Below are positions 1 to 44,674 of a stretch of 44,674 nucleotides of DNA, in pieces. A program made the translations under genes and the position numbers. The stretch covers positions 1 to 44,674 of the IMG/VR virus record IMGVR_UViG_3300020433_001568. The stretch is one strand, 5' to 3'. The DNA comes from a virus. Within the stretch, counting starts at the first letter, position 1, and every line of letters begins with the position of its first letter. Below the pieces are notes generated by a model, which worked only from the letters and a program-made list of their open reading frames with translations, was not told the origin of the DNA and did not search any database.

Positions 1-414
1 GTAGCTGATGAGTCTGACCTTAGTGTTGACGTATCCAGCTTGATGGCTAAGTCCACAAAGGATGAGTCTGATCTTAGTGTTGACATTTCTTCGCTACAAG
101 CTCAGCGCGTAGCAGATGAAAGCACAACCGACACAGACATCTCAAGTCTTCATGCATCAGTCGCTTCTAACGATGTTGTTGCTGTAAGCAGCGCAATTAA
201 TGGAGCCGCAACCCCTCAATCAAGTGCAACAATTTCATTTGGAAGAACATTTGCTTCTACTCCAAAAGTTATTGGATTGATTAAAGGTGGTGCAAACTCT
301 CCAATTATTGCATGCATGTTATCCAACATATCGACAACCGGAGCTACATTCCAATTCTCGGATGATATAACCACCGACGGTGAGTATACATTAGAGATTT
401 TGGCATCAATATAA
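1..414 (+). CDS. Tail fibre/adhesin C-terminal part (5' end outside window)
   Basis: The frame is open from base 1, so the N-terminus lies outside the window and the first internal start-like codon (TTG at 40) is not taken as the start. About 137 residues are visible. The first ~55 are imperfect repeats of about 17-18 residues around DESDLSVDxSSL, typical of coiled-coil fibre shafts. The rest is a compact beta-rich domain (ISFGRTFASTPKVIGL ... SNISTTGATFQFSDDI) ending at the stop. The same type of terminal domain occurs in the opposite-strand gene at 3062-3826, so this is probably a receptor-binding or trimerising tip. A strong terminator follows. Fibre assignment is by composition and architecture; the exact family is unknown. 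Confidence 0.65.
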   Translation, partial: VADESDLSVDVSSLMAKSTKDESDLSVDISSLQAQRVADESTTDTDISSLHASVASNDVVAVSSAINGAATPQSSATISFGRTFASTPKVIGLIKGGANSPIIACMLSNISTTGATFQFSDDITTDGEYTLEILASI

Positions 415-435
415 TCGAGCAAGATCTTTATCTTG

Positions 436-461
436 GGCGACCCTTCGGGGTCGCCTTTTTT
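436..461 (+). terminator. Rho-independent terminator after fibre gene
   Basis: A perfect 8-bp stem GGCGACCC/GGGTCGCC closes a TTCG tetraloop and runs directly into six T. It lies 22 bases after the fibre stop codon and just before the promoter-like motif of the next gene. Confidence 0.93.
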
Positions 462-470
462 GTGTAAAAT
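462..470 (+). promoter_or_regulatory. GTG-TAAAAT promoter motif, ATG 5 bases downstream
   Basis: GTG (462-464) is followed by TAAAAT (465-470), five bases, then ATG at 476. The same spacing recurs before six other genes in the window. There is no recognisable -35 (terminator stem there) and no Shine-Dalgarno. The inferred transcript would be leaderless. Confidence 0.45.
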
Positions 471-475
471 GAAGT

Positions 476-1108
476 ATGAGCGAAGAAAACATATTTGAAA
501 ATCTATTTGATAATTCAAAAGATGAACTGAGCGCATATGCCAAGCCAAACAAGCAAGCTCAACTCAAAAAACAATTTAATAAATTGAAGCATAAAATTCT
601 ATATCTTAATATGGAGCACGAAGAGCTGAATGAAGAGTTCCAGGAAATAAGGCGAGACTTTATTGCAAAAATAATGATTTATTGCCAAAATAATAAAATA
701 CAATCCCCACTTGAATCATCCGAAGAAAAAAGTATCGACAAAAAAGAAAAAAAATCTCCATCAGAAATAAACGATCTTTTCAGACAAGTTGCAATCAAAA
801 CGCACCCAGATAAAAACAAAGATCTACCCCCAGAGGAAATAGAAGAAAGAAAAAAATTATTTAACGAAGCTGTCAAAGGTAAAGATTCTGGAAACTTTGG
901 AAAAATCCTTCAAGCTGCCTTAGAGCTTAATGTTCCTATAAAAACTGTTTCGCCTAGTCTAATAAAACATTTAAGACAAGAAATACAAAAAATGCAAAAA
1001 AACATAAAACAAATCAAAAACGACATTATGTATAAATGGGCAAAATCTGATCAAAAAACAAAACAGCAAATATTTGAATTATTGACAAAAAACTTAAAAC
1101 CCTTATAA
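476..1108 (+). CDS. J-domain (DnaJ-like) protein
   Basis: A 210-residue Lys/Glu-rich protein with an internal J-domain at about residues 97-145. The invariant HPD is at 110-112 inside FRQVAIKTHPDKN, followed by a helix resembling J-domain helix III (KKLFNEAV). Flanking regions (25-70 and 160-205) look like coiled coil. It lacks the Gly/Phe and zinc domains of full DnaJ, so it is a J-domain cofactor that may recruit host DnaK through HPD. Coupling to DnaK is known for the family; the client here is unknown. The start at 476 is chosen because it sits five bases after a -10-like hexamer. With HSP20 and the ClpC-like ATPase it is one of three protein-quality-control genes here. Confidence 0.8.
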   Translation: MSEENIFENLFDNSKDELSAYAKPNKQAQLKKQFNKLKHKILYLNMEHEELNEEFQEIRRDFIAKIMIYCQNNKIQSPLESSEEKSIDKKEKKSPSEINDLFRQVAIKTHPDKNKDLPPEEIEERKKLFNEAVKGKDSGNFGKILQAALELNVPIKTVSPSLIKHLRQEIQKMQKNIKQIKNDIMYKWAKSDQKTKQQIFELLTKNLKPL

Positions 1109-1109
1109 T
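1082..1109 (+). promoter_or_regulatory. Consensus sigma70 promoter for 1130 gene
   Basis: TTGACA (1082-1087), 16-bp spacer, TATAAT (1104-1109): both hexamers match consensus exactly. It overlaps the 3' end of the J-domain gene. The predicted transcription start is near 1116, giving a leader of about 14 bases without Shine-Dalgarno. Confidence 0.75.
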
Positions 1110-1129
1110 ACCTACAACCCCACATAATT

Positions 1130-1321
1130 ATGATCGAATTTTATAATGTAAAGAAAAAAGAAAAAGTTTTAATTGATCCACTTAAGGTTTCAAAAAAAAC
1201 CTATGAAAAAATAACAAAAGCGGGAAAACTATCTATTCGCTACTGTCTTAAAGCTGTAGACGAAGATGGTACAAAGCTGTCTAAATTTTGCGGCAAAACC
1301 GATTTTGATACTATCCAATAA
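1130..1321 (+). CDS. Small conserved-type hypothetical protein
   Basis: 63 residues, basic, starting MIEFYNVKKKEKVLIDPLKV and ending with a KLSKFCGKTDFD segment. There is no signal peptide or membrane segment. I recognise no named domain; short proteins of this style are common in phage genomes but have no assigned function. It has its own perfect consensus promoter, suggesting strong, probably early, expression. It ends convergently with the LamG gene: both stop codons lie inside the 14-bp palindrome ATAAAAATTTTTAT (1318-1331), which may act as a weak two-way terminator. Confidence 0.6.
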   Translation: MIEFYNVKKKEKVLIDPLKVSKKTYEKITKAGKLSIRYCLKAVDEDGTKLSKFCGKTDFDTIQ

Positions 1322-1327
1322 AAATTT

Positions 1328-2908
1328 TTATAAAATATCGTTATAATTGATTCCGTATTTTGCCCCCAGATAATTACCAACTACATTTAAATCTGCATCA
1401 GAAAGCGCTGAGTCAAAGAAAATAATTTCGTAAATATATCCAGTCAAAGTATATGCAGTTGCTGAAGCACCTCCAACCTTAAAGTGATTTTTTTTACCAT
1501 TCCATCCTGGATTACTAAAACTCTCTTCAGTTACAGCAGAACCTCCGTTACCGAATATTTTATATGAATTTTGTGAGCTACTAGTTGTTATAGTTGTAAT
1601 ATGAGGAGCATTGATATTTACACCGTGAGATTTAGCGCTAAGCCTAGCGCCCCTCAAGGTTGACATGTAGCCAATAACACCACCTTGAATTAGTCTTGCG
1701 CCACCTGCGGCTGGAAAAGCTATAGGATCTGCTGAAGAATCTCCATTTGCATCGAATGCAAATATTATAGTAGAATCACCATTGGTGTTCTTAAAACTTG
1801 ACTGCACACCAGATCCTGAAAGAAGATTAGACCCATCAAAGTACAATGCATTTTTACCGTTTATATGTGAAGTTTTAAGAGTAGGAGACAATGCCGTACT
1901 ATGTGCTGCAAGTATATTTCCAACCGCCTTATCTCTCCACGCTAAAATCTTATCATCATTGCTTGATGCCAAACTTCCATCTGCTTTAAATAAATATTCA
2001 GATTCTGGGCAAAAATGAAACGTGGGTGATTCGCTCACAGTATAACTAGAATCTAAAACGTAAGATCCACTTAAAGTACTAATGTTAGGCGCGAAATATT
2101 TTATACTCAAATATTCATGTATAGTATTCCAGTCGGCGTCAGAAATAACCTCATTAAATAGTAAAATTTCAGAAATTTCACCATCAAGTTTGTAAGAAGA
2201 ATTTCCACCACCTATCGACATTACGGAGGTCACACCAAAAGAGTAGCTGCTCACCTGATATTGAGATGCCTTGTTGTAAAATAGCTCGTAACTTGAAGTG
2301 CCTGAATTTACTTTTAACCCAAATATGTTGTTTCCTGATGCTGGTTTTGCAAAGTTTTCAGTCACCGCATTAATTCTGGCGCTTAGAAACGCGCTGCTGT
2401 AATCTGGAGACAATCTATCTCCTCCCGCCTGAGAACCCGTGTCAAATAAGTCGCAAAAAGTGCTATTTGCATGATCGTTGTAGACTGCAATTAAAGTAAC
2501 ATTTTGACTCGAAAACTGACTAAGAACACTTGAGTTTGATAGATAATCATCTATACCATCGAATTGTACAGTTTTATTACCCAGTAGACCCGATGCTCTA
2601 AACACAGGAGCATTAGAGCCAGAACTTGTAAAGTTATATCCATTTCCGCTTTTATCTGCCCAAGAAGTAACTGGATCTCCGTCCGAAAGAGATAACTCAG
2701 AAGCGTCGAGATGTAAAAGAGGTACAGCGCCAAGTCCCACTGATTCTGTTAAATTATATGCAAAAGCGGAGCCAGTTCCATCTGAATGTAATTCAACCCA
2801 TGAGCTGCCATTATAAACAATAAACCTATTTGTGCTTGTTTCGAAGTATGCTTTACCCGCTACTGCGGATCCGGCACCTCTATCTGCGATTGTATCTATA
2901 GTTGCCAT
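1328..2908 (-). CDS. Twin LamG/concanavalin-like tail protein
   Basis: 526 residues with two similar Con A-like (LamG_3-type) jelly-roll units. The first covers about 65-275 (LHLDASELSLSDGDPVTSWA, DKSGNGYNF, VQFDGIDDYL, ending with ISEILLFNEVISDADW). The second covers about 290-520 (AWRDKAVGN, ALYFDGSNLL, IYEIIFFDSALSDADL). The first ~50 residues hold a short module (AGKAYFETSTNRFIVYNGSSWVEL in the protein) also seen in the two upstream genes. LamG units bind glycans in many phage and surface proteins, so a host-recognition or decorating tail protein is likely. It is last in the minus-strand fibre operon, four bases after the 49-residue gene. Family call is firm; role is inferred. Confidence 0.78.
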   Translation of the reverse strand: MATIDTIADRGAGSAVAGKAYFETSTNRFIVYNGSSWVELHSDGTGSAFAYNLTESVGLGAVPLLHLDASELSLSDGDPVTSWADKSGNGYNFTSSGSNAPVFRASGLLGNKTVQFDGIDDYLSNSSVLSQFSSQNVTLIAVYNDHANSTFCDLFDTGSQAGGDRLSPDYSSAFLSARINAVTENFAKPASGNNIFGLKVNSGTSSYELFYNKASQYQVSSYSFGVTSVMSIGGGNSSYKLDGEISEILLFNEVISDADWNTIHEYLSIKYFAPNISTLSGSYVLDSSYTVSESPTFHFCPESEYLFKADGSLASSNDDKILAWRDKAVGNILAAHSTALSPTLKTSHINGKNALYFDGSNLLSGSGVQSSFKNTNGDSTIIFAFDANGDSSADPIAFPAAGGARLIQGGVIGYMSTLRGARLSAKSHGVNINAPHITTITTSSSQNSYKIFGNGGSAVTEESFSNPGWNGKKNHFKVGGASATAYTLTGYIYEIIFFDSALSDADLNVVGNYLGAKYGINYNDIL

Positions 2909-2912
2909 GATA

Positions 2913-3062
2913 TTAACCTACTGCGTCAGGTAAAAAAACCTTCCATTCCGATCCGTTATAAAGAAGGACTGCGTTATCACTTAGTCTTATTACAATATCC
3001 CCAGCTACAGGGGTTAATGCGTCAATTGCTGCTTGATCTGGGTAAATATTTATATCACTCAT
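2913..3062 (-). CDS. 49-residue tail-associated protein
   Basis: A short frame with ATG at 3062 and stop at 2913, giving 49 residues beginning MSDINIYPDQ. Its second half (GDIVIRLSDN, then LLYNGSEWKVFL) is the same short module found at the end of the upstream fibre gene and at the start of the downstream LamG gene. The ATG overlaps the upstream stop (TAATG), implying translational coupling. It may be a free copy of a fibre module or a small fibre/tail adaptor. The frame and coupling are seen directly; the role is inference. Confidence 0.65.
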   Translation of the reverse strand: MSDINIYPDQAAIDALTPVAGDIVIRLSDNAVLLYNGSEWKVFLPDAVG

Positions 3063-3826
3063 TATGCGTCATTATTATAGGTTTGCCATTCTGATCCATC
3101 AAAAATGTAAAGGTCATCAGTATCTGTTCCGTACATTATAGTGCCTGCAGTGTCACCGGACCTCGAACGAATATTGGCCTCGGTATCACCGATAACATTA
3201 AGCGTTGTTGAAGTTGATCCGCCCGGATTTACAGATTGCGAATACTCTCCACTCAAAGCTGATCCATTAAGAAAAAAATCTAAAAATAAATTTTCATCAA
3301 CTATATCATTTGAAAATGAAACATTAAATCCAGTGGTTGACACGTTATACAAAACATGCGAATAAAAAGAAGTCGGGGGTTGCTCTGAGTCGTACGTCAA
3401 ACCAATTACTACATTAGGCTTAGATTCATAATCGCTCAAACCAAAGTCCTGATATTTAATGCATAAATCATTTACTCCAGTTGCCAGTTTAAATCGAGCA
3501 GAAAGAGTGTTAAACTTTCCAGAAACTTGATTTACATTATTCGAAACAAGATTTAAATCCCCCGAAACTTGAGATATGTCATCAGAAACCCCAGATATAT
3601 TTGTGGAGATATTAGAATCAAGAGAATCACCAAGTTTGCGAGTAAAAGCCCAATCAACCTGATTGTTTTCTCCGGTTTTTTCGTAGATGAAATTGGTATC
3701 AGTATCTATATACTCTGAACCAACAACACCTGCAGCCTTGGAACTGCCAGTCGGATGACCAGCATCAAGAATTAATGGCTTTCTTATTCCTAGGTTAGCA
3801 TTAACGAAAGTTTCGAACGCTCCCAT
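3062..3826 (-). CDS. Tail fibre/receptor-binding protein
   Basis: 254 residues in three parts. Residues ~75-110 are coiled-coil repeats (SGVSDDISQVSGDLNLVSNN). Residues ~113-185 are a beta-rich domain (CIKYQDFGLSDYESKPNVVI, LYNVSTTGFNVSFSNDI) that parallels the C-terminus of the plus-strand fibre at 1-414. The end (TIMYGTDTDDLYIFDGSEWQ) carries the short module shared with the next two genes. It begins three bases after the portal stop, so it belongs to the portal operon. Placement directly after portal is unusual for a fibre, but coiled coil plus beta-tip is typical of one. Confidence 0.62.
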   Translation of the reverse strand: MGAFETFVNANLGIRKPLILDAGHPTGSSKAAGVVGSEYIDTDTNFIYEKTGENNQVDWAFTRKLGDSLDSNISTNISGVSDDISQVSGDLNLVSNNVNQVSGKFNTLSARFKLATGVNDLCIKYQDFGLSDYESKPNVVIGLTYDSEQPPTSFYSHVLYNVSTTGFNVSFSNDIVDENLFLDFFLNGSALSGEYSQSVNPGGSTSTTLNVIGDTEANIRSRSGDTAGTIMYGTDTDDLYIFDGSEWQTYNNDA

Positions 3827-3829
3827 TTA

Positions 3830-5809
3830 TTAATCCCTCCTATTACTGTGATATAATAAAGCTGCAGAATATAAATCTAAATCATGTTCTTCAGATATAT
3901 CTCTTATTTCACTATTGATACCTAAATTTAGAACTTGCTCAGGATCTTGTATACATTTTGACATACTTTCTTCCCATAGATTTTCTGCCTCCGATAGTAC
4001 TACAGATTCTATCAACTCAAAAACCATAGACTCTTCAGATTTTTTGAGCTTTTTCTTTCCAAGTCTTTTTCTCATTTGTTTTAAGCCCTGAGTTTTTAAA
4101 TTTTCTGTTGAATAAATTATGTCTTGAATATTTTTTCTAGAATATAATTCTGTAGCGTCGATTTTGTTTTCTTGAGGAATATCACTGGTGCCCACAGGTC
4201 TACCAACTTCTTGTGGTGGAGTTGATTTTGTTTTAGCTCCAGGCTCAATCATTGGAACGCCACCAACAATTGGATTATACATACCCTGTTTTCTCTGTTC
4301 TATATAAGCTTGCTGAGCAGCCTGCATTTCTTCTGGCTTTGGATAAGCCCCCTTCTCCAGGACGTTCATCCCTTGCTCCGGAGTGATAATTCCCAGCTCT
4401 ATCAATCTTGTGGCAACCCTTTGCAATTGAACCTCATCCTTGATATCAGTTTGCTCAAACTTGACTGTAGGATATTTTCTGAATCCCAAATTTTGACATA
4501 TCATTTTTACCTGAGGCTGCAGAAAATCATAAATAAAAGCATTGCGAGATTCTTCAAGTCTTTCTAAAAATATTTTTGCTTTTACCTGAGTATTGCTATA
4601 CCTTTCATCTCCAACAATAACATTTTGCAAGCCTTCCTTTATGTCGTTATTAATTACCTCATATTTAGATGGGCCAACAACTTTACTAATATCAGGTATA
4701 ACAAAGTTTGCTTTTGTTGTATAGTCGCTAACCAAAACCCTACCAACACTTTCATTTTTAAAAAGGTTCTGCATTGCCTCCATGTTCCTTGGGTTGATTC
4801 CCCCTTTATCTGGCTCCGCACCCATCGTAATTAGCAAAATTACATTTTCTATAGTTCTACATATAGCTTGGTCAATTTGCTTTAGCTCTAATTTAAAATT
4901 TATATCATCAAGAACAGGATAACCAAAGGGTATAGCAAAAGGCTCGTAATCTTGTTTTTTGTAAAAAGAATAAACTAAATGACCTGGATCGAGCTTAATT
5001 TTTAAACCATCAGAGTTGTACTGACCTCTCTCGATAGCCTGCTTCGTATCGGGATCTAAAGCCTCGAAAACCTGAATATCATATTCCGTCTTAGGACTCT
5101 TTAGTCTTTCTATATCATATTCTGAAAGTATTTTTTCATACAATCCATTTTCAAATGAAGAACCTTTTTTTGCGACTATATCATATGGATTAAGCATTAT
5201 ATACTTAACAGGAAGCTTTCCCGGTTTCAGAGATAAAGTTGATCCATATATTTTACTTATCTTATCAAAATCTGACTTAGAAAACTGCCCATCAACTCTG
5301 TACATAAAAATATTACCACTTCGATAATACTCTCTAAAATATTGATCTTTAAGATTCCATAAATTAATTCTTTCAAACCACTTATATATAAAATCCTGAG
5401 AATTTTTTGTTCCGCCCTCTAGATATACATTTGAGTTAGCAAACTCAGACATAATATCAATAGCGTTTCTAAAAACGGATATATTAGCATAAGCCTTCTG
5501 ACAAAGCTCTATTGTTTCCCTGACATTTACCCCATCCGATCCATACGTGTAAGGCAAGACACCACTGGCAATATTAGAAAATCTATGTTTTTTTGTGGAT
5601 TTATGTGTTGAGTTTCTTCTTGATGAAAATTCGTCAGAAAGAGACTGGTTTCTGCTATATGTAGAAGCTATAGATTCAGTATAATAAGGCTCTCCCGAAG
5701 AAGAAGGGGTTATATTATTAGACTGAATAATCTTAGAAAGATCCTCTGAACTGTCCTTAGAAAATTTATCCCAATAATCTGATTTTTTTACGTACTTTCT
5801 TTTACCCAT
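3830..5809 (-). CDS. Portal protein
   Basis: 659 residues, within the usual range for tailed-phage portals. The portal-like core runs from about residue 95 to 480, including a stretch in the family style (HLVYSFYKKQDYEPFAIPFG), long helices around ELKQIDQAICRTIENVILL, and the region KYEVINNDIKEGLQNVIVG. The N-terminus is Ser/Lys-rich; the tail after ~500 is Pro/Gln-rich and probably disordered. It forms the dodecameric DNA gate at one capsid vertex. The start is supported by the promoter motif five bases upstream. Oddly, it lies about 29 kb from the capsid genes in this window, separated by the whole replication region. Confidence 0.8.
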   Translation of the reverse strand: MGKRKYVKKSDYWDKFSKDSSEDLSKIIQSNNITPSSSGEPYYTESIASTYSRNQSLSDEFSSRRNSTHKSTKKHRFSNIASGVLPYTYGSDGVNVRETIELCQKAYANISVFRNAIDIMSEFANSNVYLEGGTKNSQDFIYKWFERINLWNLKDQYFREYYRSGNIFMYRVDGQFSKSDFDKISKIYGSTLSLKPGKLPVKYIMLNPYDIVAKKGSSFENGLYEKILSEYDIERLKSPKTEYDIQVFEALDPDTKQAIERGQYNSDGLKIKLDPGHLVYSFYKKQDYEPFAIPFGYPVLDDINFKLELKQIDQAICRTIENVILLITMGAEPDKGGINPRNMEAMQNLFKNESVGRVLVSDYTTKANFVIPDISKVVGPSKYEVINNDIKEGLQNVIVGDERYSNTQVKAKIFLERLEESRNAFIYDFLQPQVKMICQNLGFRKYPTVKFEQTDIKDEVQLQRVATRLIELGIITPEQGMNVLEKGAYPKPEEMQAAQQAYIEQRKQGMYNPIVGGVPMIEPGAKTKSTPPQEVGRPVGTSDIPQENKIDATELYSRKNIQDIIYSTENLKTQGLKQMRKRLGKKKLKKSEESMVFELIESVVLSEAENLWEESMSKCIQDPEQVLNLGINSEIRDISEEHDLDLYSAALLYHSNRRD

Positions 5810-5814
5810 GCATT

Positions 5815-5843
5815 ATGGTACACAAAAGTTAAAGTAAAGTCTA
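5815..5843 (-). promoter_or_regulatory. Portal-operon promoter (leaderless)
   Basis: Read on the minus strand: TAGACT (5843-5838), 17-bp spacer ending in GTG, TACCAT (5820-5815), five bases, then ATG at 5809. The -35 matches TTGACA at four of six positions. The -10 to ATG arrangement (GTG-TACCAT-AATGC-ATG) is nearly identical to that before the gene at 15407. Confidence 0.55.
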
Positions 5844-5877
5844 CCAAAAGTTAAAAGTTAACTTTTGACTTTTGTGT
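5820..5877. promoter_or_regulatory. Inverted-repeat operator region between divergent genes
   Basis: Outer arms ACACAAAAGT (5820-5829) and ACTTTTGTGT (5868-5877) are exact inverted repeats. A 14-bp perfect palindrome AAAAGTTAACTTTT lies at 5853-5866, and AAAAGTTAA occurs three times (from 5824, 5846 and 5853). The region overlaps the portal promoter and lies just upstream of the rightward promoter. It is a plausible binding array for a regulator choosing between leftward structural and rightward replication transcription. Confidence 0.5.
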
Positions 5878-5889
5878 CATTTATAAGTC

Positions 5890-5898
5890 GTGTATATA
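5890..5898 (+). promoter_or_regulatory. GTG-TATATA promoter motif, ATG 5 bases downstream
   Basis: GTG (5890-5892) and TATATA (5893-5898) are followed by five bases and ATG at 5904. It is the rightward partner of the divergent region. There is no Shine-Dalgarno. Confidence 0.45.
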
Positions 5899-5903
5899 TC
5901 TAC

Positions 5904-6080
5904 ATGTCTAAAGAAGAAAGAAAACGGTGCATGGTATCAACTCCACAAGGAAATATAGCAGGAACAATTATAAACGAATATGAAGAGCTTGGCGGCGCAG
6001 AAGATGGAGCTGTTTTTGCTGTAATCGAGCTTGATAATGGTCAAATAATTACAGTCAAAATGACTGAATTAATAGAATAA
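5904..6080 (+). CDS. Small hypothetical protein, possible beta-barrel fold
   Basis: 58 residues starting MSKEERKRCMVSTPQGNIAG and continuing with alternating hydrophobic strands (AVFAVIELDNGQIITVKM). The pattern suggests a small SH3- or OB-like barrel, but I recognise no family. An in-frame upstream start at 5865 is possible, but the -10 motif five bases before 5904 favours this one. It is the first gene of the rightward replication region and is followed within 20 bases by the promoter of the membrane coiled-coil gene. A role in early regulation would be a guess. Confidence 0.55.
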   Translation: MSKEERKRCMVSTPQGNIAGTIINEYEELGGAEDGAVFAVIELDNGQIITVKMTELIE

Positions 6081-6084
6081 TAAG

Positions 6085-6093
6085 GTGTAATAC
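6085..6093 (+). promoter_or_regulatory. GTG-TAATAC promoter motif, ATG 5 bases downstream
   Basis: GTG (6085-6087), TAATAC (6088-6093), five bases, ATG at 6099. The -35 position is weak. No Shine-Dalgarno is present. Confidence 0.42.
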
Positions 6094-6098
6094 TTGAA

Positions 6099-8111
6099 AT
6101 GATTTTTGCAATATTAACACTTATATCCGCGCTAAGTATATCTTGTATAGCTGCATATTTTAGTATTATTGGTCTCGCAACAATATTCCCAGGATCAATT
6201 GCCGCAGTAATTGCTATGGGTTCTGCTCTCGAAGTTGGTAAAATTATAGCCGCAATATGGCTTCATAAAAATTGGAAGTCGGCACCCAAGACAATAAAAG
6301 CTTATTTATTTTCAGCAATTGTTGTCTTAATGGGTATAACAAGCATGGGGATATTTGGATTTCTATCCAAATCCCACATAGAGCACGAGCAAAATAGCGT
6401 AAAAGCACAAGCCTTAGTTCAACAGGTTGAGACTAAAATATCAAGGCAACAAGATTACATTGCAAGACAAAAAGAACTGATAGCTCAAAATGAAGACAAA
6501 AATAAAAACCTTTCAGATAAAAGCGCAGAAAACATAGAGCTAGAGCAAAAGAAAATATCTCAATTAACGGACCAGCTAGCAAAAGATATTTCATTAGACA
6601 ACAAAATGCTCGAACCTATAAATGCTAGAATCAATGAACTGAATCAAGAATTAAATGAAGTAAAAAATCAATCTGGTGGTTTATTTTCCAATAAAAAACA
6701 AAAAATAGAAGACAAGATAGCCGAGCAAGCTACAGAGAGAGAAGAGCTTAAAATTAAAAAACAGCAAATAGAATCAAGAATTTCTAAATATAGAGATGAG
6801 ACATCTTCTATCATTTCAGATATAAGACAAAGAATACAAGAATACCAAACTATAGGATTTGAAAAGCCAGAAGATACAGAATTAAAAATAGAAGAATTAA
6901 ATCAAAACATATCACAAGCTCTAGATATAATTGATAATTTAGAGCGAGAAAAATTTGATCTAGATGATGGCTCTAGACAGCTAGAAGCTGAGGTTGGGCC
7001 AATAAAATATGTGGCAGAATTAATTGCAGATTTTACAGGCATGCAATTCGACATGGGCAAAGCTGTAAGAATAGTAATTATAATATTGATTTTCGTTTTT
7101 GACCCACTAGCTATTCTTTTGGTTCTTGCGGCGCACATTAGTTTATCGAAAAAGTTTCCCAAAGCAATGCAAGATGATGTTGCAGTATTTGAAAAATCGA
7201 CTGAAATTGAGTTAAAAATTAAAGAACTAGACAGGCAACAAGTTGACCTAGAAGAAAGACAAAAAGATATAGACCAAGAAAATAAGATACTTTCACTAAA
7301 GGAAGATCAAGTCCAAAAATATCAAGAAGAAGTTTCCGCAGCGAAAGAAGAGCTCAGGAAAATTAAAATAGAATGCCAGCAAGAAATACTAAAAAAAGAA
7401 GACTCCTCGGTTGTGTCTAAAGAAATTGAAGAGTTAATGAAACAAAAAACGATTGCTGAAAATGACATCAAGCAAATAAAAATTAGTAAAGCCAAACTGC
7501 TAGACAAGGCAGATGAAGCCGCAAAAAACGTTTCCGAAATAAAAGAAATAATGATTTCCCATAAGTCTCAATCAAATGCAATCGACGAATTAAAATCTGA
7601 AATATGCGTGAGCGCCAATGCTTTATCGGAAATAAAAAATCAAGTAACAGCCCTCGAGCAAGAAAAAGAAGATCTTTATATTAAAAATATTAATCTAGAA
7701 AAACAGCTTTTAAATAAGAGTCAAGAAGTTAACATTAATCCAAATACAGAATTAGAGAATAAAATATCCGAACTTACTGTTCAAAAAAATCAATTATTAA
7801 AAGAAAACATTGAAATTAAAAATCAAAAAACATCTATTGTAACTTGCTCTGTACTACCAAGTGGAAGATATCAACTGCAAGTTCCGTGCAAGCACTCTGG
7901 AACTCATTGCTTTGAAAGAGTTAACAACTTCCCTAAAGAAGATATTTTTGAATTTATAGATATTGCAGAAAAGATAGATCTAGCAGATACCGGAAAAAAT
8001 TCTGAGATTAAATCCAGCATATTTGACTCGATGATAAAAAATTTAGTAGATCAACACGTCGACAACAGAACTTACCATAAGATAAAACCTAAATACGAAT
8101 ATAAAGCTTGA
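6099..8111 (+). CDS. Large membrane-anchored coiled-coil protein
   Basis: 670 residues. Hydrophobic segments at about 2-25, 27-55 and 66-90 form an N-terminal membrane module (the third is YLFSAIVVLMGITSMGIFGF). Next come a long coiled coil (95-310), a fourth membrane segment at about 325-350 (IVIIILIFVFDPLAILLVLA) and a second coiled coil (360-590). The C-terminal ~80 residues are compact with several Cys (SVLPSGRYQLQVPCKHSGTH). The layout recalls DUF4407-type proteins and membrane proteins I associate with marine T4-like phages, but no enzyme motif is visible. Its position ahead of recA and the replication genes suggests an early role at the membrane, such as anchoring replication or altering the envelope. 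The topology is read from sequence; the function is unknown. Confidence 0.65.
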   Translation: MIFAILTLISALSISCIAAYFSIIGLATIFPGSIAAVIAMGSALEVGKIIAAIWLHKNWKSAPKTIKAYLFSAIVVLMGITSMGIFGFLSKSHIEHEQNSVKAQALVQQVETKISRQQDYIARQKELIAQNEDKNKNLSDKSAENIELEQKKISQLTDQLAKDISLDNKMLEPINARINELNQELNEVKNQSGGLFSNKKQKIEDKIAEQATEREELKIKKQQIESRISKYRDETSSIISDIRQRIQEYQTIGFEKPEDTELKIEELNQNISQALDIIDNLEREKFDLDDGSRQLEAEVGPIKYVAELIADFTGMQFDMGKAVRIVIIILIFVFDPLAILLVLAAHISLSKKFPKAMQDDVAVFEKSTEIELKIKELDRQQVDLEERQKDIDQENKILSLKEDQVQKYQEEVSAAKEELRKIKIECQQEILKKEDSSVVSKEIEELMKQKTIAENDIKQIKISKAKLLDKADEAAKNVSEIKEIMISHKSQSNAIDELKSEICVSANALSEIKNQVTALEQEKEDLYIKNINLEKQLLNKSQEVNINPNTELENKISELTVQKNQLLKENIEIKNQKTSIVTCSVLPSGRYQLQVPCKHSGTHCFERVNNFPKEDIFEFIDIAEKIDLADTGKNSEIKSSIFDSMIKNLVDQHVDNRTYHKIKPKYEYKA

Positions 8112-8136
8112 CTTTGTATAATTTTTAGTTTATACT
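8108..8136 (+). promoter_or_regulatory. Sigma70-type promoter, leaderless GTG start
   Basis: TTGACT (8108-8113), 17-bp spacer, TATACT (8131-8136), six bases, GTG start at 8143. The -35 overlaps the stop codon of the upstream gene. Predicted transcription start coincides with the GTG. Confidence 0.72.
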
Positions 8137-8142
8137 GATTGA

Positions 8143-8475
8143 GTGAAAAAACTCAATAAAAGAGACATAATTAAAAAAATTGTTGTTGAACCATCAACGC
8201 AAAAAAGAATGTTCTGGGCAAGAGAAATGAAAATGCTAAATGACCTTATGGATATGTTTAATTCTGAAGAATTTTGGCAAAAAGTTTGTTTAGATAAAGT
8301 TCCGTCACTAGCCGTATTAAGATCAGGCCATGGCCTTTCCATTCTCTCCAAAAAATACAAAGAATTTAATTACAAGATTCCTGCAAAAGTCGAAATTCCG
8401 CTGGGAAAAAAGACGGGCAAAGATAAAATAATTTCGAAAAAACCAAAAACAATTAGACAATTTATAGATGAGTAA
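8143..8475 (+). CDS. Hypothetical basic protein upstream of recA
   Basis: 110 residues, Lys-rich, GTG start placed six bases after a strong -10. The body is helical (FWAREMKMLNDLMDMFNSEE), followed by PSLAVLRSGHGLSILSKKYK and a basic tail. No known domain is recognised. Its last eight bases overlap recA, so the two are co-transcribed and probably co-translated. Co-expression with recA suggests a recombination or DNA-binding accessory role (for example a loader). That is context only. Confidence 0.6.
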   Translation: MKKLNKRDIIKKIVVEPSTQKRMFWAREMKMLNDLMDMFNSEEFWQKVCLDKVPSLAVLRSGHGLSILSKKYKEFNYKIPAKVEIPLGKKTGKDKIISKKPKTIRQFIDE

Positions 8476-9574
8476 AACCAAAGATATTCAAACAACCGAC
8501 CAGATAGCAAAATTTCTATCCGACAAAGATAATCAAAAGTATCATTACAACTTTCATGAAGCTGAAGACTATAAAATCTCTAGCGGCAGCCTAAATCTAG
8601 ACATAGCTCTTGGAGGAGGCCTACCTAGTGGAGCCCACAGATTTACAGGAATCAATGAAGGCGGAAAAACTAGTTGCGCCATGGCTTTTGCTAAAAACTT
8701 TCAAAAACATTTCGATAAAGATGGAATGGTTATTTATATCAAAAGCGAAGGAAGATTTAGCCCAGAAATGATCGAGCGATCTGGAATCAGCACGGACCCT
8801 GAAAAGTTCTTCGTTTTCGATTGTAATATTTTTGAAAAAGTTTTCGAATTAATCAGAGAGCTTGTTTTTAACAACGAACACAACAAAAAATACATGTTTA
8901 TCATTGACAGCGTAGATGCACTATGCAGGGTTGGAGACATAGACAAGCCCTTTGCTGAATCTGAGCAAGTAGCTGGAGGCGCGTTAATAACATCAGTATT
9001 CTTAAAAAAGATGGTTTTACCAATTACAAAAATGGGCCATACAATGATCTTGACCAGTCAAGTTAGAGTCGAGGTCGCAACAAACCCTTATGCAGCAAGA
9101 GGCGGCCCAAAAGTTAAGCAGGCTGGAGGAAATGCGATCAAACACTATGCCAACTTCATCTTGGAATTTGAAGAAAGGTATACATCAGATCTTATATTTA
9201 AAAATCCAACAGCAACAAGATTAGACGAAAAGGGCGAGCCAATAGGGCATTACTGCAAAGTAAAATTTAGAAAAAGCATTAATGAAAAAACCGGCTCAAC
9301 AGTAAGATATCCCATACAGTATGGACAAAAAGATGGCAAATCCATCTGGAGGGCTCGAGAAATTCTGGACATGCTTTACCTTTTTAACCTAATAGTAAAA
9401 AAAGGAGCATGGATTTCAGTCTCTGAAGATCTAGTTAAAGAATTAGCTGATAAAAAAATTGAAATTAACGAAAAGTTCCAAGGAGAACAAAGGCTAATTG
9501 ATTTTTTAGAAGAAAATGAAAAGCTTTGCGACTTCCTATATAAAGATTTTAAAAATCTAACAAATGCGCTTTAA
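8468..9574 (+). CDS. RecA/UvsX-family recombinase
   Basis: 368 residues, near the usual RecA length. Walker A is at about 61-69 (GINEGGKTS), preceded by the typical SGSLNLDIALGGGLPSG. Walker B is at about 142-149 (MFIIDSVD). QVRVEVATNPYAARGG resembles the L2/core region, and GGNAIKHYANFILEF follows. It would form ATP-dependent filaments on single-stranded DNA for strand exchange, recombination-dependent replication and repair. It overlaps the upstream gene by 8 bases and the downstream nuclease by 11 bases, so the three form one unit. The family is clear; UvsX versus RecA subfamily is not decided. Confidence 0.88.
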   Translation: MSKTKDIQTTDQIAKFLSDKDNQKYHYNFHEAEDYKISSGSLNLDIALGGGLPSGAHRFTGINEGGKTSCAMAFAKNFQKHFDKDGMVIYIKSEGRFSPEMIERSGISTDPEKFFVFDCNIFEKVFELIRELVFNNEHNKKYMFIIDSVDALCRVGDIDKPFAESEQVAGGALITSVFLKKMVLPITKMGHTMILTSQVRVEVATNPYAARGGPKVKQAGGNAIKHYANFILEFEERYTSDLIFKNPTATRLDEKGEPIGHYCKVKFRKSINEKTGSTVRYPIQYGQKDGKSIWRAREILDMLYLFNLIVKKGAWISVSEDLVKELADKKIEINEKFQGEQRLIDFLEENEKLCDFLYKDFKNLTNAL

Positions 9575-9974
9575 GACGTTAACTGGCGCAGAACGAACTG
9601 TAAAAAAACCTAGATCTTACTTAATTAATTGGGACGGAGAAAGCAGGAGTAAAATACAGTTTCAAGCCAAACAATTCCTCAAAAAACATTGGTGCAACCA
9701 CATTGTTTTTGAAGAGTTTCCCGTAGCAGGAACAAAACTTTCTTTAGACTTTTACAATGCCAATAAAAAAATTGCAGTTGAAGTTCAAGGAAAACAACAC
9801 ACAAAATATGTACCCTTTTTTCACGGATCAAATAAAATAAACTACCTGAACCAACTAAAAAGAGATCAAGACAAATTTAAATTTTGCGAATTAAATGATA
9901 TACAACTTGTAGAAATATATGATGGTGATGAATTAAATGATAAGCTTTTTTTAAAATTTGGAGTTATATTATAA
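9564..9974 (+). CDS. PD-(D/E)XK-type endonuclease (DUF559/Vsr-like)
   Basis: 136 residues. The core has LSLDFYNANKKIAVEVQGKQ followed by a His and then LNQLKRDQDKFKFCELNDI and LVEIYDGDE. This D ... ExQGxQH ... RDxxK arrangement fits the small PD-(D/E)XK nucleases of the DUF559/Vsr-like group. Likely catalytic residues are the Asp of SLDF and the Glu of VEVQG. It overlaps recA by 11 bases, so a role in DNA repair or recombination-intermediate cleavage is likely, though host DNA degradation is possible. Confidence 0.7.
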   Translation: MRFKTLTGAERTVKKPRSYLINWDGESRSKIQFQAKQFLKKHWCNHIVFEEFPVAGTKLSLDFYNANKKIAVEVQGKQHTKYVPFFHGSNKINYLNQLKRDQDKFKFCELNDIQLVEIYDGDELNDKLFLKFGVIL

Positions 9975-9986
9975 TTAGTGTAATAT
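9958..9986 (+). promoter_or_regulatory. Promoter for 9992 gene (leaderless)
   Basis: TTGGAG (9958-9963), 17-bp spacer ending in GTG, TAATAT (9981-9986), five bases, ATG at 9992. The -10 is good; the -35 keeps only TTG. Confidence 0.5.
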
Positions 9987-9991
9987 GATAT

Positions 9992-10273
9992 ATGAGCGAC
10001 GAATTTATTGACCCAGAAAATTTATCAAAATTTAATTTGCCCGAAAATATACTAACGCAACTTTTCGAATTCTCAGGATCCACTTCAGGAGATAGTGGGT
10101 TCATTTTATCTTTTGTCAATCAAGATGGATTGCCATCTGTTATTACAAAAGCATCTTCACCAATTGTAGAAATGGGACTAAGGAAAGCCCTAGAGCAGTA
10201 CCTAGATCAGTTGGCCGCACAAGAAATAGAATTAAATTCTGGCGGAGACCTTGGCGACGAAGAAATGCCTTGA
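9992..10273 (+). CDS. Acidic hypothetical protein
   Basis: 93 residues, acidic, starting MSDEFIDPENLSKFNLPENI and ending in a Gly/Asp/Glu tail (SGGDLGDEEMP). There is a beta-rich middle (GFILSFVNQDGLP) and a helix (MGLRKALEQYLDQLAAQE). I recognise no domain. An acidic C-terminal tail is reminiscent of single-stranded-DNA-binding proteins, but the protein is short and lacks a visible OB fold, so I do not make that call. Its end overlaps the -35 of the DnaB promoter. Confidence 0.55.
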   Translation: MSDEFIDPENLSKFNLPENILTQLFEFSGSTSGDSGFILSFVNQDGLPSVITKASSPIVEMGLRKALEQYLDQLAAQEIELNSGGDLGDEEMP

Positions 10274-10298
10274 CATTTTTGTGTTAATGTGATACCAT
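10270..10298 (+). promoter_or_regulatory. Sigma70 promoter for dnaB (leaderless)
   Basis: TTGACA (10270-10275), 17-bp spacer, TACCAT (10293-10298), six bases, ATG at 10305. The A of the ATG is where transcription would be expected to start. No ribosome binding site fits in the remaining space. Confidence 0.75.
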
Positions 10299-10304
10299 TC
10301 TAAC

Positions 10305-11819
10305 ATGGTAAATTCACACGAACTAGAACAACACTTAATCGCAGGACTCATTAAGTATCCCGAAAGCTATCCGCTTATAGCTTCATTTATAACTCAAGAT
10401 GATTTTTTTGACAAGAATACAATTGTAAATAAAACTATTTTTTGTGTCTTAAGGCAGTCTCTAGAATCAGGAGATGCTCTTGACGAAGTTCTCCTGGCCC
10501 AAAGAGTTCAATCATTAAACATTTCTTTTGAAGACAATATTAACATCGCAGACTATATCAAGGCTTTATCCATGAGACAAATTTCAAAAGAAGGTGTGCT
10601 AAAAGCTGCTCAAGAATTAAAAAAAATTACAGTTAGAAGAGAAATACATAATGCCTCATTAGAGGTGGCAAAGAATATGAAAAGCATGCCCTCCAGTGCA
10701 ACTTTTGATGATATAGTAAGTGAAGCAGATAAAATATATAACGATAAAATAAATTTATACGAAATTGGTTCAAGCAAGCCAGAAAATCTCTTTGATGACA
10801 TGGAAGACTTTATTGAAGAGAGGGGAAACAATCCTATTGATGAATTTGGATTGATGGGTCCGCACCCAAGATTAAACGAGCTGTATGGCTCTCTGTTTAG
10901 ACCTGGAAATATAGCTGTTGTGGTAGCCCGAGCAGGAGTAGGAAAGACTCAATTTTGCATGGACTTCTGTACAAAAGTTTCTGAAATAAATAATAACATT
11001 CCAGTGTTACATTTTGATAATGGCGAAATGAGTAAAGAAGAGCTTATTATTCGACAGTGCTCCGCCTTGTCAGGAGTACCCATGCACTTACTAGAAACAG
11101 GCAGGTGGAGACAAGCTGGCGAAGAAGTTATACAAAAAGTTAGAGATACTTGGGCTAAAGTCAAAAACTTCAAATTTTATTATTACAATGTAGCTGGCCA
11201 TTCAATTGATAGCATGCTTAATATTATCAGAAGATTCTATTATTCAGAGGTTGGAAGGGGGAATCAAATGATCTTTAGCTTCGACTATATTAAGACAACT
11301 TATGAAAGGCAAAATGGAGTAAGTAGTTGGGAAACCGTTGGTAGGATGGTAGATAAATTCAAGCAGCTCATACAAAAAGAATTATGTTTTAACGATAAGC
11401 CTGCAGTGGCTATGCTTACAAGCGTTCAGAGCAATAGGCTCGGAATTACCAATAATCGTAATTCAGACAGTATTGTTGATGACGAAAGTATAGTTTCTCT
11501 CTCTGATCAGATAACCCAGTTTTGTTCCCATTTGTTTTTGCTGAGACAAAAAACTATGGATGAAATCCAGGATGAACCAGAAGGTTTTGGAACCCATAAA
11601 CTAATATGCCTAAAGTACAGATGGCTAGGGAAAGATGTTCATAGGGCCCTACAACCAATTGAAATGCCCGATGGCAGCAAAAGAAAAAATTATATCAACC
11701 TTAATCTAGAGAATTTTGCTATAGAAGAGCGAGGCGACTTGCAAGATATGGTGAGCCATATGGACTCAGATGGAGTTGGAGTTGTTGTTGAAAGAGGAGA
11801 TGAAGTTCCAGACATTTAA
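10305..11819 (+). CDS. Replicative DNA helicase (DnaB family)
   Basis: 504 residues, typical DnaB length. The N-terminal helical domain (ELEQHLIAGLIKYPESYPLI) covers about 5-110. The RecA-fold motor domain follows from about 185, with Walker A at 208-215 (ARAGVGKT), the HFDNGEMSKEELIIRQ segment and MIFSFDYIKTTYE near the Walker B position. It unwinds the fork 5'-3' as a hexamer and would pair with the primase encoded next (TAATG stop/start overlap at 11817-11821). The start is fixed by the promoter directly upstream. Confidence 0.9.
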   Translation: MVNSHELEQHLIAGLIKYPESYPLIASFITQDDFFDKNTIVNKTIFCVLRQSLESGDALDEVLLAQRVQSLNISFEDNINIADYIKALSMRQISKEGVLKAAQELKKITVRREIHNASLEVAKNMKSMPSSATFDDIVSEADKIYNDKINLYEIGSSKPENLFDDMEDFIEERGNNPIDEFGLMGPHPRLNELYGSLFRPGNIAVVVARAGVGKTQFCMDFCTKVSEINNNIPVLHFDNGEMSKEELIIRQCSALSGVPMHLLETGRWRQAGEEVIQKVRDTWAKVKNFKFYYYNVAGHSIDSMLNIIRRFYYSEVGRGNQMIFSFDYIKTTYERQNGVSSWETVGRMVDKFKQLIQKELCFNDKPAVAMLTSVQSNRLGITNNRNSDSIVDDESIVSLSDQITQFCSHLFLLRQKTMDEIQDEPEGFGTHKLICLKYRWLGKDVHRALQPIEMPDGSKRKNYINLNLENFAIEERGDLQDMVSHMDSDGVGVVVERGDEVPDI

Positions 11820-12853
11820 TGAGTCCCGAAAAAATCAAAGATTCCCTGGTTGAACTAGGTTATAAACTGGCAGACAGAGGCTCTTACTGGCAGACAAACG
11901 CCATATTCAGAAATGGCGATAATAAAACTGCTATACAAATATATAAAAATACAGGCGTCTGGAAAGATCATGTAGCCGATAGTCAGTTCTCTCCGTTTAA
12001 GAGATTGGTTGAAATTACTTTGGGTACGAATGATCCTAAAACAGTAAATCAATATATTGACGAAGAAGATGTAGGTGCGAATTATAATAAATTAAAATTT
12101 TCAGAAAAGTTAGAAATGGAAGAGATATACCCAGAAAGCTGTCTAGACAGACTTCTTCCTCACTATAAATTTTATAATGACAAAGGAATATCAAACGAAA
12201 CCTTAGTGCCCTTGAAAGGTGGATACGCAACTAGTGGAAAGTTAAATAATAGATTTATTTTTCCTATCTATAATGAATACAAACAAATTCATGGCTTTTC
12301 CGGTAGAGACATGCAGCAATCTAGTTCTAGACCTAAATGGAAACATGTTGGCAAAAAGAAAGGATGGATATACCCGCTTTATGTTAACAGCCAAACAGAG
12401 CAGGCCATAAGAGATAAATCTGAAATTATTTTTGTAGAGAGCATTGGAGACATGTTAAATTTACATGAGAATGGATTTAAAAATGTAATGGTTACCTTTG
12501 GTTTAGATATATCAACAAAATTAATATGCTCAACATTATCTCTAAATGTAGAACGTATTGTTATAAGCTTAAATAATGACGCTAGCTCATCCAGGAATCG
12601 CGGGCTAGAAGCTAGCATCAAAAACTATCTTAGATTACTCAATTATTATGACCCTCATAAAATTTTGATATGCTTGCCTCTTCAAAAAGATTTTGGGGAT
12701 ATGAATAAAGAAGAATTTAAAAAATGGTCAAACAAGCTACAATCTACAGAACCAAATAAACAACAAAAATTTATCCTCGACAAGATAAAAGATATACATA
12801 AAAATATTCCCAAAACATTGCTAAAAAATACAAAAATAATTAGCAATGAGTGA
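11819..12853 (+). CDS. DNA primase (DnaG-like, TOPRIM)
   Basis: 344 residues. The N-terminal part (about 20-70, AIQIYKNTGVWKDHVADSQF) resembles the entry region of phage primases but has no Cys-type zinc finger. Residues ~112-165 match the primase core (FYNDKGISNETL, NNRFIFPIYNEY, IHGFSGRD). The TOPRIM part runs from ~200: IIFVESIGDMLNLHENGF with Glu207 as likely metal ligand, then RIVISLNNDASSSRNRGLEA and KDFGDMNKEEF. It synthesises RNA primers at the fork and overlaps the helicase gene by one base. The usual DxD of TOPRIM reads NND here, so metal binding may be altered. Confidence 0.8.
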   Translation: MSPEKIKDSLVELGYKLADRGSYWQTNAIFRNGDNKTAIQIYKNTGVWKDHVADSQFSPFKRLVEITLGTNDPKTVNQYIDEEDVGANYNKLKFSEKLEMEEIYPESCLDRLLPHYKFYNDKGISNETLVPLKGGYATSGKLNNRFIFPIYNEYKQIHGFSGRDMQQSSSRPKWKHVGKKKGWIYPLYVNSQTEQAIRDKSEIIFVESIGDMLNLHENGFKNVMVTFGLDISTKLICSTLSLNVERIVISLNNDASSSRNRGLEASIKNYLRLLNYYDPHKILICLPLQKDFGDMNKEEFKKWSNKLQSTEPNKQQKFILDKIKDIHKNIPKTLLKNTKIISNE

Positions 12854-13922
12854 ACTAACCAAACTTTCTGCAAGTAGAATAAAGACGGCACAAACCTGTT
12901 CCTGGACCTACTGGTGTAATTATAAGCTTAAACTACCTGACTCTGGCAACGATGGATCAAGCAGGGGTACTATTTGCCATAACATTTTTGAGCTTTTAGG
13001 AGATAAGCATAAAAGAGAGTTCAATAAAATTGTTAAAGACGGAACAATATGGAATACAAATATCGTAGCTTCACAGGTTAAAAAAGAAGCTAAAGAATTG
13101 AATGTGGATGATAAGGAAAACCTTGATCTAATAGATGAAATGATTGTGAATGGCCTAAGATGCGATTTCTTTGGAGACACAGACGAAAAACCAGTCCATG
13201 CAGAATCTGAAAAGTTTTTCGACTTAGAGATCAAAGATGGAATCAAAAGGTATGCAATCAGGGGCTACATAGATAAACTATTTATATATAAAGACAATTC
13301 TGTTATAATTAGAGACTTCAAAAGCAGCAAGTCAGTTTTTAAAGGCAAAGAAGTTTCAGATAATTTGCAGAATTTAATATATTGTCTCGCCGTAAAACAT
13401 CTAATTCCAGAATCAGAACCTCAAAGTGAATTTCTTTTTTTAAGATTTGATCTAGAAAAAGATTTGCTTGGTAATTATGGAAAAGGTTTTTTAAAGATGG
13501 ATAAAATTTCTAAAGATGAGCTTGAAGGATTTGAATATCAATTAACAGAATTTCAAAACTACCTAGACAACTTTGATAAAAGTACTGCAATGAGCAATTA
13601 CGCAGCTACTCAAGATTATCCCAAAGACGGAACCTTTGGAGGCCCATTAGCGTGCGGTAAAGATGGATATAAAATGTCAAGGGGAGAACCCATCCTAGAT
13701 GACAATGGCGAGCCAATACTAGCCTATATATGCCCTTATAGAAAACCAATGGAATACTACGCGTTAAAAGATAAAGAAGGCAATTTAAAAAAGACAGCCT
13801 TTTTAGATGAAAAACATAAATTAGATATGGAAGATGGAGATAAAATCATTAAAATGAAATATGACGGATGCCCGCACTGGAACAATAAAGAAAAAATAGA
13901 AGATTTTTTAAATGACAGTTAA
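12846..13922 (+). CDS. RecB/Cas4-like PD-(D/E)XK nuclease
   Basis: 358 residues. The N-terminus has the family opening (LSASRIKTAQTCSWTYWCNY), then RGTICHNIFE with His45 and Glu49. The catalytic core is GYIDKLFIYKD ... VIIRDFKSSKS with Asp143, Asp157 and Lys159, followed by the QxxxY motif at 175-179. Cys18 or Cys24 plus Cys270, Cys296 and Cys342 give one N-terminal and three C-terminal cysteines, the arrangement used for the Fe-S cluster in Cas4/AddB-type nucleases, although spacing here is wider. It overlaps the primase gene by eight bases. Likely role: exonuclease in recombination or DNA-end processing. Confidence 0.8.
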   Translation: MSELTKLSASRIKTAQTCSWTYWCNYKLKLPDSGNDGSSRGTICHNIFELLGDKHKREFNKIVKDGTIWNTNIVASQVKKEAKELNVDDKENLDLIDEMIVNGLRCDFFGDTDEKPVHAESEKFFDLEIKDGIKRYAIRGYIDKLFIYKDNSVIIRDFKSSKSVFKGKEVSDNLQNLIYCLAVKHLIPESEPQSEFLFLRFDLEKDLLGNYGKGFLKMDKISKDELEGFEYQLTEFQNYLDNFDKSTAMSNYAATQDYPKDGTFGGPLACGKDGYKMSRGEPILDDNGEPILAYICPYRKPMEYYALKDKEGNLKKTAFLDEKHKLDMEDGDKIIKMKYDGCPHWNNKEKIEDFLNDS

Positions 13923-14310
13923 TGACTCAGCAGGAATAATAGTTAGATTAAACAATTTAGCGCTTCTAGGAAGAAGATCTAAGTTATGTGAGACTCTTCA
14001 TGGATATTGGTCAATGCCATGCGGAATGTGCGAAGATTTTGAAGACCCCATGAGAACTGCAACTCGAGAGTTTTTTGAAGAAACCAATATAACTCTTAAG
14101 TCAGAAATTCATTTTTTAACTAAATTTCAAAATTTGAAGGGCGGAACATTTCACGTTTTTTATACAGACATAAAAGAGCTATTATATCCAGACTCTCGAG
14201 CTATGGATGCTATTGAGCATGATGAGTGGGGATTTTTTAAAATAGAAAAAAACTGCTTACCAAACCCAATCACCAAAGATACGAAAAATGCAATATTGAT
14301 GCTCAAATGA
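13912..14310 (+). CDS. Nudix hydrolase
   Basis: 132 residues with a Nudix box at about 38-60: GMCEDFEDPMRTATREFFEE then TNI, matching Gx5Ex7REUxEExGU except that the last Gly is Asn. Nudix enzymes cleave nucleoside diphosphates linked to another group. The N-terminal GIIVRLNNLALLGRRS and YWSMPCG segments resemble the GDP-mannose and nucleotide-sugar branches, which fits the downstream gmd gene, but 8-oxo-dGTP or other substrates are equally possible. It overlaps the upstream nuclease by 11 bases and the downstream gene by four (ATGA). Confidence 0.85.
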   Translation: MTVNDSAGIIVRLNNLALLGRRSKLCETLHGYWSMPCGMCEDFEDPMRTATREFFEETNITLKSEIHFLTKFQNLKGGTFHVFYTDIKELLYPDSRAMDAIEHDEWGFFKIEKNCLPNPITKDTKNAILMLK

Positions 14311-15365
14311 AAAAGATAATAATTACAGGAGTAACTGGCCAAGATGGCAGCCATATGGCAGACTATTTATTGAAAAATACTACCGACACTATAATCGGTG
14401 GCGTAAGAAGATTGAGCGTTAAAAACCATAAAAATATTCATCATTTATCAAATAATGATAGGTTTAATTTAATAGATTTAGATGTAACAGATCAACAAAA
14501 TGTATCTCATGTAATTCGAAAAGAACAGCCAGATTACTTTTTAAATTTTGCAGCAAATTCTTTTGTTGGTAATAGTTGGTCAATGCCCATCAGCCACATG
14601 GAGACAAATTCTATGGCAGTGTTATATCAACTTTCTTCGATAGCCGAATATTGTCCTAATTGTAGATATTATAATGCCGGAAGCAGCGAAGAATTTGGAG
14701 ACGTCACATACTCGCCTCAAGACGAAAGTCATCCACTAAGACCTCGCAGTCCATATGGAGCTTCTAAAGCATCAGCGAGGCATATTGTAAAAGTTTACAG
14801 AGACTCTTATGACATTTATGCTGTTCAAGGCTGGCTTTTCAACCACGAAGGCGTAAGGCGCGGAGAAGAATTTGTGACCAGAAAAATATCAAAAAACGTT
14901 GCAGAGATATGCAAAGCGTTAGAAAGTAGAAAAAAATTTACACCATTATCCCTAGGAAACCTAGAAGCAAAGAGAGACTGGTCTGATGCAGAGGATTTTA
15001 TAGAAGGAATATGGTTGATGATGAACAACCCTTTTGGGCCCAAGGATTATGTTCTTAGTTCTGGAAAAACCTATTCAATTAGAAGCTTTGTAGAGCGATG
15101 CTTTTTAGAAGCAAATATACCCTGTTACTGGACTGGATCCGGTTTAAATGAAAAGCTTTTCCTGTCTAACTATATAGCAGAAGAGCACAACTTAAAAGAC
15201 ACAGAGTTGCTCAATATTGATCCTAAATTCTATAGACCTGCGGAGGTTGAACTATTACAAGGGGATCCATCTTTGGCTGAAAAAGAATTGGGGTGGAAAC
15301 GAAAAACAGACTTTAATGGATTAGTCAAAAAAATGTATAAAAATGACTACGCATTGTTAAGTTAA
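14307..15365 (+). CDS. gmd: GDP-mannose 4,6-dehydratase
   Basis: 352 residues, full length for the family. The Rossmann start is IIITGVTGQDGSHMADYLL with the GxxGxDG NAD(P) motif. LNFAANSFVGNSW follows, then the catalytic region NAGSSEEFGDV and YGASKASARHIV (YxxxK). NHEGVRRGEEFVTRKIS and LEAKRDWSDAEDFIEG are hallmark Gmd sequences. It converts GDP-mannose to GDP-4-keto-6-deoxymannose, the precursor of GDP-fucose, GDP-rhamnose or GDP-perosamine. It is ATGA-coupled to the Nudix gene. No partner epimerase is in the window, so the phage probably feeds a host pathway, perhaps altering surface glycans. Such glycan genes are known auxiliary genes in aquatic phages. Confidence 0.9.
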   Translation: MKKIIITGVTGQDGSHMADYLLKNTTDTIIGGVRRLSVKNHKNIHHLSNNDRFNLIDLDVTDQQNVSHVIRKEQPDYFLNFAANSFVGNSWSMPISHMETNSMAVLYQLSSIAEYCPNCRYYNAGSSEEFGDVTYSPQDESHPLRPRSPYGASKASARHIVKVYRDSYDIYAVQGWLFNHEGVRRGEEFVTRKISKNVAEICKALESRKKFTPLSLGNLEAKRDWSDAEDFIEGIWLMMNNPFGPKDYVLSSGKTYSIRSFVERCFLEANIPCYWTGSGLNEKLFLSNYIAEEHNLKDTELLNIDPKFYRPAEVELLQGDPSLAEKELGWKRKTDFNGLVKKMYKNDYALLS

Positions 15366-15392
15366 AAAAATAATATAAATTACCCCTGTTTT

Positions 15393-15401
15393 GTGTAACA
15401 T
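15393..15401 (+). promoter_or_regulatory. GTG-TAACAT promoter motif, ATG 5 bases downstream
   Basis: GTG (15393-15395), TAACAT (15396-15401), AATGC, ATG at 15407. The 5'-flank TTTTGTGTAACAT resembles the portal promoter (TTTTGTGTACCAT) and the 476 promoter (TTTTTGTGTAAAAT). No -35 is evident. Confidence 0.5.
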
Positions 15402-15406
15402 AATGC

Positions 15407-16858
15407 ATGAAACATAAATATAGCTCCGCAAAACGTCCTGGACCAAAGAGCTCTGCTCAAACTCCAGCTAAAAAATCAGAACGCAAAAAAGGCTCTTCTA
15501 AAAATAAGCCAGGTAGTGCTGGCAAAAAAGGTGGCAAAATTAATTTCTCTGCTAAAGTTTTAGAGTCTTTAAAAAATAAAGTTAAGGAACACAACTCCAA
15601 GTACAGCAAGAAAGTTACTCTTTCTCAGCTTAAAAAGGTTTACCGTAGGGGAGCAGGAGCATTTTCATCTAGCCACAGACCAGGAAAATCAAGAGGGCAA
15701 TGGGCAATGGCAAGAGTAAATACATTTCTTAAAATGGTAAGAGGCGGAAAAGTAAAAGATAGCTACAGAAAAGCTGATCAAGATATTGCGAGAGCCAGCG
15801 CGAATGTTATCATTGATGATGGTGTTAGAGAAGAAAACTTTCTAACCGAAGAGGATTTTATTCAGGCCAAACTTGATATTTACAACTATCAACTTCAAGA
15901 AGATCCTGAATTCACTGAAGAAATGTGGAGCGAAATTTTTTCAGATGTCGACGAATTAGGTTTTGAAGAATATGTCGATGAAGAAAGTTGGGCAGCAGAA
16001 GCCAATAAAGGCAAAAAACTTAATAAGCCATTCAGGACCCCAGGTGGACCCAAAAAGTTTTCTGTTTACGTTAAAAATGAAAAGGGCAATGTCGTTAAAG
16101 TAAACTTTGGAGATCCCAACATGGAAATTAAGAGAGATGACCCCAATCGTCGCAAAAACTTCAGAGCTAGACATAATTGTGAAAATCCCGGTCCAAAAAC
16201 AAAAGCTCGCTATTGGAGTTGCAAAATGTGGTCAAAGAAAAGTGTTACAAAAATGACCAAGGGTGAAGAAGAAAAGGTTGAAGAATCTGATGCTAGCGCA
16301 CAAGATTATATGGAAAAAGCATTTATGCATCATTGCGCAAAGTATGACGACGATCTTGTTAATACCGCTGGTATGGATAAGGATAAAACCTATGCAGCTT
16401 GTGCATTGCAATACAAAAAGATGAAAAGCTCATTGTATGAAAAAGGCGAAGCCGGTTTAACCGAAAAACAAAAGAAACTGCCAAAACCCCTACAAGAAGC
16501 TATTCTCAAAAAACAGGGCGAAGAAATGAAAGAGTCCGAGTCAGGCCATCACGAAAAAGATAAAGACAAAAAGAAAAAGAAAAAATCTTATTCTAGTCTT
16601 TGGGAAAATATTCGCAAAAAGAAAAAACGAATGGGCAAGAATTATAAACCCGCAAAACCTGGAGATAAAGATCGCCCTCAAAAAAAAGCCTGGGATAGAG
16701 CTAAATCAGCAGAGCACGAAGAAAAGAAAAATTTTAAACCCCATATGATGTATGATCCAAAAACAGGAAAGGGCTATGAAGCAAAAACTTTTGAAGATCA
16801 TTTAAAAATGAAAAAAATGGGCTACACCCACGAAAAGCCAGAAAAAAAGAAAGAGTAA
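15407..16858 (+). CDS. Lys-rich DUF5824-like phage protein
   Basis: 483 residues, very basic at both ends. Residues ~50-105 hold KKVTLSQLKKVYRRGAGAFS, a stretch I associate with DUF5824, followed by PGKSRGQWAMARVNTFLKM. The middle (160-205) is acidic. FRARHNCENPGPKTKARYWS with a following CKMW is a motif common in phage structural proteins. LTEKQKKLPKPLQEAILKK and a Lys/Glu tail close the protein. The late-type promoter and the fibre gene after it suggest a virion protein, perhaps internal and DNA-contacting given its charge. No enzymatic motif is seen. The domain naming is from memory. Confidence 0.68.
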   Translation: MKHKYSSAKRPGPKSSAQTPAKKSERKKGSSKNKPGSAGKKGGKINFSAKVLESLKNKVKEHNSKYSKKVTLSQLKKVYRRGAGAFSSSHRPGKSRGQWAMARVNTFLKMVRGGKVKDSYRKADQDIARASANVIIDDGVREENFLTEEDFIQAKLDIYNYQLQEDPEFTEEMWSEIFSDVDELGFEEYVDEESWAAEANKGKKLNKPFRTPGGPKKFSVYVKNEKGNVVKVNFGDPNMEIKRDDPNRRKNFRARHNCENPGPKTKARYWSCKMWSKKSVTKMTKGEEEKVEESDASAQDYMEKAFMHHCAKYDDDLVNTAGMDKDKTYAACALQYKKMKSSLYEKGEAGLTEKQKKLPKPLQEAILKKQGEEMKESESGHHEKDKDKKKKKKSYSSLWENIRKKKKRMGKNYKPAKPGDKDRPQKKAWDRAKSAEHEEKKNFKPHMMYDPKTGKGYEAKTFEDHLKMKKMGYTHEKPEKKKE

Positions 16859-16861
16859 ATT

Positions 16862-17806
16862 ATGGGCAGAACTGTTTTAATAAACAAGCTCAAGCTCACC
16901 ACAAGTAATGTAGAAGAAAACAATATTGTCCTGCAAGAGATTAGTGGTCAGTTGTATGTAAATAATCATCTAGTTCTTACATCCAACAATATTGGCGACA
17001 GTTCCAATATTACCAGCATAGAATCAGACATTACTACCCTACAAAGTGACGTTTCAACTCTACAAGGCTCATCATCGTCATCAGAAGAATCTTCATTTTC
17101 TAATAGTTATTCTGTTATTTTAGATAAAACTAATGATTACATTGGAGTTGCATCAGGTTTAAACCCTGGTCTCGATGCCTATTCGCTTTCCTTATGGTTT
17201 AAACCTTCCTCCACAATTACCAGTTCTTATGTCGGCACCCTAGTAGGTGGTCTCACAAATGTATATGGAGGAATAAGGATCGGTATGGGGTCGGGCAGAG
17301 TAATAGAATATAACGACGGAGTTACATATATTGCTGCAGGTGATGTTACATCGGTTGACACAAACTGGCATCACATCGCACTCGTTTACGTGGACAGCGG
17401 ATACACCACAACAAACGGCACTGCTAGTGCAAACGGAAAAGGGTACAAAATTTTTCTAGATGGAAATAGAGTAGATACGACCCTGGGATCTACTACTCGA
17501 AACTTTGCATTAGGTCAGACAACCAATAAATTCAAAATTGGTAGAGAAGGAGAAAGAACAATTTATTATTTTGGTGGCGGAGTTGATGAATTAGCAATTT
17601 TTGGAAGCTCTTTATCTGATTCAGATGTGAACGATATTTATTATTCTGGCGTACCAACGGACTTAACCTCCTATAGTCCAACTCTTTGGTGGAGAATGGG
17701 AGATAATGACTCTGGAGCAGGCACAACAATTACAGATCAAGGTAGTGGAAGCAATGATGGAGAGTTGGTAAATGGCCCGACCTTCTCCAGCTCAACACCT
17801 TCTTAA
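16862..17806 (+). CDS. LamG-domain tail/fibre protein
   Basis: 314 residues. Residues 1-50 are beta-rich (INKLKLTTSNVEENNIVLQE) and 50-75 form short coiled-coil repeats (SIESDITTLQSDVSTLQG) followed by a Ser/Glu linker. Residues ~80-290 form one LamG/Con A jelly-roll: YSLSLWFKPSS, NWHHIALVYVDSG, GYKIFLDGNRVD, FGGGVDELAIFGSSLSDSDV. This is a carbohydrate-binding-type fold seen in phage fibres. It starts three bases after the upstream stop. It is on the opposite strand from the twin-LamG protein at 1328-2908, and the two may be parts of one adsorption apparatus. Confidence 0.75.
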   Translation: MGRTVLINKLKLTTSNVEENNIVLQEISGQLYVNNHLVLTSNNIGDSSNITSIESDITTLQSDVSTLQGSSSSSEESSFSNSYSVILDKTNDYIGVASGLNPGLDAYSLSLWFKPSSTITSSYVGTLVGGLTNVYGGIRIGMGSGRVIEYNDGVTYIAAGDVTSVDTNWHHIALVYVDSGYTTTNGTASANGKGYKIFLDGNRVDTTLGSTTRNFALGQTTNKFKIGREGERTIYYFGGGVDELAIFGSSLSDSDVNDIYYSGVPTDLTSYSPTLWWRMGDNDSGAGTTITDQGSGSNDGELVNGPTFSSSTPS

Positions 17807-17827
17807 TAAATAACTAAATATAAACGC

Positions 17828-18058
17828 ATGAGAAAATATGTAATCATTAATTCTGACGAGGTACAAAATGTTGATTTTAATCAAGTTTTGGAAAAATCCG
17901 AAAACACAATTCGTTACTCTCAAGATAAAACCAAAACGTTTATTAAATTCGAAGACACTGAGGTTCCAAGTTTTTTAGAAGGTAAAGAGCAATTTAATTC
18001 TGAAGAAATTTTAAATATATTAAGTGGACCAGAATGGACTGAAAGCCCAGGAGAATAA
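17828..18058 (+). CDS. Small phage protein of unknown function
   Basis: 76 residues starting MRKYVIINSDEVQNVDFNQV, with TIRYSQDKTKTFIKFEDTEV in the middle and a C-terminal LNILSGPEWTESPGE. I recall similar short proteins following tail-fibre genes in other phages, always unnamed. There is no membrane or signal segment. It lies 21 bases after the LamG gene; an AT-rich TATAAA stands three bases before the ATG but is too close to be the usual leaderless arrangement. A fibre accessory or chaperone is possible from position only. Confidence 0.6.
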   Translation: MRKYVIINSDEVQNVDFNQVLEKSENTIRYSQDKTKTFIKFEDTEVPSFLEGKEQFNSEEILNILSGPEWTESPGE

Positions 18059-18080
18059 TCTATATCACGCAAAAGAGCGT

Positions 18081-18650
18081 GTGGTATTAATTTTATCTCA
18101 CTTCTGGACACCAATAAATATTACTACTGCAAGAGAAGGCATTAGAAAACTAATATCCTGTGGATCAGATTCCTTGAGAACAAAATCTGTTTTTGCGCTT
18201 TCATACGGCGGAGAGCCTCTTTCTTGGGAAAACTGGATTAATCCAGAGCGCTCAAGCTATTACCCCAATCAGCCTCATATAAAATCTTATAATTTTAAAT
18301 ATCCAGTTCCGACTATATTGCTTACAACTTGCAAGTGGATACATCAAACAAAAGCAAAACCAAATATAAGATATTTATATAAAAGATACAAAGGAAGATG
18401 TCAAATTTGTGGAGAAAAGTTTGATATAAAAAAAATGACCATAGAACATATTTACCCAAAAAGCAAAGGTGGCACTAATGAGAGTCATAATGTCACACTT
18501 ACATGCCAACCTTGCAATGCAAAAAAAGCGGCGATATATCCTTATAAAAATCATAAAGGCGAGGAGCTATCACCTTCAAACCCTTATCCCTTCTTCGATC
18601 CTATGCAAAAACATAGGCCAGAGTGGGAGCCATTTTTATTTAGAAAATAA
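18081..18650 (+). CDS. HNH endonuclease
   Basis: About 189 residues. The C-terminal HNH core is RYKGRCQICGEKF, TIEHIYPKSKGGTNESHNVT, LTCQPCNAKKA: two CxxC zinc knuckles around an EH...N...H nuclease motif. The N-terminus (SHFWTPINITTAREGIRKLI) is typical of the HNH group that begins with a short beta strand and a helix. I chose GTG 18081 because homologous proteins start just before LILSHFW; an ATG at 18024 overlaps the previous gene and is less likely. It could be a homing nuclease or a packaging-associated HNH; distance from terminase favours the former. Confidence 0.78.
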   Translation: MVLILSHFWTPINITTAREGIRKLISCGSDSLRTKSVFALSYGGEPLSWENWINPERSSYYPNQPHIKSYNFKYPVPTILLTTCKWIHQTKAKPNIRYLYKRYKGRCQICGEKFDIKKMTIEHIYPKSKGGTNESHNVTLTCQPCNAKKAAIYPYKNHKGEELSPSNPYPFFDPMQKHRPEWEPFLFRK

Positions 18651-18652
18651 CT

Positions 18653-18666
18653 GGCACAACTCATGC
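18653..18666 (+). promoter_or_regulatory. Possible sigma54-like element before HSP20
   Basis: CTGGCACAACTCATGCAAAA contains GG (18653-18654) and GC (18665-18666) ten bases apart, the sigma54 -24/-12 spacing, with TGGCAC matching and ATGC in place of TTGC. The expected start, 12 bases after the -12 C, is 18678, the ATG used here for HSP20. A single occurrence, so chance is possible. Confidence 0.25.
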
Positions 18667-18677
18667 AAAAGAAATGC

Positions 18678-19076
18678 ATGACATATTATTATAAAAACAA
18701 ACCCGAGCATGTTAATACATGGAATAATTTAATTGATTCTCTTTTTAGCGCGAAAGAGTATGGAAATATTCCTGCTCCCGCAAATATCTTATCAAATGAT
18801 AAGGGAGTTGAAATTCATGTTCAAGCGCCAGGAATCAATAAAGAAGATATCCGTATAGATGTTGAAGATGGAATTCTTGAGGTTTCATATCAAGAAAAAG
18901 AAGACGAAAAAACTTTCGTGCAACAACAAATCTTCAAAGACGGCTTTTACAACAAATTCAAACTTTCTAAAGATTTAGATTGCAAAAGCATTAGTGCATC
19001 CATGAACAACGGCATATTAGAGATTCATATAAAAAGAAAAAAAACTTCCCCCAAAAGCAGAATAAAAATTAATTGA
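18678..19076 (+). CDS. Small heat-shock protein HSP20
   Basis: 132 residues. The alpha-crystallin domain covers about 35-120: NILSNDKGVEIHVQAPGINK, EDIRIDVEDGILEVSYQEKE, FKLSKDLDCKSISASMNNGI, then LEIHIKRKK. The C-terminal I-x-I-type tail motif is RIKIN. The start MTYYYKNK at 18678 is preferred over 18663 because it gives a normal N-terminus. HSP20 oligomers hold unfolded proteins without ATP. The family is known from T4-like and marine phages, where it is thought to assist virion-protein folding or stress tolerance. A terminator follows. Confidence 0.88.
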   Translation: MTYYYKNKPEHVNTWNNLIDSLFSAKEYGNIPAPANILSNDKGVEIHVQAPGINKEDIRIDVEDGILEVSYQEKEDEKTFVQQQIFKDGFYNKFKLSKDLDCKSISASMNNGILEIHIKRKKTSPKSRIKIN

Positions 19077-19097
19077 TCATAATATTGCTTCTGCCAC

Positions 19098-19123
19098 AAA
19101 AACCGCTTAAATGCGGTTTTTTT
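19098..19123 (+). terminator. Rho-independent terminator after HSP20
   Basis: AAAACCGC and GCGGTTTT pair around a TTAAAT loop, with a run of T continuing to 19123. A-rich and T-rich flanks make it potentially two-way. It isolates the downstream cargo cassette from HSP20 transcription. Confidence 0.88.
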
Positions 19124-19136
19124 GTGTAATTTTTGA

Positions 19137-19165
19137 TTGACAAGATATTAATATTAGTATATACT
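19137..19165 (+). promoter_or_regulatory. Sigma70 promoter of DUF1549/DUF1501 cassette
   Basis: TTGACA (19137-19142), 17-bp spacer, TATACT (19160-19165). Start predicted near 19172, giving a 16-base leader with no Shine-Dalgarno (AT-rich) before ATG 19188. A near-consensus promoter directly after a terminator is the layout of an independently expressed cargo gene. Confidence 0.8.
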
Positions 19166-19187
19166 ACATAAGCTGTTTATTATTTTT

Positions 19188-21236
19188 ATGAAAAAATTTA
19201 TATTTATACTATTTGTTTTATTGGTAACATCACCACTAACCCTAGCAAGCAAGCTTTATTTTAATAACGGCAAATCATTAGACGCAGAAATTATAGAAGC
19301 TAACGCAACTCATGTCTTACTAAAAAGATCTTCTGATTTGCAACGATTTAGAATTAAATCAGATCTTTTAACTAAAGATACTCAAAAGCAAATAGAGCTT
19401 TATCACTCGGAAGGTCGATACAGCTCCATACCCACGCTTAAAACGCCTCTTGATTCCAAAACTCTAAATCAGTACTCTGGATATATTGATGCTCTTATAG
19501 ATCAAAATTTACGTTCTAAGCGCCTTCAAAAAACAAAAGAGCTAGACGAATATTCTTATGTCAGAAGACTTTATTTAACCACAATAGGAAGAATACCCAC
19601 TTATCAAGAAGTTATTGATTTTGCAGACGACAATGACAAAGACAGAAAAGATAAATTAATTCAAAAACTTTTAAACTCAAATGGCTATGTCAATCATCAA
19701 TTGAATTGGTGGAGTGACATGTTAAGAATCAAAGATAGAGTCAATGGAACAAATATTAACGTAGGAGTTATTTACAGACAGTGGCTAAGACAGGCAATTA
19801 GCGAAAATAAAACTTATGATGAAATTGTTAGAGAGCTATTAGGTAGCACAGGAAAGCTATATGACGGAGGCGAAGCAATAAGCTACTATCTACGAGATAG
19901 AGGGATGCAGGCAGACAACCTTTCTCATACAGTTAGAATTTTCTTGGGCACTCAATTAGAATGTGCCATGTGCCATGATCATCCGTTTGATCGCTGGACA
20001 CAAAAAGAATTTTACGAAATGACAGCATTTACCTCTGGCATTGGAAATGTCAGATTACGTGAAGAAGGTAGAGTTATAGGAGAATTAAGCCGAAGCATCA
20101 ATGATGATGCAGATCCCAGATCTGGAACTTTTAATAATTGGAGAAATCAAATCAGAGACTCAATACAGTTTGGCATTGAAAATAACGGAACTGGCGCCAT
20201 AAAACTACCAGCAGATTTTGCAGAAGATAATGGCAATCCAGGAGAAGAGGTGCTGGCTAAAGCTATTTTTACCCCCAAGCCAATACAAAACGTGCAAGGT
20301 AATAGCCGAAAAGTTTTTGCAAGCTGGATGACCAGCAAAGACAATCCTAGATTTACAACCATGATTGCCAACAGGATTTGGAAGCATATTTTTGGCGCGG
20401 GACTTATTGAGCCTATTGATTCAATGATGGATGACACACTAGCTAGCAATGAAAAACTAATGAAATACTTAGAACGATTAATGGTGAGCGTTAATTATGA
20501 TCTTAAAGAATATCAAAGAATTCTATTGAATACAAAATTATTTCAAAGAGAGAGCAAAAAAGAAGACTATAAAAGTTTAGAAGAGTATAACTTTGAAGGA
20601 CCTATCTTAAGAAGAATGACCGGAGAGCAGCTTTGGGACTCTCTGGTTACATTAGTTTACAACGACATAGATGACAAATCTAGAATTCAAGTTCAAAATC
20701 AACAAGATTATTCAGTTATATATGAAAGATATAAAGACATGACTGGTTCGGAAATTTATCAAGACATCAAAACACTGGCAGATGAAAACCCAAACAATAG
20801 AAACTTTGTTGCAATAGTTCAAAAAGCCGCGGGCTATGAATATGAAAATTCTAGAATTAAAGATAGGCATTTAGTAAGAAGCAGCTACCTTTCTTACCCA
20901 GCCCCAGGAGGACACCTAATAAGACAATTCGGAGGTAGCGACAAAGAACAGATAGACAACAGCAATTCAGAGCCAAATACAACACAAGTGCTCAATCTTT
21001 TAAACGGATTTGTAGAGACAAATATATTAAATAAAAAAGATGCAGACTTTATAGAATTAATGCAATCAGAAAAAACAAAAACAAAACAAGTAGAAAATGC
21101 ATTTTTATCAATTTTATCCAGAAAACCTAAAACCAGTGAATCAACTTTACTCAAAAAATTTATTGATGAACAAGATGGATTTAAACATGTATCTTGGATA
21201 CTATTAAATAGTCATGAATTTATTTTCATCAAGTAA
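19188..21236 (+). CDS. Exported DUF1549-DUF1553 protein (PVC-type)
   Basis: 682 residues. The signal peptide is at 1-20 (MKKFIFILFVLLVTSPLTLA). Residues ~22-62 look like an SHD1/SLA1-type domain (LYFNNGKSLDAEIIEANATH). DUF1549 spans about 90-285 (YVRRLYLTTIGRIPTYQEVI, NWWSDMLR, QLECAMCHDHPFDRWTQKEF); CAMCH at 259-263 is a CxxCH, the pattern of c-type haem attachment conserved in this family. DUF1553 spans about 375-670 (NPRFTTMIANRIWKHIFGAG, GPILRRMTGEQLWDSL). Function is unknown; these proteins are expanded in Planctomycetes, Verrucomicrobia and Lentisphaerae and usually sit beside a DUF1501 gene, as here. I know of no phage precedent. Base composition matches the surrounding phage genes. 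Confidence 0.88.
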   Translation: MKKFIFILFVLLVTSPLTLASKLYFNNGKSLDAEIIEANATHVLLKRSSDLQRFRIKSDLLTKDTQKQIELYHSEGRYSSIPTLKTPLDSKTLNQYSGYIDALIDQNLRSKRLQKTKELDEYSYVRRLYLTTIGRIPTYQEVIDFADDNDKDRKDKLIQKLLNSNGYVNHQLNWWSDMLRIKDRVNGTNINVGVIYRQWLRQAISENKTYDEIVRELLGSTGKLYDGGEAISYYLRDRGMQADNLSHTVRIFLGTQLECAMCHDHPFDRWTQKEFYEMTAFTSGIGNVRLREEGRVIGELSRSINDDADPRSGTFNNWRNQIRDSIQFGIENNGTGAIKLPADFAEDNGNPGEEVLAKAIFTPKPIQNVQGNSRKVFASWMTSKDNPRFTTMIANRIWKHIFGAGLIEPIDSMMDDTLASNEKLMKYLERLMVSVNYDLKEYQRILLNTKLFQRESKKEDYKSLEEYNFEGPILRRMTGEQLWDSLVTLVYNDIDDKSRIQVQNQQDYSVIYERYKDMTGSEIYQDIKTLADENPNNRNFVAIVQKAAGYEYENSRIKDRHLVRSSYLSYPAPGGHLIRQFGGSDKEQIDNSNSEPNTTQVLNLLNGFVETNILNKKDADFIELMQSEKTKTKQVENAFLSILSRKPKTSESTLLKKFIDEQDGFKHVSWILLNSHEFIFIK

Positions 21237-21256
21237 AGTGTAAACAAATAATTATT

Positions 21257-22522
21257 ATGAATGACGAACTAACCAGAAGACAATTTGCGCAAAATATTGC
21301 CAAAGCATATCTTGGAGTTAATGCTCTAATATATGGACAAGATTTAATCGCCCGTACACAACGTGTTCCTACTGCCAGGCACGTTATATTTTTAAACATG
21401 TCAGGCGGAATGACTCACATAGATACGTTTGATCCGAAGCCAGAAAATAAAGAAGTTATGGGAGAAACTACAGCCATAAATACTTCCGCAGATGGCATTC
21501 AACTTGGTAGCTGGCTACCCCGCACAGCGCAGCAAATGCATCTGGCATCATTAGTTCGATCAGTAAACAGCAACCAAGGGGCGCACGAACAAGCTAACTA
21601 CCTTCTACATACAAGCTATCAAAAGCGTGGAACAATTATTCATCCAAGCATGGGAAGTTGGATTAGTAAGTTATGCGGAAAATTAAACAACAGCCTTCCA
21701 GACAATGTTAAAATTAACGGTGGAAGCGGAATTATTGGAGCTGGATATTTTGAAAGCAAGCACGGTCCACTACCTCTTGGGAATCCAGATGCAGGCATAC
21801 AAAATGTAAAAAAATCAGGATACGTAGGAGAAGATATGTATAAAGATAGATTGGATGCGTCCAGCATTTTAAACGAAGGCTTTACCAGACAATTTCCTCA
21901 AAAACAAGTTAGAGCTTATTCTGACTTGTACGATGATGCCATCAAACTTATGAAGAGTAAAGATCTCGAAGCCTTTGATCTTACTCACGAGCCAGAAGCT
22001 CTTCGAGAAGAGTATGGACAAAACAATTTTGGTCAGGGTTGTCTTTTGGCCCGCAGACTCATAGAAAACAAGGTGCGCTTTGTAGAAGTTTCGTATGGAG
22101 GATGGGATATGCACAATGATGTTTTTGGAAGCTTAGAAACAAGAGCAAAAGTTTTAGATGATGGATTATCTTCTTTATTGGCAGACCTTAATCGTAGAGG
22201 CATGCTATCTGATACTATGGTTGTTGTCGCGAGTGAATTTGGAAGAACTCCAGAAATTAAAGCTGGACGAGTTGGAAGAGATCATCATCCATCGGCATTT
22301 AGCGTATTTTTTGCCGGAGGAGGAATTAAGCAGGGTTATGTTCATGGCAAGTCTGATGAGCGAGCACATTACGTTGAAGAAAACGGCGTTGACGTTCCAT
22401 CAATTAATGCAACCATTGCTTATGCTATGGGCTTGAGTATTGAAAAAATTACATACTCTCCTAGCGGAAGACCTTTCAAGGTTTCTAATGGCGAACCGCC
22501 AATTCTAGATATCTTGGCATAA
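21257..22522 (+). CDS. DUF1501 (sulfatase-like fold) exported protein
   Basis: 421 residues. The N-terminus LTRRQFAQNIAKAYLGVNAL looks like a weak Tat signal (RRxF plus moderately hydrophobic stretch). DUF1501 spans most of the rest: HVIFLNMSGGMTHIDTFDPK, QGAHEQANYLLHTSYQKRGT, FVEVSYGGWDMHNDVF, VVVASEFGRTPEI, GRDHHPSAFSVFFAGGGIKQ. The fold belongs to the alkaline phosphatase/sulfatase superfamily, but many members lack the catalytic formylglycine residue and none is visible here. The gene follows the DUF1549/1553 gene by 20 bases, the standard pair in PVC bacteria. A GTG-TAAACA stands upstream with a longer spacing. It ends at a strong two-way terminator. Confidence 0.88.
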   Translation: MNDELTRRQFAQNIAKAYLGVNALIYGQDLIARTQRVPTARHVIFLNMSGGMTHIDTFDPKPENKEVMGETTAINTSADGIQLGSWLPRTAQQMHLASLVRSVNSNQGAHEQANYLLHTSYQKRGTIIHPSMGSWISKLCGKLNNSLPDNVKINGGSGIIGAGYFESKHGPLPLGNPDAGIQNVKKSGYVGEDMYKDRLDASSILNEGFTRQFPQKQVRAYSDLYDDAIKLMKSKDLEAFDLTHEPEALREEYGQNNFGQGCLLARRLIENKVRFVEVSYGGWDMHNDVFGSLETRAKVLDDGLSSLLADLNRRGMLSDTMVVVASEFGRTPEIKAGRVGRDHHPSAFSVFFAGGGIKQGYVHGKSDERAHYVEENGVDVPSINATIAYAMGLSIEKITYSPSGRPFKVSNGEPPILDILA

Positions 22523-22525
22523 AAA

Positions 22526-22547
22526 AAACAGCCCCTTAGGGCTGTTT
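22526..22547. terminator. Bidirectional terminator between DUF1501 and nrdB
   Basis: AAACAGCCC (22526-22534) pairs perfectly with GGGCTGTTT (22539-22547) around CTTA. An A8 tract on the left serves as the T-run for the minus strand; the plus-strand T-run is short (TTTCGTT). It closes the cassette and also terminates the minus-strand RNR genes. Confidence 0.85.
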
Positions 22548-22577
22548 CGTTAATAAAGAATTATTCTTATTAACTTT

Positions 22578-23591
22578 TTAAAAATCGTCTTCCAGAGATC
22601 CGCTTTGCTGATATTCTCTTACTCTTCTTTCAAAGAAGTTGCCCATAGCCTGAACATCTACAACTTCACTTAGCCAAGGAAAAGGATTTTTATCCCCAGG
22701 AAACCTATAATCCAAACCTATGCCCTCCAGTCTGCGATTACCAATATAATGCATGTAATCTACAAACATGTCAGCATTTAAACCAAGAATGCCCGTGGGT
22801 AAAACATCATGAGCATAAGCTATTTCTAACTCGACAGCTTTTTTCATATGTTCAACAAATTCTTCTTGAATAGCTTTTGTCCAAATAGATGGGTTTTGCT
22901 CGATCATGGTGTTAATCAGATACGTTCCAAATGCAATGTGAGAACTTTCATCTCTCAGAGTATATTTAATTTGATCCGATATACCCTGAAGTTTGTTTTG
23001 CCTTCCGAGCGCCAAAAGCATTGCGAAACCACTAAAAAAGAAAGTGCCTTCACAAACTATCCAATATGTTAAAAAGTTTCTTAATATTTCTTGCTTGCCC
23101 TGTTTGGTGTGTGGATCAAAATCTTGACGGCTAAGATCGTTCGTAATTTGCATTAGGAAATCATCTTTCGCCTTGATGCTTGGAATCGTTTCGTATGCGG
23201 CAAAAACCTCTTCAATATCTAGGTCTAAGCTGTCGCATACATATACTACCGTGAGGTTGTGAAGACTCTCTTCAAATGCTTGACGTAGTATATACTGCCG
23301 ACACTCAGCGTCTGTAATATAGCGAAAGGCAGACAATAAAAGATTATTGCCGACCAAAGACTCACTTCCAGCAAAAAATCCAAGACAGCGCTTAACAAGT
23401 AATTTTTCATCTTCTGTAATTTCGTCATTTTTCCATTGTTTAATATCATTTTGCATACTGATTTCAGTAGGCATCCAGTTGTTTGCGCAACTCTTTAAAA
23501 ATAGGTCCCATGCGAATTTGTGTTTATGAGGTAAAATTCTATTTACCCCCGCGATATTTTTAGTTAATAGTTCTCCAGTTTTATCATTCAT
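22578..23591 (-). CDS. nrdB: Class Ic-like ribonucleotide reductase small subunit
   Basis: 337 residues. The metal ligands align with chlamydial NrdB at a constant offset of 12: Glu77 (SESLVGNN; Glu89 in Chlamydia, Asp in most class Ia), Glu108 and His111 (FEESLHNL), Glu181 (VCEGTFFF), Glu215 and His218 (RDESSH). The position of the radical Tyr (Phe127 in Chlamydia) is Val115 here, so no tyrosyl radical can form at that site; a Mn/Fe class Ic-type cofactor is inferred. It supplies dNTPs for phage replication with NrdA. It has its own leaderless promoter and lies 53 bases after nrdA, an order opposite to many operons only in that each gene has its own promoter. Confidence 0.92.
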   Translation of the reverse strand: MNDKTGELLTKNIAGVNRILPHKHKFAWDLFLKSCANNWMPTEISMQNDIKQWKNDEITEDEKLLVKRCLGFFAGSESLVGNNLLLSAFRYITDAECRQYILRQAFEESLHNLTVVYVCDSLDLDIEEVFAAYETIPSIKAKDDFLMQITNDLSRQDFDPHTKQGKQEILRNFLTYWIVCEGTFFFSGFAMLLALGRQNKLQGISDQIKYTLRDESSHIAFGTYLINTMIEQNPSIWTKAIQEEFVEHMKKAVELEIAYAHDVLPTGILGLNADMFVDYMHYIGNRRLEGIGLDYRFPGDKNPFPWLSEVVDVQAMGNFFERRVREYQQSGSLEDDF

Positions 23592-23598
23592 GGTTTAT

Positions 23599-23627
23599 AT
23601 TTTACATTAAATAACGAATATAGTCAA
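23599..23627 (-). promoter_or_regulatory. Sigma70 promoter for nrdB (leaderless)
   Basis: On the minus strand: TTGACT (23627-23622), 17-bp spacer, TAAAAT (23604-23599), seven bases, ATG at 23591. Confidence 0.7.
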
Positions 23628-23644
23628 GCTTAAGTTCATATAAA

Positions 23645-26104
23645 TTATTGACAACTTTCACAAACTTCACCATTTTTCATAGCCTCAATGCTACAAGCGC
23701 TTGGTTCTTCTTTTTGTTGCTCTTGTGAATGAGATTTTTCTACCTTAGATGCAGCCCTATTTCTCAGATAGTAAGTGGTTTTAAGACCTGCCTCCCAACA
23801 AGCCATATAAACATCATTTAAATATTTAAGAGAGGTTGACTTGTTGTATAAATTAAAGCTAATTGATTGATCCATCCATTTTTGCCTTGCGGCATTTGCA
23901 TCGATTAATGTAAACATATCTCGATCAAAAGCTGTCTTATATTTTTCTTTTAAATCTTCAGGTATAGATCCATTTAATAGAGATAGATCGCCATCAGCTT
24001 CTTTTACCAAAGATGCTATTTCACTATTCCATAATCCCCTGGATTTCATATCATTAATAAAGTGTTCATTGGTGATAAAGAAATTACCGCTTTTATTTTC
24101 GTATACAAATAATACAGAAAAATTAGGCTCTATACTTTGCTCAATACCATTAATATATCCAATAGTTGCTGTTGGAGCTATAGCCATTACATTAGAATTT
24201 CTCATGCCATGTTCACCTACGTGAATCCTGACTTTTTTCCAATCATCAAGTGTTTGACCCTTGCCAGTAAGAGGCTTGCCTGTTACAGATTGTTGCGGAA
24301 CTTTTTGTTTTCCTCTATATACCATTAAATTATTGTAAGAATCAATTGGGAAAACTCCGCTACTCCAAAGAGAACCTTCGTAAGTTTCATATTTTCCTCT
24401 TTCTGCCGCTAGAATAGAGCTGGCATAAATTGCATTCATTGAATAAAACTCAAACAGCTTATCGCTAAAGTTTACAGCTTCTTTGCTATCAATCACAATG
24501 TTCTTCTTGTGAAGTACATCATGCAACCCCATAAGGCCAAGGCCTATGGGCCGATTCCTTAAATTAGATTTTGACGCTTCTAAGGTTGGATAAAAATTTA
24601 AATCAATAACATTATCAAGCATTCGGATTGCAGTGTGAATAGTCTTTTCAAGCTTTACATAATCTATATCATCTCCATCTTCATTTAGATGATTAAGCAA
24701 ATTTATTGAACCAAGATTGCATACAGCCGTTTCTCCAATTTCAGTTTTTTGACCCTTATCATACTTAGAAGATTTGGTGTGCAAAGTTATTTCGGTACAT
24801 AAATTACTGCTGTGAACAACGCCCTCGTGCTGATTAGTATACCTCATGTTACAAGGATCCTTAAAAGTATTCCAGGGGTGAGAAGTTTCAAAAAGCACCT
24901 TCAGCATTTTTTTCCATAATTCTTTTGCGGGCATTACTCTATAATTTTTAATCAACCCCTCTTCTGCCTGATCACAAAGCTTTTTGTACTTTTTATCAAA
25001 CTCAGCCCCAAAGCAATCATGCAAATCAGCTTCTCTAGGATCGAAAAAATACCAAGCATCTTCATTTTGAACCCTTCGCATAAACTCGTCAGGTATCCAC
25101 GAAGCAGTATTCATATCATGACACCTTAATCTATCATCTCCAGTATTTCTTCGAAGGTTAAGAAAGTCTTCAAAATCTAAATGCCATGGTTCTAGATATG
25201 CGCATCCTGCACCTGGACGCTTTCCGCCTTGATTCACCGCAACCAAGAGATCGTTATAAATCTTCAACCAAGGCACTAGTCCACTAGATATTCCATTGGT
25301 TCCTTGAATATGAGATCCTGTTGATCTGAAAGGAGTTACGTCAAGACCCAATCCGCCAGCATATTTAGACTTCCTAGCCTCTTGCCAAGCTCCATCAAAA
25401 ATTCCATCGATGCTGTCATCAAATGTATTAAGGTAGCACGAGCTAAGTTGCGATCTTACAGTCCCGCTATTAAATAAAGTTGGAGTTGAAGATGTATACA
25501 AAAATTTACTAAATAAATTATAAAACTCAATAGCCTTGTCTTCTTTGTTTTCTTCGTTAATTGCAAGGCCCATTGCAACTCTCATCCAAAAAGATTGTGG
25601 CGCCTCCATAAGCTTACCTTCTTCTCGAATAAAATAACGGTCTGTTAAAATCTGAATACCTAGGTATTTAAATTTAAGATCTCGTCGAATCTTTATTGCC
25701 TCAGAAAGCTTTTGAAGATCAAACTCAAGCATCTTAGGATTTAATCTTTCAAGCCGAACAAGACGCTTGATTCCTTGAATAAAGCTTTTTCTATATTGTA
25801 ATTTAAATATGTCAGAATCAACTCCCTCCTTAAAAACTTCTTTATATACTGTATTCAAAAGAAGTCTCGCAGCCACAAAGCTGTAGTCGGGCTCTTTTTC
25901 TATTTTTTCTCTTGCACTAAGAATTAGCGCTGTATCTATCTCTTTGGTAGTGATTTTATCGTATAGTTGTAGCTGGGCGTCAAGTACTACTTCACTTACA
26001 GATACATCTGCAATATCTTCACACGCCCTTTCTACATTTGCATTGATTTTCTCTACTCTAAAGTCCTGAAGACGTCCGTTGCGTTTTTTTACTTTAATAT
26101 CCAT
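23645..26104 (-). CDS. nrdA: Class I ribonucleotide reductase large subunit
   Basis: 819 residues, full length. An ATP-cone lies at about 3-92 (VKKRNGRLQDFRVEKINANV). Active-site residues are visible: Cys223 (SSCYLNT), Asn434-Cys436-Glu438 (NLCTEI), Cys462 (AVCNLGSINL), the radical-transfer Tyr pair near the C-terminus (LKTTYYLRNRAAS), and a C-terminal redox tail CESCQ. PTATIGYINGIEQSIEPNFS is the phosphate-binding region. It reduces ribonucleoside diphosphates using the radical from NrdB. The ATP-cone suggests that allosteric activity control is kept. Its promoter lies divergently against that of the polymerase operon. Confidence 0.95.
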   Translation of the reverse strand: MDIKVKKRNGRLQDFRVEKINANVERACEDIADVSVSEVVLDAQLQLYDKITTKEIDTALILSAREKIEKEPDYSFVAARLLLNTVYKEVFKEGVDSDIFKLQYRKSFIQGIKRLVRLERLNPKMLEFDLQKLSEAIKIRRDLKFKYLGIQILTDRYFIREEGKLMEAPQSFWMRVAMGLAINEENKEDKAIEFYNLFSKFLYTSSTPTLFNSGTVRSQLSSCYLNTFDDSIDGIFDGAWQEARKSKYAGGLGLDVTPFRSTGSHIQGTNGISSGLVPWLKIYNDLLVAVNQGGKRPGAGCAYLEPWHLDFEDFLNLRRNTGDDRLRCHDMNTASWIPDEFMRRVQNEDAWYFFDPREADLHDCFGAEFDKKYKKLCDQAEEGLIKNYRVMPAKELWKKMLKVLFETSHPWNTFKDPCNMRYTNQHEGVVHSSNLCTEITLHTKSSKYDKGQKTEIGETAVCNLGSINLLNHLNEDGDDIDYVKLEKTIHTAIRMLDNVIDLNFYPTLEASKSNLRNRPIGLGLMGLHDVLHKKNIVIDSKEAVNFSDKLFEFYSMNAIYASSILAAERGKYETYEGSLWSSGVFPIDSYNNLMVYRGKQKVPQQSVTGKPLTGKGQTLDDWKKVRIHVGEHGMRNSNVMAIAPTATIGYINGIEQSIEPNFSVLFVYENKSGNFFITNEHFINDMKSRGLWNSEIASLVKEADGDLSLLNGSIPEDLKEKYKTAFDRDMFTLIDANAARQKWMDQSISFNLYNKSTSLKYLNDVYMACWEAGLKTTYYLRNRAASKVEKSHSQEQQKEEPSACSIEAMKNGEVCESCQ

Positions 26105-26115
26105 ATGTACCTAAA

Positions 26116-26144
26116 ATATTAACATTTAAATGGGTTCGTGTCAA
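26116..26144 (-). promoter_or_regulatory. Sigma70 promoter for nrdA
   Basis: Minus strand: TTGACA (26144-26139), 17-bp spacer, TAATAT (26121-26116), eleven bases, ATG at 26104. The leader would be about four to five bases with no Shine-Dalgarno room. Confidence 0.75.
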
Positions 26145-26178
26145 TTGTATTTTTAAATTGTTGATAACTTTTTAGAGC

Positions 26179-26207
26179 TTGACAAAGACCGCATTTATTG
26201 ATAAAAT
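26179..26207 (+). promoter_or_regulatory. Sigma70 promoter for polymerase operon (leaderless)
   Basis: TTGACA (26179-26184), 17-bp spacer, TAAAAT (26202-26207), seven bases, ATG at 26215. It lies back to back with the nrdA promoter, so dNTP supply and polymerase synthesis may be switched on together. Confidence 0.75.
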
Positions 26208-26214
26208 AGTGAGC

Positions 26215-26997
26215 ATGATAGCATTATTCAAAAGTCACTTTTCTATCGGCAAAAGTATATTAACTCTAGATGATCCAATTACACATAAAGAAGGTGGAGC
26301 GGATAGCATTTTTAGTATTGCTGTAGAAAATAATTTAAAAGAAATAGTTTTGGTTGAGGACTCCCTTACAGGATTTCTTCAAGCAAAGAAAAACGCAGAT
26401 AAGCTAAACATTAAATTAATCTTTGGGCTTAGAATAAATATGAAAGAAGATGGCTCAATAGACCCCAAAGAAGAATCTTTAAATAGTTCTCACAAAGTGA
26501 TACTTTTCGCAAAGAACGCCAAAGGTTGCCAACTAATTAATAAGATTTATAGCGAAGCATTTACAAAAAAATATAACTGCGTAGATCACAAGCTTTTAAA
26601 AAAGCACTGGTCAAACAAGAACCTGATCATGGCAATTCCATTTTATGACAGTTTTATATATAATAATCTTATGAAATTTTCGAACTGCACACCAAATTTT
26701 GATTTCTGTAAGCCTGTGTTTTTTATAGAAAATAATGGGCTACCCTTTGATGATTTTTTGAAGTCAAAAGTTTTAGAATATTGTGATTCTAATAATTTTA
26801 AAACAGAACAAGCTAAAAGCATTTATTATAAGCAAAATCAAGACGTGGCTGCACTTCAAACCTACAAATGTATTACTGGCAGAAGCTTTGGCAACAAAAC
26901 ACTTAGCAAACCAAACCTAGACCATTTTGGAAGCGATCAATTTAGCTTTCAAAGTTGGAAACAAGAAAATGAAGTACGAATTAATACGAAGCAATAA
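26215..26997 (+). CDS. Detached PHP domain of DNA polymerase III alpha (degenerate)
   Basis: 260 residues. The sequence follows the DnaE PHP domain: IALFKSHFSIGKSIL in place of the HxHSxxS strand, DSIFSIAVENNLKEIVLVED then SLTGFLQAKKNADK, KLIFGLRINMKED, LINKIYSEAFTKKY, and AKSIYYKQNQDVAALQTYKC in place of the lPlVATNDVHY region. Several metal ligands (second His of HxH, His of TDH, His of NDVHY) are replaced, so it is probably not a phosphoesterase. It likely has a structural role, docking on the separate DnaE core at 28116-30677. The start at 26215 is set by the promoter; an in-frame GTG at 26209 is possible. It overlaps the SET gene by 29 bases. Confidence 0.72.
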   Translation: MIALFKSHFSIGKSILTLDDPITHKEGGADSIFSIAVENNLKEIVLVEDSLTGFLQAKKNADKLNIKLIFGLRINMKEDGSIDPKEESLNSSHKVILFAKNAKGCQLINKIYSEAFTKKYNCVDHKLLKKHWSNKNLIMAIPFYDSFIYNNLMKFSNCTPNFDFCKPVFFIENNGLPFDDFLKSKVLEYCDSNNFKTEQAKSIYYKQNQDVAALQTYKCITGRSFGNKTLSKPNLDHFGSDQFSFQSWKQENEVRINTKQ

Positions 26998-27478
26998 AAT
27001 ATCGATCGGAAAATCCAGCCTTGGTGGCAGGGGCATATTTGCTTCAGATGATATTGAGGCAGGTGAAATACTTGAAGAAGCCCACTTTATAGTTTGCAAC
27101 GCAAAGCAAACCGCTCAAGATAAAGAGCTCAGCAGATATTTCTTCTCTCTTTTTTATAACAAACTAAGCTCCCCAGAGGAAAACGAAGAAATTAATTTTA
27201 AAATTTCTCTAGCTTCACACATTGATGACGAAGATTTAAAAAATAAAATAGTCAAAGACCTAGAAGAATTGGGGTACAAAGACATTTCTAAAATTTACTG
27301 TACGGCTGCAGTTCTAGGCTATGGAATGATATTTAATCATTCAGAGAAAAAATATAACGCAAACTGGGAAATAGATTTTCATGATTTTTTATTTAGATAC
27401 ACATCTATCATTGATATCAAGAAGGGCGAAGAAATTTTTATAAACTATGGCAGTAACGAAAGAGAAGACTTGAAATGA
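26969..27478 (+). CDS. SET-domain protein
   Basis: 169 residues. The SET domain spans nearly the whole protein: SSLGGRGIFASDDIEAGEIL (GxG and SAM-site strand), a variable insert, LGYGMIFNHSEKKYNANWEI (matching the NHSxxxN substrate/SAM motif) and IKKGEEIFINYGSN (the GEEIxxxYG end). SET enzymes transfer methyl groups to lysine side chains. All three signature motifs are present, so activity is plausible; the target is unknown. It is buried between polymerase pieces: it overlaps the PHP gene by 29 bases and the exonuclease gene by four. The ATG at 26969 is used because the domain starts directly after it (GGAAACAAGAAA upstream is a weak Shine-Dalgarno). Confidence 0.82.
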   Translation: MKYELIRSNKISIGKSSLGGRGIFASDDIEAGEILEEAHFIVCNAKQTAQDKELSRYFFSLFYNKLSSPEENEEINFKISLASHIDDEDLKNKIVKDLEELGYKDISKIYCTAAVLGYGMIFNHSEKKYNANWEIDFHDFLFRYTSIIDIKKGEEIFINYGSNEREDLK

Positions 27479-28119
27479 AAGAATCACTATTAAGATTTAA
27501 GAAAAATCAAAAATATTTATTATTCGATTACGAAACATGTAATCTAAATTTAGTTTCTAATAATAAACCATGGCAATTGGCATTTCTTGTTGTGGAAAAC
27601 AACAAAATTGTAGAGTCTAAGGATTATTGGTTAAAATGGGACGATCTCAATGTTTCGCCTGATGCCGCAAAAATCACAGGATTCACAAAAGCTAAATATG
27701 ATAAAAAAGCATCTTGCCCAAAGCAAGCCTTAGAACATTTTGAAAAATACTTGTATGACCCAGATTATATTAAGGTGGGTCACAATCTTTTGGGCTTTGA
27801 TGTTTACATGCACAATTTACATCGCAAGCTTGTCAATGCAAAATATAAGTCAGACTTTTCTTATACAAATCAATTAGTTGACACTCTATGTCTGGCAAAA
27901 GCTTTAAAGAAAAGAATCAAACTAAATAAAGATGATGATTTTTTGGCATGGCAATACAGATTAAACCACTTGATAGAGAGGGGCTTAGCCTGCAATCTTA
28001 AGCAATGCTGCAAAGACTTTGATGTGCCTTTCGATGAGAAAAAGCTTCATGATGCACTGTATGATATTGAAGTTAATTTTGAAGTATTTAAAAAAATGAT
28101 ATGGGAAATAGAAATATGA
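27475..28119 (+). CDS. DEDDh 3'-5' exonuclease (DnaQ-like proofreader)
   Basis: 214 residues. Exo I is LLFDYETCN (Asp18, Glu20), Exo II is KVGHNLLGFDVYMHN (Asp), and Exo III is LHDALYDIEVNFEVF (His and Asp, HxxxxD). This is the DEDDh signature of epsilon/DnaQ proofreading subunits. It is ATGA-coupled to the SET gene upstream and to DnaE downstream, so it almost certainly proofreads for the phage polymerase. No beta-clamp-binding or theta-like extension is obvious. Confidence 0.87.
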   Translation: MKESLLRFKKNQKYLLFDYETCNLNLVSNNKPWQLAFLVVENNKIVESKDYWLKWDDLNVSPDAAKITGFTKAKYDKKASCPKQALEHFEKYLYDPDYIKVGHNLLGFDVYMHNLHRKLVNAKYKSDFSYTNQLVDTLCLAKALKKRIKLNKDDDFLAWQYRLNHLIERGLACNLKQCCKDFDVPFDEKKLHDALYDIEVNFEVFKKMIWEIEI

Positions 28120-30677
28120 GTAATTTTACAGAACAGTTTTCATCTTATGATGAGTGTGTACCAGCGGGAGTTAGGCTTCCAAATATTAAAATTGAAGACA
28201 GATATTATAAAATGCTTGAAGCAAAATCTGATATCTCAAACTATGATTTTCTTAGAAAGCTTTGCCATAAGGGTGTTTACGACAAAGGTATAGATAAATT
28301 TAAAAACAAAAAAGAGTATTTTGACCGTGCAAAAACAGAGCTAACAATTTTAGAAGACCTTGGGTTTACAGACTATATCTTGCTAAATTGGGATATACTT
28401 AATTATTGTCATGAAAATAATATACCCACGGGTCCAGGCAGAGGCTCTGCGGCAGGATCTCTTGTACTTTATTTAATCGGAGTAACAAACGTAGATCCAG
28501 TCAAATACAACCTTTTCTTCGAAAGATTTGTTTCAAAGAGTCGAGCAAGAAAAATTGAACACAATGGTGTTACCTATCTAGACGGAAGCTTGTTGGCAGA
28601 TGTTGATAATGATATTGCCTACGAAAGAAGAAGCGAGGTTATAAACTATATCGAAAAAAAGCATCCAGGTAGAACTGCAAAAATTTTAACATTAAATACT
28701 CTTAGTGGCAAACTTTGCATAAAGGAATGTGGCAAGATCGTGGGCGAACTTTCAGAACAAGAGGTGAATGAGGTTAGTGACACTATCCCTAAGAGATTCG
28801 GTGTTGTTGTGCCGCTTAAAACCGCATTAGAAGAAAGCGAAAAATTTGTTGACTGGTCTGCGGAAAATGCAGAGTCATTTAATATAGCTCTTAAATTAGA
28901 AGGGCTCAACAAAAATACAGGCGTTCACCCAAGTGGAATTGCAATTTCTTTTGACAAAATGACCGATATATGCCCAATTCAAAAATCAAACGACGGAGCC
29001 TTAGTGACCGGTTACGATATGAACTGGGTTTCAGAACTGATGGTTAAATTTGATATCTTGGGACTACGCACTTTGAGCGTAATTCATGATGTCTGTAAAA
29101 ACCTAAATATCGATTGTGAAGATATTGATTTAAATGACGCCTCCACATTTACCCCGCTGCAGTCGCTTAGCGCCCCTCACGGGCTTTTTCAAATTGAATC
29201 CGATACCAACTACAGGGTTTGCAAGAAAATCAAGCCTAGGAGCCTAGAAGAGCTTAGTGCGGTTGTAGCCATTGGAAGACCAGGTGCTTTAGAATTTTTA
29301 CAAGACTATGCCACTTATATTGAAACTAGCGAGGCGCAAGTTATTCATGAGTTTTTTAGCGATGTTCTGGATTATACAGGAGGTATTCCGCTTTATCAAG
29401 AGCAACTTATGCAGATGGCTGTAAAGGTAGGGTTTACTCTCGATGAGTCAGAGCAGTTAAGAAGAATAGTTGGCAAAAAGAAAGTTGATCAAATGCCTGC
29501 ATGGAAAGCAAAAATACGAGAAAAGGTACAACAAAATAACCTACCAGAGGAGGTAGGAACAATTCTTTGGAGCGTTGCGGAAGATAGTGCCAATTACTCA
29601 TTCAATAAATCGCACTCTTTGAGCTATTCTGTATTAAGTGCGTGGACTACATATCTAAAGTTCAAGCATCCACAGCAGTTCTTCTTATCTCTTTTGAAGA
29701 TGACCAAGTACGAGCCTGCGCCTCAAGAAGAAATATCAAAAATATGTAAAGAATTATCAAGTTTTGGCATTAAATTGCTTTCTCCAGACCTAGCAAAGTC
29801 TAACATGGATTTTTCTATTGAAGGAAAAAATATTCGCTTTGGGTTAAATAGCATAAAAGGAGTAAGCGAAAAGTCTTTACAGTCCTTAAAAGATTTCAGG
29901 TCAAGTGATACTCCAACTAAATATGATATATTCTTAGCCGCCAAGCAAGCTGGACTGAATATTGGCGTCTTGAGCGCATTGATACAAGCTGGATCTTTAC
30001 AAAGTAAGGGTTCCAACAGATCTCTAATGGTTTTAGAAGCACAAGCTTTTAACTTGTTAACTGAAAGAGAAAAAAGAAATTTTATATTGCTTGGAGAAAA
30101 ATATGAATACAAACTTCTTAACTGCATTTCTGATGCAAAAAAAGGAGAATTAGTTGGAGATGATGGTAAGCCCCTAATGAAAGAGTCTCGCTTCAAAACA
30201 TTCAAAAAGAAATATGATGTTTATAAGTCTATTTATGATAAAAATAAACCTTATGAAACTTTTGCAAACTGGTATTTTGAGACGGAGCTGCTGGGATACA
30301 GTCATAGCGCAAACTTAAAAACATGTTTTAATGATTCATATAACTCCCTATTAGACTCTAGAGACTTAAAAATTATGGAGTCTGATGAGAAAGGTAAATT
30401 TATTGGAGTGGTTGATGATTGCATCAAGAGAACTTCTAGAAATGGCAATAAATACATGAAACTGTCTATATCTGACGAATTTGGAAAATATGATGCGATG
30501 CTATTAAATTCTAGAAGAGGAAACTTCTATGATAGATATTTTGAATCTAAAAATAAAACACCTTCTAAAAAGAGCATTATCGTTGCTTATGGAAGAAAAG
30601 GAGAAGATATAGTATTTCTTGATTCATTAAATATTATGGACGAAAAGATCTATATGAAAATGTCTGACGTTAAATAA
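28116..30677 (+). CDS. dnaE: DNA polymerase III alpha subunit core (DnaE without PHP)
   Basis: 853 residues. It lacks the ~270-residue PHP domain and begins at the palm approach (AKTELTILEDLGFTDYILLN). GPGRGSAAGS is at 106-115. Catalytic Asp162 and Asp164 lie in ADVDNDIAYERR, equivalent to PDFDIDF of cellular DnaE, and the third Asp313 is in VKFDILGLRTL. Then HGLFQIES, the fingers, IVGKKKVDQM, a C-terminal helical region and an OB fold at ~740-850 (FIGVVDDCIKRTSRNGNKYM). It is the replicative polymerase, with the PHP part supplied by the gene at 26215. An upstream in-frame ATG at 28101 exists, but the ATGA overlap favours 28116. Confidence 0.92.
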   Translation: MSNFTEQFSSYDECVPAGVRLPNIKIEDRYYKMLEAKSDISNYDFLRKLCHKGVYDKGIDKFKNKKEYFDRAKTELTILEDLGFTDYILLNWDILNYCHENNIPTGPGRGSAAGSLVLYLIGVTNVDPVKYNLFFERFVSKSRARKIEHNGVTYLDGSLLADVDNDIAYERRSEVINYIEKKHPGRTAKILTLNTLSGKLCIKECGKIVGELSEQEVNEVSDTIPKRFGVVVPLKTALEESEKFVDWSAENAESFNIALKLEGLNKNTGVHPSGIAISFDKMTDICPIQKSNDGALVTGYDMNWVSELMVKFDILGLRTLSVIHDVCKNLNIDCEDIDLNDASTFTPLQSLSAPHGLFQIESDTNYRVCKKIKPRSLEELSAVVAIGRPGALEFLQDYATYIETSEAQVIHEFFSDVLDYTGGIPLYQEQLMQMAVKVGFTLDESEQLRRIVGKKKVDQMPAWKAKIREKVQQNNLPEEVGTILWSVAEDSANYSFNKSHSLSYSVLSAWTTYLKFKHPQQFFLSLLKMTKYEPAPQEEISKICKELSSFGIKLLSPDLAKSNMDFSIEGKNIRFGLNSIKGVSEKSLQSLKDFRSSDTPTKYDIFLAAKQAGLNIGVLSALIQAGSLQSKGSNRSLMVLEAQAFNLLTEREKRNFILLGEKYEYKLLNCISDAKKGELVGDDGKPLMKESRFKTFKKKYDVYKSIYDKNKPYETFANWYFETELLGYSHSANLKTCFNDSYNSLLDSRDLKIMESDEKGKFIGVVDDCIKRTSRNGNKYMKLSISDEFGKYDAMLLNSRRGNFYDRYFESKNKTPSKKSIIVAYGRKGEDIVFLDSLNIMDEKIYMKMSDVK

Positions 30678-30683
30678 TTTAGA

Positions 30684-30692
30684 GTGTAAATT
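30684..30692 (+). promoter_or_regulatory. GTG-TAAATT promoter motif for ClpC-like gene
   Basis: GTG (30684-30686), TAAATT (30687-30692), then ATG at 30694 (one base) and 30700 (seven bases). The second ATG gives the same near-leaderless spacing as other genes in the window. Confidence 0.4.
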
Positions 30693-30699
30693 AATGAAG

Positions 30700-33156
30700 A
30701 TGACTCCTAAACCTAATTTTACGCCTCGCGCACAGCAGGCAATAAATGAAGCTAAAAAGGTTGCCAAAAGATACGCGAACGAATATGTGACGCTAGATCA
30801 CTTATTTTTTGGAATGGTTAATTTGAATGCTGGCATTTTAGCAGAAATACTTTTTCTGCTTAGAATTGATCAAAGCTCTCTAAAGGAAAAGATAGAAAGC
30901 TCATTTTTTAATTTTGAAGAAACAAGCTTTTCTGATGACATTGAGCCTGCATTTGATCAACATTTTCATCTTGTACTCAAAGTTGCAGCCTCTATAGCAG
31001 ACAAACTTGGACACGAATATGTTGGAGTAGAACATATATTGCTCGCCCTCTTAAAATATGAAGAATCTAATATTCCAAATTATTTTAGATCTTTCAATGC
31101 TTCCGAAGACGACATTATAGCTGAAGTCAGAGATTATTTGCATCTTGGCAAAGAAGCTCCAGCGGCGAAACAAAACGTTAAGCCTGTTAGAAAAAAGCCA
31201 TCTGCCCAAAAAGAATCTAAGCTGCAAAATTTAGAAAAATTCGCAACAAACTTAAATGCACTAGCAACACAAGGTAAATTTGATAATATCATAGGCAAAG
31301 AAACAGAAATTTATGAAGTTTCAGAAATTTTGTGCAGAAGAACTAAAAATAACCCAGTGTTACTAGGAGAAGCTGGAGTAGGAAAAACTGCCATTGTGGA
31401 AGGTCTAGCTCAGAAAATAGTCAAAGGAGAGGCGTCTGATTTCTTGCTTAGTAAAACAATATATTCTTTGGACCTGGGATCTCTAATTGCTGGAACAAAA
31501 TATAGAGGTCAATTTGAAGAAAGACTTAAAGGTATAATTGACGAAGCAAAGAAAAACAAAGATTTAGTTTTATTTATAGATGAAATTCACACTCTTGTTG
31601 GAGCAGGAAGCGCAGAAGGCAGTATGGATGCAGCAAATATCTTAAAACCTCTTTTGGCACGAGGAGAACTTAAATGCATAGGCGCTACAACTCAAGATGA
31701 ATACAAGAAAAGTATTTTAAAGGACGGAGCTCTAGATAGAAGATTTCAAGCCGTTACAGTAATTGAGCCAACCAAAGAAGAAACTCGGCAGATCATTGAA
31801 GGAATTAAACCAAAATACGAAGAGTTTCATGGAATTTCATACCCGCCAGAGGTTTTAGATTTAGTAGTAGAATTGACATCAAGATATATTTTTGATAAGC
31901 AATTTCCAGATAAAGCTATTGATATACTCGATCAAGCCGGCTCAAAAGTAAAGATTAAAAATATTGAACGCCCCCAAGAAGCAAAAGACATTGAAAACCG
32001 ACTAGAAGAGCTTGCCATGCAAGAATCAAAGCTGCAGCTTATAGGAGCGCAGTCTATCGAGATTGAAGACATGCAGTTAGATCTTCTTGAAAAATATGAT
32101 GAAATTATTACTGCATGGGCAAAAAAAACTATGCGCTCAAAAATTAAAGTTAAGAAAAAAGATATTTATGAAGTAATTGCTTCCAGAACAGGTATTCCCA
32201 TTTCAGAAGTATCCAAAAAAGATTCTGACAAAATGCTTGGCTTATTCAAAAAATTAAACAAAAAGATTATTGGTCAATCTCAGGCTCTTAAAGAAATTTC
32301 AGAATGCATTCTAAGATCGAAATCTGGACTACAAGACCCAAACAAGCCAGTTGGAAGTTTTCTTTTAGTTGGCGCAAGTGGAACCGGAAAAACTTATACC
32401 GCAAAATGTATTGCCGAATATATTTATGGAAGCCAAAGTAAACTTATACAAATTGACATGAGCGAATTTTCTGAAAAAATTTCTTCTACAAGGCTAATAG
32501 GGGCTGCTCCAGGTTATGTTGGCTATGAAGAAGGAGGAGAGTTAACAGAAAAAGTCAGAAGAAACCCTTATAGCGTTGTGTTATTTGACGAAGTAGAAAA
32601 AGCTCATCCAGATGTTTTAAATGTATTACTACAAATATTAGAAGAAGGTTTTGTGACTGATAATTCAGGTAGAAAAGTAAATTTTTCTAATTGCACAATT
32701 ATATTGACAGGTAATGTTGGCAGTCATAAACTAGAAAAATCATCAGTTGGCTTTGCGACAGATAATTCTGCAATGCCGATTGATAAAATTAAATCTGAAC
32801 TAAAAGCTCACTTTAAGCCTGAATTTCTAAACAGATTAAATGAAGTCATTGTATTTGAAGATTTTGATATAACAAAGCTTATTAAAATCGCAAGACTAGA
32901 ACTTCAGGAATTAGAGCATAAGTTATTTTCTAAAAAAATAGCTTTATCGGTTACCCCTAAAGCTATTAAACATATTGCCGAAGAAGCCTTTGATCAAAAA
33001 ATGGGCGCAAGACCGATTAAAAGGTTAATTCAAAAATATATAGAAAATCATTTATCAAAGTTGCTACTTAGCAATCATCTTAAAAGTAATTCTTGCATAA
33101 AGTTTTCTCTATGCAAAGGAGAAATTATTTATTCAATCACGGAAGCAGGGGCTTGA
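30700..33156 (+). CDS. ClpC/ClpA-type AAA+ unfoldase
   Basis: 818 residues, two AAA+ modules. The Clp N-domain repeats are at about 5-150. AAA1 has Walker A 223-230 (GEAGVGKT) and Walker B around 290-296 (VLFIDEIH). A short M-domain of ClpC length lies at ~430-480. AAA2 has Walker A 558-565 (GASGTGKT) and Walker B ~626-631 (VVLFDE). VGF at 683-685 sits where ClpC and ClpA carry the ClpP-docking loop, which ClpB lacks, so this unfoldase could engage host ClpP. No clpP gene is in the window. The start could be 30694; 30700 is chosen on promoter spacing. It ends convergently, overlapping the next gene by 20 bases. Confidence 0.9.
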
Positions 33157-33649
33157 TTGGACTCTCAATTGGATCATCTTTAACCTGCATGGGATCCTCA
33201 AATTTTTCTCCAGGATTTTTTGAAGGAGCATCTTTCTTTTCGTTATAAATTGACATGCATGCAGCAAATCTATCTCCTTGGATTGGATATCTTTTCTTCA
33301 TGTTTGCATCTAGAATACAACGAGTCATAAACTGATCCCCAGATTCTTGAGCCGTGGGTGTTGGATACCTTTTGTCTTCATTGGTAAGAAAATTATTTTT
33401 TTCTTCTTCTGGCATTTCTGGTTGTTTTTCTGGGAACATTTGTTCGTACTCAGAGTATCTCATAGCTTGATCAATTAAATCATATGCTTGAGCTATATTA
33501 TTTTTTACCCAGCCCTCTAGCTCTGAATCATCTTTTACCATATCATACATAACCCTAGCTTTTTTCCAAATATGATACAATTCAGATTTTACTTTTTTAT
33601 TGGTATTCCCATAATCCGACATGTGATTGCTTTCTGAAATATTGCTCAT
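33137..33649 (-). CDS. Hypothetical virion-associated protein
   Basis: 170 residues. The N-terminal half holds KKVKSELYHIWKKARVMYDM and ELEGWVKNNIAQAYDLIDQA, a helical pattern I recall from structural-gene clusters of marine phages. The second half has FMTRCILDANMKKRYPIQGD then RFAACMSIYNEK, another recurring phage segment, and a Pro/Asp-rich tail. No function is assigned. It is the last of the minus-strand head genes and overlaps the ClpC-like gene convergently by 20 bases. The start is supported by GTG-TAAGAA-N5-ATG upstream; an internal ATG ten codons in is the alternative. Confidence 0.6.
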   Translation of the reverse strand: MSNISESNHMSDYGNTNKKVKSELYHIWKKARVMYDMVKDDSELEGWVKNNIAQAYDLIDQAMRYSEYEQMFPEKQPEMPEEEKNNFLTNEDKRYPTPTAQESGDQFMTRCILDANMKKRYPIQGDRFAACMSIYNEKKDAPSKNPGEKFEDPMQVKDDPIESPIKPLLP

Positions 33650-33654
33650 AATAA

Positions 33655-33663
33655 TTCTTACAC
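33655..33663 (-). promoter_or_regulatory. GTG-TAAGAA promoter motif, ATG 5 bases downstream
   Basis: Minus strand: GTG (33663-33661), TAAGAA (33660-33655), five bases, ATG at 33649. The motif begins directly after the stop of the upstream gene. Confidence 0.4.
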
Positions 33664-34182
33664 TTAATTAAGATATTGGTCTAAACCAGAACTCGACTTT
33701 TGATTAGGAGAATCTTTTCCTACTACTTGATTCGGTTTTGCAGCATGTAAATTATAAGCATAAATTAAATCTTTTAATCTTGCCTGAGACTGAGAGTATG
33801 CTTCTGAATAATTTTTTGCAGTAACATTTTTATTTGATCTCTGAATCATAGAATCGCCTTCTCTGATTGTTTGAAAATCTTGACCAGGAGTTGATCCATC
33901 AATTCCTCTTAAAGTTTTTCTGTGTGCTTTGCGGTTATATTCAGAAACATACATTTCTCTCAGTATAGATTGTTCTTCTAGCTTTAGATTTTCTGGATTA
34001 TCTCCGCTAAAAGAAGTGAATATTAAATTATTTAACTCTCCAAGATGGCCTTCAAGCCAACCAGATATAAGGCCAATCTCTGAATTACGAGAATCGCCAT
34101 GTTCTTCAAACCCCAATTCTTGATCGTAAATTTTTACTGCAAGTTGACCAAGGTTTGTATCTGGATTGATATCGTGCGCCAT
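33664..34182 (-). CDS. Hypothetical head-cluster protein
   Basis: 172 residues starting MAHDINPDTNLGQLAVKIYD. Helices around EIGLISGWLEGHLGELNNLI and EEQSILREMYVSEYNRKAHR are followed by a Ser/Gln-rich linker and RLKDLIYAYNLHA. There are no membrane segments. Its position after the capsid and SAP genes, one base after the upstream stop, suggests a head-completion or connector protein, where the all-helical composition would fit gp6/gp15-type adaptors. I cannot confirm a family. Confidence 0.58.
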   Translation of the reverse strand: MAHDINPDTNLGQLAVKIYDQELGFEEHGDSRNSEIGLISGWLEGHLGELNNLIFTSFSGDNPENLKLEEQSILREMYVSEYNRKAHRKTLRGIDGSTPGQDFQTIREGDSMIQRSNKNVTAKNYSEAYSQSQARLKDLIYAYNLHAAKPNQVVGKDSPNQKSSSGLDQYLN

Positions 34183-34183
34183 T

Positions 34184-34603
34184 TTAGTTGTTTAAATAAT
34201 CAATAACTTGTTTGTGCTTTGGATTTGATGGATCTAATTTTGTGGGTTCGCCCATTATTTGTACACTGCCTTTTCCGTGTAGGCTAGAATCAAATGCTCT
34301 TTTAATTTTATTTTTTAATACAGTTTTGTTTCCAGAAGGAAATACTCCGACTTTGACCGCAAATGCCTGAAGATCTGTTAAATTCATGTCTTGCAGCATC
34401 TCTGCGAATACTCTTTTGTCATTTGTTCTAAATGGATTAATTTTTGGAATACCTAAAATTTCCTCAAGCTCGCGTGCCTTTGCGACTTGATCCTCGTAAT
34501 TTTTACCGTTTGTTTGTTGTAAATCTTCAAGCTTTGGCTGCTTCTTTGCTTTAGAAGTCTTGGAAGCAGTAGACTTGCTCGTAGTAGTTTTCTTTTTTGC
34601 CAT
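34184..34603 (-). CDS. SAP-domain-like DNA-binding protein
   Basis: 139 residues. The N-terminal 25 residues are Lys/Ser/Thr-rich (KKKTTTSKSTASKTSKAKK). Residues ~85-125 (MNLTDLQAFAVKVGVFPSGN, then KTVLKNKIKRAF) fit the helix-turn-helix SAP motif that binds DNA or RNA. It may contact packaged DNA or act at the head; SAP proteins next to capsid genes are seen in other phages. It has a leadered start with AAGG repeats 12-20 bases before ATG and a GTG-TACAAC motif further up, after the capsid-gene terminator. Confidence 0.62.
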   Translation of the reverse strand: MAKKKTTTSKSTASKTSKAKKQPKLEDLQQTNGKNYEDQVAKARELEEILGIPKINPFRTNDKRVFAEMLQDMNLTDLQAFAVKVGVFPSGNKTVLKNKIKRAFDSSLHGKGSVQIMGEPTKLDPSNPKHKQVIDYLNN

Positions 34604-34628
34604 AATTTTTACCTTTTACCTTGTATGG

Positions 34629-34637
34629 GTTGTACAC
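34629..34637 (-). promoter_or_regulatory. GTG-TACAAC motif between capsid terminator and SAP gene
   Basis: Minus strand: GTG (34637-34635), TACAAC (34634-34629). Here ATG is 25 bases downstream, so the transcript would have a leader, which contains AAGGTAAAAGG as a possible ribosome binding site. Weaker evidence than the N5 examples. Confidence 0.3.
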
Positions 34638-34660
34638 TAATATAATAAACTAATTAAATA

Positions 34661-34689
34661 AAAAATCCACCCCAGTCGCCTGAGGTGGA
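34661..34689 (-). terminator. Terminator after major capsid gene
   Basis: Minus strand: TCCACC-T-CAG, GCGA loop, CTG-G-GGTGGA, then a T-rich tract (TTTTTTATTT). The stem is 34689-34666. Placed 30 bases after the capsid stop, it would limit read-through from the highly expressed capsid gene. Confidence 0.88.
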
Positions 34690-34718
34690 CTTTTATAAAA
34701 CGCTAATTTTTAAAAAAA

Positions 34719-35852
34719 TTAAACGATAAGACCAAGCAACACGCGATCATCGATGATCATACGGCCTTCTTCAAGAGAACCGTAGTAACCAATCTTGGAT
34801 TGACGTGTTACGAATTGATCGTCGGCTACGAGAGAGAACTCGTCTCCGGACTCGGAATCAGTAGCTACTGCACGAATCATGGACTCGCGACTGAGGTCAA
34901 CACCAACGATGATTTGCTCAGCAACAGCATTTCCGGAAGCATCTAGTCCGAACTGTCTAGCCGATCCACCTGTTACGTAGTGTTCATCATAGGTTGTATT
35001 GCCTGCAGCTACATCAAATGTAGTGTTCCATTTTTGACCATCGCCCATTTCATTGTACTCTTGGATCGATACGCCATAGAACTCAGGAATGCCAGCGCTA
35101 TTAAAGATAGCGTCACGCATACCGTCTGTTCCAGCGATGGAATCAGAACCAACAGTGTTGATTGGGTTGTAAGCCAAACCGCGGATTTCTTCTACGATTT
35201 CAGGAGAAACCAGAATATCGGTGATTCCACGTCCACGACGCTCAGCAGGTGTTCCACCGGTCCAAGCAGTATTAATACGCTTAGCTTTTGTGAACAACTT
35301 GTTAAGGTCGGAAAGAAGGAATCGATCAGCTTGAGCAGAACGAATAACGTGTTTTTCGCCATTTGTTTCAGCATTAGCCAATGCGGTCATAATCATGGAA
35401 GCAGAAGTTTTTTCTTGCTTAAGCAAAACTTCTTGAGCCATGCGGGTAAATGTCTTGCTGACTACATCAAGTCTGGAACGAGAAGCGTAACGCTTATCGA
35501 AGCTCAAAGCGCTGTCGAGAGTATAAGTTGTGAACTTAAGCTCGCTTTGCGAAGGAGCGACTTGGTTGGTGGGAAGTCCGCCAGGAACTGACTGACTCCA
35601 AACCTGGATGTAATCTTCATCAGTAATGTCGTGATAAAGGTCCAAAGGAATGCTTGGGCTTTCATCAGAATTGAACTGCAGCGATGTAAACATGTTACTT
35701 ACTGTAGGAGCTGCGTTAACAACTTCAGCCAAAACTGGGCCAATAAATTCAGCCAGAGCAGTTTGAGCTTCGTAAGCAACATCTCTGTTCTTGGAAGCCA
35801 TAGCTTTTACAAGCTCGACTTGCTCGGGTGTTCTATCTAGAGTGATTTTCAT
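34719..35852 (-). CDS. Major capsid protein
   Basis: 377 residues, usual for an HK97-fold capsid subunit. An N-terminal helix (ITLDRTPEQVELVKAMASKN) is followed by a beta-rich core (SPSIPLDLYHDITDEDYIQV, LKFTTYTLDSALSFDKRYAS), a long helix (DVVSKTFTRMAQEVLLKQEK) and later ITDILVSPEIVEEIRGLAYN, matching the spine and P-domain pattern of phage capsids. Position supports it: decoration and protease-scaffold genes upstream, own terminator downstream. Unlike most genes here it has a real Shine-Dalgarno (AAAGGA about ten bases before ATG), consistent with very high expression. GC is visibly higher than in its neighbours. Confidence 0.86.
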   Translation of the reverse strand: MKITLDRTPEQVELVKAMASKNRDVAYEAQTALAEFIGPVLAEVVNAAPTVSNMFTSLQFNSDESPSIPLDLYHDITDEDYIQVWSQSVPGGLPTNQVAPSQSELKFTTYTLDSALSFDKRYASRSRLDVVSKTFTRMAQEVLLKQEKTSASMIMTALANAETNGEKHVIRSAQADRFLLSDLNKLFTKAKRINTAWTGGTPAERRGRGITDILVSPEIVEEIRGLAYNPINTVGSDSIAGTDGMRDAIFNSAGIPEFYGVSIQEYNEMGDGQKWNTTFDVAAGNTTYDEHYVTGGSARQFGLDASGNAVAEQIIVGVDLSRESMIRAVATDSESGDEFSLVADDQFVTRQSKIGYYGSLEEGRMIIDDRVLLGLIV

Positions 35853-35870
35853 TATTTTTAAATCCTTTCT

Positions 35871-36500
35871 TTAGAAGCTAACTTTGCAGAGGTATTTCTT
35901 TGCTGAAGAGTTGTCGCTTTCTTCTCCGATAGCGATAACTTTTCCTACAACAGCGCCAGCACTTTGAGTAACAAGTTGTCCAGCATTAGAAGAATCAACT
36001 TCAAGATCGGCTCCCAAAGCTGGTGCAGCCGAAAAAGCTGATCCGCTCAAAAGAACCATTCCCTTTGTCAAAACAGGAACTGTTTGTCCAGGAAGAACTC
36101 CTTGTGCTTCATCAAGTTTTTGCTTGTAGGTTAACATTTTCTCACCGTTTTCGTCGAACGCCAAGGTTTCACGAAGTGTGATTCCCAACGTTGCTCCGGT
36201 GCCATCAGCGGGTGCAACCGTCATACCGTTAGAGGGGTATGCGTTAAATCCGATGTGTGCACCACTAAAGCTTGCACCAAGGTAGTCCCTAAGGGCTCCC
36301 GAAGTAGCAAGTGTTGAAGGTGTGTCACCGGGGAGTGCGCCCGCACTTACTTTGACCACTACGCCAGCATCATGATCGCCAGGATTTGCGGATGTCATTG
36401 CGGCCAGAGCGGCAGCATTAGCACTCGAAAGATCCAAAGCAAACAAGTTGACAACGTCGTGTTCACTGTAGTCTCGGTATGGTAGTATTCTTTTTGCCAT
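35871..36500 (-). CDS. Head decoration/minor capsid protein
   Basis: 209 residues, Ala/Gly/Ser-rich and beta-strand-rich, starting MAKRILPYRDYSEHDVVNLF. ALPGDTPSTLATSGALRDYL, TVAPADGTGATLGITLRETL and GQTVPVLTKGMVLLSGSAF are followed by KVIAIGEESDNSSAKKYLCK at the end. Position between protease-scaffold and capsid, the composition, and the codon bias shared with the capsid gene point to an abundant head surface protein. The gap from the upstream stop is 19 bases with a weak AGAAG ribosome site. Assignment is mainly positional. Confidence 0.68.
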   Translation of the reverse strand: MAKRILPYRDYSEHDVVNLFALDLSSANAAALAAMTSANPGDHDAGVVVKVSAGALPGDTPSTLATSGALRDYLGASFSGAHIGFNAYPSNGMTVAPADGTGATLGITLRETLAFDENGEKMLTYKQKLDEAQGVLPGQTVPVLTKGMVLLSGSAFSAAPALGADLEVDSSNAGQLVTQSAGAVVGKVIAIGEESDNSSAKKYLCKVSF

Positions 36501-36519
36501 AATTTTTTTCTTCTATATA

Positions 36520-38136
36520 TTAGTATGAAATTTTAACAGAATCCTTGAAAGTCTTTTGTAGACGATCTCTTAAAGATTCTCCGTCAGATGAAGACTCATT
36601 ATTGTTAACAACAGCAGCTTCTTCAACTTCCAAACTTTCAAGAGCTTCTTCTACTGCGTCAGCTTCTTCAGTTTCTTCAGCAGATGCTTCAGCAACTTCG
36701 ATTTCTTCTTCTGTTTCTGTTTCGGTTTCTTTTTGAGCTTCTGATGCCTCAGAGATGCGTTTTTCAACTTCTTGAGCTACACGATCTTCGAAAGCCTTCT
36801 TCTCAGTTGCGATAAATTCTTTGTTCTTGTGCTTCCAGACTTTAGCGAGCTTTTCTTGATATTCTGCGAAACTTTCTTCGGTTTCATCAAGATCGCTAAT
36901 TTCAGATGCTACAATTTTGGAATCATCTTCGTCAAGTTCGTAGATTTCATTTAAAGCTTCCATGCGTGAGTTGAATCGAATTTCTGCTTCTCTAGCAGCA
37001 TTCTCTTCTTCTAAAGCGGAAAGCTTTTCTTGCGTTGATTGCAGTTGCTGTTCTACTTCTCCCATTTTCTCTTGCAGAGAATTTTGAGCCTGAACAGCTT
37101 CTTCTTTTTCAGCTTTAGCCTTTTCCAGATCGGCGACATATTGTTCGCCTTTCTCTCGGATAGCCTCGATAAAAACTTTAGAGATGCTTGCGACACTCTC
37201 TTCAGAAAAATCTTGGTTGCCAAGCTTTTCGTCTAAAGCTGCTCGGAATTCATTGATGATTTGATCTTTGTCCATAATTTTGTTATTACAGGTTTCTTTG
37301 TTTAGTACATTTTCTTCAGTAGAATGGGAAGTTTTTTCGCTTTTTGTCATTAACTTGTCGATAGGATCTCTTCTCGCAGAAGGTTCTGGTTTAGATTCTC
37401 CTTTCTCTGCAACCAAGCCTTTGACGTCTGCAGCAGGGTTCGAAGTGAAACCAATTCCTAGAGGATAAATATCTCCTACTATCAATCGATTCACTTTTCG
37501 TCCGTCTTGCAACATTCCTTTTCCACCTAAAGATTTTAAATAAGGAGAATAAGCTTTCATCTCCTCTGGGCTAGAGACTATAGTTGACTCGTGCAAGTCG
37601 TCTCCCCCAACTGAAATTACATAATCATTAAATCCAACCTCCCAGCTCGCCGAGACACTTTCGTAAAAATCGCTTTCTTTATCGGTTGAATTAACAACAA
37701 GATCAGCGAATTCTTTACTGGCAGTTCTGTAGACTACAGCTGCCAATGCAATATTATAAGCCTTATCTTCTACCAGCGCTTCTTCTTCTGTCATCAATTC
37801 TGAAGAATCAGAGTATTTAGAAAAGCCAGCAGAAACAATGTGTCCAACTATTCTGTCTCTATCATGTTCAATATTGGCTGGCTTGTGAACAAAATAATCC
37901 TTAATCTTAACCGCCGCCTCGCTATCAATACCATCACCATTTTTATTAAACTTGTTCACCACAGCAGCGTTAAACGCAACTCCAATTAAATCAATATTTT
38001 TGTCTAAATCAATACTAGCAGGAATCAAAGGGCGCAAAGATTCCAAGGAAGCCTTGCTGATATTTGAATCCTCAATATCACTAGAAGCAAAAACTATATT
38101 TTCGAACGTTGTTGTATATTTATATTCTTGAGACAT
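36520..38136 (-). CDS. Prohead protease fused to scaffold
   Basis: 538 residues. The N-terminal ~250 form an HK97/S78-type protease: NIDLIGVAFNAAVVNKFNKN, PANIEHDRDRIVGHIVSAGF (His91) and ESVSASWEVGF (Ser160 or Ser162) supply the His/Ser pair. From ~285 onward the protein is a Glu/Lys-rich coiled coil with acidic runs, as in scaffolding domains. It directs shell assembly and then cleaves the scaffold and perhaps the capsid N-terminus. An internal ATG at 37275 (residue 288, MDKDQIINEF) begins exactly at the scaffold part and could give a separate nested scaffold. A GTG-TACCTT motif precedes the main start. Confidence 0.82.
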   Translation of the reverse strand: MSQEYKYTTTFENIVFASSDIEDSNISKASLESLRPLIPASIDLDKNIDLIGVAFNAAVVNKFNKNGDGIDSEAAVKIKDYFVHKPANIEHDRDRIVGHIVSAGFSKYSDSSELMTEEEALVEDKAYNIALAAVVYRTASKEFADLVVNSTDKESDFYESVSASWEVGFNDYVISVGGDDLHESTIVSSPEEMKAYSPYLKSLGGKGMLQDGRKVNRLIVGDIYPLGIGFTSNPAADVKGLVAEKGESKPEPSARRDPIDKLMTKSEKTSHSTEENVLNKETCNNKIMDKDQIINEFRAALDEKLGNQDFSEESVASISKVFIEAIREKGEQYVADLEKAKAEKEEAVQAQNSLQEKMGEVEQQLQSTQEKLSALEEENAAREAEIRFNSRMEALNEIYELDEDDSKIVASEISDLDETEESFAEYQEKLAKVWKHKNKEFIATEKKAFEDRVAQEVEKRISEASEAQKETETETEEEIEVAEASAEETEEADAVEEALESLEVEEAAVVNNNESSSDGESLRDRLQKTFKDSVKISY

Positions 38137-38144
38137 TTACAGAA

Positions 38145-38153
38145 AAGGTACAC
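38145..38153 (-). promoter_or_regulatory. GTG-TACCTT motif before protease-scaffold gene
   Basis: Minus strand: GTG (38153-38151), TACCTT (38150-38145), eight bases, ATG at 38136. Spacing is three longer than the N5 class, predicting a leader of one to three bases. Confidence 0.35.
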
Positions 38154-40025
38154 TTAGTTTATAAACATGGGAGTAAAGGTGGTATTAACATTATCAATTT
38201 TTACGTTCATTATATCATAATATAATTTAACCATCCAATTGCCAAGTACTAATGCAGAATAACTATCTTTTCTTGCTTTTTCTGGACCAGTTTGTCTTTT
38301 TAATGTCGGCGGCAGATCAAATGTTTGCGTTCCTCCAGCAGAAGTCGTTATCTGAATTAAAGAGCATTGTGTTTTGATTAAGTTCATCATATCAAACTGA
38401 TGCTCAACAAAATCAATCATCTTGGCCGCATTTGTTTGACGCTCTAAACTTTGCGATGTTCGCAAGAAATGAATATCTTGTATTGGTATTTTCTTTTGTC
38501 TTTGCTCATTGTATGCATCATCAATTGCTCTAGAGCCAAAAAATATTCTGTGATGATCAAAATTTGCTTGCAACAATTCATTCGCAAGTCTAATCCATTG
38601 ACTGGTTGGCTTTCTTAAATAACAAATTGTTTTATCTTCTAAATTATATTCTCTTTTTCCTTCTGTAAGCTTTTGCTGATAATGCTCCAAATCATCAAAG
38701 TTTGTGGTCAAGCATTTTATATTAATTTTTTTCTTTTTGAATAAGCTACTTTCGTTTGCAGCATTAATAAATTGAACACCTCCATTATAGTCTCCAACAA
38801 TACTTACAATATTAAAATGAGTTAGCAAATAATAAAAGTAAAAAATATGTTGCTTTAAATTTGCACCGCTTAAAGCATAACTATGAACAACTGTACCAAT
38901 TTTTTTATCGTCATTCAGCTTTAACACCATCATTGCAAAATCATCGCTACTTTCGCTCTCCGCCCAACTCGGGTCGAAAGCAAGAATATACTTCGCGCCA
39001 ACTTCACCACAAACTTCTATTGTTGGATTTTCTCCATCTTTTAGAGTACAGGATGCCATTTTTGAAGTTTTAAAATAACCACTACTATCATCTGTAAATA
39101 TAGACCCAAACTCTCGATCAAACTGACTTTGACTCATGGTTGATTTGGCTTGATCCAAAAGATTTTGATCGTAAAGCTGGGTAGGGGCACAGTCATAACT
39201 AAATTGCATAATAACTCTGTGAGCATCACTTTGTTTTGTGCTGCCTGTTCTAATTAACTCTTCGAATTGCTCATAAGCTTTATACATATATTCGAACTTA
39301 TAACTTGCAGAACTCAATGCAATCAATTTATTGTTTTTCCAAATGTGACGATCTTCTTCCTTCATTTTACCTTCTGCAATCATCTCTGTTTCTAAATTAA
39401 ATAACTCTTCTCTTTGTGTTGGATTTTCGACAACACTAAGGAAGGGTATAATAACCTCATTATATATTCGCTCAGGCATCAAGGCAAACTCGTCAATAAT
39501 TATTCTATGAAACCTGAATCCACGAAGCTTTTCTCCATCACCCAATGGCAAGGCTCTTATTCGACTATCGCCTATTTCTAACAACCATTCGTCATTACTT
39601 TTTGACTTGTGAGTAATGCATTGTGATAAATAAGCAGCACCAGGTTTTGCGGCAATATCTTCTATCTTTTTGAATATCATTTTGGCCTGACGAAAAGATT
39701 TAGATAAAATACCTATCTCAACCCCCTGATTCAGCATTGCGTCTAAATATGCGAAAATTGCAGTGGTAAAAGATTTACTCATTCCTCGACTCCATACTCC
39801 CATAAAATAATCTGTATTAAACATAGACTTAATTGCCATATGCTGAAATGGAAATAACTTAACGCCGCTCACCAAATCTGCCGTAAATGTAATGTTTTCT
39901 CGTAAAAATTTATACAGCAAAATCTTTGCATCTTTTTCTTCGATGAACCCCTTAATTTCAGAAAGCTCTTGATTGAAATTTTTAAACTGATTTCTTTCTA
40001 ATTGATTTCCTGTTTCCCAAGCCAT
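38154..40025 (-). CDS. terL: Terminase large subunit
   Basis: 623 residues. In the ATPase domain Walker A is at 79-86 (SRGMSKSF, the deviant SRxxxKS type of T4-like terminases). Walker B is at ~174-179 (RIIIDE) after LRGFRFH. The C-terminal RNase H-like nuclease starts near 345 with ILAFDPSWAESESSDDFAMM (acidic metal ligand) and continues with VGDYNGG and a later Asp-rich segment (SRAIDDAYNEQ). It pumps DNA through the portal and cuts the concatemer. It is TAATG-coupled to the ERCC4 nuclease gene upstream. An AGGA ribosome site lies 10 bases before ATG. Confidence 0.9.
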   Translation of the reverse strand: MAWETGNQLERNQFKNFNQELSEIKGFIEEKDAKILLYKFLRENITFTADLVSGVKLFPFQHMAIKSMFNTDYFMGVWSRGMSKSFTTAIFAYLDAMLNQGVEIGILSKSFRQAKMIFKKIEDIAAKPGAAYLSQCITHKSKSNDEWLLEIGDSRIRALPLGDGEKLRGFRFHRIIIDEFALMPERIYNEVIIPFLSVVENPTQREELFNLETEMIAEGKMKEEDRHIWKNNKLIALSSASYKFEYMYKAYEQFEELIRTGSTKQSDAHRVIMQFSYDCAPTQLYDQNLLDQAKSTMSQSQFDREFGSIFTDDSSGYFKTSKMASCTLKDGENPTIEVCGEVGAKYILAFDPSWAESESSDDFAMMVLKLNDDKKIGTVVHSYALSGANLKQHIFYFYYLLTHFNIVSIVGDYNGGVQFINAANESSLFKKKKINIKCLTTNFDDLEHYQQKLTEGKREYNLEDKTICYLRKPTSQWIRLANELLQANFDHHRIFFGSRAIDDAYNEQRQKKIPIQDIHFLRTSQSLERQTNAAKMIDFVEHQFDMMNLIKTQCSLIQITTSAGGTQTFDLPPTLKRQTGPEKARKDSYSALVLGNWMVKLYYDIMNVKIDNVNTTFTPMFIN

Positions 40026-40945
40026 TATATCATTTTCCTATCTATATAATATTGAAGATCAACGTCCCACAGCCTTTTTCCCAAAACTAATAGTTTAGGA
40101 ATAATACTTTCAGACTCTTCTCTGCTGCCAGTAAATATAAATTGACAGTGACCGCAAAACTTGTGGGCCAGCTCTCTCATGTTGTGATAAATGTATTTCA
40201 TATTCGAAGTATGATGAGACCACCTGTTATGTTTTTCGATATCTCTTATGCTGCCCTCGGTGACTATAAACAAATAACTATCAAAATCTTTTGCGCGTTG
40301 TAATTCATATGTAAATCTTTCTAAATTATTTTTACTTAAAGTTGATTTAAAATCTTGCTCTCCCTTTCTGTCTACATAAGTATAATCGTAGTATTCCTTG
40401 CCAACAGCATAATCCCCAAAGTCTAATTTAAGGGATTCAGAATTGGCAAACTCCAGTGGCTGTTGCTCTCTTGTGTCAACAAAAACTTTTACATTTTTAT
40501 ATGATCTATTAGACCATTCATCAGGCAAACGAGAGCCAAACATTGGCTTTACTCCAGCAGCCTCACAGGCCGCAGTATATGACCCAAAATGTTTTTGATA
40601 AATCTCTATTGTTGGTAAATCGTGCAGCTCCAGCTCTAAATGAGAAGGTCCATATTTTAAATTCTTTTTTTGTATTCTATTTTGCAGTAATTTGAGTATA
40701 TATTCCTTTACGGTTTGCGCATCATTTTCCTTGCACCAGCTAAGTAGTTGCTGTCTATGAGAAAAATCTTTTGAAAAATACTGTTCTTTATTTTTGAAAG
40801 GTAAAGGCTCTCCAGTATATAAATTTTTTCTTGGATAATATTTTAAATAATATTCCGAAAGCATCAGCTTGTGCGAACGCAAATGCATATGAAGTTGTTT
40901 TTCTTCATCAAAGACTTGCCCACATACTTTGCATTTATATGACAT
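40025..40945 (-). CDS. Zinc-finger plus ERCC4-type nuclease
   Basis: 306 residues. Residues 3-27 are a C2H2 finger (YKCKVCGQVFDEEKQLHMHL, Cys5, Cys8, His21, His25). Residues 40-70 contain GEPLPFKNKEQYFSKDFSHR, a motif I associate with phage nucleases. From ~153 comes an XPF/ERCC4 nuclease domain: VFVDTREQQPLEF, LDFGDYAV (GD 177-178), and YVDRKGEQDF (Asp192, Arg193, Lys194, Asp198), the GDx(n)-(E/D)RKx3D signature. It lies between the putative small terminase and TerL with overlaps on both sides. Likely roles are resolving branched DNA before packaging or helping to cut at the packaging site. Confidence 0.82.
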   Translation of the reverse strand: MSYKCKVCGQVFDEEKQLHMHLRSHKLMLSEYYLKYYPRKNLYTGEPLPFKNKEQYFSKDFSHRQQLLSWCKENDAQTVKEYILKLLQNRIQKKNLKYGPSHLELELHDLPTIEIYQKHFGSYTAACEAAGVKPMFGSRLPDEWSNRSYKNVKVFVDTREQQPLEFANSESLKLDFGDYAVGKEYYDYTYVDRKGEQDFKSTLSKNNLERFTYELQRAKDFDSYLFIVTEGSIRDIEKHNRWSHHTSNMKYIYHNMRELAHKFCGHCQFIFTGSREESESIIPKLLVLGKRLWDVDLQYYIDRKMI

Positions 40946-41987
40946 CTTCTTTTGAAATACCTAATACTCTGGCTTTCCAGTCTGGCATAGATTCCAACCT
41001 ATCAGCTTCTTCTCGTGCAGCCTGCTTTTGTAGTTCTGCAATTTTAATCATTACCTCTCGCTCTTCTTCTTCTTGAAACAATTGAACTAAAGCAAGTATA
41101 TTTGCATTTTGTTGTTGTTTGCTAGAAATTCTTTTGGATCTATCTCCTTGCAATTTTTGGATCAAAGATTCCATTCGTTTTTCGCATTGGTTATATTCTT
41201 CACTTTTTGTTTTTAAAAGCTCTGCAAGTCTCACAGTTAGGTCTTGTTGATCTTCAGCCTCATCAAACATTCGATTTAATTTATTGATTGCGCTTTGTAT
41301 ATTTTTTAGATGAATATAATCTATACAAACATTGATATATAAATTAATTTCATCAGATGTTAAATCTGGTTTATCCCAAGTAGCTCGAACAAATTCTGCC
41401 TCAAACAAATCTCTATCTGCTTGACTGTCATAATTATTTATAATTTGTATAAATCTAGGAGAAGCAAGAAAAGCCCCCAATGCATCAATACTTCTTCTTT
41501 CTATAATGCTTAATTTTTCTTCATTGATAGATGTCTGAGCATAGTCATTTATTTTTTTAATTATTTTGCTTGCAGCTTTTGGAGGAGAATATCTTTTGTT
41601 AATTGCATCTTCAGATGGAGGTGTTTTAATATTCTCGTTTGCATCCACATAATCAAAAACAGCTTGATACTCTTTGCTGTTGTGAGTAACCCTGATGTTA
41701 GGAAACAGCACAGAGGCCGCTTGTGCGCAGGTCATACCGCTAGAAACAGACTGGTCGATAAATTCTTTTTGCTCAGACGAAAGCTGAATATCTTCTTTGG
41801 GGTAAACGTGCTTGGTTTCATATTCTATTTCGTTATTCAATAGAAACTTTCTAACCGCCCTACCCTGCTTACTTCTTCCATCAATCTTCTCTGCATCAGG
41901 AAAAGCCAGTCTAGTCAATTCGGTCAAATCGGTTATTGAGGCAGCGTGCTCTCTAATGATTTGTTTTTGTTCTTCAGTTAACTCCAT
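40935..41987 (-). CDS. Putative small terminase / HTH DNA-binding protein
   Basis: 350 residues, mostly helical. The N-terminal ~110 contain two similar helix-turn-helix-like units (ITDLTELTRLAFPDAEKIDG and GMTCAQAASVLFPNIRV with AVFDYV after). The centre (140-240) is helical, and the C-terminus is a long coiled coil (LAELLKTKSEEYNQCEKRME onward). Its location two genes before terL, with overlapping starts and stops (11 bases downstream, 10 upstream), and the DNA-binding plus oligomerisation layout fit a small terminase, although it is longer than usual for one. A transcription factor paired with the sigma-like gene is the alternative. Confidence 0.5.
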   Translation of the reverse strand: MELTEEQKQIIREHAASITDLTELTRLAFPDAEKIDGRSKQGRAVRKFLLNNEIEYETKHVYPKEDIQLSSEQKEFIDQSVSSGMTCAQAASVLFPNIRVTHNSKEYQAVFDYVDANENIKTPPSEDAINKRYSPPKAASKIIKKINDYAQTSINEEKLSIIERRSIDALGAFLASPRFIQIINNYDSQADRDLFEAEFVRATWDKPDLTSDEINLYINVCIDYIHLKNIQSAINKLNRMFDEAEDQQDLTVRLAELLKTKSEEYNQCEKRMESLIQKLQGDRSKRISSKQQQNANILALVQLFQEEEEREVMIKIAELQKQAAREEADRLESMPDWKARVLGISKEDVI

Positions 41988-42721
41988 GGAGTAGTTGCCC
42001 TAACAGTTATGATGTCTTGCGTTTTCAATATTTCTTGAGCCTTTTGTTTAAATATTTTTTTAAGATTTTTAATCTGTTTATATCCCGCTTTTCTTCCCTT
42101 TTCGCTTGTCTTGTAACCCATTTTTTTTGCTACCTCTTCTTCATCCATATGTTTAACAAATAACAATTCGTAAACTTGATATTGTTTTGCCGATAAATCT
42201 TTTTTCATATGTTGATTTAATTTATCTTGAGCTTCTATAATATCAAAATTTTGATCTGGCATAGCGGAAACTTCGTGAGAATGATTTTCTAAAGCTAGAG
42301 CCATCTTTATTCCATATGCTGGTTTTTTTGTTCTTTCCCATTTGGCGTATAAAGGGCAAGTAGAATCTTGAAGGCCGCTTTTAGTAAATCCACATAAAGA
42401 AGCCTCTCCACCACCTTTGGTTGCGCACGATTGATTGAATGGACAATTTAAGCATGGTCGCACAAAATTACTGTAGTTATTACGCAATATATTTTTCATT
42501 TGATTTGTAATAATTTTATTTATCCAGGGCTTCAAAGATCTAGACTGATCCCATTGATGCCATTTTTTATAGATATGAGCTTTAATTATTTGTTCTACAT
42601 CTTCAAAGTCGAACCAAGCTAAAGAGTCGAGAAACCACTTGCCCCTTCTCTTTTTTATTTCTGTATCAATTTCTTCGGCTTTATCTTCGTAAGTAAAATT
42701 ACTTTTTTCTTGGTCTTCCAC
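41978..42721 (-). CDS. Sigma-70-family-like factor with Cys-rich insert
   Basis: 247 residues. Region 2-like sequence spans about 25-82 (DFEDVEQIIKAHIYKKWHQW, LKPWINKIITNQMKNILRNN). A Cys-rich insert follows at 90-122 (Cys90, 93, 99, 110, 122; CLNCPFNQSC), probably binding zinc or an Fe-S cluster. Region 4-like helix-turn-helix spans ~176-225 (LSAKQYQVYELLFVKHMDEE, EVAKKMGYKTSEKGRKAGYK). It likely guides host RNA polymerase to phage promoters; the GTG-TAnnnn class is the obvious candidate target. The GTG start at 42721 lies inside the upstream zinc-ribbon gene (23-base overlap). Confidence 0.72.
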   Translation of the reverse strand: MEDQEKSNFTYEDKAEEIDTEIKKRRGKWFLDSLAWFDFEDVEQIIKAHIYKKWHQWDQSRSLKPWINKIITNQMKNILRNNYSNFVRPCLNCPFNQSCATKGGGEASLCGFTKSGLQDSTCPLYAKWERTKKPAYGIKMALALENHSHEVSAMPDQNFDIIEAQDKLNQHMKKDLSAKQYQVYELLFVKHMDEEEVAKKMGYKTSEKGRKAGYKQIKNLKKIFKQKAQEILKTQDIITVRATTPWS

Positions 42722-43064
42722 GCTTTGCTAGTTTTTTTGGTTTTGGCGCTTCTGACTGTTTCATTTCCTCTATCTGCTCTTCAGACGGCAATACATCTTT
42801 TAAATCAAATGAAATCTTGTCCACTTCTATGCTGTACGACAGCTTAGATATTTCTGGTACGTCAAAAATGTCTAATCCATCTGGATCATAAGATTCATCA
42901 TTGATTTGCGCTCTGCGCGTCGTTGATCTTGCAGCTGTTTTAGATTTTTTTTGCTTTGCCGCAGATAAGATATTTAAACTCTCACCACAACCACCACAAA
43001 ATTTAGGTGCTTGTATTGAGTACATATTTTTAAAACCACAGTGTGGACAGTAAGAAAAAGCCAT
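42699..43064 (-). CDS. Zinc-ribbon protein with AT-hook tail
   Basis: 121 residues. The N-terminal zinc ribbon is CPHCG (Cys6, Cys9) and CGGCG (Cys23, Cys26). The middle is acidic (DESYDPDGLDIFDVPEI), and the C-terminus is an AT-hook-like KRGRPRKK that would bind the minor groove of AT-rich DNA. Zinc ribbon plus AT-hook next to a sigma-like gene suggests a transcription factor or coactivator, but a DNA-condensing or packaging role is possible. It has a strong promoter (TTGATA-N16-TATAAT) eight bases before ATG and heads the operon with the sigma-like and terminase genes. Confidence 0.7.
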   Translation of the reverse strand: MAFSYCPHCGFKNMYSIQAPKFCGGCGESLNILSAAKQKKSKTAARSTTRRAQINDESYDPDGLDIFDVPEISKLSYSIEVDKISFDLKDVLPSEEQIEEMKQSEAPKPKKLAKRGRPRKK

Positions 43065-43072
43065 AACTATAT

Positions 43073-43100
43073 ATTATAGTAAAAAATAAAATTATATCAA
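43073..43100 (-). promoter_or_regulatory. Sigma70 promoter for zinc-ribbon/sigma/terminase operon
   Basis: Minus strand: TTGATA (43100-43095), 16-bp spacer, TATAAT (43078-43073), eight bases, ATG at 43064. One mismatch to consensus in total. The -35 overlaps the end of the GAF gene. Confidence 0.75.
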
Positions 43101-43682
43101 ATAACCGCTAATAACGCGAGCCTGTTTTCTCACAAAGTCTTCTACATCAGGGCCCCAAGACCTTTTCTCTTTAACATACTCTAAGCAAATAACTCCAAGT
43201 ATTTTTCCATTTAAAGTTTTTACAGGTCTAGCAAACATACTTTGCACACCCTTTTGCTCAAGGAAAGATTTAAAACCTATATCTTCGTTATAATTTTCTG
43301 TATCACTACATACAAAAGTTTTATTTTCTGCTATATCCTTGACCATTGCATGAAAATTTGAAATTCTTATGTTTTGCAGAGAATGACACTCCGAGCTAAT
43401 CCCCTCGCTTATAACCTCGTAAGTACAACTTAATTTTTGCTGACCCCTACCAGAGAAATAATGCTCTCCATTATGAAACTCCATAACGTATGCCCTATCA
43501 CAATCTGTTTCATTCATAACAAAATCTAAAGCCGCAATAATATTACTATGAGCAGATGGATCATAATTGAACTCTTTACTCTTTTTTTCATCGTATTTTA
43601 CCTTTAACCACATGCCCAAAACAGCCGTAACGGCCGAAACAACACCGGTTAACACGCTAATTATATCTAATCCAATATTCAT
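43092..43682 (-). CDS. Membrane-anchored GAF-domain protein
   Basis: 196 residues. One transmembrane helix at about 5-27 (LDIISVLTGVVSAVTAVLGM) is followed by a basic segment (KVKYDEKKSK), so the soluble part is probably cytoplasmic. A GAF domain at ~48-190 (NIIAALDFVMNETDCDRAYV, MEFHNGEHYFSG, MFARPVKTLNGKILGVICLE) ends in a helix. GAF domains bind small ligands such as cyclic nucleotides, haem or oxidants; no partner enzyme domain is attached. It is ATGA-coupled to the lipoprotein gene and lies within the holin/lysis group, so sensing that times lysis or superinfection is a plausible but untested idea. Confidence 0.76.
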   Translation of the reverse strand: MNIGLDIISVLTGVVSAVTAVLGMWLKVKYDEKKSKEFNYDPSAHSNIIAALDFVMNETDCDRAYVMEFHNGEHYFSGRGQQKLSCTYEVISEGISSECHSLQNIRISNFHAMVKDIAENKTFVCSDTENYNEDIGFKSFLEQKGVQSMFARPVKTLNGKILGVICLEYVKEKRSWGPDVEDFVRKQARVISGYLI

Positions 43683-43906
43683 TTTTTAAAAAGTAACGGA
43701 GCAAAACAAAACAAACAGACAGATGCCACAATGATACCGAACCAGGTCCATGGAGCAACGGGATCATAATCATTTGCTTGCCTTACAATAGATAATACAT
43801 TATCAGGTTCAATTGTAGAATTTATTTCTTTTAAATCCTCTTGTTTCTGTAAAAATTTTTTTGCACACCCGTTAAAAAATAATAAAGATAATAATAAAAA
43901 TCTCAT
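43679..43906 (-). CDS. Small lipoprotein with C-terminal membrane helix
   Basis: 75 residues from ATG 43906, which overlaps the upstream stop (ATGA). MRFLLLSLLFFNGCAKK is a short signal with lipobox FNGC. After a soluble middle (LQKQEDLKEINSTIEPDNVL) comes a membrane helix (WTWFGIIVASVCLFCFAPLL) ending FKK. A longer in-frame start at 44026 lies inside the holin-like gene and is not used. Position after a holin-like gene suggests an outer-membrane spanin (Rz1-like), but the C-terminal membrane helix is atypical for that class. Confidence 0.62.
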   Translation of the reverse strand: MRFLLLSLLFFNGCAKKFLQKQEDLKEINSTIEPDNVLSIVRQANDYDPVAPWTWFGIIVASVCLFCFAPLLFKK

Positions 43907-44337
43907 CGTCTCTTGCTGGGTATAGCATAAAATCCTACAACCATAAAACATAAATCCATAAAAGATGCCAACATTAGACCTCCGGTCATTTGCACCATCT
44001 CCCACTCCTTGCTCCCAAATAGCCAACTAAAAAATCCAAATTTAGCACCGTCTCCCTTGGGAACGATAAGGTTATATGTTATATCAGGGTTCATTGCATA
44101 GTATATCATCAGGAAACACATGGTAAAGGTAATACTCATGAAAAGCACTCGTCTTGTCACCTGTACAAAAGGATCTTTTGCGTTTTCTGATTGACTCTTA
44201 ATCAAAGCGTCCAGCATTTTCTCATCTCTGGCTGCTAAAGCAAGTTGATCTTGTCTTTTTTGTTCTAACCACGCGTTTATCAAATTGCAGCCAAGCTTTA
44301 TTCCTGCTCCAATTATAGTATTAAGGATTGGTCCCAT
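43903..44337 (-). CDS. Holin-like membrane protein
   Basis: 144 residues from ATG 44337, chosen because GGAAAGGA lies eight bases before it. MGPILNTIIGAGIKLGCNLI is a first hydrophobic helix, then a charged linker (NAWLEQKRQDQLALAARDEK), two membrane helices (VLFMSITFTMCFLMIYYAM; MTGGLMLASFMDLCFMVVGF) and a basic tail (SKRR). The layout recalls the three-helix holin family of gene-transfer agents. It would open the inner membrane for lysis. The gene overlaps the EPKP gene by 17 bases and the lipoprotein gene by four. Confidence 0.65.
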   Translation of the reverse strand: MGPILNTIIGAGIKLGCNLINAWLEQKRQDQLALAARDEKMLDALIKSQSENAKDPFVQVTRRVLFMSITFTMCFLMIYYAMNPDITYNLIVPKGDGAKFGFFSWLFGSKEWEMVQMTGGLMLASFMDLCFMVVGFYAIPSKRR

Positions 44338-44674
44338 TTTTATTTTTCCTTTCCATTTCTTCTTCGAATCTTTTGTCCCAATCAATAGGCTCTTCTTTAT
44401 TGCATTGAATTACTCCAAATGTGCTTAGACCAGCTGTAATTAACAAACCAACGCCCATTAATATTTTTCTCCATAGTTCTGCATGGATTGCATCTTCGGA
44501 ATCTGACTCTTCCTCTGGATATGGATGTGGTATATCTGGCTCTGGCTTGGGCTCTGGCTTGGGCTCTGGCTTGGGCTCTGGCTTGGGCTCTGGCTTGGGC
44601 TCTGGCTTGGGCTCTGGCTTGGGCTCTGGCTTGGGCTCTGGCTTGGGCTCTGGCTTGGGCTCTGGCTTGGGCTC
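44321..44674 (-). CDS. EPKP-repeat membrane protein (5' part outside window)
   Basis: Partial: open at the window edge, so the N-terminus is missing. The visible 117 residues begin with about 11 EPKP repeats, then an acidic stretch (DIPHPYPEEESDSEDAIHAE), one membrane helix (LMGVGLLITAGLSTFGVIQC) and a charged end (WDKRFEEEMERKNKNG). Glu-Pro-Lys-Pro runs form stiff extended rods, as in TonB, and could span the periplasm. The missing part may carry an enzyme such as a muralytic domain. The gene overlaps the holin-like gene by 17 bases and is probably part of the lysis group. Confidence 0.65.
   Translation of the reverse strand, partial: EPKPEPKPEPKPEPKPEPKPEPKPEPKPEPKPEPKPEPKPEPKPEPDIPHPYPEEESDSEDAIHAELWRKILMGVGLLITAGLSTFGVIQCNKEEPIDWDKRFEEEMERKNKNGTNP
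44538..44674 (-). repeat. 12-bp tandem repeat encoding EPKP
   Basis: The unit GGCTCTGGCTTG on the plus strand (GAGCCCAAGCCA on the coding strand) repeats about 11.4 times without visible mismatch up to the window edge. Being a multiple of three, changes in copy number would keep the frame and alter only rod length. Confidence 0.95.

Follow-up and report, generated by a model that had tools for sequence, protein, structure and literature searches.

A phage-borne DUF1549/DUF1553 and DUF1501 gene pair of probable PVC origin

Phages carry a two-gene cassette encoding a DUF1549/DUF1553 (PSCyt2-PSD1) protein and a DUF1501 protein, families without known function that Planctomycetes and Verrucomicrobia encode in strongly expanded numbers. 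We analysed the pair in a 44,674-base virus record from IMG/VR (the window), where it is host-derived cargo: it lies in a phage genome, derives from a host and is under selection. A sequence-only reading of this DNA had proposed a moron-style cassette taken from a PVC host. The PVC derivation was supported, but in place of a single moron there was repeated capture, by two or more phage lineages unrelated to each other. Phage genomes seldom retain genes that do not pay, and recurrence of the pair points to a real, if presumptive, job at the infected cell's surface. With one or two copies per phage instead of fifty, this function becomes directly testable, and the pair may serve as a marker for phages infecting marine Verrucomicrobiota.

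The window is a genuine phage location of the pair. The cassette (19098-22547) comprises two uninterrupted plus-strand ORFs with 20 bp between them, is the only copy in the record and stands between HSP20 and ribonucleotide reductase (RNR) genes (Table 1). The window also carries genes for terminase, DnaB helicase, a primase-like protein, a RecA-like protein, PolIII alpha and Clp ATPase, and there is no GC step at the cassette edges. Part of an independent 184-kb IMG/VR viral contig from another sample (L005) encodes a pair with 89% (DUF1549) and 97% (DUF1501) identity and shares the gene order HNH, HSP20, DUF1549, DUF1501, RNR, PHP, exonuclease, PolIII alpha, Clp. Because the flanks are phage and this contig has the same phage-gene junctions around the pair, the chimeric assembly or breakpoint that the sequence-only reading had raised against itself is largely ruled out. 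The virus is described as large, marine and infecting bacteria. Genes for a GDP-mannose 4,6-dehydratase and a ConA/laminin-G-like lectin lie a few kb upstream of the pair.

Table 1. Positions of the cassette's genes, protein features, flanking genes and predicted signals in the window.
Feature	Position	Residues	Strand	Basis or remark
Phage flank HSP20 gene	18663..19076		+	Pfam HSP20 1e-16; same neighbour in L005
Hairpin with T-run after HSP20 gene, terminator-like	19099..19123		+	z -5.3
Sigma-70-type promoter-like site TTGACA-17-TATACT	19137..19165		+	11/12 matches
DUF1549/DUF1553 (PSCyt2-PSD1) gene	19188..21236		+	ORF 682 aa, Pfam
Sec-type signal peptide (predicted)	19188..19247	1-20	+	By inspection, hydrophobicity 3.7
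Small beta-barrel like SLA1 homology domain 1	19248..19397	about 21-70	+	Foldseek
PSCyt2 / DUF1549 domain	19485..20036	100-283	+	Pfam
CAMCH motif	19962..19976	259-263	+	Sequence
PSD1 / DUF1553 domain	20307..21161	374-658	+	Pfam; without the Cys-rich insert of Opitutia homologues
DUF1501 gene	21257..22522		+	ORF 421 aa, Pfam; alkaline-phosphatase-superfamily fold by model
Twin-arginine motif TRRQF	21272..21286	6-10	+	Sequence
Hairpin after DUF1501, terminator-like	22526..22547			Fold z -4.3
Phage flank RNR small and large subunit genes	22578..26104		-	Same neighbour in L005 and others

Both genes are intact, as the sequence-only reading had stated, and match their Pfam families far above cut-offs; NCBIfam gave no more than a sub-threshold hit to an N-terminal domain. 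In the first protein, PSCyt2 (4e-40, 138.4 bits against a curated cut-off of 29.8) precedes PSD1 (4e-33, 115.4 bits against 28.5), the family order. The leader, MKKFIFILFVLLVTSPLTLA, is strongly hydrophobic and Sec-like, and the barrel behind it resembles 2hbp (Foldseek prob 1.00, TM by target 0.58, E 0.23). Foldseek found no PDB relative for the main domains of the structure model (pLDDT 84), and a sequence search against solved structures returned nothing meaningful for this protein. A faint resemblance to the helices of phycobilisome linkers (E about 0.8) was left unused.

The CXXCH motif of this protein is invariant. It is kept in 69/69 viral DUF1549 homologues, and its cysteines are the protein's only two, as they are in the 89% identical relative in L005. 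The motif itself rather than a wider CCHH site is conserved, since the His two residues past it is replaced by Asp in 16 of 70 sequences. The motif had been read as haem-type, and CXXCH is the one feature from which haem binding might follow; the PDB fold matches listed for the model include no cytochrome c fold around it.

The second protein is a full-length DUF1501 member with a conserved twin-arginine leader. It matches Pfam DUF1501 over profile positions 1-389 of 390 (2e-107, 360.4 bits against a cut-off of 27). Its N-terminus, MNDELTRRQFAQN, is Tat-like with a weak hydrophobic stretch, and the RR is present in 78/79 viral copies. Judged by motif, both proteins would be exported, in keeping with the Sec-type and Tat-like signal peptides proposed earlier.

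DUF1501 is predicted to belong to the alkaline-phosphatase/sulfatase fold class. Its model (pLDDT 83) has 191 PDB matches at E <= 0.001 by Foldseek, and the best 50 of these are sulfatases, sulfamidase, alkaline phosphatases and LTA synthases (E from 5e-7, prob 1.00), with TM-scores of only about 0.4-0.45 and identity of about 10%. The corresponding sequence search against solved structures gave weak sulfatase matches only (E 0.02 and up). Across 80 sequences, the window's and other viral copies, H54, D56, H110, D284, H286, D342 and H343 are invariant (80/80) and position 327 is E or D. This Asp/His set could hold metals. The alkaline-phosphatase nucleophile was not located in DUF1501, so the protein may not be catalytic. 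Both genes of the pair are under strong purifying selection, with dN/dS of 0.042-0.055 for DUF1549 and 0.014-0.055 for DUF1501 in the four closest clade A pairs.

The pair recurs in IMG/VR. Neither protein had a match in INPHARED (tblastn) or PHROGs, and we found no report of phage-borne DUF1549/DUF1501 copies in the open literature, which agrees with the earlier statement that such copies were undescribed. A 61-aa phage protein with only a weak CDD hit has been listed (PMC5418858). IMG/VR alignment scans yielded 78 DUF1501 and 66 DUF1549 loci; pooling both scans gave about 85 and about 76 distinct versions, respectively. Both genes are present in fourteen records retrieved with single proteins, and 87 of the 115 loci with both have an intergenic gap <=60 bp (some contigs contribute two loci). 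A DUF5824-type ORF splits the pair in L001, L002, L013, L014, L017 and L018, and 7.5 kb of other DNA does so in L015; both genes remain open in all of these. Among 47 contigs of the window's PolIII alpha lineage >=40 kb long, at least 22 carry DUF1501 and at least 16 DUF1549, these counts being lower bounds since the contigs are fragments, and DUF1549 never occurs there without DUF1501.

The nearest cellular relatives are those of PVC bacteria. DUF1501 proteins of marine Opitutia MAGs are 55-60% identical to the window's, followed by those of Verrucomicrobiaceae and Planctomycetota at 43-50%, and DUF1549/1553 lies directly upstream in all such relatives whose contig reaches that far. Five host-type genomes contain 46-95 DUF1501 genes each; the pairing and expansion named in the sequence-only reading are both found. 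The pair locus of Opitutia has a TonB-dependent receptor gene on one side and PSCyt1/SufS genes on the other. A CPIK..CCxxC metal-type insert is common to the host copies and many of the phage copies in clade B; this Cys-rich insert is absent from the window's clade and from clade C.

Phylogeny supports repeated capture from cells. An IQ-TREE analysis of 54 rows placed viral sequences in two clades, the window's (15 rows) and a second (7 rows), each with 100/100 support, and the second is sister to the Opitutia sequences L030-L033. A single clade for all phages was rejected (p-AU 0.0006, 54-row tree). The second clade had looked DUF1501-only; this is true of its first seven records, yet other clade B records have DUF1549. 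A 117-row tree from a quick search divided the viral sequences among three clades (A, B and C). It forced at least three switches between cells and viruses within the subfamily, rising to at least seven across DUF1501 once remote members and second copies were added; such counts do not tell which way a switch went, and the sampling of cell paralogues is sparse. A cell-to-phage direction is supported because clade B nests within Opitutia and carries the same insert. These trees support a cellular, PVC origin of the pair and its capture by two or more phage lineages that are unrelated to each other. The cassette's own phylogeny suggests that the host is an Opitutia-like member of the Verrucomicrobiota.

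Gene neighbourhoods differ among phage lineages. Many phages of the PolIII alpha lineage have their clade A or B cassette at the same position, beside HSP20 and RNR. The pair of marine clade C phages belongs to an island of lysis and envelope genes: of 24 loci inspected, 11 contain an Amidase_2 endolysin gene and 10 a lysozyme-family gene, the 24 loci not being independent of one another. In L101, L178 and L180 the gap between the end of a Phage_lysozyme2 gene and DUF1549, which follows on the same strand, is 1-8 bp. In the clade C phage L113 (224,703 bp) the pair is followed directly by T4-like gp15, gp20, S77 protease and gp23 genes, and L114 and L121 carry the pair directly before the same clusters. 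Rather than standing alone as the self-contained unit of the sequence-only reading, the pair in some lineages sits inside lysis or structural gene clusters. Second DUF1501 genes occur in L180 and, from another subfamily and upstream of the pair, in L113. L015 combines a clade A cassette with a terminase whose score resembles that of clade C terminases; cassettes may thus pass from one phage lineage to another.

We tentatively favour a role in remodelling the host envelope, a reading that we hold possible if short of probable. Tat would export DUF1501, a possible metalloenzyme of the alkaline-phosphatase superfamily, and Sec would export DUF1549/DUF1553, its helical CXXCH partner; in an Opitutia-like host of the Verrucomicrobiota the two would work together in the envelope. 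An infecting phage would then make its own copy of this complex, which would alter the cell surface or wall polymers late in infection, the most likely benefit being virion release or a block to re-adsorption and superinfection. The lysozyme and endolysin genes linked to the pair in some phages favour an envelope role, and the sugar-nucleotide and lectin-like genes near it in the window favour one at the surface or wall. Phage capture likewise suggests that DUF1549-DUF1501 complexes are important at the surface of the infected cell. Weighing against envelope remodelling, we know of no activity for PSCyt2/PSD1 or DUF1501, lysis-gene linkage is limited to some clade C phages while the window's lineage has HSP20 and RNR as neighbours, and the Opitutia neighbours (TonB receptor, PSCyt1 protein, SufS) equally fit nutrient or metal handling. 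The broader proposition, that PVC phages have repeatedly turned their hosts' expanded complexes into a dedicated system for envelope remodelling or release, with an exported metal-dependent enzyme and a CXXCH partner co-operonic with lysozyme in some, we consider unlikely.

Surface remodelling, superinfection exclusion and metabolism, the three roles floated in the sequence-only reading, are all possible. A somewhat unlikely alternative is an auxiliary metabolic pair with which the phage would sustain nutrient, metal or electron-transfer functions of the infected host, for instance use of organic phosphate or sulfate esters or periplasmic redox chemistry through CXXCH. It would suit the receptor and PSCyt1/SufS genes flanking the Opitutia locus, the metal-type insert of host and many clade B copies, the window's other metabolic genes, notably RNR, and the fold class of DUF1501. 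However, the window's clade and clade C lack that insert, no transporter or pathway partner accompanies the pair, and the lysozyme-operon linkage of some phages fits metabolism poorly. Hosts with tens of paralogous complexes could instead be met with a decoy or competitor, a phage copy that titrates or replaces a host subunit such as the receptor of competing phages. Captures that recur and draw on more than one paralogue group, and records with DUF1501 but not DUF1549, agree with this, yet a pure decoy would not need the putative active-site residues conserved in 80/80 viral sequences, and we judge it improbable.

The T4-like structural genes that follow the pair in L113, L114 and L121 raise the question of a virion component or late structural accessory. 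Sec/Tat-type leaders are kept in nearly all copies, however, and in other lineages the pair lies among early-type or lysis genes, making a virion role quite improbable. We give almost no weight to the idea that the pair reflects faulty assembly or host DNA misclassified in IMG/VR. Its records can be fragments and a few remote ones (L131, L133) lack a phrog_2 terminase match, but the junctions recur in the independent 184-kb contig, 21 of 30 carrier records have a terminase-type match (18 of them strong), T4 structural genes adjoin the pair in L113 and the trees contain virus-only clades.

The closest known systems are genomic modules of PSCyt2/PSD1 and DUF1501 genes in planctomycetes and Verrucomicrobia (PMC5615132), alongside the DUF1501 clusters that PMC4452313 cites from Kamneva et al. 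2012. These share Pfam families, gene order, export leaders and CXXCH with the window's pair, but are cellular and number tens of copies per genome, whereas the window's copy is phage-borne and single; it also lacks the Cys-rich insert and the TonB receptor, PSCyt1 and SufS neighbours of its nearest Opitutia counterparts. Proteobacterial DUF1800-DUF1501 pairs, which adjoin chitin synthase genes, likewise place a twin-arginine DUF1501 in a conserved two-gene unit, but with DUF1800 instead of DUF1549/1553 as partner (PMC5122149). A relationship between DUF1549/1553 and DUF1800 was rejected (hhalign probability 1.3). Sulfatases, LTA synthase and alkaline phosphatase itself, all of the alkaline phosphatase superfamily, share the predicted fold with DUF1501, at the low structural similarity and identity given above, and may share its conserved Asp/His set. 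Phages also carry auxiliary or moron genes for changing the host surface, for example the sugar-nucleotide genes of T4-like cyanophages. Like the pair, these are host-derived accessory genes under selection, and the window has such a gene in its GDP-mannose dehydratase; unlike them, the pair encodes exported envelope-type proteins, judged by motif, from families unreported from phages in the libraries searched.

Transcription signals around the cassette are predicted from sequence and fold for the window, and the context differs in other phages. The near-consensus promoter noted earlier is present and joint-best among 22 promoter-like sites, but it is only suggestive because that number is not above shuffles (20.1). 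Terminators had been proposed on both outer sides, and both hairpins stand out from shuffles, with the upstream region 19090-19130 folding at -15.3 kcal/mol. A consensus terminator scan missed the upstream hairpin and listed the downstream element only, on the minus strand at 22548-22525. This downstream hairpin may serve both converging units, the cassette and RNR.

Some carrier phages encode an additional DUF1501 gene, from a different subfamily, adjoining the DUF1549/DUF1553–DUF1501 pair. Tree placement of these second copies took in those of L113, L114, L135 and L180, and assigned them to other PVC DUF1501 groups.

In Opitutia, the DUF1553 proteins contain Cys-rich inserts of the form CPxx..CCxxC, either one or two per protein. 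Such inserts are retained in many of the clade B phage copies; the window's own viral clade is without them, as are the clade C copies that were inspected.

Several carrier phages have, in the vicinity of the cassette, genes for small exported proteins that by inspection only resemble outer-membrane beta-barrels. A few kilobases upstream of the window cassette lie genes for a GDP-mannose 4,6-dehydratase and a ConA/laminin-G-like lectin, and many relatives also encode the dehydratase close to the cassette. DUF5824-type ORF fragments occur at many sites, frequently separating the two cassette genes, in the manner of a mobile or homing element.

Features of the cassette and its surroundings in the window, carrier phages and an Opitutia cellular locus (L028)
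Feature	Position	Remark
Cys-rich CPxx..CCxxC insert region, Opitutia	L028:4200-4700	protein residues about 560-680
Second DUF1501 gene	L113:3825-5081	
Second DUF1501 gene	L114:3149-4405	
Second DUF1501 gene	L121:4543-5802	
Second DUF1501 gene	L135:4323-5588	
Second DUF1501 gene	L180:10876-12297	
Beta-barrel-like small exported protein (outer membrane)	L019:13936-14589	by inspection only
Beta-barrel-like small exported protein (outer membrane)	L101:11298-12005	by inspection only
Beta-barrel-like small exported protein (outer membrane)	L187:10929-11429	by inspection only
GDP-mannose 4,6-dehydratase and ConA/laminin-G-like lectin	window 14307-15365 and 16862-17806	
DUF5824-type ORF fragment	L001:12143-12454	
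DUF5824-type ORF fragment	L002:3555-3992	
DUF5824-type ORF fragment	L014:9471-9875	
DUF5824-type ORF fragment	L017:8859-9395	
DUF5824-type ORF fragment	window 15407-16858	

GC content in the window reaches about 0.43 at 35000-37000, a stretch adjoining the terminase gene, against about 0.35 elsewhere. In the closest relative, a 184-kb contig (IMGVR_UViG_3300020391_000003), the terminase match at 132869-134248 is listed with one in-frame TAG, perhaps reflecting an error, an intron or a problem of reading frame.
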